A stretch of 64,000 nt of DNA from Platerodrilus igneus (lineage: Eukaryota > Arthropoda > Insecta > Coleoptera > Lycidae). The translations under genes and the position numbers were made by a program. The stretch lies in contig JARFIW010001104.1 in assembly GCA_036346225.1 (NCBI GenBank), positions 5,854,001 to 5,918,000 of the forward strand, read 5' to 3'. Below, piece after piece: positions 1 to 64,000 of the stretch; positions within the stretch are counted from its first letter, which is position 1; each line of letters opens with the position of its first letter. The notes beneath the pieces are model-generated. The model was not told where the DNA came from. It made no database searches and was given only the letters and a program-made list of their open reading frames with translations.

Positions 1-535
1 TGTAGTAACATGGAAACGGCGGAGAAAAACCTAGACAGATTGCTGGAATGAATAACTTCGTTTAAATCGTTTTTATGATTTACTGACAAATTCGATAAAG
101 ATTTACAACTTTTTTCCAGATAAGCAATTAACTCTATAGGATGGGATAGCGGTAGGATCTTAATGCAATTCAAAACTACGGGCAGTGTGTACATCAAGGC
201 ATTTAAGAACATTTGCACAAGAATAAAATCCCATTGCTCTATAATCAAATCAAATTTCTTAAGCGCTTGTAAATTATCAGCAAAGGTATCAACTAATTTT
301 TGCAAACCTGTAGGGTTATCAGAATTCAATTTGGGAAATTTATCAATATTGTCCCATAAAGCGGTGAAAATGTGGCGAATATTACGATATTTTTCGTGAA
401 GTTTATTGTAGCCAAGGGGGTTATTGGCCTCTGTAAGATCCAAGTTCTTAATGGTTAATATTGCAGGACCTTTTAGTACTGATTAAAGATAGGAAAATTT
501 GTCCACGTTTGACAGATCGTTATTAAGATGTTGGT
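1..535 (-). pseudogene. BEL/Pao gag fragment, truncated by the window edge
   Basis: Read on the minus strand, the stretch translates to a protein typical of BEL/Pao retrotransposon gag (the DUF1759-like region), with segments such as NLDLTEANNPLGYNKL followed by a helical region rich in leucine and lysine. Gag packages element RNA in cytoplasmic particles. The frame is open from about position 495 down to the window start, but a TAA at about 492 stands where related gags carry a codon for Gln, consistent with a single C-to-T change. The recognisable frame starts near 530, where a Gypsy integrase on the opposite strand begins, so this copy is a broken remnant. The same region is present in the BEL copy at 34793-35287 and 45583 onward. 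No start codon is visible inside the window. Confidence 0.7.
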
Positions 536-1250
536 GACATTTTTCCTGTTAAGGCAAAGTAACACTCCTAGTATACTTCGCTGTCTAAGAGGTAAATATT
601 TTATCGAAGATGAGAAACCTCAAGTGATAGTAACCGATAATGGTAGTAAGTTTTCTAGCACTCAGTGCGAAAATCTTTTAGAAAAGAATAGTATAAAAAG
701 ATGCCATACTTTGGTGTATTATCCACTGGGTAATATGACAGAAAGAGTTAACCGCGAAATTGGAGGGCTGTTCTGTTTGATATGTTATAAGTCTCACACG
801 AAATGGAAAATGGCTTTGGACGAGGTGATTGGTTATCTTAATAGAGCAGTATAGTTCTGCGGGTTTTAACCATCGGAAGTTGCATTACATGAGTGCGAAT
901 GATAATCCGTTTGTTAAAAATATAACATTTCCAACTGTCTCCATACCGGTGCATAATCGAGAGCATAATCAGGTTGGCGTTTATTAAAGTCAAAAGCGGA
1001 TAAGCGTAAACTCACCACGAAAGGGTTCACAATAAGTTTGTGCAATTTGAGCCTGGTGATAAATTGTAGGTTTGCACGCATTCACAATCATATAGTAAAG
1101 AAGAAGAAAATATATTTTTTTGACTTTATTCCGGTCCAGCTTCTATTTTATCCAAAAAGGAACCCACTTCATAGTCATAAAAGACAACCTAGATGGAACT
1201 CCGTTAGGTACTCGTAATGTGGTAAATATAAAGCGCCGAATTAGAGAAAG
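528..1250 (+). pseudogene. Ty3/Gypsy integrase remnant
   Basis: The open frame at 528-854 carries the second half of a retroviral-type integrase core: VTDNGSKF (second catalytic Asp) and, about 35 residues on, ERVNREIGG (catalytic Glu). The first Asp region and the zinc-binding N-terminus are missing. Downstream to about 1250, fragments in shifting frames still resemble the C-terminal tail: FEPGDK, YSGPASIL and GTRNVVNIKRR, the last being the usual end of the Gypsy integrase beta-barrel. Integrase inserts element cDNA into chromosomes; this copy cannot. It abuts a BEL gag remnant on the opposite strand, so the junction near 530 marks an insertion or rearrangement. The family call is firm; the clade is not resolved. 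Confidence 0.72.
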
Positions 1251-1271
1251 TTGTGCTTGCGATTTTCTTTG

Positions 1272-1480
1272 CAGCGACTCATCATTTTGTTTTCGACCTT
1301 ACTTAAAGTCGATTTGACGCAGCTCTAACTTCTTTTCTATTCTGTGCTAATCTAAAAAGTTCTACATGCCCTTCACAATCTAAATTTCTAATTATTCGAC
1401 TAATATAGCTTGGTCTAGGTCTTCCTATACTCTTCTATCTTTTTCTTATCTACCTGGCTCTACATAAATATTAGCAACCT
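1272..1480 (-). mobile_element. 5'-truncated LINE 3' end (RTE family, same as 1690-4850)
   Basis: About 200 bases closely match the 3' end of the LINE that ends near 1690: the shared stretch starts with the same cttacttaa-gtcg-tttgacgcagctcta pattern and runs through the C-terminal codons. It carries no complete domain. It is a typical dead-on-arrival copy made by incomplete target-primed reverse transcription. A third, shorter copy of the same 3' end is at 20953-21010. Confidence 0.65.
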
Positions 1481-1689
1481 GATAGTTGTTAAGAACTCCA
1501 ACATATTTACATGATTCCCATTTACAAGGAAATGAAATATTACCTGGTTATCCCCTCCAAAAAAGGAAAGGTGTTAAATTATAAGTTATGATAAGGCTTA
1601 AGCAACGAATCGTTGCCAACATGCCAGACCGCTAACTAATTGTGAGTTATGTCATGATGACATTTAGTTAACTAATTTTTATTTATTTT
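1481..1689. other. no gene seen between two LINE 3' ends
   Basis: AT-rich sequence separating the truncated LINE copy from the nearly full-length one. No open frame, RNA gene or clear repeat is recognised. Confidence 0.5.
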
Positions 1690-4600
1690 TTTGTTTTGTT
1701 TTCGAACTTACTTAAGGTCGGTTTGACGCAGCTCTAAATTCTTTTCTATTTTGAGCTAGTCTAAAAAGGTCTGCATACTCTTCACAATCTAGATCTCTAA
1801 CAATTTTACTAATATAGCTTTGTCTAGGTTTTCTTACTCTATTTTTATTTGGTAGTCTATAATCTAAGACCTTACTAAATAGTCCCTCACGTCTTAACTT
1901 GTGCCCTATCATTCTATCTCACCTGACCTTTAATTGCTTCCGCATACAGGGTTCCTCACCTATTCTTCTATAAACTTCCTCATTTGTTACTCTATCTGTC
2001 TAACTAATCTTTAACATTCTCCTATAACACCAAGTTTCAAAAACTTCTATCCTTTTCTTATTTAGCTCAATTGTCCAAGTCTCACTACCGTATAATAAAA
2101 CGCTCCAAACGTACGACTTTAAGAAACTCTTTCTATTATCTAAACTAATACTATTAGCTATTAGTAAGTCTTTCTATTTTAAAAATATTTTTAAAATATT
2201 TTTAGCTATTCTAGCTACTATATCTCTTCTGCTACGCCCGTCCTTTGTAATTATACTGCCTAAATAGCAAAATTCATCTACCTCCTCTAACTCGGTATTA
2301 CCTATTTTTATTTTTGGTTTAGAACTAGGCTGTAACTCACTTGTCATTATTTTGTTTTTTCTGAGTTAATTCTGATATTATAGTTACTCTGTAGTATCTC
2401 ATGTAAAATATTTAAATATTCTCCTAACTCTTTTCTAGACTCTGTTGTAATGGCTATATCGTCTGCATGACGCATCATGTCTATTTTCTGTCCCTGTACT
2501 CTAATACCTATCTCTCTTCTCTCTCTAGCTAAGTTTAAAGCTTCCTCAATATAAACATTAAAAATCAAGGAAGATAGTATACAACCCTGTCTAACACCAT
2601 TTCTAATCTTAGCGTCTTTTTCTATTTCATCTAATCTAATTACTACGCTTTGGTTTTTATATAAACTGTAAATAATTTTTCTATTCCTATGAGAGATTCC
2701 TATTTTTTCGCAAAACCTTGAACATAATAATCCAATTCCCCCATCAAATGCTTTTTCTAAATCTACAAACGCGAAATGAGTCTTTTTTATTTTTTGTAAC
2801 CTTTTTTCGATAATTACCCTAATCATTAGTATCGGTTCTCTAGTTCCTCTGTCTTTACGAAAATCACATTGGTCTTCGCATAAATAATTATCAGTCAAAG
2901 CTTCTACTCTCTTTTTATTTATTATTGTTGGTATTTTGGAAGCGTGGGAAGTTAAACTAACCGTTCTAAAATTCTCACACCTATCAGCTCCAGACTTTTT
3001 TGGGATTGGGATAATAATATTTTTTTCGAAATGTATTGGGACCTCACCTCTGTCATATATTACTTTTACTAGTTCATATAATCTGTCTAAAATTTTCTGA
3101 CTTGCATATTTTATTAATTCTGCGTGTATATCGTTTATGCCCGGCGCTTTATTTAGCTTAAGATCCCTAACAGCTCTATCAAATTCCTCTCATAATATTG
3201 GGAATCCTGTTTCTACGTCCTCTTCTTGGCCGTTCTCTAACTCATCCATATTGTCTCCTTTATATAAATCTTCTAAATATCTTTTCCATATATGTGCTAC
3301 CTCAACTTTATTTATTAAAAGCTCATTATTTTCATTTTTAATACCATTATATTTTTACATACCTTTACCGAAAAACTTTTTAACTGCCCTGTAAGCCCTG
3401 TCTGTCTTACCTACTCTCAAATCATCTTGTATTCCCTTACAATTCTCCTCCATGCTTATTTCTAACTCTATTATATTTTTACTTACTTTCACTATCCAAT
3501 TCTCTGAAAGCTCTAAGCTTTTTTCTATTCTCTATTAAATCTAATATCTTCTTTGTTACCCAGGGTTTTCTCGATTCTACTTTTTTCTTACCTATAGTCT
3601 GTGTTGCTGTATCATGTACAGCTCTTTTTATTTCTTTCCATCTATTTTCTTCGTTCTCTCCTATAGCCATCTCTTTGATCTTATTATCTAATACTTGTTT
3701 CTATTCCTCTTTTACCTCACTACCATCAAGCTTACCTAGATCCCATCCCTCTCTTTTAGCCTTTCTCAATTTTTTTAATTTTAAATTACACTTCATTTTA
3801 ACTAAGTCATGATCGCTATCTATATCAGCTTCTGGATGACTACGACAGTTTTTAACTTGGTTTTTAAATTTTTGTTTAACTAAAATATAACCTATTTGGT
3901 ATCTAGCCCTATCACCTGGCGCTTTCCAGGTATATCTTTTTCTAGCATGTTGTTCGAATATGGTGTTTACAGTTACTAATCTATGTTCCTAGCAAAACTC
4001 AACTAATCTTTCTCCTCTATCATTTTGTGTACTATACCCAAATTTTCCTACCATTTTTGTCTCACTACCTTCTCCCACCGACGCATTAATATCTCCCATA
4101 ACTATTAAATTCTCATCTCCCTATACATTTCTCACTATACTATTTATATCCTCGTATACCTTTTCTACTTCCTCATTCTCGTACTGACTTGTTAGCATGT
4201 AAACCTGTACTGTACAGTATCTGTGTGTTTCGTACTCAATCTAACCATAATTATTCTATCACTAAATTGTTAGTACTCTTTGACTTTACGTCCTAATCTT
4301 TTACCAAACACTATTTCTACCACTGCCTGTCCATTAGTTGAAGAAGTTGTAATTATTCTGTAATTATCTTTCCAAAAGTCATTACTATCAGGCAATCTTA
4401 CCTCCCTAATACCTAAAATGTCCAGCTTTCCTTTTCTCATTTCGACTAATACATTCGTTGTTTTAAATTCTTACGATGGTGAGCACCAAGTACCCCCTTC
4501 GGAGATCCGAATGAGGGGTTTTATACCTCCGGACAAGAATTTTACTTGTGAGCTCTCCATCATACATAGTTCGTGTTTTAGGCCCCGCATGCCTGGGAAA

Positions 4601-4850
4601 TATTGTGGTAGGTTCCCGTATCTTTTCACAACGCAGTTTTTGAATACTTTAGCAGAAAGCCGTATCTGTCACGACCAACCCCCAACAACTTTGTAAATTA
4701 TTGAGGATCGCCCGAGACCAACCAACTCTCCTCCAATATCTTTTAGCCAGCAAGGTTGCTACCCCTTGCTGCGCCGTTTAATCGCCTTTTACGATAAGCA
4801 GGCTTACTATAGTAGTTTTCTTTGTCCTCTACTATAGGGACTGTAGTTAG
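1690..4850 (-). mobile_element. nearly full-length RTE-clade LINE
   Basis: A non-LTR retrotransposon on the minus strand. Its 3' end is near 1690, next to a T-rich tract on the plus strand, and its leader runs upstream to about 4850. The leader at 4460-4830 contains GC-rich segments that could form hairpins and is unlike the AT-rich surroundings. Coding content is described under 1712-4445. Truncated copies of its 3' end occur at 1272-1480 and 20953-21010. The exact 5' boundary and target duplication could not be fixed by eye. Confidence 0.65.
1712..4445 (-). pseudogene. RTE-type endonuclease / reverse transcriptase, decayed
   Basis: Minus-strand frames give, in order, an apurinic-type endonuclease (GDINASVG near 4090 and a SDHDLV motif near 3805, the usual GDFN and SDH catalytic sites), a linker, the RT entry motif KAPGINDIHAELIKY near 3150, and an RT palm at 2347-2898 with FVDLEKAFD (motif A), NGVRQGC (motif B) and MRHADDIAI (motif C). 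Motif C is normally FADD; here the first residue reads His. The C-terminus at 1712-1912 has the MIGHKLRREG...AQNRKEFRAASN tail typical of insect RTE elements. Nicking plus reverse transcription would copy the RNA at the target site. Several in-frame stops (for example in the endonuclease and just before the RT) and a frameshift make it inactive. Confidence 0.8.
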
Positions 4851-6132
4851 TAAATTTTATTAATTTTTTGTTGTTAAGAAAATTAGTAGGAGGATGATGT
4901 AATGGCCATCTTGTATTAGTTAAGTTACACCTTAAGATGTATAGTTAAGGGGAGGTGGGCCTACGTTGCCATTGACTGCTGTGTATGACTGAAGAAAGAC
5001 GCGAGGGTATTCGGGTGTAGGTACTATGTAGTGTAACGAAAAAAGGTGTCCAAAAGCACATGATACTCGCAAGATGTATCTAGCAAGTTTAGAAAGTGAT
5101 GTGACATTTAAGCGCCCAAAGGACTTTCATTGAATCAGATGCCTCGTACGATTATAATCAGGAGAAGTAGAACTGAACAAATTCAAAGCCATAGTAACTG
5201 AAAGAAGATAATAGAATTTGTAGAAGGTTTGACAAAATTTGTTCCTAATTTCCGTAACGTAAAGTATTTTGAAAAACAAGGTTTTCTAATTACAGTGTCG
5301 AGGTGTTATCAAAAACTGTTTCTGTTTATAAAACACAACACAATGAAATAAAGACATTAAATCTGCACTACAATGTCACCACGACTCAAGTGCTGCAGTA
5401 AGATCAAAGCCAAGTACAACGCTACTATGTCATATGCCTTTGATCAAACGATATTGACACGAATGCACATCATAGCTACAAATAATGATGCATAAAAGTT
5501 AAATGTGTTTTCATATGCATTCCGACAAGCGAAGTCGTAAAACTAACACTTACAACGCTGGTTGGGGAACACACACTGGAACGATATTTTAAATATTGTG
5601 ACGTTTATGAATTAAACCGTTCCAAGGTAAGTTTGCCAGCTGGATGATAACTCCTTTAAATTTAGATAGTCGCACTATTAATGATGATCGGCAAAAGGGT
5701 TTCCTAGATAAGTTTTCCGTAAAACTAATACATTTATACACCCGAAATCAAAATCTTCATGGCTGTATTTTTTCCAAATACTCATATGGGCGTTTTTAAA
5801 TATCTAACATCAGGAAACGACTGTACGTTGTACAGCCGTGCACTAAATTTGAATTATTTGGAAAGCAAGCTTCACAGAGCTAATACAAGTTAGTTAAAAA
5901 CTAATTAAATTCTCAGTAAATATTCTTTTGATAAAACCTCCAATATTTACCTTGGGCAGTAAAGAAACTACGCACATCGTCGTTAGACAAATAAGTCGAC
6001 TGCTTTCTGTAAAAAAGGACCAATCCATGTAGTCACATAATCAAAAAATGCAAGAAAAAGATGTTCATTTATCCATAATTCTACATTGTATTTAAATCAA
6101 ATATGAAGTTATACCTACTTAGTAACGTGACG
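4851..6132. other. 1.3 kb without recognised features
   Basis: AT-rich sequence without a long open frame on either strand, RNA gene, or clear repeat seen elsewhere in the window. Probably intronic or intergenic, or a very old repeat. Confidence 0.5.
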
Positions 6133-6895
6133 TTTTATTATACCGGGTGTAACAAAATAAATGTACAACATTTCAGGGGTGATTCCTCATCGTAAAAGAG
6201 ATAGGGTCTTTCATATAAAGAAACTTCATTGGAGCATCCCTTGTTAAGATACAGCCCATTAAAGGGGATACACAAAATTTGTTTTTCATTTCTTTTTACA
6301 AACGCTAAAAAAGTTACAAATTGAAATTAAGGTGACATTTTTTACTATCAAAAATACACTTACTCAGTAATTTATCTGGTTTACCCCATGGTTGTAAGGG
6401 GTGAAAACGCAACCCCTAAAATTTATTTCCAATGTAACTTTTTGTCTTATTATTTGTTTGCTATTTAAAAATTTATTTCCAATAGCTTATTTTACTCTGA
6501 ACAAAAATGTCTCTTGAATTTTTTGCCCAAAATTAACCAGTTCGCAGAAAAAAATTATTTTACAAACAACTACAGAGATACATCGTCATAAATGCGAACT
6601 GGATTATTATTGTTATTTTGTAGTTACTACCTGCATCAAAGTATGATTAAAGATTAATAAGCAAAACTAATTTATTAATAACAAAACATACAACATGTAG
6701 AAATCATAGTAAATGTTCAATATGTCCACCTTTAGTGGATAAAGAAATTTTATGTACTCCCTTTACGGGGTTGTATCTTAACAAGGGATGCTCCAATGAA
6801 GTTTCTTTATATGAAACACCCTATCTCTTTTACGATGAGGAATCACCCCCTGAAATGTTGTACACTTATTTTGTTACACCCGGTATAATAAAATA
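6133..6895. mobile_element. non-autonomous inverted-repeat DNA element
   Basis: Two arms of about 150 bases are near-perfect reverse complements: 6133-6285 and 6737-6895. The outer ends read TTATACCGGGTGTAAC and its complement. The arms share blocks such as gaggaatcacc and catcccttgttaaga. The 450-base centre has no coding potential; it contains a second small inverted repeat around the word ccagttcgca. The flanks extend the palindrome by an AT-rich TTTTATTA, so a TA or TTA target duplication is possible but cannot be separated from the arms. Long arms with a short non-coding core are typical of MITE-like or foldback elements mobilised in trans. The transposase family cannot be named from this. 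Confidence 0.65.
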
Positions 6896-7560
6896 TTTAA
6901 CAAAAAGGATTAGATTTTGTAGGTTTGATCTTTTTTCAATTTAATATAATTGTCTGTTGAGTAAATAATCATCTTATTGTAAATGAAAATACAGATCTTT
7001 CACAAATTTAACATAACTGTATTAATTTTAATGATCTACAGACTGGTCGAGAAGTTATAACATTCCGTTGAAATGTTTATAATCATATTTCATTTTAATA
7101 GTTTCTGTATTGGTAAAACCCAGCAATAGCGTTAAGATTATTTCTTTTAAGAAATATAATTTTTAGGTTAGGTAAATTTCCAGGTTGATTCAGCGGTAAA
7201 TAGCATAAAATAGGTTGGGAGTTACGCTCTTAATTGTTGGGTAAATTGTTTTGTAATTGGTGTTGTTTTTTTACTGCAACATCCTTCCCATGGTGAATGA
7301 GTTATTAGGTTAGAAAAGTTTTAGGTGGGTTTGGTTTTTGAAGTATACGGAGGTTATAGCGTGTACGGGAATTAGTCTAGTGAGTAGGAGACCAATTTTA
7401 TTTTACTGCCTGCTTGCTTATTCTGCATACTGAATCCTTCTAAACTTTTCCTTCCCAAAAACAAACATATAGGGTAGAAACAACCATATGTGTGAAAAAC
7501 TGGGGGCCTGTTGGACTCCCAGGTGACACCTCCAGAGCGACTTACCATATTGTATGACAA
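6896..7560. other. no gene seen
   Basis: AT-rich DNA between the inverted-repeat element and the LINE ORF1 remnant. Short open frames here look random. Confidence 0.5.
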
Positions 7561-7561
7561 T

Positions 7562-8022
7562 TACAATTAACCCCCATACACAGTAATAGTAGAAATTGCA
7601 GAAAAAATATTGGAAATGTACACCCTACTGTGGTAGGCAAGATCCTAAAAAAAAAGGAAGTGGAAACAGGCAGTAAACTCACTAGAAAAGGTAGAAATCG
7701 AATCGGTATAGAGTTTAAATCACCGAGAGCAGCTAATGAGTTTGTCAAAAATCCTATAGTAAAAAGCTGCAACTAAAAGGTTTTTATACCAGCTGCTCTG
7801 GTCAGTGTCAAAGGTATTATTAGAGGTATCGATGTACACACTACTACAGATGCCATTGTATAAGAAGAAGTGGCATCGAAACCAATATTATCAGCACAAA
7901 GATTAAATAAAAGAACAGTTTCCACAGACAGTAACATGCAATATGTACCGACGGAAACGGTAGTGGTAACGTTTAAAGGAAAATCTTGCCCGGATTCATG
8001 CCCCAAAGGCAATTCAAATATT
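7562..8022 (+). pseudogene. Jockey/I-type LINE ORF1 (gag-like) remnant
   Basis: The plus-strand frame gives blocks characteristic of the ORF1 of insect Jockey-type LINEs: HPTVVGKILKKK, RKGRNRIGIEFKSPRAANEF, KVFIPAALVSVKGIIRG, AQRLNKR and YVPTETVVVTFKG. ORF1 proteins bind element RNA. Two in-frame stops interrupt it (about 7774 and 7860), and the expected downstream CCHC knuckles are absent because the frame runs into the inverted-repeat unit starting at 8023. It may be the 5' part of the LINE family whose RT/RNase H remnant is at 17063-18750. About 27 bases of its end (around 8000-8022) recur in reverse orientation beside the related unit at 16530, see findings. Confidence 0.7.
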
Positions 8023-8697
8023 AAAAGACAAGTTATTTGCAGTCTGCAATAAGAAATTGTATATAAAATAAGATGTATCTGTAAACAAACTCTTATGAAA
8101 ATAATAAGAGCTATTGACAAATTCAAATCGACCTAGTAGTTATATAGCCATTAACAAAACATTAGCTTTATTACTTCACAGGGGAGGAAACATCCACTGA
8201 CCGACGGTTTTGGCATAAATCCGGGTGTCGCCACGAGAAGGTTTGTTACGTTTGCAAATAAATTTCGCTGTAACATTCCGCAAATCTCAAAGGCCAAACG
8301 TACTTTTATAGCCATCTATAGAATCTACTATGTAGTGTCGATTCAATTCTGTACTTCCACAATTAGTAGTGTTGGTGTTTTATCACTTGATGGCGGTTTT
8401 ATTTACTTTTGCCATAGTACAGAGATTGTTTCGAAATTATATCAGTATAATAGCTTCGATTACTTTATAGGGTTGGAAACTAATTTGCTCTGATGAGGCT
8501 TAACAAAGCCGAAACCGTCGGTCAGTGGATGTTTCCTACCCTGAGAAGTAATAAAACTAATGTTTTGTGAATGGTTATATAACTACTAGCCCGATTTGTA
8601 TTTGTCAATAGCTCTTATTATTTTCATAAGAGTTTGTTTACAGATACATCTTATTTTATAGACGATTTCTTATTGCGGACTGCAAATAACTTGTCTT

Positions 8698-8698
<1 letters not shown>
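8023..8698. mobile_element. inverted-repeat unit A carrying a hammerhead ribozyme
   Basis: Arms of about 185 bases (8023-8208 and 8511-8698) are reverse complements with few differences. Their outer ends read aaagacaagttatttgcag and they contain the word cactgaccgacggtt at the inner ends. The 300-base centre (8209-8510) has no open frame. The inner edge of the right arm supplies the 3' half of the hammerhead ribozyme at 8470-8541. Two relatives occur at 15881-16530 and 16556-16990. The right end abuts a (TA)n tract. Hammerheads with very short stem III, and partly inverted terminal repeats, are known from Penelope-like elements and retrozymes. Assignment to that group is inference, since no GIY-YIG or RT protein is visible. 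Confidence 0.65.
8470..8541 (+). ncRNA. hammerhead ribozyme 1 (consensus core intact)
   Basis: The core reads CTGATGA (8490-8496), stem II GGCTT/AAGCC with an AACA loop (8497-8510), GAAA (8511-8514), a 3-bp stem III ACC/GGT closed by GTC (8514-8522), and cleavage-site C at 8523 (context GGTC). Stem I is long: 8483-8489 pairs with 8524-8530 (including three G-T wobbles), and, after a 2-base bulge, 8470-8480 pairs with 8531-8541 with one mismatch. All residues of the conserved CUGANGA and GAAA boxes and the NUH site are present, so RNA made from the plus strand should be able to cut itself after 8523. The stem III of 3 bp is weak, as in Penelope-like and retrozyme hammerheads, where activity can need a dimer. 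Confidence 0.8.

Positions 8699-8701
<3 letters not shown>

Positions 8702-8770
<69 letters not shown>
8702..8770. repeat. (TA)n microsatellite
   Basis: About 34 TA dinucleotides lie between inverted-repeat unit A and the hammerhead hairpin unit at 8775-9063. Confidence 0.95.
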
Positions 8771-8774
<4 letters not shown>

Positions 8775-8777
<3 letters not shown>

Positions 8778-9063
8778 TATATACGATGTATAGATAAACA
8801 CCCACTTTACGAAAAATCGAAAGAGGGTTTTTAACTATACAAAGCAACTAGTAATTTGCATAGCCATAAATGAAAGAATTTGTTCGTTTTATCCTGATGA
8901 GATCCAGTGAGATCGAAACTAGTCGATAAATGTTCATTCCCTTTATGAAACAAACAAATTCTTTCATTTATGGCTATGCAAATTACTAGCTTGCTTTGTA
9001 TAGTTAAAACCCTCTTTTGATTTTTCGTAAAGTGGGTGTTTATCTATACATCGTATATACTAT
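8775..9063. mobile_element. 289-bp hairpin unit with a hammerhead at its tip
   Basis: Arms 8775-8884 and 8950-9063 are reverse complements over about 110 bases (shared words include tagtatatacgatgta and gcatagccataaatgaaag). The 65-base loop holds the second hammerhead. A transcript would fold into a long rod whose end is the ribozyme, with stem I of the ribozyme effectively continued by the arms after an internal loop. It has no coding capacity. The left end touches (TA)n. Confidence 0.7.
8888..8930 (+). ncRNA. hammerhead ribozyme 2 (consensus core, palindromic stem III)
   Basis: Stem I TTTATC (8888-8893) pairs perfectly with GATAAA (8925-8930). The core is CTGATGA (8894-8900), stem II GATC/GATC with loop CAGTGA (8901-8914), GAAA (8915-8918), then ACTAGT (8918-8923) and cleavage-site C at 8924 (context AGTC). 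ACTAGT is self-complementary: it is too short to close as a hairpin within one molecule but could pair between two molecules, the arrangement of dimeric hammerheads described for elements with minimal stem III. All conserved core bases are present. It lies at the apex of the inverted repeat 8775-9063. Its core and arms are unrelated in sequence to hammerhead 1, so it represents a second family. Confidence 0.78.
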
Positions 9064-9115
9064 TTGATTTATTAAATTTGCTATAAGCAATTATTTTTAA
9101 TATCATATATATATA

Positions 9116-10580
9116 TATGCAAGTTCGTTGTTGACTCAGTCACAATAATTTGTATTAATTACGCAAATTCAATATTCAATATTTAAATTCAAATAGAAGA
9201 AAATGTCTTAAAACTAAAAAATCTAACCTGGTCTGTTTACTTCGTTATTTCCTTCTCGCAACCAAGATTATCGACGCATCCATTATAAACTAGAATTTTC
9301 CATGCATTATACCATCCATTTGGATCAAAATTATTCTCCACCAATTCAGAATTATTATATACCCATTTAAAATTTTATCTATCCACAGTTAGATTTATTA
9401 CATTTGAATTATTGTCGTCACCCTCTGGATTATTATTATCACCGGCCTCAGAATTGGATTATTATACACCCTCGAATTATTGTTGTCACACTTGGACTTG
9501 GAATTTATTCTCACCGGCCTCAAAGTATCATTTATTCTCACCAGACTCAGATCTAGATTTCTTATTGTCACACTTGGAGCCGTTTAATCGGCAATAGAAA
9601 TTTTCATCTTCGTCGCACTATCTGTCACTTAAACAATTTTCACATTTAAATATTATTCTTAGGCGTTACTTTTAGGTTGAAATTGACGCACCTCGGCCTT
9701 TGTTGAGTTGAGAACTAAGCTCGTTATCATTGTCGCTGTTAATATATGATTGATATCCCAATTCGTCTGTGGGCATGACTTACAAGCCCGTCGCTAATCT
9801 TAACCAATGAAGTCTCTTTATTTAAAGTAGTTTCTGATGTAACATTCTCTGCCTTTCGAGTAATTGTTGTTTGCTTGCAGCTGCTTCGTTATCAGCCCAA
9901 GCGGTGTTTTGAGAAATATTATCGCTTTTCCTTATTATACACAAATATCTGATGCAATTCGACTTTCAATGTTCATATATGCTTATTTATTTACGCATTT
10001 TTAATTACCTTAACTTATCAAAATTGTTAATTATTTGTACGCACTTACCCTACGCTTCTCTAAGTTTTATTTCTTATCTCCGTATTATCATAACTGATTG
10101 GAATTCTTTTGAATGCGTGTTTAATTACCTTTATTATGCTTACTTCTAAATCCGGGTGCTTTTACTGAAAAAAAATCGCAATTTGCTTTACCTACATTTA
10201 CTAAAACTCTATATACAGGGTGTTAAATATTCGTTATCCACCTAATGCATGTATTACTTATTTCTATGCTAACTATGCGTCTTATTGTGTCTATTTGCGT
10301 CGCTTAAAACTACTTATACTCTATATACAGGGTGTTGACCGCTTACTATTTACAAACTTTTCCAATTACTCAATTTTCTATTAAATAAATGCAGTTTTCT
10401 GCTTCCTATTATAATTTCTAATTCCTGCACGACCATTGCTATAAAATACACCCTTAAATAATCCCCCTTATCGCAGCTATATATATATATATATAAATGC
10501 AGTTTTCTGCTTCTATTATAATTTCTAATTCCTGCACGACCATTGCTATAAAATACACTTAATAATCCCCTTATCGCAGC
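9116..10580 (+). repeat. repeat U, copy 1 (5'-truncated), left arm of palindrome
   Basis: Non-coding repeat defined by comparison of four copies in this window. This copy lacks the first ~430 bases of the fuller copies and starts at gcaagttcgttgttgactc. Its last ~90 bases are present twice (before and after a short TA tract at 10477-10496). It contains TACAGGGTGTT motifs at 10212 and 10326. The short open frame at 9412-9597 is conserved in the reverse copy but looks like AT-rich tandem wording, not a protein. The copy ends in (TA)n at 10581. Confidence 0.75.

Positions 10581-10660
<80 letters not shown>
10581..10660. repeat. (TA)n at the centre of the palindrome
   Basis: An almost uninterrupted TA run (one tatatt break) forms the hinge between copies 1 and 2 of repeat U. 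Confidence 0.95.
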
Positions 10661-10662
<2 letters not shown>

Positions 10663-12218
10663 CTGCGATAAGGGGATTATTTAAGGGTGTATTTTATAGC
10701 AATGGTCGTGCAGGAATTAGAAATTATAATAGGAAGCAGAAAACTGCATTTATTTAATAGAAAATTGAGTAATTGGAAAAGTTTGTAAATATAGGGTCAA
10801 CACCCTGTATATAGAGTATAAGTAGTTTTAAGCGACGACAAAAGAATTCAGCAATCAAGTTAAGCATAATAGACGATAGAAATAAGAATAATAGGTAAGT
10901 GGATACAAATAATTAACACCTTATATAGTTAGTAAATTAAAGCAAAGTTCATTTTTTTAGTAAGGATTAAAATGCGTAAATAAATAAAGTGAACATTGAA
11001 AGTCGAATTGCATCAGATATTAGAAAGCGATAATTTCCAAAACACCGCTTGGCTGATAACGAAGCAGCTGCAAGCAAAAACAATTACTCGAAAGGCAGAG
11101 AATGTTACATCAGAAACTACTTTAAATAAAGAGACTTCATTGGTTAAGATTAGCGACGGCTTGTAAGTCATGCCCACAGACGAATTGGGATATCAATCAT
11201 ATATTAACAGCGACAATGATAACGAGCTTAGTTCTCAACTCAACAAAGGCCGAGGTGCGTCAATTTCAACCTAAAAGTAACGCCTAAGAATAATATTTAA
11301 ATGTGAAAATTGTTTATGACAGATAGTGCGACGAAGATGAAAATTTCTATTGCCGATTAAACGGCTCCAAGTGTGACAATAAGAAATCTAGATCTGAGTC
11401 TGGTGAGAATAAATGATACTTTGAGGCCGGTGAATAAATTCCAAGTCCAAGTGTGACAACAATAATTGAGGGTGTATAATAATCCAATTCTGAGGCCGGT
11501 GATAATAATAATCCAGAGGGTGACGACAATAATTCAAATGTAATAAATCTAACTGTGGATAGATAAAATTTTAAATGGGTATATAATTGAATTGGTGGAG
11601 AATAATTTTGATCCAAATGGATGGTATAATGCATGGAAAATTCTAGTTTATAATGGATGCGTCGAGGTGAAAGGAAATAACAAGTAAACAGACCAGGTTA
11701 GATTTTAGTTTTAAGACATTTTCTTCTATTTGAATTTAAATATTGAATATTGAATTTGCGTAATTAATACAAATTATTGTGACTGAGTCAACAACGAACT
11801 TGCATACGTAGAAAGTACGTAATATGATAAAGGGGTTTTGAACGTTCCAGGCTTCTTTTTATAAAAACAATAGTTTTGTTGGTGACTTTAGATTGATTGA
11901 AAAGCATATAATTTTTGAGATAAAATAAGATTTACAATATTAATTGATTGAAAAGTGTATTTCAATAATTTTCAAAACCTGTACATAATATTTGTTTTCA
12001 TTATATGGAATTGAATTAACTTCATTTTATAATTCAAAATAAAAGCTAGTCGAGGTCGAATGATAAAAGTTAGTGGGAGTGTAATTTGATAATTTAAACA
12101 GAGAGGAGGAGTTATAAGTTGAATACGCCATTGATATCGAGTAAGGCGTTATCACATCAAGTTTTGTTATTGGTCGACACAAGGTCGGTCCACGATAGTT
12201 CCTGGAGGGAGCTCATAG

Positions 12219-12222
<4 letters not shown>
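10660..12222 (-). repeat. repeat U, copy 2 (reverse orientation), right arm of palindrome
   Basis: Reverse complement of copy 1 from 10660 to about 11806, then continuing through the ~430 bases that copy 1 lacks, to 12222 at the end gagggagctcatagcaat. With copy 1 it forms a palindrome of about 2.7 kb. Small differences (a few indels) show that the arms are not freshly duplicated. The minus-strand open frame at 11347-11634 is the mirror of the one in copy 1. Confidence 0.75.

Positions 12223-12254
<32 letters not shown>
12222..12254. repeat. (TA)n
   Basis: About 16 TA units between copies 2 and 3 of repeat U, again the turning point of an inverted pair. Confidence 0.9.
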
Positions 12255-12256
<2 letters not shown>

Positions 12257-13690
12257 ATATGATAACGCCGTACTCGGTGTCAATGGACATTTTATACTTA
12301 ACTCCACCTCTCTGTGTTTTCTAATCAAATTTAGATCTTACCAATTTTCTTATTATTGTGCCACGGCTAGCTTTTATTAATCTACACATAGTGCACAACG
12401 TTACGATGATCAACTTTTTCTTCTTCACCCCTTTCTGATTACCTATTTGTTTGAATTTATAAAACGACGTCAATTAATTTCATATAATGAAAAGAAATAT
12501 TATTTATAAGTTTTAAAAAATATTAAAGTACACTTCTCAATCAATCAATATCATAAGTATTATTTATCCCAAAATTTATATGCTTTGAAATCAATCTGAA
12601 GTTACCAAAGACTACATCTTTTTACCAAAGAAACCTGGAACGTTCTAAACCCCTTTTTAATATTTCGTACTTTTAACGTATGCAATGTTAGTTGCTGACT
12701 TCGTTACACTTTTGTATACATTAAGTAAATTCAGTATTGAAATTTAAATAGAAAAAATATCTTAAAACTAATTAGATCTGACCTGTTACATTCGTCTATC
12801 ACTGCTCTGCTTAATTGAACCCCTTGGTTTCCATAAATTACTTCGTGCTTCTTTATTGATTCTCGAAACTCAAAATTGTACCAAAATCGTTGACGCTGAT
12901 TTGAAATATTATATTAATCCATTTAAAATATCCCCACATTCGAATTATTATATCTATCCACACATTTGAAATATTATACCATCAATTAGAATTATTTTCA
13001 CCAAGATTCGAAGTATTCGCACATTAGAATTATCCATACATTTAAATTATTATACCATCCATTAGGATTTATTATCAACCAACTAGGAGGCGTTAAACGG
13101 CAAAAGAAATCTTTATATTTGTTGCACTTATCACTTGATATATTTTATTAAATATTTAAAAATTACGCGTGACTTTTAATTCACAGTGACGCAGCTTACC
13201 CTTCTTGAGTTTAAAACTGAGCTGTCTTATCATTGCTCGCTGTTAAATATAGGTTCATCTCACTTGCATGTGGGCTGGGTTTTCAACAAGTCTGGTAGAT
13301 ATCTTAACCAATAAGGTCTTTATATTTCATGCATTTAAAGTGGTTTCTGATATAATATATCGGTTTCCCATGTAATGTGTTTATTTGATACCTTATTGTT
13401 TGCTATCTAGACCATACGTTGTTTCGTTTAGATATAGTCTTTTCCATATTATACAAAAATACATGATGTAACTTCAATTTTACTTTCGTTTATTTATTTT
13501 TGAAACCTGCGTTTTCTTATCAAAATGCTGCTTATTTCTGCGTAATTGCGTAAAGCTTTGTTGGGTTTTATCTCTTATCTTCGTATTATATTATAACTAA
13601 TTAGAACCTTTTTCAATGCGTGTTTAATTACATGTACAATCCTTTCCTCTTGAATACGCCCCTAAACAACCCCTATCACAGCAATATATA
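12255..13690 (+). repeat. repeat U, copy 3 (diverged)
   Basis: Plus-oriented, clearly diverged copy: gataacgccgtactcggtgt at the left corresponds to the complement of 12130-12150, and cccctatcacagcaatata at 13670-13690 matches the ends of the other copies. It therefore also forms an inverted pair with copy 2. No coding potential. A (TA)n tract follows at 13685-13702. Confidence 0.65.
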
Positions 13691-13703
13691 TATATATATA
13701 TAT

Positions 13704-13915
13704 CATGGTAAACGCATGGTTCCGGCAAAACCAGGATACAGGTTCAAGTCCTGTCCAAGACCTTATATTTTCCATCTTTCAATTACTAGCTCGATTTGAA
13801 ATGATCATTTGAGCTTTACCTAAAAGTCTAAATTATTATTTCATCTTATTCACTGTAATACGATAGTATTTATCAACTTACCTTGTGTAATTAACTATCT
13901 AAAATATTTATATAT
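13704..13915 (+). mobile_element. tRNA-like SINE, copy 1 (head truncated)
   Basis: A direct repeat of 14108-14310. It begins inside the tRNA-like head (ggtaaacgcatggttccgg), keeps the B-box-like ggttcaagtcc and T-arm, and continues through the shared tail (ttccatctttcaattacta to about 13915). The missing first ~20 bases are replaced by (TA)n, so the copy was truncated at, or inserted at, the microsatellite. Confidence 0.65.
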
Positions 13916-14086
13916 TTAATACTTGGCTTATAGCCGTAATTTTAAGCGTCGCTTCCTGTCTATAGCTGACATAAGTCAAAAACTTGACAATGTCAGATAT
14001 GATTGACAAAAATGTCAAACGTAATTGAAAGTTAGATTTATGTATAGTCGTGTACACGATTTAAATTTGCAAATTTCCCAATTGTC

Positions 14087-14320
14087 GTCATCGGTCTTTG
14101 TGGAGTAATTGGTAAACGCATGGTTCCGGCAAAACCAGGATACAGGTTCAAGTCCTGTCCAAGACCTTATATTTTCCATCTTTCAATTACTAGCTCGATT
14201 TGAAATGATCATTTCGGCTTTGCATAAAAGTCTAAGCTATTATTTCATCTTATTCACTCTAATACGATAGTATTTATCAACTTACCTTGTGTAATTAATT
14301 ATCTAAAAAAATATATATAT
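14087..14320 (+). mobile_element. tRNA-like SINE, copy 2 (complete head)
   Basis: About 14093-14166 can fold as a tRNA: acceptor GGTCTTT/CAAGACC (6 of 7 paired), a short D arm, anticodon stem TGGTT/AACCA with loop CCGGCAA, and T arm ACAGG/CCTGT with loop TTCAAGT, which contains the RNA polymerase III B box. The anticodon loop has C instead of the invariant U33 and the D arm is weak, so it is unlikely to be a working tRNA gene. The same head plus ~140 bases of tail is repeated at 13704-13915, which argues for a SINE family or a tandem duplication. Internal B-box sequence implies pol III transcription potential. Confidence 0.6.
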
Positions 14321-14391
14321 AACAATTCTTCTTTGTAGGTTTTTAGGTCTGCTGGATTTAAATAAATACTATTTTTTATGGCCTAAATTTT

Positions 14392-14394
<3 letters not shown>
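14312..14394. repeat. short inverted repeat, partner at 15727-15818
   Basis: The sequence aacaattcttctttgtaggt through atggcctaaattttcg is found as its reverse complement at 15727-15818. The pair encloses about 1.3 kb of microsatellites and hairpins. Both members touch (TA)n tracts on their outer or inner side. A partly related hairpin is at 14836-14996. Confidence 0.6.
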
Positions 14395-14440
<46 letters not shown>

Positions 14441-14470
14441 CGTTAATAGACTGGTTAGCTTAATTATTTT

Positions 14471-14791
14471 GGTAACAAGATGGTAGTATACTGAGTATGA
14501 AGTCCAAATAATACTAGTTTATGCAAAATTCAAAATTTAATTTCTTTTTTCTGCTTAACGTTTCGGCAAAACTTTTTGCCTTTGTCAAAAGCATTGTATA
14601 AAATCAATATTTGTCAAATTTGAAAAATAGCAAAAAAATTTTTTTCAAAATTGACAAATATTGATTTTATACAATGCTATTGACAAAGGCAAAAAGTTTT
14701 GCCGAAACGTTAAGCAGAAGAAATTAAATTTTGAATTTTGCATAAACTAGAATTATTTGGACTTCATACCCAGTATACTACCATCTTGTTA

Positions 14792-14793
<2 letters not shown>
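14471..14793. mobile_element. foldback element, 323 bp, flanked by (TA)n
   Basis: Arms 14471-14626 and 14641-14793 are reverse complements and leave a loop of about 15 bases; ends read ggtaacaagatgg. Each arm holds a small hairpin GGCAAA/TTTGCC followed by GAAACG, the layout of hammerhead stem II plus the GAAA box, but the catalytic box reads TTGACAA rather than CTGANGA. It could be a decayed or unrelated structure. (TA)n tracts at 14396-14437 and 14794-14835 border it. Confidence 0.65.
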
Positions 14794-14835
<42 letters not shown>

Positions 14836-14839
<4 letters not shown>

Positions 14840-14996
14840 TTGTTTTTATTGCGGGTTTTAGGTCTGCTGGCAAGTAGGTATATAAACTCTTTCTTTAACT
14901 GCCTAAATTTTCGGATTTATTTTTGAATCCTTGATCACAGGCTTTCTATAATTACATAAAAATGAATGGGCTAAAACCCACAATAAAAACAATTCA
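14836..14996. repeat. hairpin repeat
   Basis: The words gaattgtttttattgcggg at the left and its near complement at 14976-14996 enclose about 110 bases with cctaaattttcgga, related to the inverted repeat at 14312-14394. It adjoins (TA)n on the left. Confidence 0.55.
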
Positions 14997-15114
14997 TATG
15001 ATTATAGCAAGGTCGTTACTATAAAAGTTTTATATATATATATAGCACTTTTATTTCTCCCAATTGAGAAGCCCAATCATTTAATTTTTTTTAAGGCTAC
15101 AAGCCACAGTTCTT

Positions 15115-15117
<3 letters not shown>

Positions 15118-15166
<49 letters not shown>

Positions 15167-15394
15167 CATATCTATTAAAATTTAAACATTAAATGCCTTC
15201 AATAATACTCAACCCTCACCCTTACCCACTTTTTCTTCTTTTATTTTCAATTTTTTATTTTATTTTATTATTATTTTTTTAATATATATATTTTTTTTTT
15301 CATTTTACATGTGTGTATATATATATATATATATACTCAATTATATATATATATATACTCAATTGTTGATAACACAAATTCCATATAAACCTTC

Positions 15395-15439
<45 letters not shown>

Positions 15440-15540
15440 ATACACAATTACACACACACACACACACACACATATTCACCTTCACACTCACATACACCTA
15501 CATGCACATACACTCACCAACCAACACTCTCGTTAAAAAC
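15118..15540. repeat. (TA)n and (CA)n microsatellites
   Basis: (TA)n at 15118-15164 and 15318-15355, then (CA)n with TA interruptions at 15395-15510. The open frames across them encode low-complexity Tyr-Ile or Thr-His strings and are not genes. From 15541 to 15726 no feature is seen. Confidence 0.9.
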
Positions 15541-15838
15541 AAAATATAAACTTTTATCAAAAGTTACATTTTACTTTCACTATTTACATAAATATTTATT
15601 CTATAAGAAATTTTAACTCCTTCCAAACACTGATGTCAATTTTAACCATCCTCACTGTAAGTTCTTCTTATCTTTGTTAATCATTTGTAAAACGTTAATA
15701 CAGTTGTAGCCTGTGATCAAGCATAAAAAATATATGCCAAAATTTAGGCCATAAAAAAGAGTATTTATTTAAATCCGGCAGACCTAAAAAAACATACAAA
15801 GAAGAATTGTTATTCCTGCAAGGTCACTAAGCATTATA

Positions 15839-15840
<2 letters not shown>

Positions 15841-15876
<36 letters not shown>
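15841..15876. repeat. (TA)n
   Basis: About 18 TA units directly left of inverted-repeat unit B. Confidence 0.9.
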
Positions 15877-15880
<4 letters not shown>

Positions 15881-16530
15881 AAAGACAAGTTATTTGCAGT
15901 CCGTAATAAGAAATTGTGTAGAACAATATATAAAATACGATGTATCTGTAAACAAACTCTTATGAAAGTAATAAGAGCTATTGACGAATACAAATCGGGC
16001 TAGTAGTTATATAGCCATTAACAAAACATTAGCTTTATTACTTTACAGGGGAGGATACATCCACTGACCGACGGTTGCGGCTTTGTTAAGCCTCATTAGA
16101 GCAGATTAGTTTCCAACCCTATGAAGTAATCGAAGCTATTATACTGATATAATTTCGAAACAATCTCTGTACTATGACAAAAGTAAATAAAACCGCCATC
16201 AGGTGATAAAACACCAACACTACTAAGTGTGGAAGTACAGAATTGAATCGAAAGTACATAGTAGATTCTATAGATGGCTATAAAAGTACGTCTGGCCTTT
16301 GAAATTTGCTGAATGTTACAGCAAAATTTATTTGCAAACGTAACAGTGGATGTTTCCTCCCCTGTAAAGTAATAAAGCTAATGTTTTGTTAATGGCTATA
16401 TAACTACTAGCCCGATTTGTATTCGTCAATAGCTCTTATTATTTTCATAAGTGTTTGTTTACAGATACATCCTATTTTATATATTGTTCTACACAATTTT
16501 TTATTGCGGACTGCAAATAACTTGTCTTTT
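15881..16530. mobile_element. inverted-repeat unit B (centre flipped relative to unit A)
   Basis: Outer arms 15881-16064 and 16347-16530 match those of unit A. The centre between them is the reverse complement of the centre of unit A, as expected if recombination between the arms inverted it. The inner end of the right arm lacks the ccgtcggtc word. On the minus strand a hammerhead is recognisable at 16061-16125, but CTGATGA reads CTAATGA (16093-16099) and GAAA reads GCAA (16075-16078), so it should be dead. It is preceded by (TA)n and followed by 27 bases shared with the LINE ORF1 end near 8000-8022. Confidence 0.65.
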
Positions 16531-16555
16531 ATTATTTAAATTGCCTTTGGGGCAT

Positions 16556-16989
16556 GAACCCGGGTGTCGCCACGAGAAGGTTTGTTACGTTTGCAAATAA
16601 ATTTTGCTGTAACATTCCGCAAATTTCAAAGGCCAGACGTACTTTTATAGCCATCTATAGAATCTAATATGTACTTTTGATTCAATTCTGTACTTCCACA
16701 CTTAGTAATGTTGGTGTTTTATCACCTGATCGCGGTTTTATTTACTTTTGCCATAGTACAGAGATTGTTTTGAAATTATATCAGTATAATAGCCTCGATT
16801 ACTTCATAGGGTTGGAAACTAATCTGCTCTGCTGAGGCTTTACAAAGCCGAAACCGTCGGTTAGTGGATGTTTCCTTCCCTGTGAAGTACTAAAGCTAAT
16901 GTTTTGTTAATGGCTATATAACTACTAGCCCGATTTGTATTCGTCAATAGCTCTTATTATTTTCATAAGAGTTTGTTTACAGATACATC

Positions 16990-16990
<1 letters not shown>
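16556..16990 (+). mobile_element. inverted-repeat unit C, partial, with decayed hammerhead
   Basis: Carries the centre (starting cgggtgtcgccacgagaag) and right arm of the unit in the orientation of unit A and stops at cagatacatcg where (TA)n begins. The hammerhead at 16810-16880 keeps stem II, GAAA (16850-16853) and stem I pairing, but reads CTGCTGA (16829-16835) where A6 is required, and the cleavage-site base is T (16862). Loss of A6 should abolish cleavage. Confidence 0.65.
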
Positions 16991-17040
<50 letters not shown>

Positions 17041-17060
17041 TACACACACACACACACACA
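16991..17060. repeat. (TA)n(CA)n microsatellite
   Basis: TA run 16991-17030 followed by a CA run with one interruption to about 17060. It separates unit C from a LINE remnant. Confidence 0.9.
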
Positions 17061-17062
17061 AT

Positions 17063-18750
17063 ATCACTAGTAAATAAAATAAAAGTGGATGTAAGCATTC
17101 TATAATATGCAGATGATATAGCTCTGGTCTACACGCATTCTAATATTGAAAGGGCAGTAGCTATAATGGAACAAGTCCTGTCAGAAATGAGTGAGTGGAT
17201 GAGGCACAATGACCTTATCATCTCCTTAGAAAAAACCAAAGCAATGATCTTCAGGAAACCAATATCACAGCTGATGTATAACAACACCCCGATAGAATGG
17301 GTCACCAAATACAAATACTTGGGGTAATTTTCGACTCCCATATGAAGTGGACCAAGTACATTGTCAATTGCTGTACAAGGGCAATAAGAGGCACCAATAT
17401 AATGATGGCGTTAAAGAGAAAATGGTGGGGATCGCACCCAAAAACCCTATTGAGTATATATAAAAGGATATTAAGAACACATCTGGAATATGGTGCAGTA
17501 GCAATTTTCAAAACCTCCATAGCAAACTGGACTAAACTAGAAAGGATGCAATACCAGGCTCTAAGGATCATCTTGGGATGCATCAAGTCTAATCCAAAAA
17601 ATGCACTATTGTCTGAGGCAGGAGAGACGCCGTTGGTTAATCGAAGAGTTTGGCTAGGAGCAAAGTTCTCTCTGAAACATTTATCTAGATCGCAAAGTAG
17701 TACAAGCAAGTTGCTGATTGACTTATGCGCCCTGTTTAGTGCAGAACCTCGGTACTGGAGAGGACAAACAATACCTGCAATCATGGAGGGTCTGGACCTG
17801 TCTCTTCAATTCCACGACTCCCTGGAAAAATCAGTGAATATTCCTTGTTATGAACCTGACTATGGTACACAAATTCGTCCTATTAAGTGGGTCAACACAA
17901 ACATCAAGAAGGAACAAGCTGCCCTTAAATTTCAAGAGTTCTTAAATGAGCATGCAGCCGAAAAATACATCTACACAGATGCCTCAATGGACCAGGACAT
18001 GGAGCGGTGTGGTGTAGGTGTATACAAACCACAGGACAAAGTTAACTTTTGTACCAGGGTGTTGAGCAGAACATCCATAAGTGCTGCAGAGATAAACGCC
18101 ACCAAAGTTGCAGTGGAACTAGCTTGGATGTCTGAGAAAACTGGCAACATATCAATCATAACAGATGCACATAGCGCTATTGAAAAGGTAGCACGAATGG
18201 GACTGAACGCCAAGACAGATCGCACTACTCTGGATATTAGGCAGAAAATTCTTAACGCGCAAGAGGGAAATTTAAATATTAAGCTTGTATGGGTCCCCGG
18301 GCATGCAGGAATCAAAGGCAACGAAGTTGCCGATGCACTAGCCAAACAGGGCAGGGCGAAGAATGCATTCTTTAAGAAACCAATACACTACACCGAAGTA
18401 CATCCAGACATGAGAAACCTAATATGGGAACAATGGCGTAAGACATATGCAAAGGTATCACTTAATAAAGGGAGACAGTACACTGCAATAAACCCTGAAC
18501 CATTGAAGAAACCATGGTTCCAGGGATCCAAATATACTAAAAGGAAGCATATTTCGATTACCTGCAGAATGCGAACCTTGTACTGTTGTACTCCACAACA
18601 CTTGCACCGAATAGGGGTTATGTTGCGGTATACCGGGCACACAAGGAAGAGGAAGCAACGAAGGAAACGTAATTAGTATGCACCGATTATCACCACAAAA
18701 AAAGGGACCGGAAGAATACTGAGCTAACTAACTAGTCATAGAGGGGAGTG
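17063..18750 (+). pseudogene. LINE reverse transcriptase C-terminus plus RNase H (Jockey/I superfamily)
   Basis: The RT palm is present from YADDIALV (about 17107) onward; a 1-base frameshift at about 17323 separates it from the long frame ending at 18676, which continues with the thumb (LGVIFDSHMKW, HLEYGAVAIF) and a complete RNase H fold: YTDASMD, AAEINATKVA, ITDAHSAIEK and VPGHAGIKGNEVADALAK give the D-E-D-D active site. The C-terminal tail at 18560-18640 (CRMRTLYC...HLHRIGV) resembles the zinc-binding end of such LINEs but drops out of frame. The endonuclease and most of the RT are missing, cut at the (CA)n tract. RNase H would remove template RNA during reverse transcription. The RNase H frame itself is uninterrupted, so this is one of the younger copies here. 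Confidence 0.82.
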
Positions 18751-20425
18751 TGGGTCGAGAAGAAAAACCTCAGGTCCGATTGACCCTGGAGGATTTTCAC
18801 AGTGGTTGAAGTTGAAAATAGTCATATTTCACCCAACATTTTTAATTATAGTATTTTGCGGTTGATTCAGTCTTCAATGCAGTCTCCGGTTTAAAAAATT
18901 TATACAAGAAATCAGCTTCGTTCGTTGTTATAAAATAAATGTCATGTTTATAAAACGTAAACAACGCAATCACTCTCTTATCGTGATAAACGTTGTTCTT
19001 CATAACAAGTTCTGTCTATTATTGTAGTATTAGAACTGCTTGGTAACACTGGCCATCATGTCATATCTCACTTGAAGTTGTTTTTATGTTTAACACCCCA
19101 AACGAACACATGTTTATGGAAAGATCATTAAAATTGTCTGTGTCGCATATGATAAACAAACCTATGGAGAAAAATATAACTTTTGTTGTTAAACGTGAAC
19201 GGCAACTTTTACTAAAGTGTACGCATTCTATTTCGCCCAACAAAACTTCTAACAATACCAAAACTAATACATTTGTAAATTACATCTCAAACAGAAAATT
19301 CCTTTTATGTCACGAATTGTTTTTAAAATCCAACACTATATGAATGCCAGGAAAAACCATTTTACTTACTCTAGTTTACGTGTATGATAAGAACTATAAA
19401 GTGTAACATAAACTTGTATAGGTAAGAGATAAGAATATGTACAACCAAGCTCGTGGATTTAATGATGGGCGCGAATAGTTGGTTGCTTATCTACGCAGCT
19501 TGAAATTATAGCAAATGTAAATTAACAGAATATAAACTGAAAAGGTTTTTAAAATAAAAAGGTCGTAAATTTTTAAATATGAAATACAACGTAACAAATA
19601 ACATCAGATTTCGCAGACAGTTCTGCATTTCAACTCCCAATCGACATAAAGCCACCAGGCACCATCAAAAGCTCCTAAAATGTTCATAGCTACGACGAGG
19701 CAACACTCTTTTGCCTCCCCAGCCTGCTTGATTTTTACGACTACGAACCCTAGCGCGTTTTAAATATGACACGGTACAAACTCGGAATAGGTTTTAATCA
19801 TAATATACAGTTGCATTAAAAGACAATTGATGATTTCATATTGCAGTTTTTATCACAAGAATTCTGCAGTCATTTCTTCTATTTATGTCGTACAGAAGGA
19901 AAGTTTTTCCCATATTCTTGCAGTTTCAAAGAAAATTAATTCTGGCTTTGGTTTAGGTCTATAAATTCAGACTGAAGAATTATTTATATAAAAATAAACA
20001 TACAAATGTAAAAGAAGTGTTCAGTAGTTAATTACGCACGTCTCCAAAATATTACATGCATTCGTCTGGTGACATAATTAAGAATTTTCAGGTCATAACA
20101 TCATTCACGCAGACTTGTTTTCTACAAATACTTACATTTGTACATCCACTACCGCGTTCAAAGTGTGTGTTAAATCAATGTCAATGAGCTGCTAAAAGGA
20201 TGAATTATTTTGGTGAGCTTAATCTAGGCTTACAAATACAATATTTTTCTAATAGTGTTTTATTTTGAATACACATCTTGTAGCGTAAAACATCATAATA
20301 ACACGATATTTGGACAACGTCCAAATCACTTTCGGTCAAAGCAGACCATATTTTATTTGTTAAAGTTAGACGATTAAAATCATCAGACGTTGATTACAAA
20401 AGACTAATTTAATTCGTTGTTGCAG
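18751..20425. other. no coding feature seen; probable intron ending at the ARID exon
   Basis: Begins with the LINE 3' region, then AT-rich DNA without recognised repeats. The last bases (attcgttgttgcag) form a reasonable 3' splice site for the exon at 20426. Confidence 0.55.
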
Positions 20426-20609
20426 GTACTCCTATAAATCGACTACCAATAATGGCGAAGTCAGTCTTGGATTTATATGAATTGTATAACCTGGTGATAG
20501 CGAGAGGAGGTTTAGTCGACGTAATTAATAAAAAATTATGGCAAGAAATCATTAAAGGATTACACCTACCTTCCTCGATTACTTCGGCCGCCTTTACTTT
20601 AAGAACGCA
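20426..20609 (+). CDS. retn: ARID-domain exon of dead ringer/retained (ARID3 family)
   Basis: This internal exon encodes 60 whole codons with no stop, beginning TPINRLPIMAKSVLDLYELY and ending ITSAAFTLRT, plus a split Gly codon at the start and a split Gln codon (CA|G) at the end. It is the core of the AT-rich interaction domain of dead ringer/retained, a nuclear transcription factor that binds AT-rich DNA and patterns embryos and neurons in insects; vertebrate relatives are ARID3A/B. The segment covers ARID helices from after the first helix to the recognition helix. It is preceded by ttgttgcag (3' splice site) and followed by GTGAGT (5' splice site), both good matches. No neighbouring exon (N-terminal ARID part, or the YMKYLYP continuation) was found in the window, so the introns on both sides must be long: at least 20 kb upstream and 43 kb downstream. 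Confidence 0.9.
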
Positions 20610-20612
20610 GTG

Positions 20613-20952
20613 AGTACTTTTGATTTTTCCAAATTCTGGCATTATGTTAGTGTATTTTAAATTTAGTACCTATTTTTTCTTTTCGAAGAATATACTTATA
20701 GAAAAGCAAAATATGCAATTTACCTTATGAAAGCCGCCTGATGTTAAACTTTTCTATTTTGCTTTTGTCATGTGTTTTTTGTTATAAGGCCTCATGTTAC
20801 GCACAGACTCTGTAGACCTTGCAACAAAGAAATAAAGAAAAAGGGGATAACGGTTGTTACCATTTTGTTATCCTACTCCAGTTATGTAGAACTTTCTTTT
20901 TGCTATGCCCGTAGACCAAAGAAGAAAGATAAAATTTTTTAGAAATAAAAGT
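20613..20952. other. intron, nothing recognised
   Basis: AT-rich intronic DNA following the GTGAGT donor of the ARID exon; no repeat or frame stands out. Confidence 0.5.
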
Positions 20953-21010
20953 TGTAGTTTTGTTTTCGTTCTTACTTAAGGTCGGTTTGACGCAGCTCTA
21001 AATTCTTTGG
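20953..21010 (-). mobile_element. very short LINE 3'-end fragment
   Basis: Matches the extreme 3' end of the RTE LINE at 1690 (gttttgttttcg then cttacttaaggtcggtttg and gcagctctaaattctt). It is about 58 bases long, an extreme 5' truncation, and lies about 340 bases downstream of the ARID exon. Confidence 0.6.
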
Positions 21011-21811
21011 CTATGCCTTAAAAAAATTCCGAAAAAAACTATCAAATTTTTATGGAAAGTAGATTTTTAAAGAATGCAATGCAAACGCTTCATGAAATTT
21101 TTTGTCGACAATTTTAAAAAAAAACACCACCTTTTCAAATGTCATAAAGAAATATTTGAACGACAGAGTATAGAGAGACATTCTGTCGTTTATTTACCTT
21201 TTTCATGTAGGGTGCACGTTACAAGAACATTGAAAAGAAAACATTTATTTTTAAAAGACAAATTTATTATTAAATAAAACTTGAGAATTAATTAATAAAA
21301 ACACACACCCTAAACTATCTCACGTTAAAACATGTATTGCATATGCTCGCTTCATTGTAGTACAAAGAAAGAGAATGCTGAAACTTCTAATAAGCAGTTG
21401 AAAACCAAAAATTTAGTAAAGAAGGGATACCACAAGCAGGAGATACTAACCTTACAGACAACAGAAGGTTTCTAGTTTCCGAGAAGATTCAAATATACCT
21501 TGATTGTGTATGAGTAAAACATAACTACAACTACCCTTGAATTGTATATAGGAAATTAACCTATATGACAACAGAATTCAAAATGAGAGTAAAAACACAA
21601 GTGGTATTCGTGAAAATCAACTCAATTACAAAAAAGAAAATTTAAAAGAGATTGTGGTCAAATATACAAAACTAGGACATGGTACAGGCCACTTCCAAGA
21701 TGGTATTTACAAATATTTCATACACACCTGTAAATACATAATAAACCGCTCGAGCTGTAGGTGGTCAATATTTGCAGGGTGTCCAGTATTAAACTTTTCA
21801 ATACTAATTAG

Positions 21812-21814
<3 letters not shown>
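21011..21814. other. no gene seen
   Basis: AT-rich intronic DNA. The short frame at 21074-21277 has no recognisable motif. Confidence 0.45.

Positions 21815-21882
<68 letters not shown>
21815..21882. repeat. (CA)n(TA)n microsatellite
   Basis: CA run 21815-21849 then TA run to 21882, directly left of primer-binding-like motifs and repeat U copy 4. Confidence 0.95.
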
Positions 21883-21885
<3 letters not shown>

Positions 21886-21989
21886 CTATGTACTACTGGA
21901 ATTATCGAGCCCCGTCGTTGGGCTGTTATATTAATATTGCTATGAATAAACAAGAATTGTAATTATCTCCTCCGACGTTGGGCCGTCTT

Positions 21990-23691
21990 ATTAATATTGC
22001 CATAAATTCCCTCCAGAAACTCAACTGGATTTTATCTTGAACCAACCTTGTCTACCAATAACAAAATTTGATACGTTACCGCCTTACTTGTTATCAATTT
22101 CGTATTCAACTTATAGCTCCTCCTTGAACTATTTAAATTATCAAATCACTCTCATTAACTTTATCTTATGACCTCGACTAGCATTTATTTGGAATTATAA
22201 AATTCAGTTAATTCGATTCTATATAATGAAACAAATATTATGTACAGTTTTTGTAAATTATTTGAAATACACTTCTCAATTAATTAATGTTATAAATCTC
22301 ATTTATCAAAAATCATATGCTTTTTACTCAAAACCCAAAGTCACCAAAAAAACCTATTATCTTTATAAAAAAAGAAGTGTGGAACGTTCGAAATCTCTTA
22401 TCATATCACGCACTTTATACGATTCAAATCCTTTGATGACTTTTTCACATTCATTTATATTAAGCAAATTCAATATTCAAAATAAAAAAAATAGAAAATT
22501 AATGTCTTATAACTAAAATCTGACCTGGTCTATTTTTTTCGCATCGACGCATCCATTTGAATAAAAATTATCTTCCCCCAATTCAGGATTATTACATTCG
22601 AAATATTGTCTATCCACACGCTTGAACCATTTCATTTAAATTATTGCCATCATCCTCTGGATTACCATTAACTTATATTTATGCACCCCAATTTATTACT
22701 TATTACTTCATATCAATTTCCCCAAACTTAGAATTGGATTATCATCATTTATTTTCCCTTGACTCGAAATTACATTTATTCTCCACGGACTCGGAAATCG
22801 TAGTTTGTTTCCCCCGGACTTAGAAGCCGTTTAATCGGCAATCATAATTTTTATCTTGGCACTTATACTATTTTTCACTTTGAATTATTATTACGTATCA
22901 CTTTATTTCATAGTGGTGCACTTCGGTCTTTGTTGAGTTCAAAACTGACTTCGTTATCACTGTACCTGTTAATATATCTTTTCTCCCCCACTCCGTCAGT
23001 GGGTATGGTCTACAAACTTGTCGCTTATTTTAACCAATCAAATATTTGCATTTAAAGTAGTTTCTGATGTAATTTTCTATGCTTTCCAATAATTGTGACC
23101 TGGTCGCAGCTGCTTGTTATCAAACATGCGGTGTTTTGATAAATCTAATTGCTTTTCCATAAACAACTGATGCAATTCGACTTTTAATTTTCATATCTGC
23201 CTGTTATTCACGCAAATTTTAATCTCCTTTCTTATCAAAAATGGTTAACTATTTTGTACGCATTTACTATGCTTCCTGATGCTCTATTTTTATCTCCGTA
23301 TTAACCTAATCGTTTGGAACTCTTTTGAATGCGTGTTTAATTACACTTTATTATGTTTACTTATAAAATACGCGTGCTTCCACTGAAAAATATCATTACT
23401 TGCCTTACCTAAATTAACTAAAACTCTATCTACAGGGTATTCAATATTTACTATTTACCTAATGCATGTATTCCTGGTTTCTACGTTAACTATGCGTCTT
23501 CCTGTGTGTATTTACGTCGCTTAAAACTACTAACACTTTATATACAGGGTGTTGACTGCTTACTATTTACAAACTATTTCCATTTCTCAATTCTTTACTA
23601 AATAATTGCAGTTTTCTGCTGCCTATGGTAATTTCTCATTTCTAAACGACCTTTACTATAAAGTACACCCTTAAACAACCCCTTATCACAG

Positions 23692-23695
<4 letters not shown>
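21990..23695 (+). repeat. repeat U, copy 4 (full length, plus orientation)
   Basis: The longest intact copy, about 1.7 kb, from the attgccataaattccctcc end to cccttatcacagcaat. It aligns along its whole length with copy 2 (10660-12222, reversed). The left end directly follows the motif ccgacgttgggccgtctta, which on the minus strand resembles the primer-binding site that follows an insect Gypsy LTR; read that way, repeat U could be a long LTR with TGCTG...TGGCA ends. That is inference. A weak alternative is a large non-autonomous DNA element. It ends in (TA)n at 23695-23740. Confidence 0.6.
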
Positions 23696-23737
<42 letters not shown>

Positions 23738-23740
23738 ATT
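23695..23740. repeat. (TA)n
   Basis: TA tract with one short interruption, between repeat U copy 4 and a primer-binding-like motif. Confidence 0.9.
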
Positions 23741-25853
23741 GCTGTGGTTCGGGGATTCAAGTCTCTGAAACTCCCTAAAAATCATTCAAGTCCCAACGTT
23801 GGGCCGTCATAAGATTGCTGTGGTTCGAGGATTCAAACCTTTTAACATCGCCAGTGTCAAAAAAAATTTAAAAAAATTTATAAAAATATTCTTACCCAGA
23901 TTTCTGCTTCAAAATATTTTCAGCAGCTTCCCTGGCTAGCTCAGCTGGGCCTCTTCTCGGATACCTAAATTTACAAGCATTCTCGCTTCCCACTCACACA
24001 CCATTCAATAAAATCACCAAATAATACAACAATCATACAATCTTTATTTACCGCTATTTACAAACAATTATTCACAGATATGTACAGTTTGGTACTCTAG
24101 TTACAACTCAAAAAGTAATATTTTTGTAAAGTCCTTGTTTTAAAATTTTAATTGCAAACACATTTAATACAATAGGAGTAAATGGGCCCTAAATAATACC
24201 CTATATTTATTGCACACTGGAGTATGGTGAGCTCATAATAACCCAGTTCATTAATGTATGCCTTTTTACTTTGCATATAATTACTACAAAATTAATAAAC
24301 CCATGTACGCTTAACAATCCAATTTAAATTCATAATGAAATTTAGTAAGCTTTACATACACCTTTTTTTCTTCAATATTTAAAATACCCTAATAATTGTC
24401 AAGTACACGTATCTTTTTCGATACGTTATATTAACCATAAATAACCCCAATGTTCACTCACACATCACAAAAAGTTTATCAGATAACAGAAAATACAAAT
24501 GAGTTACCTGGAAAATACTTCAAGCCTTCCATCTCCTTGGATGATGCTATCCAGAACCCCTTGGCTTCGTGATTATGCGCTCTGATCCTCCAGATAGATG
24601 ATAACCTCAGTATACGCCGAGCTCCTTGCTACCAATTACCATTCCATCACAGCATACAAATTCACGTACATTATACTTTTGTTTATTGATTGATTAGCTT
24701 GTTATGGTATTAGTTGGACCTCGGTTAATTTAATTCACTCGACACTACACACGTTAATAACTACAAGGCCTCAACTTACCACGTTATAAATGCTAATACT
24801 ATTTTTACTGAATTATACAACTTTTCAATACTCACAAGACTCTACCATAACGTCGGTTGATTATTATACGTAGTTTAAAGCGATGAAAATACAAAGATAA
24901 TCAACGAGAATCAAAAAGAGAACGAGTTCCATTCTCCCAGAGTATTTATATCCTTCAAATGCCACCACTGGCCACACTTCACGCGAAATACTTATTTTTA
25001 AAATAACATTTCTGCAAATTTTAATTTAACCGCCTTAAAGCTCCCAGAAATTAACCTCGTAGACGCGCTATATAATCCGAAAAACCGCATTTACCTGTCG
25101 CGTGTTTGTCCGTTGTAAAACTATTCGTTTCTACCAACGATACAGTCCTGTGTCGCCATAAAACTCCGCCTGTAATATTTTTATCTCTGTCTTAAGCATA
25201 TTTGACGTCGCGTTCTGACCCCTCTTGAGTTATAGAAAATCGATATAGCTGACAGCGTCCTTTGACTCCACGTGGATTGAGTACGTGCGTTTTGAAGCCA
25301 ATGCTCTTACATCCGTCTTTATCTGTAGCATATTATTGATCGTGCATCCCTTCTGCTCTTTAAGAAACTTCGTTAGTTTGTTAGTCGAAGCAACTGACGG
25401 TTGGAAATATATTCTACGAACCCCGCTTTATTCTGTTGATAAATTCAAAGAAAGTAACCTTTCAAACATGCAGGTGTTCCTAGTTAGTGATCGTTTAAAA
25501 TAACAATTCTCGGAGCTTCTTTTCACGGTATTCGATACAACTGACGTCCTCGCTTGTTACAACGAACCTTTTGCTTTGGGATTATCAATTTTCCTTACTC
25601 TGGTGTGTTTTCCAATGCTATTACACGTTGAATTAAAATTAATTAAATTAATTATGCGTTTCTATTTGTTTTTAAAACTGGTTTTCTTTATGAACCTATT
25701 ACTTTTCAATCATTAATTATAAAAATACGTCAATACTTGTTCGTTTAAATTAAATAAATAAAATAAACTTTGCGCGTAAATAAATTGTTCTTTTCTCTAA
25801 ACAGAGTGTTTGAAATTGCATTGCTTACCCAAAATTTAACCCTTTGAATCCAT

Positions 25854-25893
<40 letters not shown>

Positions 25894-28255
25894 CTGCGAA
25901 TCTTAGTACACACTCTTGCCCTACACTTTGGGCGTCATAATAATGCCACGAAATCTCCCTTGAAAAGAGCTCCAACATTGGGCCGTCATAAATTCTGCGA
26001 ATCTTACCTCGGCTGCTCCGCTCCCTACTATATAAATCTTATAAATCGTTCAAAGAAGCTTACTTGGACTGCTAAAAATCAAACTTTACCTAACCGCCAC
26101 TATGCTGTACTCTAAAAATTTCTTCCCTACAATCCTATCCAAAAAAAACGCAACTACCAAATTTCATCACACTCTATTTACAAAAAAAATTACTAGTTCC
26201 AAAATTTTGTCCATTGTAACAGTTCGCATACATAAACTTACATATCTTTGATAAGAAAACGGTTCATTTTCTAAAATGTGGTTGAATCAAATTTTTCCCA
26301 TTTTACAAATATCCAATTTAAAGTAAGTAGGCTAACCTCATACCTCACACTCTATTAAATCTGTGTGCACAATTGTAGCACTGCAACAACAAAAGACCCC
26401 CTCTACTTTGTACATAAACGGCCTCTCTATCTTTATTTTGCATATACCTTTCTACATAAACATATTTTCCTTTAAATATAAAGTTCAATAAATTCTTGAG
26501 TTCACAGGATTCATAAAAATTAGCACAAAGTGTCAACACACATAAAAAAACTCAACAGCAATGTTTGTATAAAAATGAGTTACTTGGTAACCATCACACT
26601 ACCTGCATCCGCAATCCAGCCCTCGACGGTGATGTCCTCAATACTGACTCTGAGTTATGGAACCGCTCCCAAGTTGAGTCATACCATTCCTGTCTGCACG
26701 CAACTATCCAAATCTCTCCAACAAACCATTGATAGTGCATCCAAACTTCTTAAACTCCTGTACTATTCCATATACCATCAGCAATTCACTACGTGATGCA
26801 TTCACAATTGCACATCCTTATTAGAACGCCTCGCAAGCCCCAACAGCCAAAGTAACAGTAGTCTGTACTTACATGACTAGAAAAAGCTACGCTTTTTATT
26901 TCTACATAGACTTCAATATTTTCAAACAATAAATACTACCGCACATCAACTTGTGTGTAATAGCAACTTTTCAAAAAGCACAATAATATTGATTACTATT
27001 TGAGTTAGACGTCGATGACAAGCGAAGAAAAAAAAGAGAGCCTTTCACCCCCTTACAGCTGGTTATATAGACCAAAAACACCCCCTGTTGTTTAATTTTC
27101 TCAGTAATCTCCTAGCCGTTTACTACACTTCTCGAAACCCCAAGTTATCCTTCCATAATTTTCTATAATTTTGTAGATAAACATCAACGGTCTCTACACT
27201 CCTGAAATTTTAACGCTCGTATTCCACAAATTACCGCGAAAATCACATATAACCGTCTAACAGTTGGACTACTTCGCTAAAACTAGCCTCAACTGAAATC
27301 AATTCTCATTAGCTTCACACCTCCCAATGTAAAACGAACCTAGCCCCTTCTCTCTTTATCACATATACGACCATTTTCTCTCTCATGCTTCGTTTACGAA
27401 TACCACTCACATATGTACTCTCTCTTAAACTCACACTGTCACTCGTCCCCCTTCAACCTGTAACGTTTAATAACATTTCTTAATTTCTCTCCCCATTTGA
27501 AATCGATAACTTATACAAACATCTTCTACCTCAGTCTTGCTTATAGCTTTGAATTTATCCTTCTTCCTTCGTTAGTTACCAGGTCTAACCGATATCTGAC
27601 ATTTGCATCTCCCTCCTTCATATGCTATAAGCCATCTGCCTTTATTTTCATATCGATCCCTACTTAACGTCTATTTGCATTCGTAGAAAATATTAATTTT
27701 CTTATGAGATTGTTGACAACGCTCCCCATTCTTATAAATAATCGATACCTAAACCTGTCTGTCGTAACCGTCGAGTGTTGTTTATCGAAGACACTTTCCT
27801 GTCTCTTTTTACCCAGTTCCTGTTTATAAATTCTATCTTATGCTAAAGTCTTCCCTATACTATTTACATATACGGTAATTAAACATTTAGCTTTTCGATA
27901 GATGGTATCTATACACACTAGCCTACCCTAAACTGTCATACGACTTATCTATCCAATTTTAACCTACAAACTACATAGTTTAATCCCCCTATTTAGAATG
28001 AAGAGAGTAACAAAACTTTTTAGTTCTCTTCTTTATTCAAATATCCTAAACTAATTTGTATGTACACTTATTTTTATACTTATTACTATTCTGTACACCT
28101 ATCTTTCTAGTATTGTATCTTAATCAATTATTATTTACACCTGTTAACCGTAACTTCTACACAGTTCCGATTCCCTTCTTGAACCTAACCCTCTTTTTAA
28201 TTCTAATCGTTATCCTCCTATAATATTTCTATCTTCCTGTTTATATGAAAGTAAC
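23741..28255. other. 4.5 kb of non-coding DNA with LTR-like signals
   Basis: No coding frame is convincing on either strand. Motifs of the form caacgttgggccgtcataa occur at 23795-23815, 25933-25945 (degenerate) and 25974-25993. On the minus strand they read like tRNA primer-binding sites following LTR ends. The minus strand around 27065-27085 has a TATATAACC box and an AATAAA about 170 bases further, as expected in an LTR promoter and terminator. A Gypsy integrase tail lies upstream at 28256-28545. I infer remains of one or two Gypsy LTRs but could not align two matching copies. (TA)n at 25858-25892. Confidence 0.35.
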
Positions 28256-28545
28256 AGCATGTTTGAGCATTCCCCTACTAATTCACTAATCTCATACGGT
28301 CCCACATATGGTAAATTCAATTTTGCACATGTCTTTAGATCTCTTCCTCTCACTCGCAGGCTCTTAAACACCACTAGGTCTCCAACCTTAAATCTAAACT
28401 CGTTTCCTAATCTTTGTATTCATTCTTCGCACGTATTTTTGAGCACGACGTCTTAGCTTCTCTCTTACGTCTACCAACAATCGTTGAAACTCATCATCCT
28501 TGGGTACAATTTGCCAAGGCCTCTCAGGGTATAAATTTATATCAC
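28256..28545 (-). pseudogene. Ty3/Gypsy integrase C-terminal fragment
   Basis: Minus-strand frames give PERPWQIVPKDDEFQRLLVD, EKLRRRAQKYVRRMN and, after a 1-base shift near 28400, FKVGDLVVFKSL and NLPYVGPYEISELVG. The last blocks are the usual SH3-like C-terminal domain of Gypsy integrases, which binds DNA. The catalytic core is missing because the upstream side adjoins a LINE fragment at about 28550. The frame near 28259-28734 on the plus strand is only its shadow. Confidence 0.7.
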
Positions 28546-28554
28546 AATCTGCAC

Positions 28555-29640
28555 GTGACATCGTTATTCCAACTCTCTTTCCACTGTCGGATTGACCTTT
28601 CCCGCAGCTTTTTCTTAATTAGCGACCTCGGTACCGATGAATACGATGTAAGGAACTCCCCTGTTTCGGTCTCTTTTGTCAGCTTATCTGCTCTCTCGTT
28701 TTCTTACTTGCCGCCAAACGACCTAACCCAATAAAACGTCAAATCCCGAAACCCAAGGGTTTTTGTGCGCTGTACTCTTAGAAATCTGTCGAGGTGTTAA
28801 TATTAGCCGGAGCAGTCAAGACCGATTTGGTATCGCTAATGATAGAGTATCCACTTGTGCCGGAGTGGTTGATGACGTATTCTGTAACTACCAACTGGCA
28901 GATTGTGCTCCAATCCACAAGTTTAGTTTGAAATCGGAACACTTCCCTCTTCTACTTATACACAACGAACGCCGCTTCTGTTTGCCTATCGTCCATTCGC
29001 GAGCCATTCGTACAAATCCTAATCCATGCCACGTTTTCAGCACCTTAGACTAACTCAATCCCATTGACATCAACTGGATGCGATAATTCAGAAATAACGA
29101 TTTTCCTGTCAACCTCCCTAGTTCCAGCGGCAATACTTTCGACAACTTTTCGACCTTTCTCTATATTTACAAATCTTCGATCTGTAATCGCTCTGACGAC
29201 GAATTCGATTAGGAGAGTCCAACTAATCACCAAAACCGCCTCCGTGTATGTAGTCTTGTACGCACTCGCCACCTTGGCCGCTGTAATGCGATGAATGCTC
29301 TTCAATTGCCGGGCCTTTCTGATCCGGCAACCTCCACCCAAAAAGAAGCCGCATACAACATCGCCGGTTTGATTGCTCTTGAGTAGACGATTCTTAGGGA
29401 TTGGCCTCTAAATCTCCAGTTTATATTTGCTACCGCCATCATTCTGCTAATTATCTCGTTGTTTTTGCTTTTGACAAACTGTATGTTCCTCTTCCAATTC
29501 AATTTCTTAACACCGAGGCATGTGATGGCTTCCTTGAACGGGACCTTCTCCCCTCTTAGTTCCAGCCTAGGAGGACGCTGTCTCGAGGTGTTGAGTTTCA
29601 ACTTGACCCTCGTGACGATTGGTACAGCCGTCAAACGTAT
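28555..29640 (-). pseudogene. LINE fragment: RT C-terminus and RNase H end (R1-like)
   Basis: On the minus strand, 29302-29634 encodes the RT thumb region (ITCLGVKKLNWKRNIQFV, AIKPAMLYAASFW) and 29045-29341 the block HRITAAKVASAYKTTYTEA, typical of R1-like insect LINEs. Further on, broken frames give RNase H pieces ending in ADKLTKETETGEFLTSYS near 28690. At least three frameshifts separate these. It faces a SINE at its upstream side (29645) and a Gypsy integrase tail downstream. It is old and inactive. Confidence 0.65.
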
Positions 29641-29644
29641 TGCC

Positions 29645-29905
29645 GCTACATTTGATTTTCTAATGCTTCAGCCGAAGATACTATATTGGACAGTAAGCGA
29701 GTTTTTATTAACCTGAAAAGTTCTGAATTTTACCGGACTCTTGCTATTCCAAACACAGTAGCAATCTTTAACACATGTACGACCTACATTTTACCTCTCA
29801 TCCGAACGAGGGCGTATTTTTGTGGCTCGTCTAACATTTTTTCAAGCGGTGTCTGGATTCTAACCCGGGACCTTAGGCTTAGTAGTCACACTCATACCAA
29901 CTAGA
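29645..29905 (-). mobile_element. tRNA-derived SINE, diverged copy
   Basis: Same family as the SINE at 51694-51994: shared blocks include tttacctctcatccgaacga, aacattttttcaagcgg and the tail acatttgattttctaatgct. The tRNA-like head lies at the high-coordinate end; the B box reads ggattctaacccgggacc on the plus strand, one base off the usual form. RNA polymerase III promoter function is probably impaired. No clear target duplication was found. Confidence 0.7.
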
Positions 29906-30813
29906 TTATGTATCCACCCAAACAACATTTTCACAACTAAATTAATAGACTACAAGTCTTGGATATTCCTGTCAAAGCGCTTGTACATCGTACTCTATGT
30001 GGAGAACCAATGTACTGTAGCCCTTCTTCACAAACTGAGCTCTAAATACTGACACTAGAAGCATTTATCTAACCCTTTTGGTTTACTTTTCAAGTTTATA
30101 AGTATAAGTGCAAAAAAATTTGTTAGAATTTCAAAGGCTCTGCAATATTTTGCACTATAATGACTGGTTTCGAATAACGGTCACGGTGCAATTTCTAAAA
30201 ATATACATTTACGCATTGCTAAGTATACTCATATTACTGCATACATCATCAAAAAAAGAAAGTAGATTACGAGACGAGGTCTATTACCAGGTCAAGGGTT
30301 AAATGACAATACTTAAACTTTCTAACATTGCAGGGTCAATGACATTTCGGTGCAAACTTAGCAAACTCAGTAAAATTTTTTTCAAGTGACAGGATTACGA
30401 AGCAAGTTTCAAATAACGTTTATTATGCAACTTTTAAAACGCCGTCTTGCACATTTCTACAGACTTGCCTGTGACGTCACTCTCCGGAGGTAGTAGAAGT
30501 GTATAATTCCTATTGATATTACCGAAGTAGACTTTGTATCACTTCCTCACCGTCTACAAATCTATAATATTACAATTGCACAATTTTATTAAAATTTAAT
30601 ATACCCATTCGGTTGTACAAATCCTTACACTAGTTCCACCTGTGATTATGGATCTTTCAAATAGCCATTAAAAACTTCCCTAATGCACCAATTTTTCTGT
30701 GGCGTAAGTGAACCTTTCCTAATGTTTTCGTTTTAAATAAGCTAAACGAAGATTTTTATTACTTATAGTATCTGGACACATTCAAATATACATAATAAAA
30801 TGCACTTCGACCT
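29906..30813. other. no gene seen
   Basis: AT-rich DNA between the SINE and the 3' LTR of BEL element B. No long frame, RNA gene or repeat recognised. Confidence 0.5.
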
Positions 30814-31230
30814 TGTTTATTCACGCGCGAGGAGTCTTATAACTTTATATAACGACTTACCTCCGCGTTATTCTATTGTTCTATAAGTGTCGTTCCTATT
30901 CTTGAACAAAGTGAACTGTAAGGCGATTTATTGGACGTGTTACGTTTGCACTATCACTGTGATTTTTAGGGGGTTTATCGAGAAATTTACATTCGGCGAA
31001 ACTATTGACTTAACTCACTTGACCGAACTAACACAACCATTTGTCTTCGATGTCCATGAGCAAGTATCTATCACTACCCCTTTAGTCCAACTTAATTTCC
31101 ATCGGCACAAAGGAGGTTTATGACAGGATATAACGGGACAAGGGATGACAGCTTTACTATTTGATTTACAACTACTAATTTACAAAGACTTAAAATTAAA
31201 CCCGAAAGCGTGCGACAAAGAGACCAAACA
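30814..31230 (-). repeat. 3' LTR of BEL element B
   Basis: 417 bases; reads on the minus strand from TGTTTGGTCTCTTTG to AATAAACA. It matches 53238-53906 and 57328-57875, but has only one copy of a ~131-base internal unit that is present three times and twice in those. The purine-rich tract GGTGGGCGGGA sits directly upstream (31231-31241). Confidence 0.75.
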
Positions 31231-31289
31231 TCCCGCCCACCAAAATAAGTATGAACTAACTTATTTTATATTTAAAAATAATTAGAGCT

Positions 31290-33841
31290 ATTAACTAAGA
31301 AACATAAACCGACAATCTTATATAAGTGCTGAAACAAGTAACTAAGCAAATGTACGCTTTCAATGATTTTGCGCCATCACACCGATTCATTGTAACAGAG
31401 ATGCAAAAACGCCTTATCTGGAGTTAACCTAGAAGCTGGTAAATCCCCCCCTAGGGGGCATAAAGCCATAGGGTTTACACGAAAACAACGATGCAGTATT
31501 TCAAACATTGCCGAATAGCCCTTTTTGCGGACAAGATCCAATAATTTTTAGTTAATAAAAATTGAGTTGTTCGATTTCCAGGATACAATCTAAGATAATA
31601 ATTTCAGTCAACCGATGCGAACGAGGAAGCAAAATTAGAAATTTTGCATCATGCGATAACTCTGAATTGCGCAGGCGATCGCCCACCCTCAACAAATCAC
31701 GATTATCTAAGACCGGACTAAGGCTACGTAGTTGGTTACTAAGAAGTTTTTACTTTTAATATTTGCAATGTCTTGGGCAAAAACATTTGTTTGAACTCTT
31801 TTAATCAATAATGCATAGCCTCTTGCTGCTGAGCTAAGGACAAACCATCAGAATATTTTGAACGCAAATCCGCCGGACATTGAACATTACGAATGAAATG
31901 ACGAATACATGTAATAATCCTACAAATTTTCTGCAGTTTTGAAAATTTATCTAATAACGAATGTAAGAAGTTCTCATGCATAGCGACTGTTAACGACAGA
32001 GTACGATATTCGACGTCCATCTGAGATGAGTCGATAAGTTTTGACAGCGACGTTACTGGGCATTCTTTGCTATGACGCACTAACCAGGAAGGCCCTGTCC
32101 ACCATAATGGATGATGAACCAACTCTGAAGCCAAAAGACCACGTGAGGCACAATCCACAAGGTTATCCTGGGACTTAACATGAAACCATGAAGATGTAGG
32201 AATACGTTCTTGAATATGCGAAATGCGATTGCTAACAAATGTCGTCCACTTATGCGAGGAAGACCGAATCCAAGACAAGACCACAGTGGAATCTGACCAC
32301 GCGAAAATACTACTAAATGATAAACTATCTGTATAAGTATTTTTGACGAAATCTATAAATCTGCCAAGAGTACGGCACCACACAATTCGAGACGGGGCAA
32401 TGAAACACGATTAGTAGGAGCAACCTTCAATTTTGCGCATACTAATGACATGGCAATATTACGTTCTAAATCGAACCGAACGAAAATAGACAACAGCTGC
32501 ATACCCGGCTTCAGAAGCATCACAGAACCCATGCAACTCCACCTTTTTAAAATTATTACATACGATGTGATGCGAAATTTCAATATTCGAAACCGCTGGC
32601 TATTCCCTCAAAAAAATTTTCCATTTTTCTACGACTTCCAATGGCGGCTCTTGGTCCCAACCGAGACCTAAAAGCCAAAAATCTTGAAGTAAACGTTTAA
32701 AAGTACTAAAGGCGCTATTAAACCGAGAGGATAAAAATTTTTTGCGATAGCTGACAAAATATTACGCTTAGTGCAAGTGCGTTCTTCAGCGTTTAAGTTG
32801 TATAAAAATACATCTGTAAGAGCGCGCTACGGAAGGCCCAAAATTTTTATTGAACCACTATCTTTATCTTGAAATGTAATTGCTTCCGAACTGGAGAGAA
32901 ACTCCTTCAAGTTGGACATCGCTTCCGAGCAATTACTATTCCATTTTTTAAATTGAAAACCACCACTAGCACAAATACTGTTCAGCTCACCAATTAATTG
33001 ATTAGCAGCTTCATCAAATTGCATCCAGTGACTAAATCATCAACATAGGTATCGCTCGCCAATACCGATACTCAAAAGGAAAATTAATCGATTCTAACCT
33101 TGCCAATTCTTGAACAGTACGCAAGACCAAAAAAGGCAATGACGAAACTCCATAAGTCACGGTATTTAATTTAAAGTCCATAATAGGATCTGACGGAGGC
33201 AATCTCCAGACGATACGTTGATAATCTCGATAAGTATCTTTAACCAAAATTTGCCGATACATTTGTTTAATGTCAGCTGTAATTACGATAGGATGTACAC
33301 GAAAGTGCGATAACAAAACTGCAATGTCTTTTTGCAAAGCAGGGCCAATAGCCAAGCTATCATTTAACGAATTTCCAGATTGGTCCTAACACGACGCATC
33401 GAAAACCACACGCAGTTTGGTGGTAGTGCTATCACGCTTATGTACAGCATGATGGGGAATGTAATACATGTTCTCATGAACCGACGAATTTTCAGGCGAT
33501 TCCACTTGAATCATGTGACCGCTTTTCAAATAATCCTAAATAAATATTTTATAATCCGAATACAATTCAGGATTTTTGAGCAAACGACGTTCTAATGACA
33601 AAAATCTTTTAATACAAATCGATCTCGTACCCACAAATGATAGTTCAGAAATTTTAAAGGACAAGGACACTACAAAACGACCGTCCTTGTTACGTCTATA
33701 ATTTTCCACAAATTCCTTTTTACACTTTTCTTCTTCAGGAGAAATGTGTTTCTTGAAAGGAATATTCTCTAATTCCCAAAATCGACGAATGTCAGGGTCT
33801 AAGGGCTCAACGGAAGCACACAACGGCGTAATAGAATTATT
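31290..33841 (-). pseudogene. BEL element B pol: RT, RNase H and integrase start
   Basis: In minus-strand order: RT linker (33536-33823), RT palm with ITADIKQMYRQI (33032-33355, motif A intact), then a frameshift before the YVDD active site, whose coding is still visible near 33050-33030 in another frame; connection (32827-33024); RNase H (31805-32583, with WSDSTVVLSWIRSS); and the integrase zinc domain (LPRSHRLTE, then NYWILSAKRAIRQCLKYC) at 31400-31620. The integrase core is mostly deleted: only SLKAYICLVTCFST remains near 31340. At least four frameshifts. The frame at 33841 continues across the element A insertion into the protease coding at 50580, showing that the two pieces are one gene. 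Confidence 0.82.
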
Positions 33842-33846
33842 CGTGG
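33842..33846. repeat. target site duplication of BEL element A (left)
   Basis: CGTGG, repeated at 50575-50579. Removing element A plus one copy restores the reading frame of element B. Confidence 0.85.
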
Positions 33847-34206
33847 TGTTATGAGTTGAAATTATTTATAAAACTCATTTTTTGTGAGATTCGTAATTTT
33901 CCCGCCATTTTTTTTGTGTTCGTTTTTGCGCCAGTCGACTGTCGCGCTCCGCGACATAAATAGCGTTGTATGGTGGGAAGCAGGCAGTTGATTGCCGCGT
34001 TCCGCGATATTAACATCCATTTGTGTGTGTGTAAATTACTATTTTTAATAGTTCAATTCGTTTGTGTCTTGTGGTGATGTGAAACGTATTTGTTAGTGTT
34101 TACTTTCTGTACATTTTGAGTAGAATAAAACTGTTAATAGCTCGAATTTCATGTGTTTGATTTAATGCTATTATTGCATCATTAATTTAGTAAAACAAAA
34201 ACATTA
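33847..34206 (+). repeat. 5' LTR of BEL element A
   Basis: Nearly identical to 50215-50574. It contains gtgcgttccgcgac-type GC-rich words and an aataaaac stretch near its end that could serve as polyadenylation signal. The LTR would supply promoter and terminator. Confidence 0.88.
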
Positions 34207-34792
34207 TTGGTCCTTCGAGTTAAATTAAATCAGTTCTAAGAAATACTGTTCGGTGAGTATAAAATTGTGACTTAATTGTATTTTGTGCGTTTTTATTGCA
34301 AAAACGACGCGACACGTGGTCGTATCTTTAGTTGTGTCCGCCATTTTTATTACGTGTTCGCGGAAATATTTCATGCATGGATAGTGCTGCCAAGTACCGC
34401 GTATAACAGAAACCGCATGTAAAGAAAACGTGTTTGTTAAATCAATAAATACCGTGGTTTAAACTTTCAAAATTGAAATTGGTATGTGGTTTAGGAAAGT
34501 AAAACTTTTATCGCGCCGTGTACAGCCGACATTTTAATTACGCGGAAATTACGTAGCGCACGTGCCTGACAGTGGTGCCAATTGTGTAAAGTGCGGCGCC
34601 ATGTTCCATTCATATCCGCCATTTATATTGGCGCGAGATTATAGCAAGGTGGGCGGTAGCCAACTCTAGTGTGTTAAGAAACATTATCTTGCTGAAAAAC
34701 GGGTTTAACAAACTTTAGTTGAATATTTCAGGATTGTAGCGTGTTTTCTGAACAAAGACAAATCGCGCGTTGTTTTGTGTATCGGTGTAAAA

Positions 34793-35287
34793 ATGGAAAT
34801 CGAAAAATTATCCAATAAACGTCGATTGCTCTTTCACAAGGCAGAAGCTCTTCTAAAATGTGGTGAAGAAGCACAGCAAGATCCGGAAAACAAATTTGGC
34901 TCATTTGACGTTCGCTTCAGTGACTTCCCGAATTCGAGGAAATACAATTAGAAATCGTGTCACACGTAGAGGCAGATGATCTCGACCAGCAAGAAGCAGT
35001 GCAATCTAAGTTCGACGACATTCAATATTTTATTAAACTAATTCATCGAGAACTGTGTCAAGGTAAATCTCAATCTGAAAACTTTATAGCAATGTCGCGA
35101 CATTCCTGTGTGCATGGACAAAACTCATATAATTTAAAGCTTCCTCGGATCTCAATTCCTAGATTTGACGGCAACTTTAAAGAGTCCACATTTTATTATC
35201 TTTATCGTACACTTATTCATGAGAACGATAGCTTGTCGAACGTGGAAAAGTTCCAATATTTAACGTCGTGTTTATCGAAGGAGACAT
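34793..35287 (+). pseudogene. BEL element A gag, N-terminal part
   Basis: Starts at the ATG at 34793 (MEIEKLSNKRRLLFHKAEAL), the first ATG after a ~590-base leader. A 1-base loss near 34935 shifts the frame, after which the protein continues as EFEEIQLEIVSHVEADDLDQ and then LPRISIPRFDGNFKE and NVEKFQYLTSCLSKETL, the conserved BEL gag core. The Gypsy element interrupts the coding immediately after, at 35288. Gag forms the virus-like particle in which reverse transcription occurs. Confidence 0.8.
35284..35287. repeat. target site duplication of the Gypsy element (left)
   Basis: ACAT, repeated at 45579-45582. Confidence 0.8.
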
Positions 35288-37159
35288 TGAAACGTATTAT
35301 ATTTTCTTGATCGCTAACCCCAAACGGTCACATTCTTTCCTAAATTGAGCTTAACTAATGCTCTCTTCTTAATACATACATCTGACTCTAGAAGTTGGGG
35401 GTCAGCAAAACAAAGTCTTCCGACGTAACTAGGGGACTATTCCTTGGGTAGAGCTATGAGCAATGGGGGTAAGTCGAAATCTATGGAGGTTACACTTAAC
35501 AAAAAACAAACAGGCGCCACCAAGTCCAAATTGATTTATTTTAGGGCATAGCTATTTTTTAAGGGCGGACTTGGAGACCCAAAAAAGAGATCGCCTTCGT
35601 TGATACACAAACTTGTCTTAACAGAATAAGACGCTGTTCCTGTAAGAAAGAATAATAATTAAGTCACATAAAAATGGGAACACTATTTGCGTCCCTCAAG
35701 TATACCTAAAAGTATAGAGAATATTTTCTGCATAATGGGATCATAAAATTTTAGTTCTTATTGCTTTTTGTTTACCAAGTCTGATCAGACTAGATCAGAA
35801 TAAAAAACTTTAAATGAAGAATATTAATTTACTAATAAGAATTTTCTTGGTTTCAGTAAATAAAGTATCATTGTAATTAAATAAAATAAAAATTTGAAGT
35901 ACTTGCAAAACTGGTAGTAAAGGTTATCAACTAATCCTTACTCAAATATTTTATAATTCTATGTAACTAAAAATGCTAGAGTTTCTTTATAACCCAATCA
36001 GATCTGTGTGAGTCATTTACAAATGAATATACGAAATTTTCTCTTTAGGTTAACAAACTTAAATTTAGTTTGAAGTCAAAATAATCACCAAGATATTCTC
36101 TAATGTTATCTATAGTGGTTGTACTAAAATGCTAAACATGTGTTAGCCATTGGGCAATTGTTGACAATAGTGAACAAACAAACAGGTGATGTAATAGCAG
36201 CTGTTAAATTACGTTGAAGCCACGTGTGATCACGTATTTACGAAGCTAAGTGAAAGCAAATTTAATACTGGGAAAACCAGCTTATTTACAGGTAAACTGA
36301 ATAACAATTTTGTACGTCTAACAAACAAAATGAAATAATGTACTTTCAGAAGGAAAGTACTCAGGAAATCTTAATTCTATTACGAACCCAAGAGCAGCAG
36401 TTGTCCCTTGATGTAATGGAAATTACCTCGCAGCGCGGGAACAGCAACTAATTATACTTGCTTTCCATGCTTTAACACAGGTGTAGGAGCAAAGCGGGTT
36501 CCTTACTTGGATCACGGCAGCATTACTTTGTAACGTAATCTTCCGTTGTCTAAATTTATTTACTAAAATAATTTTTCATTGCGTAGCCAACAAATTAAGC
36601 TTTCTAAATTGTAACTTCAAAGGGATCATGTTGTCTCAAATTTTACAGTTGCGATTTTCGACGTGGTGTGCGATATATACGTTATCCATGCAGTTTTCTA
36701 ATTTCTCGTTGGGATTTCAAATGTGTCGTTGTGAGTTCAAATGGGTCGTTGCGCTAAATAAATTTTGTAAATTAGCTAATATGACAACGAATATACAAAA
36801 TGTGGATTAGGTACTAACCGTTACTCAGGAAGTGTTTCACAAACATAGAGCGACTCGGAGGTCACTCGCCATTCTCTTAGAATGCATCTTGACGCTACTT
36901 TTAACTATCGACGAGTGCGCTCGCTGCTTTCTTGTATGGTGGGAGGTTCCGGATTTTAGTTCTCGAACCTCTCACGCGCGCGCCAGTGGCTGTGAAATTA
37001 CACCGAACTCGGAAACAACTCGACTAATAATCCTTGATATTATAATACTATAAAAGTTTGATTGTTACTTGAATATTTATTTTAATTAATAAAGGTATTT
37101 TACTATTCATTGTACGTTTAATGAATGGATTCTCCTACTGCAAAAATAAAATTGTTACA
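35288..37159 (-). repeat. 3' LTR of the Gypsy element
   Basis: 1872 bases, near-identical to 43683-45578. The main difference is one fewer copy of a ~20-base unit (tcgttgcgagttcaaat) around 36725. The 73-codon frame at 36832-37053 is identical in both LTRs but has no recognisable motif. Confidence 0.92.
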
Positions 37160-37172
37160 CTACCTCTTTCCT
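37160..37172 (-). other. polypurine tract of the Gypsy element
   Basis: Minus strand AGGAAAGAGGTAG directly before the 3' LTR, the expected primer for plus-strand DNA synthesis. Confidence 0.75.
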
Positions 37173-38584
37173 AAAAGAAAAAATTTTTCTTAAAAACTTC
37201 AAATATAACTAATACAAAAAATTTTTTTACAACAATACTAGCCTTTCCTATCTTCCTAACCAACTATGCAATTTTATAAATTTACTCAAATGGGGGGGAC
37301 CTTCATTTATAATTGAGAGTGTGTTGGTAACTACGTGTACCTGACGTCCTTCGGGAGACAAAATCGGGGAGTCACAATCGGTAATAATCAAAATTGGGAG
37401 GGGGTCAAATTAGAGAGTCAAACACTCCACGGGACAAAAGAATTTAAATTTACAAAATTTCTTGACTTGAGATTCCTACTTCTAATAAGGCTAATATTTC
37501 TGACCTAAAATCAAACACTTACAATTTACTTCTAATTTCAAAAAACTTCACTTCCAGGAGCTCATTTAGCTCTATTTACAAAAAACAGGAATGCTTCCTC
37601 ATCAGAACAGCATTACCATTCAAAATATCATCACTATAAGGTGAGAATCAAAAGAAATACCCTACTAATAGGTCTAAATTTAAGCATCATCACAAGGTGA
37701 TAACCAAAACAAAAGTGACCTAATCAAAAGGTTACTTATCAAATTCAAATACAAAGTATTATCACTTTATTACAAAGAGATAATCAAAACGAAGGTAACC
37801 TGACCATACGGTTACTTAACAAATTCAAATACAAAATATTATCACTTTATTACAAAGAGATAATCAAAACAAAGGTAACCTGACCATACGGTTACTTAAC
37901 AAATTCAAATACAAAATATTATCACTTTATTACAAAGAGATAATCAAAACAAAGGTAACCTGACCATCAGGTTACTCATCAAATTTCAAACCCAAAATAA
38001 CCCAGTTAGGGTTGTAGAATCCTACACCCTACTGATCATCCTATCACTAATTGCTAACGAACAACTGATCTCATTAGTGATGGACCAAACGGTGAAAATC
38101 ACCAAGTCAACTTTGACCTTATCAAATCTAAGAACTTCTAACGGTCAAAAGGAACAAGGGAAAGAACAATTCATTCTCTCCACCTTGACATGTAGAAATC
38201 AGGACCAATAGTTAAATAGCCCACCTACTTCTACATTGTAAGGATATCTGTCAAAGACATCCTCCAAACACATCTCCGAGCAACGCGCGAGCAAAACGAC
38301 CAGCGTGCACCAAGGCACACCTCAACTTACAAAACTTACAAAATCTCAAACCACTTATTTCACTCCTCAAACAAAATACTCAATATTAGTGGACCGACAC
38401 TAGATCAAGAATTGGAACAAAACAAAACAGACCACTACGTCATTACTTAATATCAAAGAGATGACCGGACCGGAATTAATCGTCAAAATCATCATTTTCA
38501 TTTGGATCTGATACTCCAATTGGTTTCAAGTCCTTTATGTGCCATTTCCTGCTCCTGTTCCATCTTCGTTTTCTAACTCATATA
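37173..38584 (-). other. Gypsy 3' non-coding region with 80-bp tandem repeats
   Basis: No envelope-like or other open frame is visible in 1.4 kb between integrase and the polypurine tract. An 80-base unit (atcactttattacaaagaga...) repeats at 37761, 37841 and 37921, with diverged copies from about 37610. The last copies are nearly identical. Confidence 0.7.
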
Positions 38585-39960
38585 CTAAACTGGAATGTTT
38601 TTCCGAATTTTACTCATAACGAACTTAGGAGCTAACTTAGCGGAAAATTTATCACTAGCACTCGAGAGGACCTTATTAGTTCTCCAAACATACTCTCCGA
38701 CTCGGAATGAAATGTCTCTTCTCCGAAGATTGTAGCGTTTACACGAACGTTGATAAGCTACATGCAAATTTTCACGGACACTTCCAAAATATCAAACAAA
38801 AGTTGACGATCCAAAACATAAGAAGGTCTACTACTGGAGACGACATCAACATCCTCACCAGGTATAAAATTATCCTTATAAGCTTTTCCACTTAAAGGTA
38901 CCTGACGACCAAAAACTAAAAATTTGGTGAATAGTTGGTGGACTCATGTTTTGCTGAGTTGATCGCGTATTGGATCTTTGATATCTCAACATCCCACGTA
39001 TCATGTTCTTCTACGTATGTACGGATTGCTGTACCAACTGTCTTATTGATTCTTTCCACAAAATTGCATTGGGGAGCATAAACAGCGTTATACCAAATTT
39101 TTGAATTTCGTACCTTGCACACAAAGCTTTAAAAATACGTCCAACTAATTGTGGACCATTATCACAAATAACAAATTGTGGTACTCCGTAGACAAGAAAT
39201 ACCTTTTCTTCCAAAACTTCTCGATCAAATGTGCGGTAGCACTACGTAAAGGTTGCAAAATCGAATACTTCGAGAACCAATCACCAACAACTAAGAGCCA
39301 TTTATGTCCGCGTTTGGAACGAGGAAACGGACCCATCAAATCTAATGCAATGGTTTGGAATGGTAGTCCAACTTCTTTCTCCTTTCCCATCATTCCAAGG
39401 GGACCTCTATTGGGTGGTTTTGAGCACCACAAATCAAACATTTCCTACAAAATTTACGTACGTCAAAGATCATCTTTGGCCAATAATACAATTCTTGGAC
39501 TCGAGACAAAGTTTTAAGGAACCAAAATGTCCTGCTGAAGGGGGTCATGACATGATTTAATGACATCTACGCGCTGAGACTTTGGCACCAAATATTTCCA
39601 CTCTACAACATTCGCCGAATGCGGTAATAAGGAAGGTATAAACTTATAAATAAACCCATCTTCTACTTTCCATTGTGGGTAGCTTTTCGGTGACAACAAA
39701 ATTTTCTTTCTCAAAGACTCATACCACAAGTCTACTGCATCAAGTTTAATCTCTACTAAGTTAACTTCTGGATTTTCTAAAGGAACACCACGACTAAGAC
39801 AATCTGGAACTATATTGAACTTTCCTTTTCTATGCACCAAATCAAATGAGTGTTGCCTTAATCGAACTGACCATCTGGCGAGTTTTCCAGTTGGATTCTG
39901 AAGATTACTCAACCAAAGTAACGAAAATGATCGGTGACAACGGTGAATCGAACTCCTTCT
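38585..39960 (-). pseudogene. Gypsy integrase
   Basis: Minus-strand order: end of RNase H and tether (SLLWLSNLQNPTGKLARW, DCLSRGVPLE), zinc domain (VIKSCHDP, then CRKCLICG near 39440), catalytic core with LDLMGPFPRS (first Asp), CDNGPQLVG (second Asp) and NFVERINKTVG (Glu), and the C-terminal domain (FRVGEYVWRTNK, LAPKFVMSKI). All three catalytic acidic residues are present, but the frames are broken by a stop near 39514 and shifts near 39150 and 39000, so no intact enzyme can be made. Confidence 0.82.
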
Positions 39961-41580
39961 ACCCACGGACGAAATTTCTCAATTGCAAAATAACCGCTAA
40001 ACACTCTCTTTCAGTGGTGGAATAATTGCGCTCAGTACGGCTCAGGGTTTTGCTTGCGTACGAAATTACACGCTCTTCTCCGTTTACATTCTGAATCAAC
40101 ACAGCTCCTAACCCAGTGTTGCTTGCGTCACACTCAACGATAAAGGGTGCCGAGTAGTCTGGCTGCGAAAGAAGAGGTGCAGAAACTAATGCTTGCTTGA
40201 TTAGCACAAATGAATTTTCTGCTTCCGCACTCCAGTTTACAGTTTGACCTTTTTTCTTACTTTTAATGAGGTCATTAATAGGCGAAACTAAAGACGAAAA
40301 ATTCTTTATAAAGCGCCTGTACCAGCTGCACATTCCTATAAACCTTTTAATTTCCGTTGTGGTTTTCGGACGGGAAAGTTAACCATCGCCGACACCTTAT
40401 CGGGATCTGTACGAAGTGAGTTCGAACCTACTATATAACCCAAAATTTAAGTGTTTTTTAAAAATTCACATTTACTTATATTTATGGTAAGGTTAGCTTC
40501 TTTTAAACGTTGCTTAACCTCTACTAATAACTTTAGATGATCTTCAAAAGATGACGAACATAATATTATGTCGTCCAAATAGCAAAATACATGGGGTTCA
40601 AAACGTGGACCAAAAATTGCATCTACTAAACGCTGTTGCGTCTGCGCAGCATTCTTCAACCCAAATGGCATGCATGTAAATCTATATTGTCCTCGTGAGA
40701 TAACACTGAAGGCAGTCTTATCCTTAGACGATTCACTAAGAGGATTTGCCAAAACGATTTTCTCAAATCCAGAGACGAAATGTAGTTCGCACCTCTCAAC
40801 ATATTGAGAATTCTATCTACGTTCGCAAGGGGGTACGAATCATGAACAGTTAAGTCGTTCAGGGTTCTACCATCAAAACAGAAGCGATATTCTCCATCTG
40901 CCTTCTTAACCAACAAAACTGGAGAGGACCACGGACTAGTACACGGTTCTATAACTTTAAGTCTAAGCATGTCGTCCAATTCCTCATTCAATATCTTACC
41001 AATATATGGTGACATGACATATGGTTTCTTGTGGAAGGGTTTGGCATTGCCTGTGTCTATGTCCAATTCGATTAGGTGAGTTCGTCCTAATCTATCGTCG
41101 CTGCTAATCTCACTAAATGAATTTATTAACTCTTGTGCTTGCGCACTTTGAGCATCTGAGAGGTCATGTAAACCACATAAAGAATCTTCAGTGTTCAAAG
41201 GGATGGAAGACGGACCTATATACCCTATGTCGTTCCCAACATTGCTTTGGATAAACCAATTATTACTTCTAAAGTCAGCAACTACACCAAATAATTTTGC
41301 AAAGTCACTACCGAAAATAAATGTATGCGGTAGGGACGGAACCACTAATGCATTAAGGATGCGGCAATCATTACCTATACAAATTGGCAAATCTACTGAG
41401 CCTACAACAGACTTTATTGAACCATCAGCTGTAGTGATACCTGTTTTGCTGAACTAAAATTTTCAAGTCTAATTCTCTAACAATTGAAAGTGCTAAGGAT
41501 CCTACTACTGAGGTAGTGCATCCCGAATCCAGAAGACCGGTAATGTCTCTATCTATTAATTTCACCATAATGTAGGGTCG
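39961..41580 (-). pseudogene. Gypsy protease, reverse transcriptase and RNase H
   Basis: Protease: GLLDSGCTTSVVG near 41540 (catalytic DSG), followed by a 1-base shift near 41455. RT: frame 40656-41390 holds the fingers (VIEPCTSPWSSPVLLVKK, YRFCFDGRTLN) and motif A ISSLDLRKSFWQI; a shift near 40755 leads to 40447-40752 with FTCMPFGLKNA and the active site YLDDIILCS. RNase H: frame 39959-40333 with IVECDASNTGLGAVL. The usual RT VDYR reads CFDGR here. Domain order and spacing are normal for Gypsy. About three frameshifts disable it. Confidence 0.88.
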
Positions 41581-41748
41581 ATTATCACACTGCTTCTCAA
41601 TGAACAGAGTATTATTCTTAGGCTTCGAAGAGTCCTGACAAAATTTTTAACAACTGTAAGCCATCTCGACCACTCGTCTTTACTAAAGTATTTTTCTTGT
41701 TTACAAATCATAACTGTAGCCTTATGACGCGGAACAGGATACCGACCA

Positions 41749-43115
41749 CTATGTACCTGCCGCCTTACTGGTTTTTGAACAATGTGGACATGACGTTGCC
41801 TTAACGCCTTTTCGACCACATCCAAAACAAAAATTTTTTGTTGCTCTACAATCTCTAAACCAATGTCCACTACGGGAGCAATTCCAACAAACAAAATGAT
41901 TCCTCTTATCGGGACTAAAGGAATTACAAACCGAGGACTCTAAAGAGCTCTTATCCGCTACTGTTACTTGAGGATTGACTAATTTATTCTGAAACACCCT
42001 ACTCTTAACAGCATAAACTTTCTCATTCAACCCAGGATGTTTGTTCTCATATGGATGCTTAGAGGGTTGCAAATCTTATTAGGTTTATTAGAAGACGCCA
42101 AAACCGAGTTTAGTTTCATCAAAGAAGCTTCTTCTAACCTTTTACACAAATTTACTAGGGTCGACAAATCTTGAATGTCCGACAATGCAAGTGCCGAAAT
42201 ATATTCAGGAACCAAATTTCTTCTAATCATTTTAACTTTAGTAACTTCTGCTGGCTCGTTGGTCAGTCTACTAAAGAGGGTTTGCATATGCGCGACAAAT
42301 AAAATAATCCTTTCGTCTTTACCTTGACGACGATTTCTGATCTTTTCCCAAATGTCATCATCCGAAGAACCAGGTAGAAAATCTTCCTTAAACGTTCTAA
42401 CAAGGAGTTCCAGTCTCGCAAAGAATTTTTCACTGTTCTAAACCAAACCAAAGCGTCACCCACAAAAGTTCACATGCTGATCCAAATAAGTCAGCTTCGG
42501 ATACCTTACGAGATTGTGCTAAATCACTAACTCTATCTAAAAATGAATGTAGTTGTTTGGGGTCACCTGAGAATTTTACAGGCCATGAACCTATAGGTAC
42601 TGAAGGTGTTACATACGAAGTCGAATGGATAGGTGCACTAACTAAAGGAGATACTACAACGGACCGATCTAAATAGGTGGACTCTGTACTTTTATTGATT
42701 TTATCGTACAACTCAGCTTCAAGAGTTAATATCGTTGCTACGGTCTCATTTCTAAACTTAATTGCTTCATCGGGATTTATTGAAGGGATTTTCATACGCT
42801 TAGCTCGTCCCGAAAGGTGGTTTATCCTTGAACAAGCTCTTCTAAAATTGAGTCTGATGAGTCGCCCTCAAACTCGGACACAATATTACGAACTGACTCG
42901 ACTGAAACTGAAATTTCTTTACTTTCCGTTGCAAAATCTACTTCATAACACGAAAGGTCAACCAAACAACCAGGCTTATCTATTTCTTTAGCTAACAATC
43001 TACCTAAAATTTTCCGTTTCTCCAACACTGGCCTCTCACTTACCACTCCTCTGATTCTTAGTTCATACTCCAATTCTTCTTTAAGTAGACAAACAATTTG
43101 GAATTTTTCCGACAT
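41749..43115 (-). pseudogene. Gypsy gag with CCHC knuckles
   Basis: Gag starts at the ATG at 43115 (MSEKFQIVCLLKEELEYELR), 550 bases after the primer-binding site. A break near 42800 leads to 42430-42795 (VKFSGDPKQLHSFLDRV, the capsid start). Further shifts near 42450 and 42270 give the capsid end (EYISALALSDIQDLSTLVNL). The nucleocapsid at 41749-42072 has one proper knuckle, CWNCSRSGHWFRDC, and a second, CFGCGRKGVKATSC, in which Val replaces the zinc-binding His. Inactive because of frameshifts. Confidence 0.8.
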
Positions 43116-43663
43116 GGTTACTACAACCTAATGGAATCAAACCGATAAATCTAACTAATCCGAATCTTACAAAAGCTATCAAAACAAATTCGTACTACTA
43201 AAGGTAAAAATCAAAAATGTTTTTGGTAAAATTATTTTGCCAAAACAATATCAAAAAATTTAAGGGGTCAAAACAGAACTAAAGTCAAAAGTAAATTTGA
43301 CCAAATTAACGAATTGAGTGTATGGGGATTACCGTTACAACCAATCTTTTATCAAAAGCAAACAAACAAATCTAAGTGTCAAATAAACCTTAAGCAAACA
43401 AATTTCGAGCAAAATAATTTTTGGACAAATGGACTTCAAAGGAAAATAAATTTTGAGCTAACAAACTTCGAATCAAATTAAATTTAGAACAAATAAATTT
43501 CGAAGCAAATTAATTTTAACAAATAAATTTTAAGGTAAATCAAATTATGAACAAACAACTTTCGAGCTAAATTAAATTATGAACGAACGAATTTCAACAA
43601 ATTACTCGTTGAACAAACAAATTTCGAGCCCCAAATAAATTTTGATCAAACAAATTTCGAAGC

Positions 43664-43681
43664 CCCAAGCGTTGGGCGCTA
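43664..43681 (-). other. primer-binding site of the Gypsy element
   Basis: Minus strand TAGCGCCCAACGCTTGG follows the 5' LTR end after about one base. It resembles the TGGCGCCCAACG site of some insect Gypsy elements. Similar words occur at 21910, 21975, 23800, 25940 and 25980. Confidence 0.7.
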
Positions 43682-43682
43682 G

Positions 43683-45578
43683 TGAAACGTATTATATTTT
43701 CTTGATCGCTAACCCCAAACGGTCACATTCTTTCCTAAATTGAGCTTAACTAATGCTCTCTTCTTAATACATACATCTGACTCTAGAAGTTGGGGTCAGC
43801 AAAACAAAGTCTTCCGACGTAACTAGGGTCTATTCCTTGGGTAGAGCTATGAGCAATGGGGGGTAAGTCAAAATCTATGGAGGGTTACACTTAACAAAAA
43901 AAAAACAGGCGCCACCAAGTCCAAATTGATTTATTTTAGGGGCATAGCTATTTTTTAAGGGCGGACTTGGAGACCCAAAAAAGAGATCGCCTTCGTTGAT
44001 ACACAAACTTGTCTTAACAGAATAAGACGCTGTTCCTGTAAGAAAGAATAATAATTAAGTCACATAAAAATGGGAACACTATTTGCGTCCCTCAAGTATA
44101 CCTAAAAGTATAGAGAATATTTTCTGCATAATGGGATCATAAAATTTTAGTTCTTATTGCTTTTTGTTTACCAAGTCTGATCAGACTAGATCAGAATAAA
44201 AAACTTTAAATGAAGAATATTAATTTACTAATAAGAATTTTCTTGGTTTCAGTAAATAAAGTATCATTGTAATTAAATAAAAATAAAAATTTGAAGTACT
44301 TGCAAAACTGGTAGTAAAGGTTATCAACTAATCCTTACTCAAATATTTTATAATTCTATGTAACTAAAAATGCTAGAGTTTCTTTATAACCCAATCAGAT
44401 CTGTGTGAGTCATTTACAAATGAATATACGAAATTTTCTCTTTAGGTTAACAAACTTAAATTTAGTTTGAAGTCAAAATAATCACCAAGATATTCTCTAA
44501 TGTTATCTATAGTGGTTGTACTAAAATGCTAAACATGTGTTAGCCATTGGGCAATTGTTGACAATAGTGAACAAACAAACAGGTGATGTAATAGCAGCTG
44601 TTAAATTACGTTGAAGCCACGTGTGATCACGTATTTACGAAGCTAAGTGAAAGCAAATTTAATACTGGGGAAAACCAGCTTATTTACAGGTAAACTGAAT
44701 AACAATTTTTGTACGTCTAACAAACAAAATGAAATAATGTACTTTCAGAAGGAAAGTACTCAGGAAATCTTAATTCTATTACGAACCCAAGAGCAGCAGT
44801 TGTCCCTTGATGTAATGGAAATTACCTCGCAGCGTGGGAACAGCAACTAATTATACTTGCTTTCCATGCTTTAACACAGGTGTAGGAGCAAAGCGGGTTC
44901 CTTACTTGGATCACGGCAGCATTACTTTGTAACGTAATCTTCCGTTGTCTAAATTTATTTACTAAAATAATTTTTCATTGCGTAGCCAACAAATTAAGCT
45001 TTCTAAATTGTAACTTCAAAGGGATCATGTTGTCTCAAATTTTACAGTTGCGATTTTCGACGTGGTGTGCGATATATACGTTATCCATGCAGTTTTCTAA
45101 TTTCTCATTGGGATTTCAAATGTGTCGTTGCGAGTTCAAATAGGTCGTTGCGAGTTCAAATGGGTCGTTGCGCTAAATAAATTTTGTAAATTAGCTAATA
45201 TGACAACGAATATACAAAATGTGGATTAGGTACTAACCGTTACTCAGGAAGTGTTTCACAAACATAGAGCGACTCGGAGGTCACTCGCCATTCTCTTAGA
45301 ATGCATCTTGACGCTACTTTTAACTATCGACGAGTGCGCTCGCTGCTTTCTTGTATGGTGGGAGGTTCCGGATTTTAGTTCTCGAACCTCTCACGCGCGC
45401 GCCAGTGGCTGTGAAATTACACCGAACTCGGAAACAACTCGACTAATAATCCTTGATATTATAATACTATAAAAGTTTGATTGTTACTTGAATATTTATT
45501 TTAATTAATAAAGGTATTTTACTATTCATTGTACGTTTAATGAATGGATTCTCCTACTGCAAAAATAAAATTGTTACA
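43683..45578 (-). repeat. 5' LTR of the Gypsy element
   Basis: 1896 bases. Compared with the 3' LTR it has one extra ~20-base unit near 45130-45160 and scattered single-base indels, mostly in homopolymers. This LTR would hold the promoter of the element; no clear TATA box was picked out. Confidence 0.92.
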
Positions 45579-45582
45579 ACAT
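45579..45582. repeat. target site duplication of the Gypsy element (right)
   Basis: ACAT, pairs with 35284-35287. BEL gag coding resumes directly after it. Confidence 0.8.
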
Positions 45583-46260
45583 TAACAATCTTTAAAGGAC
45601 TCCCTCTATACTCAGATAATTAGCCGATTGCATTTGAGCAATTAGTAAAAAGATATCAAAATAAACGTTTGTTACTTACGAGTTATGGGCAGGCTATATC
45701 TAATGCCCCGAAGACTACGTCTGATTCAGAAGCATTGCTGCGTGCAGTGTTAGCTATATTTGTTGAAAATTCATTAGCCTTGAGTCAGTTTGAACAGTAT
45801 TGTGGGACTTTACGCTATTGAATCTTCTTTTACAAAAATTGGATAGTTCGACGAGAATGCTGTTTGAAATCAAACTTCACGATGTGGAAGTCCCGTCGTA
45901 TGAACAATTGTATTCATTTTTATTAAAACGATGAAAAGCATTAGAAACTAATTTTGTGATAGCCGGGTCAAAATCCTGTGATAGAGCAATCGCACAATAA
46001 CCGCAATCAACATTTATCGTTTGCTACAAGTGCAACAAAATCCAATTTGAGTTCGCATCGTGTGCAATGTGTGTATTGTAAAGAAGAGCACTCACTGTTA
46101 AAATGTGATCGTTTCTGGACGTTAGATTCTGCTGATCGTCATAAGTTTGCAAAAACTTCTAACTTATGTTTTAATTGTTTGTCAAGTACACACTCACTTG
46201 CAAAATGTATGTCAATAATGGTGTGTGTAACAAAATACATCACACATATTTACATTTTAA
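45583..46260 (+). pseudogene. BEL element A gag, C-terminal part with zinc knuckles
   Basis: Continues the gag split at 35287: TIFKGLPLYSD, then LLRAVLAIFVENSLALSQFE, FEIKLHDVEVPSYEQLYSFL and two CCHC-type knuckles, CVYCKEEHSLLKC and CFNCLSSTHSLAKC. A stop at about 45626 and further shifts near 45820 and 45930 break it. The zinc knuckles would bind element RNA. The next frame overlaps at 46175. Confidence 0.8.
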
Positions 46261-48720
46261 CAAACCGGAAACCTCCAGTACTAACAATGTGCTAATCAAA
46301 AATGAAGCTCAGACAGAAAATGCGAGCTCTGCAAAACAATTATCTGTATTGATGAGTACAGCACCTAACAAAAGTATTGTGTCATTATCCACTGTGATTT
46401 TGCAGGTGAAAGATAATGTGGAAATTATCAGACGTTTCATGACGCAACAATGCGCTAAAGGACTAGGTTTAAAAATTTCTGTCTCATCAATTGAAGTACA
46501 TGGCCTGAATAAAATGAGTATGTCGAGCGACGTTGTATCCTCATGCTCATTACGACCTTTTCAAAAATCAAACCCTAATTTTGAAATTAATGTGATTATT
46601 GTGCCTTCAATTGCGGGTATGGTGCCATTTGGCCCGGTATCAACTCGTCCAAATTATATTAAAACTTTGCTATTGGCCGATCACTATTATGGCCGCACCC
46701 GGGAAGTGTACTTACTACTAGGTGCAGACATATATTCTACAGTATTGTTATCAGGTTTAAAGCAAGGACGGTCAGGAGAACATTCTGCCCTGAATACCAT
46801 CTTTGGATGGATTCTTGTTGGAAAAACATTGTGCGCCGGTAAACCAAACGTGACCGCCCTGTGTACATCTATAAGTGCTCCCTTAGACACCATTATTCGC
46901 AAGTTCTGGGAATTAGAGCAAGTTCTTGAAAGTGCAGTGCAGTCGCCTGAGGATAAGCAATGTGAATTTATATTTGTGCTTCATTTACCCTTTCGAGAAT
47001 CATGTGCCGAACTTGGCAAGTCGTCCTCTATCGCTCTGCGACGTTACGAACAACTGGAGCGACGGTTAGGGAAAAACCCTCAGCTGGCAGCAGATTATGC
47101 GATGTTTATGAAAGATTACCTTGATTTGGGTCATATGTCTTTAGCGCGAGATCCTCCCTCAGCACAGTCAGTATGGTACTATATTCCCCACCATTGTATT
47201 CAAAAACCTGACAGCACCACAACTAAACTGAGAGTGGTTTTTGATGCATCAGCCAAATCATCAAATGGACTGTCGTTGAATGATGTGCTGCTACCAGGTT
47301 CAAAATTGCACAGAGATATTACAAGTATTTTGTTAAATTTTAGAGTGCATAAAATTGTGTTAACAGCCAATATAAAACAAATGTATCGGCAAATTGAAAT
47401 CTGCGAACAACATCGTTCATTTCAACGTATCTTCTGGCGATTTTCACAAAATGATGCAATTCAAGAGTACCAACTCAATACCGTGACTTATGGAGTTAGT
47501 CATCTCCATTCTTAGCTCTTCGTGTTTTAGTCCAGCTGGCACAAGATAATGTAGAGACTTATCCGTTAGCTCCCAAGGTACTTCTTTCTGACACTTACAT
47601 TGATGATGTCGTTACAGGAGAGAATTCTGTAGAAAATGTCTTGAAATTACAACAACAGATTATATCTTTATTATCGACTGATGAGTTTACTCTTCGCAAG
47701 TGGAGTAGTAATGACTCAAATATACTAACTGCACTGCCAACAGAAGATCTCCAACCAATGTGTTTTGATGAATCCAACTCAATTAATTTAAATGTTCTAG
47801 GGTTGCAGTGGCATCCTCAGATAAATTGTTTTCAATTCAAAGTTCAATCTCTATTACAACCTTGTACTAAGCGAAGCATTTTATCTGATATAGCGAGGGT
47901 GTTTGACCCACTTCACTTATTAGCACCTGTGACCTTTCTTGTAAAATACCTTGTACAACATCTGTGGACCTTAGGGATAGGTTAGGACGGCACTCCACCT
48001 CCTGATGTCGTGGAAAGATAGACGGCATACAAATCACAATTATCGTGTTTATCAAGTATGAGGATCCCTAGACGTCTTCTAATCGATAGTGTAAAATCCT
48101 TAGAGCTTCATGGCTTTTGCGATGCCCCTGAATCTGGTTATGCCGTAGTAATTTATATTCGTTCTGTAACACACGACGAAAAATATTCAGTAGTATTGAT
48201 TTGTGCCAAGTCAAAAGTTGCTCCCCTCAAGCGAATCTCTATGCTTCGACCAGAACTATGTGCAGCCGTTTTGTTATCAAATTTGATCGAATATGTGACT
48301 AGTGTTTATAAAACCAATCTTAAGTTTGATAAAATTTATGCTTGCTCTGATTCGACTATAACCTTGTCATGGATAAAGTCATCGCCACATCGGTGGAAAA
48401 CCTTCGTTAGTAATAGAATCACCCATATTCAAGATAGGGTTCCACCTCAATTATGGCATCACATCAGTGGTAAAACGAATCCAGCCGATTGTGCATATGG
48501 TGGGTTACTGCCGTCAGACTTTCTATCTCATACTGCATGGTTTTCCGGGCTCTCGTTTCTCTATGAGGATCATGATTATGCTTCAGCCAACCCTGAGTGT
48601 TTGGAGTTAAGGAAAACAGGTGAAGAACGAACAATTACTTTTGTGCATGTTTTATCAACCAACGTGATAAATACGCCGTTAAACCGTATCTCGCATTGCG
48701 TAAGGTTCTGGGTGTCATAA
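46261..48720 (+). pseudogene. BEL element A protease, RT and RNase H
   Basis: The long frame 46175-47515 holds the Pao-type aspartic protease (LLGADIYSTVLLSG) and the RT start (KLRVVFDASAKSSNGLSLND). The segment that should contain the catalytic DSG of the protease is missing: the text runs from VILQVKDN straight to RRFMTQQCAKGLGL. RT motif A reads TANIKQMYRQI, with Asn at 47369-47371 in place of the catalytic Asp. A frameshift near 47510 leads to 47530-47985 with DTYIDDVVTG (active site) and the thumb. RNase H follows at 48058-48720 (LHGFCDAPESGYAVV, CSDSTITLSWIKSS). It is dead in two catalytic sites besides the frameshifts. Confidence 0.88.
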
Positions 48721-50071
48721 GTTTTTGTTTGCGCTTCATTAATAATATTAGACCAGGAGTTCAACAGAAGGCTTGTGGACCTCTTACGATGATTGAATTA
48801 AACAAGTCGTTATGTATACTCGTAAAAGTAGTTCAACACGAAACATTTCCCAGTGAGTTAGAACAAATCAAGAATAGAACCATGTGTGTGAAATCTATCC
48901 ACAAGCTAGCTCCCTTTCTTGATTCTGATTCTATTATTCGTGTTGGTGGTCGATTACGCTATTCCGATATGTCCTATGAAGCCAAACATCCTATGTTGCT
49001 ACCTCGGAATCACCGACTAACAACGATGATTATTGAAGATGCACATTGTAAAAATCTACATCCTGGCCCACAAACTCTAGGATATCTGCTCTCACAACAA
49101 TTTTGGAGTTTAGGTCAAAAGCGTGCTATTAACCAGGTATTGTCCCGTTGTATTCGCTGTTTTAAAGTTCAATCAACATCCGCCCCTCCATTAATAGGGC
49201 ATCTTTCCTTACTTCGTGTGTCACAACTAAAACCATTTAGTCATGCAAGAGTGGACTTTGCAGGTCCTTTAACCATAACTGTAGGACGGCTCAGAGATGC
49301 TAAGCATATGAAGGCGTATATTTGTATTTTCGTTTGTATGGCTACAAAGGCTTATCATATCGAATTAGTGTCCGATCTTACTTCTGAGGCATTTTTGGCA
49401 GCTTGTCGCCGGATCGTGACAAGGCAAGGTCGTTGCATGAATATATGTAATGACCGAGGTACCAATTTTGTCGGAGCCTCACGTTTACTTTCTGAGTATC
49501 TTAGAGATACCACCGCTTTCTTGGGAGTTACGTGGCACTTCAATCTACCTGTCGCACCTCATTTTGGTGGCCTCTGGGAACTTGGTGTGCAGTCAATCAA
49601 GTCACATTTACATCGCGTCATAAGTCATCAAATCCTCACCTATGAAAAACTGTTAACCGTCTTAACTCAAACAGAAGCCATTTTAAATTCTCGCCCCTTA
49701 TATAGTGCCAGTGCAGATCCAAACAACTTATTTGTGTTCACCCCAGGACATTTCTTAACCTTAGAACCGTTAACATCTCCACCTGATGAAGATCTCACGC
49801 TTCTTAAACTTAATCATTTGAACTGATGGCAGCTTCTGCAGAGGATGAAGCAAGATTTTTGGCGACGGTGGTCTCAAAACATTTGCATTCATTGCAACAA
49901 CGAACTAAATGGATTAGTAATTCGGCCCTTCTAAGTGTTAGTGATTTAGTGTTAATTAAGAAGTCGAATTTACCCCTTTACAGTGGAAACTTGCTAAAGT
50001 GGTCTTGCTTTATCCAGGACGTGATGGAGTCGTTAAAGTTGCTCGTGTGTGTTCCACCCAAGGGGAACTAG
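48696..50071 (+). pseudogene. BEL element A integrase
   Basis: Frame 48696-49826 encodes 376 residues: RVGGRLRYSDMSYEAKHP, the zinc domain (His pair in NHRLTTMIIEDAHC and CIRCF), and the core with ARVDFAGPLTIT (first Asp), CNDRGTNFVGA (second Asp, in a site usually SDNGTNF) and APHFGGLWELGVQSIKSHL (Glu). It overlaps by one base with 49826-50071, which holds the C-terminal DUF5641-like part (LQQRTKWISN, LVLIKKSNLP) in another frame. This is the best preserved reading frame of the element, with all three catalytic acidic residues present. Confidence 0.88.
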
Positions 50072-50214
50072 ACCTCCCAATAGTAAAATTATGTCGGTTG
50101 CCAATTGGTCTTTAGTTTTAGTTATTGGATGTGTATACTGTATGTTTTATAATGGTTTTTTGCTGTTTTATGTTTGTATAGGAAAATAATTGATGCTTAT
50201 TTTGGTGAGTGAGA

Positions 50215-50574
50215 TGTTATGAGTTGAAATTATTTATAAAACTCATTTTTTTGTGAGATTTGTAATTTTCCCGCCATTTTTGTGTGTTCGTTTTTGCGCC
50301 AGTCGACTGTCGCGCTCCGCGACATAAATAGCGTTGTGTGGTGGGAAACAGACAGTTGATTGCCGCGTTCCGCGCTATTAACATCCATTTGTGTGTGTGT
50401 AAATTACCATTTTTAATATTTCAATCCGTTTGTGTCTTGTGGCGATGTGAAACGTATTTGTTAGTGTTTACTTTTTGTACATTTTGAGTAGATTAAAACT
50501 GTTAATAGCTCGAACTTCATGTATTTGATTTAGTGCTATTATTGCATCATCAATTTAATAAAATCAAAACATTA
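50215..50574 (+). repeat. 3' LTR of BEL element A
   Basis: 360 bases, matches 33847-34206. Followed by the target duplication CGTGG (50575-50579), after which the protease coding of element B resumes. Confidence 0.88.
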
Positions 50575-50579
50575 CGTGG

Positions 50580-51075
50580 AAACGACCTTTCCCGTTAATA
50601 CCCAACCAAACGTTATTTTAATAGCAACTGGCTCGTTAGCGACACCCTAACGAGATTCGTTTGAACACAGATTTCGGCTCCGAGTAGCATGTCAATCTTA
50701 CCAGGAATATTAAAATTAGGATCAGCTAAGGTCAAACCTCGAGTATGCGACCATTCCTTGGCCCCTATAGACGACGAAAGTAATTGATTACAAATGTTGG
50801 GTAAAATATAACAATCAATTTCATATGCTGGAGACCTTGCTCCCGAGAAGCTGACTACACACGATAGTGTACCAGACACCAACGACGAATTTAAGCCAAG
50901 TCCTTGAACAGTGACATTGGCTCTCCGTTTCTTTAAACCTAATCTCCGATGGCACCTTTCAGTCATTAAACTTTTCATGGATCCGTTAACTAAAATTATA
51001 CAAACAAGTTGCAATTTTCATGTATATCGAGCACCGACACCATTGCCGGAGCTAACCGCGTGGTTGTATGTTCTA
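50580..51075 (-). pseudogene. BEL element B protease
   Basis: Minus-strand frame 50613-51014: the segment ILVNGSMKSLMTERCHRRLGL corresponds to the catalytic site of Pao-type proteases, where Asp-Ser-Gly is expected; here it reads Asn-Gly-Ser. It continues with GLGLNSSLVSGTLSCVVSF and KIDMLLGAEICV. The frame then shifts near 50620 and runs into the element A insertion site. Protease would process the gag-pol polyprotein. Confidence 0.75.
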
Positions 51076-52740
51076 ATGGTGAGGAAATTCACGAGCTATT
51101 GACAGGTTGTTCATCACAACCGCCGACAGATTGTCTTCACTAGGTCTACTAGTAGAAGTAAGTCTAGGCGCGGTTCTCCGGGGAGACGCTGACCTTTGAC
51201 GATGAGTTTGCCTGCGTGGAGACACCGATTTTTCTCGTTTTTCGAAGTGAAGTAACGAATTGTGTGACTGTTGACATTTTCTACATAACCAATCCAACTT
51301 ACAATTTTTCATCGAATGTGAAGTATTTAAACATTTAAGATAAAGATTTTTAACCTTTACCACCTCAAATCTTTCTTCAGGGGTTTTATCGAGAAACTGC
51401 TTACATCTATAAATAGCATACACAGCTTGACACAGACTACAATTTTTACCATTATTAGTAGTCCCAACTAAAGAAGTTTTAGCCGAAGGGCTTACAAACT
51501 TTTTTTTCCCTTTGTTTCACGGAATCTCGAGATTGTAAGTATGTTCCTGAAGCAATGTTATTTATTTCCAATACTTTACATTGTTTTTCAATGTACGACC
51601 TTAAATCTTTGAACGAGGGAATCTTGTCACTATTTTCTAATTCAAAACGCTTTAAAACGCCTCTATCTAATATTTTCGATAACAGATTAAACATTACATG
51701 TGATTTTCCAATGCTCCACCCGAAGGTACTACATTGGCCAGGAAGCGAGTTTTTTTTTTACCTGAAAAATTTTGAATTTTGCCGAATCCTTGCTGTTCCA
51801 AACAAGGTAGGGATCTTTAACGTGCGTGACAACACTCACACACGGGACCTCCATTTTACCTCTCATCCGAACGAGGGTGTATTTTTGCGAAAAATGCTCT
51901 CCTAACATTTTTCAAGCGGACCGTGTCGGGATTCGAACCCGGGACCTAGGGAGTAGTAGTCAGACACATATCACTACGCTACGGAGCCGCCTAAAACAGA
52001 TTAAACAACATGAAATCTAATAGATCTATTTCCATCTACTTTAGCGCGAATATATTTTCATCAAAACAAGTAATTAATTGCCGGAGTTCCGTGTGCGAGT
52101 CTGAGGAACTTACCTTAGGGCATTTTTCGAGAGCATTAAAATATTTTGAAAGTAATAACCTCTTGAACTGAAAACGATTAGTAATCATTTTATAGGCTTC
52201 ATCGTACGCACAATCGTTTAATGGCAAATGTTTTATTAACGCACGCAACTAATCATCTAGTGTATCTATGAGATAGCAAAATTTTTTGACAGGGGACAAA
52301 CTGACATTATCATGAATCAATCGCTTATAAATTGCATGATAACTTAAGTCCAAAATACAATGTGAAAACCGCGGGACTGATAGGTGTTTCAAGCTAATAC
52401 CACTATGTATCGACAAAGGAATATTCATATTTTCCACCTGCGGCTTATTTTCTAGGAGATTTAATTTACATTGTTCAGCAATAATACGAATATCTAACAG
52501 ATAATCATCGATTTTCATCCTAAGAGATAAGAATTCGTCCAATTGTTCACTTTCTTCATCAAAGAAAATATCCTTGCAAAAAAACTTGATATGAGTTTCA
52601 ATTTGCTCGACACTTTTCATCGATGCTCTAATTACAGCAATCGATACATTTTCCGGTTTATTAATCTTACTGTATATTTGATCCAATCGATTTATTACAA
52701 ACTTAGCTTCAAGAATAGCTTTATCAATTGATATAACCAT
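51076..52740 (-). pseudogene. BEL element B gag, split by a SINE
   Basis: Starts at the ATG at 52740 (MVISIDKAILEAKFVINRLD). Conserved core: ISLKHLSVPRFSH, KKFCYLIDTL, then frame 52036-52248 (AYKMITNRFQFKRLLL). A SINE interrupts at 51994. Coding resumes at 51693 with NLLSKILDRGVLKRFELE, and 51073-51423 carries knuckles CLNTSHSMKNC and CRKCQQSH plus an Arg/Ser-rich stretch. Stops occur near 52250 and 51425-51480. The ATG choice follows from the leader length and the gag start pattern. Confidence 0.78.
51694..51994 (-). mobile_element. tRNA-derived SINE with 13-bp target duplication
   Basis: 301 bases between perfect 13-base direct repeats aacagattaaaca (51681-51693 and 51995-52007). The head at the high-coordinate end is tRNA-like on the minus strand: an A-box-like TAGCGTAGTGATATG and a perfect B box GGTTCGAATCC (plus strand ggattcgaaccc, 51930-51941). 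The body shares blocks with the copy at 29645-29905. SINEs rely on pol III transcription and LINE enzymes for mobility. The perfect duplication and intact B box indicate a fairly recent insertion, after element B had inserted. Confidence 0.88.
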
Positions 52741-52789
52741 ATTTGATTAATGAACGACAATAAAATTAACGTAAAAACAAAGCGTACTT

Positions 52790-54335
52790 GAAATACGCTA
52801 CAACTGATTAATCTACGAAATTAAATTATTAATCGACAAATGCAATTAATTACAATGCCCGCTCGACAAAACGTTTAATGTTTCAAAATAAATACCAATA
52901 ACCTCTTTGTTATACTAAGTTGGTTGACCCGTGTGGTGCATCCAACTTGTCGACGAACAATAAGGTACGAATTTAAAATACACCCACATAAATTTCTGCA
53001 AAGTTTACATAAAGTAAACTGACGACCATTAATCCTTGCGACAAAGAAATAGGGATGTATATAAATTTACCGTTATACCCAAATGTTTCTATACTATTAA
53101 ATGTGTGAACAAAATGTTAGTCTCTTTGTAACACGCTCAAACATATCAAAACTACGACCATTATTAAATTAAAGTATAAATAAGGTACGACCGGAATAAG
53201 AACTAATTAATTAATGAAATCCGACGTACGAAGCCCATGTTTATTTAACGCGCGAGGAGTCTTATAATTTTATATATCGACTTACCTTTGCGTTATTCTA
53301 TTGTTCTAAGTATCGTTCCTACTTTTCAACGAAGTGGACTGTATGGCGATTTATTAGACGTTTGCACTATCACTGTGTTTTTTAGGGGTTTATCGATAAA
53401 CTCACATTCGGCGACACTATTGACTTAACTTACTTTACCGAACCAACACAACCGTTTATATTCGATGTCCATGAGCAAGTATCTATCACTACCCCTTTAG
53501 TCCAACTTAATTTCCATCGGCACAAAGGAGGTTTATGACAGGATATAACGGGACAAGGGATGACAGCTTTACTATTTGATTTACAACTACGAAATTACAA
53601 AAACTTAAAATTAAACCCGAAAACGTGTGACAAAGAGATCAAACATCCCGCCCATCAAAATAAGTATGACAGGATATAACGGGACAAGGGATGACAGCTT
53701 TACTATTTGATTTACAACTACGAAATTACAAAACTTAAAATTAAACCCGAAAACGTGTGACAAAGAGATCAAACATCCCGCCCATCAAAATAAGTATGAC
53801 AGGATATAACGGGACAAGGGATGACAGCTTTACTATTTGATTTACAACTACGAATTTACAAAGACTTAAAATTAAACCTGAAAACGAGCGACAAAGAGAC
53901 CAAACAGCTCTTGTAAATGTAATATATAAATTGATTTCATATCGTAGTAATCGATATTATTCAAATGTTTCCATCTCACATCCGCAACCGAAAACTAACC
54001 AAAAAGACAAATGATTATAAGATCAACATTACGTTTCCACTCTACTCCCGCATCTTAGGCTTGAAAACTAAATGGAAGTTGATGGCAAACCTTTTACGTG
54101 TAATTGCATATTTTGTTAATTGCTAATAGATTGTAGCACAATGCAACACTTTCCTTTTAAAAATAATTATAACTGACGTTTTATTTTTCACAAAATTTTG
54201 GAAAAGGTGCTTGAAATTCGATGAAACTTTTCAGTGCTATCATATTCCAAATACATCATAAACAATTTAGTAACTCTCCAGATTTCAGCTGTATCTGCTA
54301 CAGCAGGACTTAATTTTATTTTTATTTTTTTTTCT
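52790..54335. repeat. left arm of large inverted duplication
   Basis: Covers the leader and 5' LTR of BEL element B plus about 430 bases of upstream flank. It recurs inverted at 56925-58365 with moderate divergence. The duplicated block includes non-element flank (for example cacatccgcaaccgaaaac at 53979), so it is a segmental inverted duplication and not two independent insertions. Confidence 0.8.
53238..53906 (-). repeat. 5' LTR of BEL element B with three internal units
   Basis: Same ends as 30814-31230 but longer, because a ~131-base unit (LTR start plus the purine tract gatgggcggga) is present three times between 53536 and 53906. A TGGGCTTCGTACG primer-binding-like site follows at 53225-53237. 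Confidence 0.75.
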
Positions 54336-56540
54336 AAATAACAAATAGTCTAGACGGTTGATATGGAGGCGAAGAAATTATTTGGATACATAGTGTGTAT
54401 TATAAACCTTGTAATTGTTCTGCATTTCTGAGAAAACAATATTAATAAATCCCCCTACCCCCATTCTACATGTTAATACCGAGTCTAGCCCAATAAAATC
54501 TCCATTATTGTGGTATAAAAATCGTGCATGTATGTGTGCACCCACGTCATTAAAATATCCATAAAAGTCCGCGCGCCCGAAAACAGAAGAAATGATTTAT
54601 AACTCGACGTTACTAAAAATTTAAATCATACGCTATAAACCGATATTCAAGAAGGGCGGCGGTTAATCATAAAACTTGAGTTCGTTGTTCAACAAGAACC
54701 TAAGAGTATTGTTGATGGGTGTTTATAATTACAATTCGGCTCTGAATTTAATAATCTTTTATTACAAATTTAACGATCCTGGACTGAACTCTCGAATGAA
54801 CAAAACGTTTCGTTACGTATTCTTTGTTAGTTGTAGTCTATTATTAATTTGAAATGATGTGGAGCAATTCGTCAGACGAACCATTCTCGATCTTAATATA
54901 GAACCGATCATTTATCTAGTAGAAGCTGTTACTGTCAAATGTCAGTCTTCCTAACATATACAGTTTTATGCCAACTACATCGTTATTAAATGGGACACTT
55001 TCATAATTACAAAATTAAGATTTGTTAAGTAGTTTTAGCTTTGTTCTCGGATGTTAAGCAAAATAATAATTTTTGCAAGACGTTGGACAATTGAACAAAG
55101 TGCTACTGTTTGTTCATTACAAATTTGACAGTTTCCATTCAATTAAATTGACCCTTTATAATTAAGGAAGTACTTTTGAGCTGAATAAAACTAATATTTT
55201 TGTGCACCCTGACAAAGTGTTCAAGTTTCCTCATCATACCTATTCCAAATATATTTACTCCAAACGCAACACAAAATCTTACAGATGAAACTTACTTCTT
55301 GTAATACTGGACTATGTGGTGAAACCGACCTGAAGGCTAACCCAAACGCCCTCTATAAACGGCACACCGGGCTTCATGATCTAACATCTAGTGGCAGTGG
55401 CTCGAGGACTCCTACGTTGTGTTGTTATAATGTGACCCAAATTCGCACTGGAAAGATGGCGTTAAGACGGGAAGGTTTGAAATAAAACTACAGCATTTAC
55501 TAACTTGACTTTTAATCAAAAGAATAACCACTAAATAGATCATTCGCATGAAAGCATAGAAAAATGACATTTAAAGCAAACAGTACCATACTCAACCTGG
55601 GCGATTAAGGAAAGAGCATGGCAGAGAAAACCCTAAACTGCCCACACTTCAAGCTGCATTTGGCACATCTCGACAAGGACGGGTAACGTACAAGTACCCA
55701 GGTCACCAACACTGAATTTAATGGGATGTCAACTGTTACCCAGACATACCACACATGACAACTAAAAAAACGTTAGTGTAAACCAGCTAGTTTTTTTTGG
55801 TAGGTACTGAGGTCGGATAACCAATACTACTCAGTTAAAGTTGAAAGAGAGGAACACCAGGAAGGTAAAATCTGCCTTGACTACCAATGTTCCTCACTGC
55901 ACGGACATAAAATGTTAGTAATATTCAACAAGGTTTGAACACATGTGCCCACATACATACATTAGCAGTTTCCAGTCTTTGTTACATAATATTTCACAAA
56001 GGCTAATGTTACGTCATCATCGAACATTTATTGGTATTGGTGACAATAAATACTATTAGTGCGGGTACCCTACAGTTTTAGTGAAACATTTTATGCCGGC
56101 AGTGCGTGAAGGACAGTCGTACTCGAACCGTTGCAGAAGCCAGTGGTATGAGAGCTTTTGGAAGCGACACCATCACCCGAACGTGCGTGTTCTTGGTTGT
56201 CCGTTAAACCCTTTTGTGTGACTTTTATTGCCCCGAGCGGCACAGGCTTTAAGGTATTTATACCCTTTATTAAGTAGTTTGTTGTAGTTGTTTTAGTTAT
56301 TACATAACCGCTCCACTGCCATCGGTATTGCTACAAAAAGCAATTGGTCCTTCCCTATAATTAACATATCTATATCACCTCATTCATCCCATACATCCAG
56401 CTAACCAACTTCCTATTATTTACAAAAGAGAACAAGTACAAGTACATTGACAAGACGACACGAATCGCTGAAATGAACTTATGGTATGATTGCGCATAGT
56501 TAAAAAGGCGCTGGTTATTGAATAGACTATCTCCAACATA
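54336..56540. other. 2.2 kb spacer of the inverted duplication, no gene seen
   Basis: AT-rich. The 66-codon frame at 55285-55485 and others show no motif. No RNA gene found. Confidence 0.5.
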
Positions 56541-56549
56541 GTCATAGAT

Positions 56550-56852
56550 GCAAACGCGTAGGCACAAGATGGTCGGTTGTTATACTCCAGTGAATGACAA
56601 TAGGGAGTGTGAGCAGTTTTGGCAGGAGTTGGAAAATGTATTAGACAAACGGAACGACCGCGTGGTTCTATTAAATGATATGAATAGTTGGGTCGAAGTA
56701 CACAGAGAAAATGCTGATCATGTGGTTGGTCTATTTGGCGATTCAAGAACGAATGAAAATGGGGATGTGTATGGAACAAGAACTGTTTGTGGTATAAACA
56801 TAACGACATGTACAAGTACACATGGCAAAGGCAAATGTGAGAAGTATAATTG
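56550..56852 (+). pseudogene. RTE-type LINE endonuclease fragment
   Basis: The frame gives YTPVNDNRECEQFWQELENV, then RVVLLNDMNSWVEVHRENAD and VVGLFGDSRTNENGD, the centre of an RTE-type apurinic endonuclease. The catalytic GDMN motif reads NDMN and the following WVG reads WVE. No RT follows, so it is an internal fragment. It may belong to the same family as the 3' ends at 60345-64000. Confidence 0.7.
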
Positions 56853-57327
56853 ATTTGGTTGTGTTTGGTGAAAGTTTCAGAGAACCGGTTTGTTATTCAG
56901 AAAAAAAAATTAAATTAAATTAAATCCCTACTGTAGCAGATACAGCTAAAATCTGGAGAGTTACTAAATTGTTTATGGTGTATTTGGAATATGATAGCAC
57001 TGAAAAGTTTTATCCAATTTCAAGCACCTTTTCCAATATTTTGTGAAAAATAAAACGTCAGTTATAATTACTTTTAAAAGAAAAGTGTTGCATTGTGCTA
57101 CAATCTATTAGCAATCAATATAATATGCAATTACACGTAAGAGGTTTGCCATCAACTTCCATTTAGTTTTCAAACCTTAGATGCGGGATTAGAGTGGAAA
57201 CGTAATGTTGATTTTATAATCATTTGTCTCTTTGGGTTGTTTTCGGTTGCGGATGTGAGATGGAAACATTTGAATAATATCGATTACTACGATATGAAAT
57301 CAATTTATATATTACATTTACAAGGGC

Positions 57328-57875
57328 TGTTTGGTCTCTTTGTCGCTCGTTTTCGAGTTTAATTTTAAGTCTTTGTAAATTCGTAGTTGTAAATCAAATA
57401 GTATAGCTGTCATCCCTTGTCCCGTTATATCCTGTCATACTTATTTTGGTGGGCGGGATGTTTCATCTCTTTGTCACACGTTTTAGGGTTTCATTTTAAG
57501 TCTTTGTAATTTCGTAGTTGTAAATCAAATAGAAAAACGCTGCCATCCCTTGTCCCGTTATATCCTGTCATAAACCTCCTTTGTGCCGATAGAAATTAAG
57601 TTGGACTAAAGGGGTAGTGATAGATACTTGCTCATGGACATCGAATACAAACGGTTGTGTTGGTTCAGTAAAGTGAGTTAAGTCAATAGTGTCGCCGAAT
57701 GTGAGTTTATCGATAAACCCCTAAAAAACACAGTGATAGTGCAAACGTAACACTTCTAATAAATCGCCTTACAGTCCACTTCGTTGAAAAGTAGGAACGA
57801 TACTTAGAACAATAGAATAACGTAAAGGTAAGTCGATATATAAAATTATAAGACTCCTCGCACGTTAAATAAACA
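57328..57875 (+). repeat. extra BEL element B LTR in the inverted duplication
   Basis: From TGTTTGGTCTC to AATAAACA, with two copies of the ~131-base unit. Followed by the primer-binding-like TGGACTTCGTACG. No gag follows on the plus strand. Confidence 0.75.
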
Positions 57876-58046
57876 TGGACTTCGTACGTCAAATTTGATT
57901 AATTAATTAGTTCTTATTCCGGTCGTTCCTTATTTATACTTTAATTTAATAATTGTCGTAGTTTTGATATGTTTGAGCGTGTTACAAAGAGGCTAACATC
58001 TTGTTCACATATTTAATAGTATAGAAACATTTGGGTATAACGGTAA

Positions 58047-58050
<4 letters not shown>

Positions 58051-58098
<48 letters not shown>
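58051..58098. repeat. (TA)n
   Basis: About 24 TA units inside the right arm; absent from the corresponding place in the left arm (around 53060), which reads gtatataaattt. Confidence 0.9.
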
Positions 58099-58100
<2 letters not shown>

Positions 58101-58373
58101 TTTTTCTTTGTCGCACGGATTAATGGTCGTCGGTTTACTTTATGTAAACTTTGCAGAAATTTATGAGGGTGTATTTTAAATTTGTACTTTATTGTTCGTC
58201 GACAAGTTGGATGCACCACACGGGTCAACCAACTTAGTGTAACAAAGAGGTTATTGGTATTTATTTTGAAACATTATACGTTTTGTCGAGCGAGCATTGT
58301 AATTAGTTGCATTTGTTGATTAATAATTTAATTTCGTAGATTAATCAGTTGTAGCGTATTTAAAAAGAATGTC

Positions 58374-59855
58374 TTGCAAACTTTTATAGATTCACAGTTA
58401 TCATTAAGAAATGAATTTTTCAGAATAAACAATCTTTTGGGTTTTGCGTCTAGATTGTTACATCTAGTGCGCTCTATGGGGACTTCAGAAACTCTTGAGA
58501 GGATAAACTGTCTCTTTAGATCCTATGACTTATCTTTATTCCAGTATTGCTCAAAGATGGCATATCTAACATTTTCATCATTTTATGAGTACAATTGAGT
58601 TTACAAGGAGCCCATTCTGGTTTAAGGATTTTTTCTGACACATGCTTGCCTTTCTTGGATAAATACGCTTTACCTGCAATAGCCTTATCTGTTCTAATGT
58701 TACACTTCCATCTAGATTAATCCATTATTCTCTTTCTACTTTTCTTTTTTGATTTTTCTACAGCATCAAGCGAAGGTTTTATATTTTGTGCAACAAGTAT
58801 AACACCTTGTAATTCAGTTACTAATTCATCGTTTCCTGAAGTACCTTCTTTTTCAAATACGAGAAGGTCTTTTAATGTTATAGAGTTAGATTTATAGATG
58901 AACCATCATCGGAGTCTGGGATATAACTTAAATTATCATCAGACACTGAAAAATAGACTTACAATTTATTATTTTTGCAGCCACTGCGATTCTCACATAA
59001 ATCTGATGTGCTTGCCGTTGAATCCTTGGTAGCAGATATATCAGTTATACTGAAAGTTATTTCTCGTTGTGTTAAAAAAACTTCTTCTAAATGTTGTGTA
59101 CTGTTTTCATTAATGCTAACTGGAATTGCAATCAACAGAAGAGTTGTAAATGGTAGATTGTTATCCATCAGTTCTGGAAACGCAAATAATACGCCATCCT
59201 CCATGGTTTCGTAACTTTCCACACTTTCAGCGACAACGAATTAGATGGGATTGAAACTACCATTGCAATAATTTTCATTGAGTTCCAGATTCTCCAATCT
59301 CTCATTTTTCTTCTCCAAATTCCCTACAAGAGTATAAAAATAAAGATTATTCTGTTGGAACTTATTAAAGATAGTTATTTAGTAATCAACTAAAAGTGTT
59401 CACTTGTGCGTATGTAAATGAAATAGTATTGAGTATAGATATTTATTACTACTTCTTCCGAATGAATAAATTTAGATTAATAATTAATTTAATTATTAAA
59501 CAATCTAGTATCTACTTTTATACTTACTATTTTAATAGTTTTTATAACGCAAAATCGGTTATGAAAGAGTCTATATGTAATTTGAATAATAATCAAATTA
59601 ATTTAAAAGAATAGTAAAACAAGTAAAAACGGTAGTACTCTTTTAACAACCATGTAATGCAAAAACCGTTGTATAACTGCTAAGATGAAGATCAAAATAC
59701 TCTGTTGCAAATGTACTACCTTTATATCTTAATAATTCTACCTACAAACTAGATTAAAAGTACTACTTCGTACTTACAATCTTTTGAATTGCCATTATTT
59801 TGTCTGTCGTTGATTGCCAACTGACACAACATCTTACCACACGAGGGCATTGTGA
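58374..59855 (-). pseudogene. decayed multi-exon gene, unknown function
   Basis: Minus strand. A possible first exon (about 59787-59855) starts MPSCGKMLCQLAINDRQ and ends at a GTAAGT donor. A second segment begins after a ttgtag acceptor near 59330 and runs to 58960 (NLEKKNERLENLELNENYC, a stop at about 59240, then ESYETMEDGVLFAFPELMDN). A third (58960-58374) has SDDNLSYIPDSDDG, SITLKDLLVFEKEGTSGNDE, GKAYLSKKGKHVSEKILKP and KRQFILSRVSEVPIERTRC in shifting frames. The blocks resemble a multicopy, uncharacterised insect protein family with Lys-rich and Cys-containing segments; that likeness is from memory and no name can be given. Stops and frameshifts indicate a pseudogene. Confidence 0.45.
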
Positions 59856-60344
59856 AAACTCTTAATAAATAATAATGTAATTAAAATTTTACTGAAATTA
59901 CATTGATCGTAATAACTGCCCAAGATGTATACAAGAACTGACAGGTTTGAAACTTAAGTGGCTGCATCATTGAAAAAAACTCCCTGTCTAGTTTCATATG
60001 AGTTAGAGGTAAAAAGTAGTAAATGGTGAACGAGGTATAACTTTACTTTGCAACATCGGGTTATTTCGGAATAAAGAATCTTATAATCACTTAACATTCT
60101 TTTCCACGAATGTAATTTTGGATATAATGTTATGTCAAATAGACTACTTCTGTTACTATACCAGATAGAACATAATACTTTATACCATTGAATGAAGTCT
60201 TACCCTGTGATGCAATAATATCAATCATACAAAACTTAATAAAAATGAACTTAAGATCATATACCTCTGAAGTACAGATATTAATTATCTGCTCTTTTCT
60301 TTTTTTGTATCAATGTTCATAATAAAGTAGCATATAAATATATC
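59856..60344. other. no gene seen
   Basis: AT-rich DNA between the decayed gene and the LINE 3' end cluster. Confidence 0.5.
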
Positions 60345-61025
60345 ATATCAAGAAAGAAAAATTGCTTAAAACATATGTGTGGAGCACAGCACTGTACGGC
60401 TGTGAAGCTTGGACAGTAGGAGAAGCGGACAAGAAAAAGGTAGCAGCCTTTGAAATGTGGTGCTACAGACGTATGATGAAGATATCATGGACATACAGAG
60501 TTAAGAACGAAGAGGTACTAAAAATGGTAGGGGAAGAAAGAAATATGTGGAAAACGGTAAAAAATAGGCGAGATAGGATGATAGGCCACATACTACGGCA
60601 TGAGGGAATAGTGCGGAATATTTTAGAAGCAGAGATAGGAAAAAAGAGAAGAAGAGGCAGACCTAGATTAGACTACTGCACACAGATAGTAAAAGATGTA
60701 GGCTGTAGAGGTTTCAGGGAGATGTGTAGGCTAGTCCAGAATAGAAATCAATGGAGGTACGCATCCAACCAATCCCAAGATGGATAAACTAATGACGAAA
60801 AGATAACTGTGCGTAAACATGATGATTATTATAAGTAACTACAAGAATTGGTTGGGCAATATTCTCGAATAATGTTAAGTGTGTGAAAGGATTTACTGGA
60901 AAACCATTATTTCGGCAAATGTCTAAGTGTTGGGGGATCTTGGTAGCCACAGGTTGCTTAACCTCCTTCACTGAATCTCGGTAAAATAGGGTATAAAATT
61001 AGAAAACAATAGAAAGGGATCGAGC
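60345..61025 (+). mobile_element. RTE LINE 3' end, copy 1
   Basis: Contains the C-terminal coding at 60362-60787 and a 3' untranslated region to about 61025. An inverted, similar copy lies at 63255-63990. The 5' part is missing, cut at 60345. Confidence 0.78.
60362..60787 (+). pseudogene. RTE LINE C-terminal domain (copy 1)
   Basis: 141 codons without a stop: LYGCEAWTVGEADKKKVAAF, EMWCYRRMMKISWTYRVKNE, then DRMIGHILRHEGIVRNILEA, KKRRRGRPRLDY and CRLVQNRNQWRYASNQSQDG. This is the region after the RT thumb in insect RTE elements; its function is not well established. The M at the start is internal to the original protein. It is nearly identical to the inverted copy 63489-63914, so the copies are recent. 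Confidence 0.8.
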
Positions 61026-61340
61026 TGAATACACATACTCCCTGAAAAGAAGAAAAAGAAGAAAACCACCAAAAACGCAAAATCAAAGAAGCTGCTTATA
61101 TAACTCTACATAAAATAACTGCGTTGCAAACGAATCCGTGACTTTCAGTAAACAATGGATTCCATTACTAAAAGAAATAACAAATGAAAATCAAATGCCC
61201 ATAATATCTAGGTAGCATTGCAAGTTTTTCCTGGGTTTTCCTTGCAATATTAACATGAAATACAGCCTACATACATGATTTCTATTTATACATAAAATAA
61301 CTAATTACATAAAAATAAGCATATTAACAATCCTTGTAAA
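61026..61340. other. no gene seen
   Basis: AT-rich DNA between a LINE 3' end and the minisatellite. Confidence 0.5.
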
Positions 61341-61788
61341 ACAGCATTGGTATCTGACAAGTATAAATCCACAATAAGGTTACCTCAAAACCATATACAA
61401 TCTCCGTTGAACAGTATTGGTATCTGACAAGTGTAAACCCGCCATAGGGTCGCCTCAGATCCATATACAATCTTCATAGAACAACATTGGTATCTGACAA
61501 GTGTAAACCCGCCATAGGGTCGCCTCAGATCCATATACAATCTTCATAGAACAACATTGGTATCTGACAAGTGTAAACCCGCCATAGGGTCGCCTCAGAT
61601 CCATATACAATCTTCATAGAACAACATTGGTATCTGACAAGTGTAAACCCGCCATAGGGTCGCCTCAGATCCATATACAATCTTCATAGAACAACATTGG
61701 TATCTGACAAGTGTAAACCCGCCATAGGGTCGCCTCAGATCCATATACAATCTTCATAGAACAACATTGGTATCTGACAAGTGTAAAC
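61341..61788. repeat. 70-bp minisatellite, 6.4 copies
   Basis: Unit of exactly 70 bases, boundaries at 61341, 61411, 61481, 61551, 61621, 61691 and a partial copy from 61761. The first unit is clearly diverged, the second nearly matches, and units three to six are identical by eye. This pattern of old edge and uniform interior fits expansion by unequal exchange or slippage. It ends inside a LINE-like sequence at 61789. Confidence 0.95.
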
Positions 61789-62060
61789 AAATAAGTTACA
61801 GAAATAGTAGGGGAACAAGGATATCTGGGGAAAAAGAGAAATAGTAGGGCGGAATACGTTCTAAGGCATTTTTGGGGAATAGTATGTGATATATTACAAG
61901 CAGAGATAGGAAAAAAGAGGTAGATGTAGACCTAGATCAGACAGTTATAGATGCAAACTGTGCATATTTCAGGGAAATCTGTAGGTTAGTTCAGAATAGG
62001 GAACAATGATGGTACGCGTCTAACCAGTTCTAGGACTGAAGACCTAATGATGATGAAATA
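61789..62060 (+). mobile_element. RTE LINE 3' end, copy 2 (decayed)
   Basis: Similar to the C-terminal coding of copy 1 (aagcagagataggaaaaaag, ttcagggaaatctgtaggtt) but full of stops and indels. Forms an inverted pair with 62425-62690. Confidence 0.65.
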
Positions 62061-62424
62061 TATCATATATTCATTATAAGGAAACTAGCTTGTGGTAGAA
62101 AAGTGTGAATTAAGCTTGGAAGTATAAAAAAATATTGAACAAGTAGGGAAAGGGACTGTAAAAGAGCAAAAACTGTGTACAGGGAACTATTGTACATGCA
62201 ACAAAGTCACAGCCAGTTTGTGTTATTTGCACATTCCATTCGTTTTTTTAATCTAAGTGAATCAATCCTTGTCTTATCGATTTTGGTTGAATATACTACA
62301 TTTACATTTGCTTTATAGTTTCATCAAATTATATTAACATCCATAACGATACAACTTAAAAAGGGGAACTTCTAGAAATATACCCATGGATAATTTCGAA
62401 GTTTGCGATTGGTTGAACTTATTG

Positions 62425-62850
62425 ATCATCATCATTAGGTCTTCAGTCCTGGAACTGGTTAGACGTGCACCATTATTGTTTCCTATTCTGAACTAACCTA
62501 CACATTTCCCTGAAATTTGCACAGTCTGCATCTATAACTATCTGATCTAGGTCTACATCTACCTCTTTTTTCCTATCTCTGCTTGTAATATATCCCATAC
62601 TATTCCCTAAAAATGCCTTAGAACGTATTCTGCCCTTCTATTACCCTTATGTGTTTCCCCAGATATCCTTGTTCCCCTAATATTTCTATAACCTATTTGT
62701 TATTATCTTTGTCTGTCCATGCTATCGTCCTCATACATCTGAAGCACAGCATTTCAAAAGGCTGCTACCGTTTTTCTGTCTGCGTTTCAGACTGTTCGTA
62801 TTTCATAAGCATACTGTGCTGTGCTCCACACATATGCTTTCAACAATTTT
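62425..62850 (-). mobile_element. RTE LINE 3' end, copy 3 (decayed, inverted)
   Basis: Reverse-complement relative of copies 1 and 2, with the tail at 62425 (catcattaggtcttcagtcc) and coding toward 62850. Stops and indels throughout. The plus-strand frame at 62649-63017 is a shadow. Confidence 0.65.
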
Positions 62851-62929
62851 CTTCTTGTTCTATGTTTGTTGTCTTTCCTCATAGACGCTGTTCTTTCTTG
62901 TTAGATGCAGTTCGGTCACCTTGTATTAT

Positions 62930-63240
62930 TTTACATTTATATACCCTATTTCTCCGACCTTCAGTGGTTGTGAAGGAGGTAAGCAGCCTGTGGCTGCCAA
63001 GTTCCCCCAACACTTAACCATTTACCGATTTAATATATTTTCCAATATATCTTTTCGCACAGCCATCATTAGTTGCAGATATTTCGCAACCAACAACTAG
63101 TTGTTTATACTAATCACAAGATTTATCTATGCTTATTTTTTCGTCATTAGGTTTTCCGTCTCAAAACTGGTTGGACACGTACCTGCACTTATTTATATTC
63201 TGAGCTAGCCTACATAGTTCCCTGAAATTCTCACACAGCA
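62930..63240 (-). mobile_element. two further RTE LINE 3' end scraps
   Basis: 62930-63060 matches part of the 3' untranslated region of copy 1 (ctgtggctgccaag, cccccaacacttaacca). 63140-63240 matches the very end of the coding (aaaactggttgga, gagctagcctaca). Each is about 100 bases long. Confidence 0.55.
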
Positions 63241-63254
63241 TGTGTATACAGCTC

Positions 63255-63990
63255 GTTCCCCTTCTATTGTTTTCTAATTTTATGCCCTATTTCACCGAGA
63301 TTCAGTGAAGGGGATTAAGCAACATGTGGCTACCAAGATCCCCCAACACTTAGACATTTGCCGAAGTAATGGTTTTCCAGTAAATCCTTTCACACACTTA
63401 ACATTATTCGAGAATATTGCCCAACCAATTCTTGTAGTTACTTATAATAATCATCATGTTTAAGCACAGTTATTTCTTCATCATTACTTTATCCATCTTG
63501 GGATTGGTTGGATGCATATCTCCATTGATTTCTGTTCTGGGCTAGCCTACACATCTCCCTGAAACCCCTACAGCCTACATCTTTTACTACCTGTGTGCAG
63601 TAGTTTAACCTAGGTCTGCCTCTTCTTCTCTTTTTTCCTATCTCTGCTTCTAATATATTCCGCACTATTCCCTCATGCCGTAGTATGTGGCCTATCATCC
63701 TATCTCTCCTATTTTTTACAGTTTTCCACATATTTCTTTCTTCCCCTACCATTTTTAGTACCTCTTTGTTCTTAACTTTGTCTGTCCATGATATCTTCAT
63801 CATACGTCTGTAGCACCACATTTCAAAGGCTTCTACCTTTATCTTGTCGGCTTCTTCTACTGTCCAAGCTTCACAACCATACAGTGCTGTGCTCCACACA
63901 TATGTTTTAAGCAATCTTTTCCTTGTTTCTATGTTTATGGTCTTTGAGCACAGTAGTTGCTTTTTCTTGTTAAATGTAGCACGACCTTGT
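63255..63990 (-). mobile_element. RTE LINE 3' end, copy 4
   Basis: Inverted counterpart of copy 1, including 3' untranslated region (63255-63488) and C-terminal coding (63489-63914). Extends towards 63990 and may continue outside the window. Confidence 0.78.
63489..63914 (-). pseudogene. RTE LINE C-terminal domain (copy 4)
   Basis: 141 codons without a stop, differing from 60362-60787 at only about eight residues (for example EEADKIKVEAF versus GEADKKKVAAF). Same domain and limits. If the LINE continues beyond the window end, this could be part of a longer copy, since the region upstream of 63914 reads on toward the edge. Confidence 0.8.
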
Positions 63991-64000
63991 GCTAATCTTT

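Follow-up and report, generated by a model that had tools for sequence, protein, structure and literature searches.

Non-LTR retrozymes of animals, with their type-I hammerheads, circular RNAs and dimeric ribozyme activity, are already established (Cervera and de la Pena 2020, PMC7229834). They are non-autonomous, low-GC tandem repeats occurring as dimers to arrays, and they coexist with Penelope-like elements (PLEs) that carry hammerheads as well; that work names PLEs as their likely, unproven helpers, and PMC7761336 likewise mentions PLEs as likely helpers of retrozymes. Which enzyme moves animal retrozymes has so far been a matter of inference only. With regard to PLEs themselves, PMC3846280 describes Penelope of Adineta vaga, whose inverted pLTRs are mostly head to head, one of them bearing an optional tail of 31 bp, and PMC11167929 describes the Poseidon element PAc of the anole, in which a hammerhead is present and which cuts and extends both strands in vitro at AT-rich targets. 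In the experiments described there, the reverse transcriptase (RT) of PAc starts at two internal sites, the start site does not differ between strands, and hammerhead mutants leave the in vitro insertion unchanged.

The repeat analyzed here occupies positions 8765 to 9106 of a 64-kb window, by which we mean the whole stretch of DNA that was analyzed (G000:C1032:5854001-5918000 in an assembly of 2.71 Gb and 1,723 contigs). It has no long open frame and is most likely a non-LTR retrozyme. With the metazoan retrozymes of PMC7229834 it shares the type-I hammerhead, a tandem organization of low-GC repeats that ranges from dimers to arrays, the non-autonomous nature and the coexistence with hammerhead-carrying PLEs, and with the amphibian ones among them the weak palindromic stem III. 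The size criterion for retrozymes is 170 to 400 nt with a GC content below 45 to 50%; GC is low here (31.5% for 8001-10000), whereas the units measure 508 and 523 nt. The elements here also differ in that their copies face each other head to head within (TA)n and have 3' ends of unequal length, an arrangement that we did not find in the main text of PMC7229834. The satellite hammerheads of newt and axolotl (PMC7229834), likened here by description, have a one-pair stem III and a palindromic tetraloop as well, with dimers being more active there, although their repeats measure 330 to 350 bp. By analogy with these published repeats, the self-complementary ACTAGT of our locus would fit a dimeric hammerhead, as the preliminary description had suggested. 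The pDo500 satellite of Dolichopoda cave crickets, again likened by description, also contains a hammerhead with a proposed double (dimeric) form, in which, however, stems I and II are described as pairing between strands and stem III within one (PMC2837043). As for the PLEs described in PMC3846280 and PMC11167929, they share with our locus the AT-rich targets, the microhomology at the 5' junction and the optional tail of 30 to 40 bp, while the retrozyme unit differs from PLEs in having no long frame and in its full-size hammerhead with an extended stem I. In the literature covered, mostly that outside subscription journals, we found no work announcing head-to-head retrozyme insertions, paired long and short ends or (TA)n targeting. 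The feature itself is of a known kind; its insertion anatomy represents a new-looking, statistically strong link between retrozymes and PLEs.

Insertions in the window and their repeat families

According to our analysis, the repeat consists of two 5'-truncated copies of one unit of about 523 nt, fused head to head in (TA)n and overlapping by 5 nt at their junction (Table 1). The near-perfect inverted repeat of about 110 bp that the preliminary description had placed at 8775-9063 is real, but its extent has to be revised to 8765-9106, since the right end carries about 34 to 44 nt more than the left one. The repeat had also been taken for a hairpin unit; its two arms are instead separate truncated copies (A10 > 406 and A349 > 44) in the usual head-to-head arrangement.

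Table 1. Retrozyme copies, hammerhead parts and TA tracts in the window
Feature	Position	Strand	Basis or remark
Family-B copy, B38 > B325	7989..8210	-	outer end unusual, outside TA tract
Family-B copy, B25 > B3, long 3' end at TA tract	8212..8698	+	head to head with 7989-8210
Family-B type-I hammerhead motif	8464..8544	+	R1 88.5 bits (model member); CTGATGA 8490-8496, GAAA 8511-8514
(TA)n tract at left 3' end, also at right 3' end of neighboring B insertion	8700..8764	.	sequence
Left arm, family-A copy running from its outer, short 3' end at unit 10 to the inner 5' truncation at 406	8765..8892	-	blastn to L010 unit, 93%
Right arm, family-A copy running from the 5' truncation at unit 349 to its outer, long 3' end at 44	8888..9106	+	blastn, 96%
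Type-I hammerhead motif	8869..8945	+	model R1 57.3 bits, pattern match, pair covariation among relatives
Inner stem I TTTATC/GATAAA	8888-8893 / 8925-8930		sequence
Hammerhead core CTGATGA	8894-8900	+	sequence, pattern match
Hammerhead stem II GATC/GATC	8901-8904 / 8911-8914	+	sequence
Hammerhead core GAAA	8915-8918	+	sequence
Palindromic stem III ACTAGT	8918-8923	+	sequence
C17	8924		predicted cut 8924/8925
(AT)6 tract at right (long) 3' end	9107..9118	.	sequence
Third insertion, left copy, B9 > B57, long 3' end	15875..16345	-
Hammerhead of left copy	16045-16125	-	core changes CTAATGA, GCAA
Right copy of third insertion, B336 > B474, longer than one unit, with short 3' end	16344..17001	+
Hammerhead of right copy	16803-16883	+	CTGCTGA core

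The genome search that the preliminary description had proposed showed that the repeat is multi-copy. The 289-bp query gave 88 matches at the best 40 of 1,543 first-look candidates, the matches outnumbering the places because a palindromic query matches both strands; three further searches gave the best 40 each of 2,559, 2,016 and 788 candidates, at places that partly overlap. More than 100 copies were scored in the genome, and a single query gave as many as 2,559 first-look candidates. Longer copies revealed the full units, of 523 nt in family A (L010) and of 508 nt in family B (L046), each consisting of a body, a hammerhead and a 3' part. The two hammerheads at 8 to 9 kb, placed within 450 bases of each other by the preliminary description, had been considered unrelated. 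The A and B units align over 280 nt with 67% identity (E 9e-10; local score of 75 versus at most 31 in 200 shuffles) and are therefore sister families. Head-to-tail arrays of units were found on contigs C149, C371 and C983, that on C149 comprising at least 16 same-strand units over 12.6 kb.

Besides the 8765-9106 element, the window contains two head-to-head insertions of family B. That at 7989-8698 breaks the pattern described below, as its left end lies at B38 and has no TA tract. In the insertion at 15875-17001, both hammerhead cores are mutated, and the 5' end of the right copy coincides with the predicted cleavage site (B336/337). Over the insertions at 8-9 kb and at 16-17 kb of the window, no open frame of at least 130 amino acids was found.

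A third hammerhead subfamily, C, was observed at L026, where positions 6003-6079 (minus strand) and 6404-6481 (plus strand) form an inverted pair with the core CTGACGA and the stem III ACCTGGT. An inverted pair of a minimal hammerhead-like motif of another kind, CTGATGATGACCACATAGTGGTCGAAA, was observed at L020 (3035 on the minus and 3247 on the plus strand).

The hammerhead motif

The core reported earlier, with its GATC/GATC stem II and its ACTAGT stem III, was confirmed in the sequence, where the string from 8894 on reads CTGATGA-GATC-CAGTGA-GATC-GAAA-CTAGT-C, flanked by TTTATC/GATAAA. Motifs of the form CTGATGA-N-CGAAA number two in the 64-kb window versus a shuffled mean of 0.24, and two or more occurred in 3 of 100 shuffles. 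The Rfam covariance search put forward as a check returned no hammerhead family at or above its own cut-off in the whole window, the hits below it being HH9 with 22.6 and 25.7 bits (cut-off of 52) and RAGATH-1 with 17.1 bits (cut-off of 56.3). Model R1, which we built from 20 relatives that do not include the 8869-8945 copy, scores this copy at 57.3 bits (E 3e-11). The Rfam matches of the hairpin to microRNA precursors (MIR7502 and mir-8517) are below cut-off as well and are ascribed to the long AT-rich inverted repeat.

Covariation was analyzed in 20 hammerheads of families A, B and C (L026), hand-picked for diversity from 86 rows. Over the 18 pairs tested, 95.5% of the cells are paired versus 84.9% after shuffling (0/500), and sliding the partners lowers the hammerhead pairing in the 20 sequences to at most 45.4%. 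Changes on both sides were counted in 59 hammerhead cells versus 20.6 in shuffles (0/500), and 9 of the 18 pairs changed on both sides versus 5.8 (6/500); further pair types, 19 versus 22.0, are below every shuffle, and the shuffles ignore relatedness. We deem this good comparative evidence that a hammerhead fold would have existed in the ancestors of families A, B and C, and the motif at 8869-8945 is, as judged by sequence and covariation, a genuine type-I hammerhead-like motif. In the intact relatives stem I is longer, comprising the inner 6-bp helix, a small internal loop and a second 6-bp helix (AUAAAC/GUUUAU in family A and GGAAAC/GUUUCC in family B); an outer AGGG/CCCU-like helix, judged by eye, stands outside the pair count.

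The hammerhead had been placed at the tip of the hairpin. In our computations, the 289 nt fold at -180.7 kcal/mol with a minimum-energy tip predicted not to be the hammerhead, whereas folding of the intact unit L010 gives it, so that the window copy is probably the poorer ribozyme according to these models. Its outer native stem I is missing, as the 5' side stops at unit position 349 and is followed by the other arm. Computed dimer energies favored pairing for all three sequences tried, and the dimeric hammerhead was not singled out among them.

Orientation, targets and ends of the copies

In order to describe how the copies sit in the genome, 75 loci and the window slice 5001-12000 were mapped onto circular units, and four duplicate loci (L001, L029, L011 and L046) were dropped before counting, leaving 71 loci and the slice. 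An inverted repeat is part of the queries that yielded L001-L028 and L049-L060 (family A) as well as L029-L048 (family B), so inverted copies are favored among these loci; L061-L075 derive from a body-only query. Junctions were defined as same-family neighbors at most 40 nt apart. Of 60 such junctions, 57 join opposite strands and 3 are same-strand offsets; all 57 are head to head and none is tail-to-tail. With two body-only queries free of inverted repeats, the close pairs among the listed matches, counted by eye, run minus-then-plus in 8 of 8 cases. Seven of the 15 family-A loci from the body-only query are single-run copies, and hence two-sided insertion is common, not universal. Tail-to-tail neighbors of different families were found across a TA tract in the window (8698/8765), at L025 and at L071, and we take them to have entered a shared tract by separate insertion events.

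A run of (TA)6 or longer lies within 40 nt of the 3' end in 115 of 141 cases (80/95 for A, 35/46 for B), against a background of 98 in 3,962 windows of L009-L028 and 22 in 1,599 of the 64-kb window. Since the same runs are rare at unpaired 5' ends (5/28), TA marks the presumed priming ends. The position of both window hammerheads beside one (TA)n tract, earlier considered unlikely by chance, is probably indeed not due to chance because the 3' ends of both families adjoin such tracts. Several (TA)n flanks run on as TATT-GCTGTGATA... or TTA-CTCATATTTAGACCAGGGTAG... (e.g., L015, L022, L028 and L059; L023, L032 and L049), so part of the TA targets probably lies inside other repeat families.

The 3' ends fall into two classes, at about 512-14 and 35-50 in family A and at about 474 and 3-9 in family B, with few elsewhere; the classes were defined after viewing the distribution, and the loci are a non-random sample. 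One long and one short 3' end were found in 45 of 49 scorable head-to-head insertions (A 31/34, B 14/15), whereas the permutation means are 17.3 of 34 for A (0/20000) and 7.7 of 15 for B (30/20000). The four exceptions are two short-short and one long-long insertion in A and one long-long insertion in B. Ten of the 59 head-to-head insertions, with one end off the stretch or unclassified, were omitted. The rule is obeyed by 8765-9106, short on the left and long on the right, and by 15875-17001, which stands outside the count.

Within one insertion, the arms resemble each other more than arms re-paired between insertions do, both in family A (identity of 0.925 versus 0.873, 33 insertions, 0/5000) and in family B (0.960 versus 0.929, 16 insertions, 0/5000), as read in the 3' part, with 10 of 59 insertions omitted since an arm was missing the tested part. 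This likeness suggests that both arms derive from one RNA or from RNAs of one source, although gene conversion could also produce the greater identity. At the junctions, the arms overlap by at least 2 nt in 28 of 57 cases, compared with 99 of the 316 blunt joins that were simulated (one-sided P of 0.008), and by at least 1 nt in 34 of 57 versus 155 of 316, which is little excess; blunt junctions (2/57 versus 103/316 simulated) and junctions with inserts (21/57 versus 58/316 simulated) complete the set. They are best read as the joining of two free ends.

A peak of 5' ends was considered as proof of cleavage in vivo and rejected, the cut position not being distinct from others. Among 98 A ends and 47 B ends, no unique peak was found at the predicted cut: A386 has 4 of the 98 ends versus a local expectation of 1.3 within 1 nt, and position 349 has 5, while 4 ends fall at each of 319 and 334. 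Of the 47 B ends, one lies at B336, and the 15875-17001 insertion adds another outside the count.

Penelope-like elements and the origin of the insertions

In the same genome, we detected at least 149 matches to GIY-YIG frames among the best 150 of 6,529 candidates scored, each listed one being over the cut-off. L086 has a frame of 481 amino acids with both RVT_1 (E 3e-11) and GIY-YIG (E 3e-7), and L076 has the same C-terminal part, a small 3' hammerhead that shares the word CGAAACTAGT with family A, and a (TA)n end. A second PLE, L009, whose GIY-YIG match (E 0.003) is below the Pfam cut-off, carries a motif resembling a hammerhead in which the stem III word is a different one. The pair count used 76 of the 149 matches, among which, as judged from the list, are all contigs with two matches at most 6 kb apart; GIY-YIG matches on opposite strands and at most 6 kb apart run minus-then-plus, i.e., head to head, in 10 of 10 pairs, and one further pair is on the same strand. 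Four insertions of the L076/L086 family could be read at both ends; three have a long end and an end about 30 nt shorter, and one has two long ends. Seven of the eight ends lie at a TA tract and one has no TA. Family B and this PLE family share the 10-nt word ACATCTTATT, located at the short start site (8/5000 shuffles; post hoc); family A lacks it. In L077 and L078, which belong to other GIY-YIG families, the hammerhead core in the 3' region seems decayed, as judged by eye.

The retrozymes bear the marks of PLE-type insertion, namely, head-to-head inverted copies and an optional tail of 30 to 40 nt at one end. No RT plus GIY-YIG frame was found in the retrozyme unit (frames of at least 130 amino acids, window insertions), and a unit of only 508 to 523 nt cannot hold one; the retrozyme inserts like a PLE yet is not an autonomous PLE. 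Since the PLEs of this genome show the same end pattern, it is likely that they copy the retrozymes. Our main reading, to which we assign a probability of roughly 0.75, is that a PLE reverse transcriptase-endonuclease cut (TA)n and copied one retrozyme RNA from both cut ends, giving insertions of the 8765-9106 type. In this scheme, transcripts of tandem units of about 508 to 523 nt would be cleaved by their type-I hammerheads to unit-length, probably circular RNA, as in published retrozymes. A PLE enzyme would then cut a (TA)n tract on both strands, with one cut end priming at the "long" site and the other at the "short" site, which lies about 34 to 44 nt closer to the 5' side of the RNA. The two enzymes would travel along what is presumably the same RNA, sometimes for more than one lap, until the two cDNA ends were joined, mostly over 1 to 5 nt or with short inserts, into the head-to-head junction; the hairpin would be a by-product where both arms happened to be short. 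The equal start sites on the two strands and the unaltered insertion of hammerhead mutants of PAc (PMC11167929) count against this reading. More tentatively, and at somewhat less than even odds, we envisage a PLE dimer that would cut the self-complementary (TA)n, with two RTs on one retrozyme RNA ring at start sites 34 to 44 nt apart and their cDNAs joined 5' to 5'.

Other routes to the same arrangement have to be considered. A self-priming model of foldback type was put forward for Penelope inverted repeats in PMC3846280, and in our case minus-strand cDNA would prime itself and be copied, and the resulting hairpin would integrate in a TA repeat. Such a route would explain the head-to-head inverted repeats, the short-overlap junctions and the likeness of the arms within an insertion. 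It also predicts equal 3' ends, which differ in 45 of 49 insertions, and nearly equal 5' ends, whereas the 5' truncations of the two arms are a median of 95 nt apart and more than 100 nt apart in 26 of 57. The one-long-one-short rule argues against foldback cDNA, which we hold to be rather unlikely, and favors a start of copying on each of the two target strands. A DNA transposon of MITE-like or foldback type that carries a hammerhead by chance and inserts at TA would likewise be multi-copy, with terminal inverted repeats and TA-rich sites. The inner junction varies among copies and the two ends are unequal in length, which in practice rules out a MITE, and the same unit occurs in head-to-tail arrays, with the arms being variable 5' truncations of a longer unit; such a transposon is very improbable.

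The retrozymes could also have been mobilized by a LINE rather than by a PLE, for example by the RTE-type elements of the window. The RT frames present in the window are ones that we take to be LINE-type, RTE-type elements among them, and no long sequence is common to the retrozymes and the sampled PLE 3' ends: the 3' end sequences differ, and the similarity of the PLE 3' regions compared (L076 and L009) to the retrozyme units is not beyond chance. Mobilization by a LINE is nevertheless quite unlikely, as the two-end, two-length, (TA)n pattern is common to the PLEs of the same genome, and twin priming by a LINE would give one 3' end, not two outward ones. If the reading with two RTs on one RNA ring is true, each such insertion would document integration from a single template with two primers, and the pair of long and short tails would be its signature in both retrozymes and autonomous PLEs. 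As this genome contains many retrozyme copies whose ends record the process, along with autonomous PLEs in the same arrangement, a partnership of retrozymes with PLEs can be tested jointly with the optional tail and the inverted pLTRs of the latter.

As to the rest of the window, open frames were observed at 2347-3189, 17282-18676, 39514-42867 and 46175-49826, which presumably resemble pieces of LINE, gypsy and BEL/Pao polyproteins. Positions 14093-14167 look like a tRNA gene (tRNA-Ala [ggc] according to ARAGORN; Rfam tRNA, 44.7 bits) and are possibly part of a SINE.
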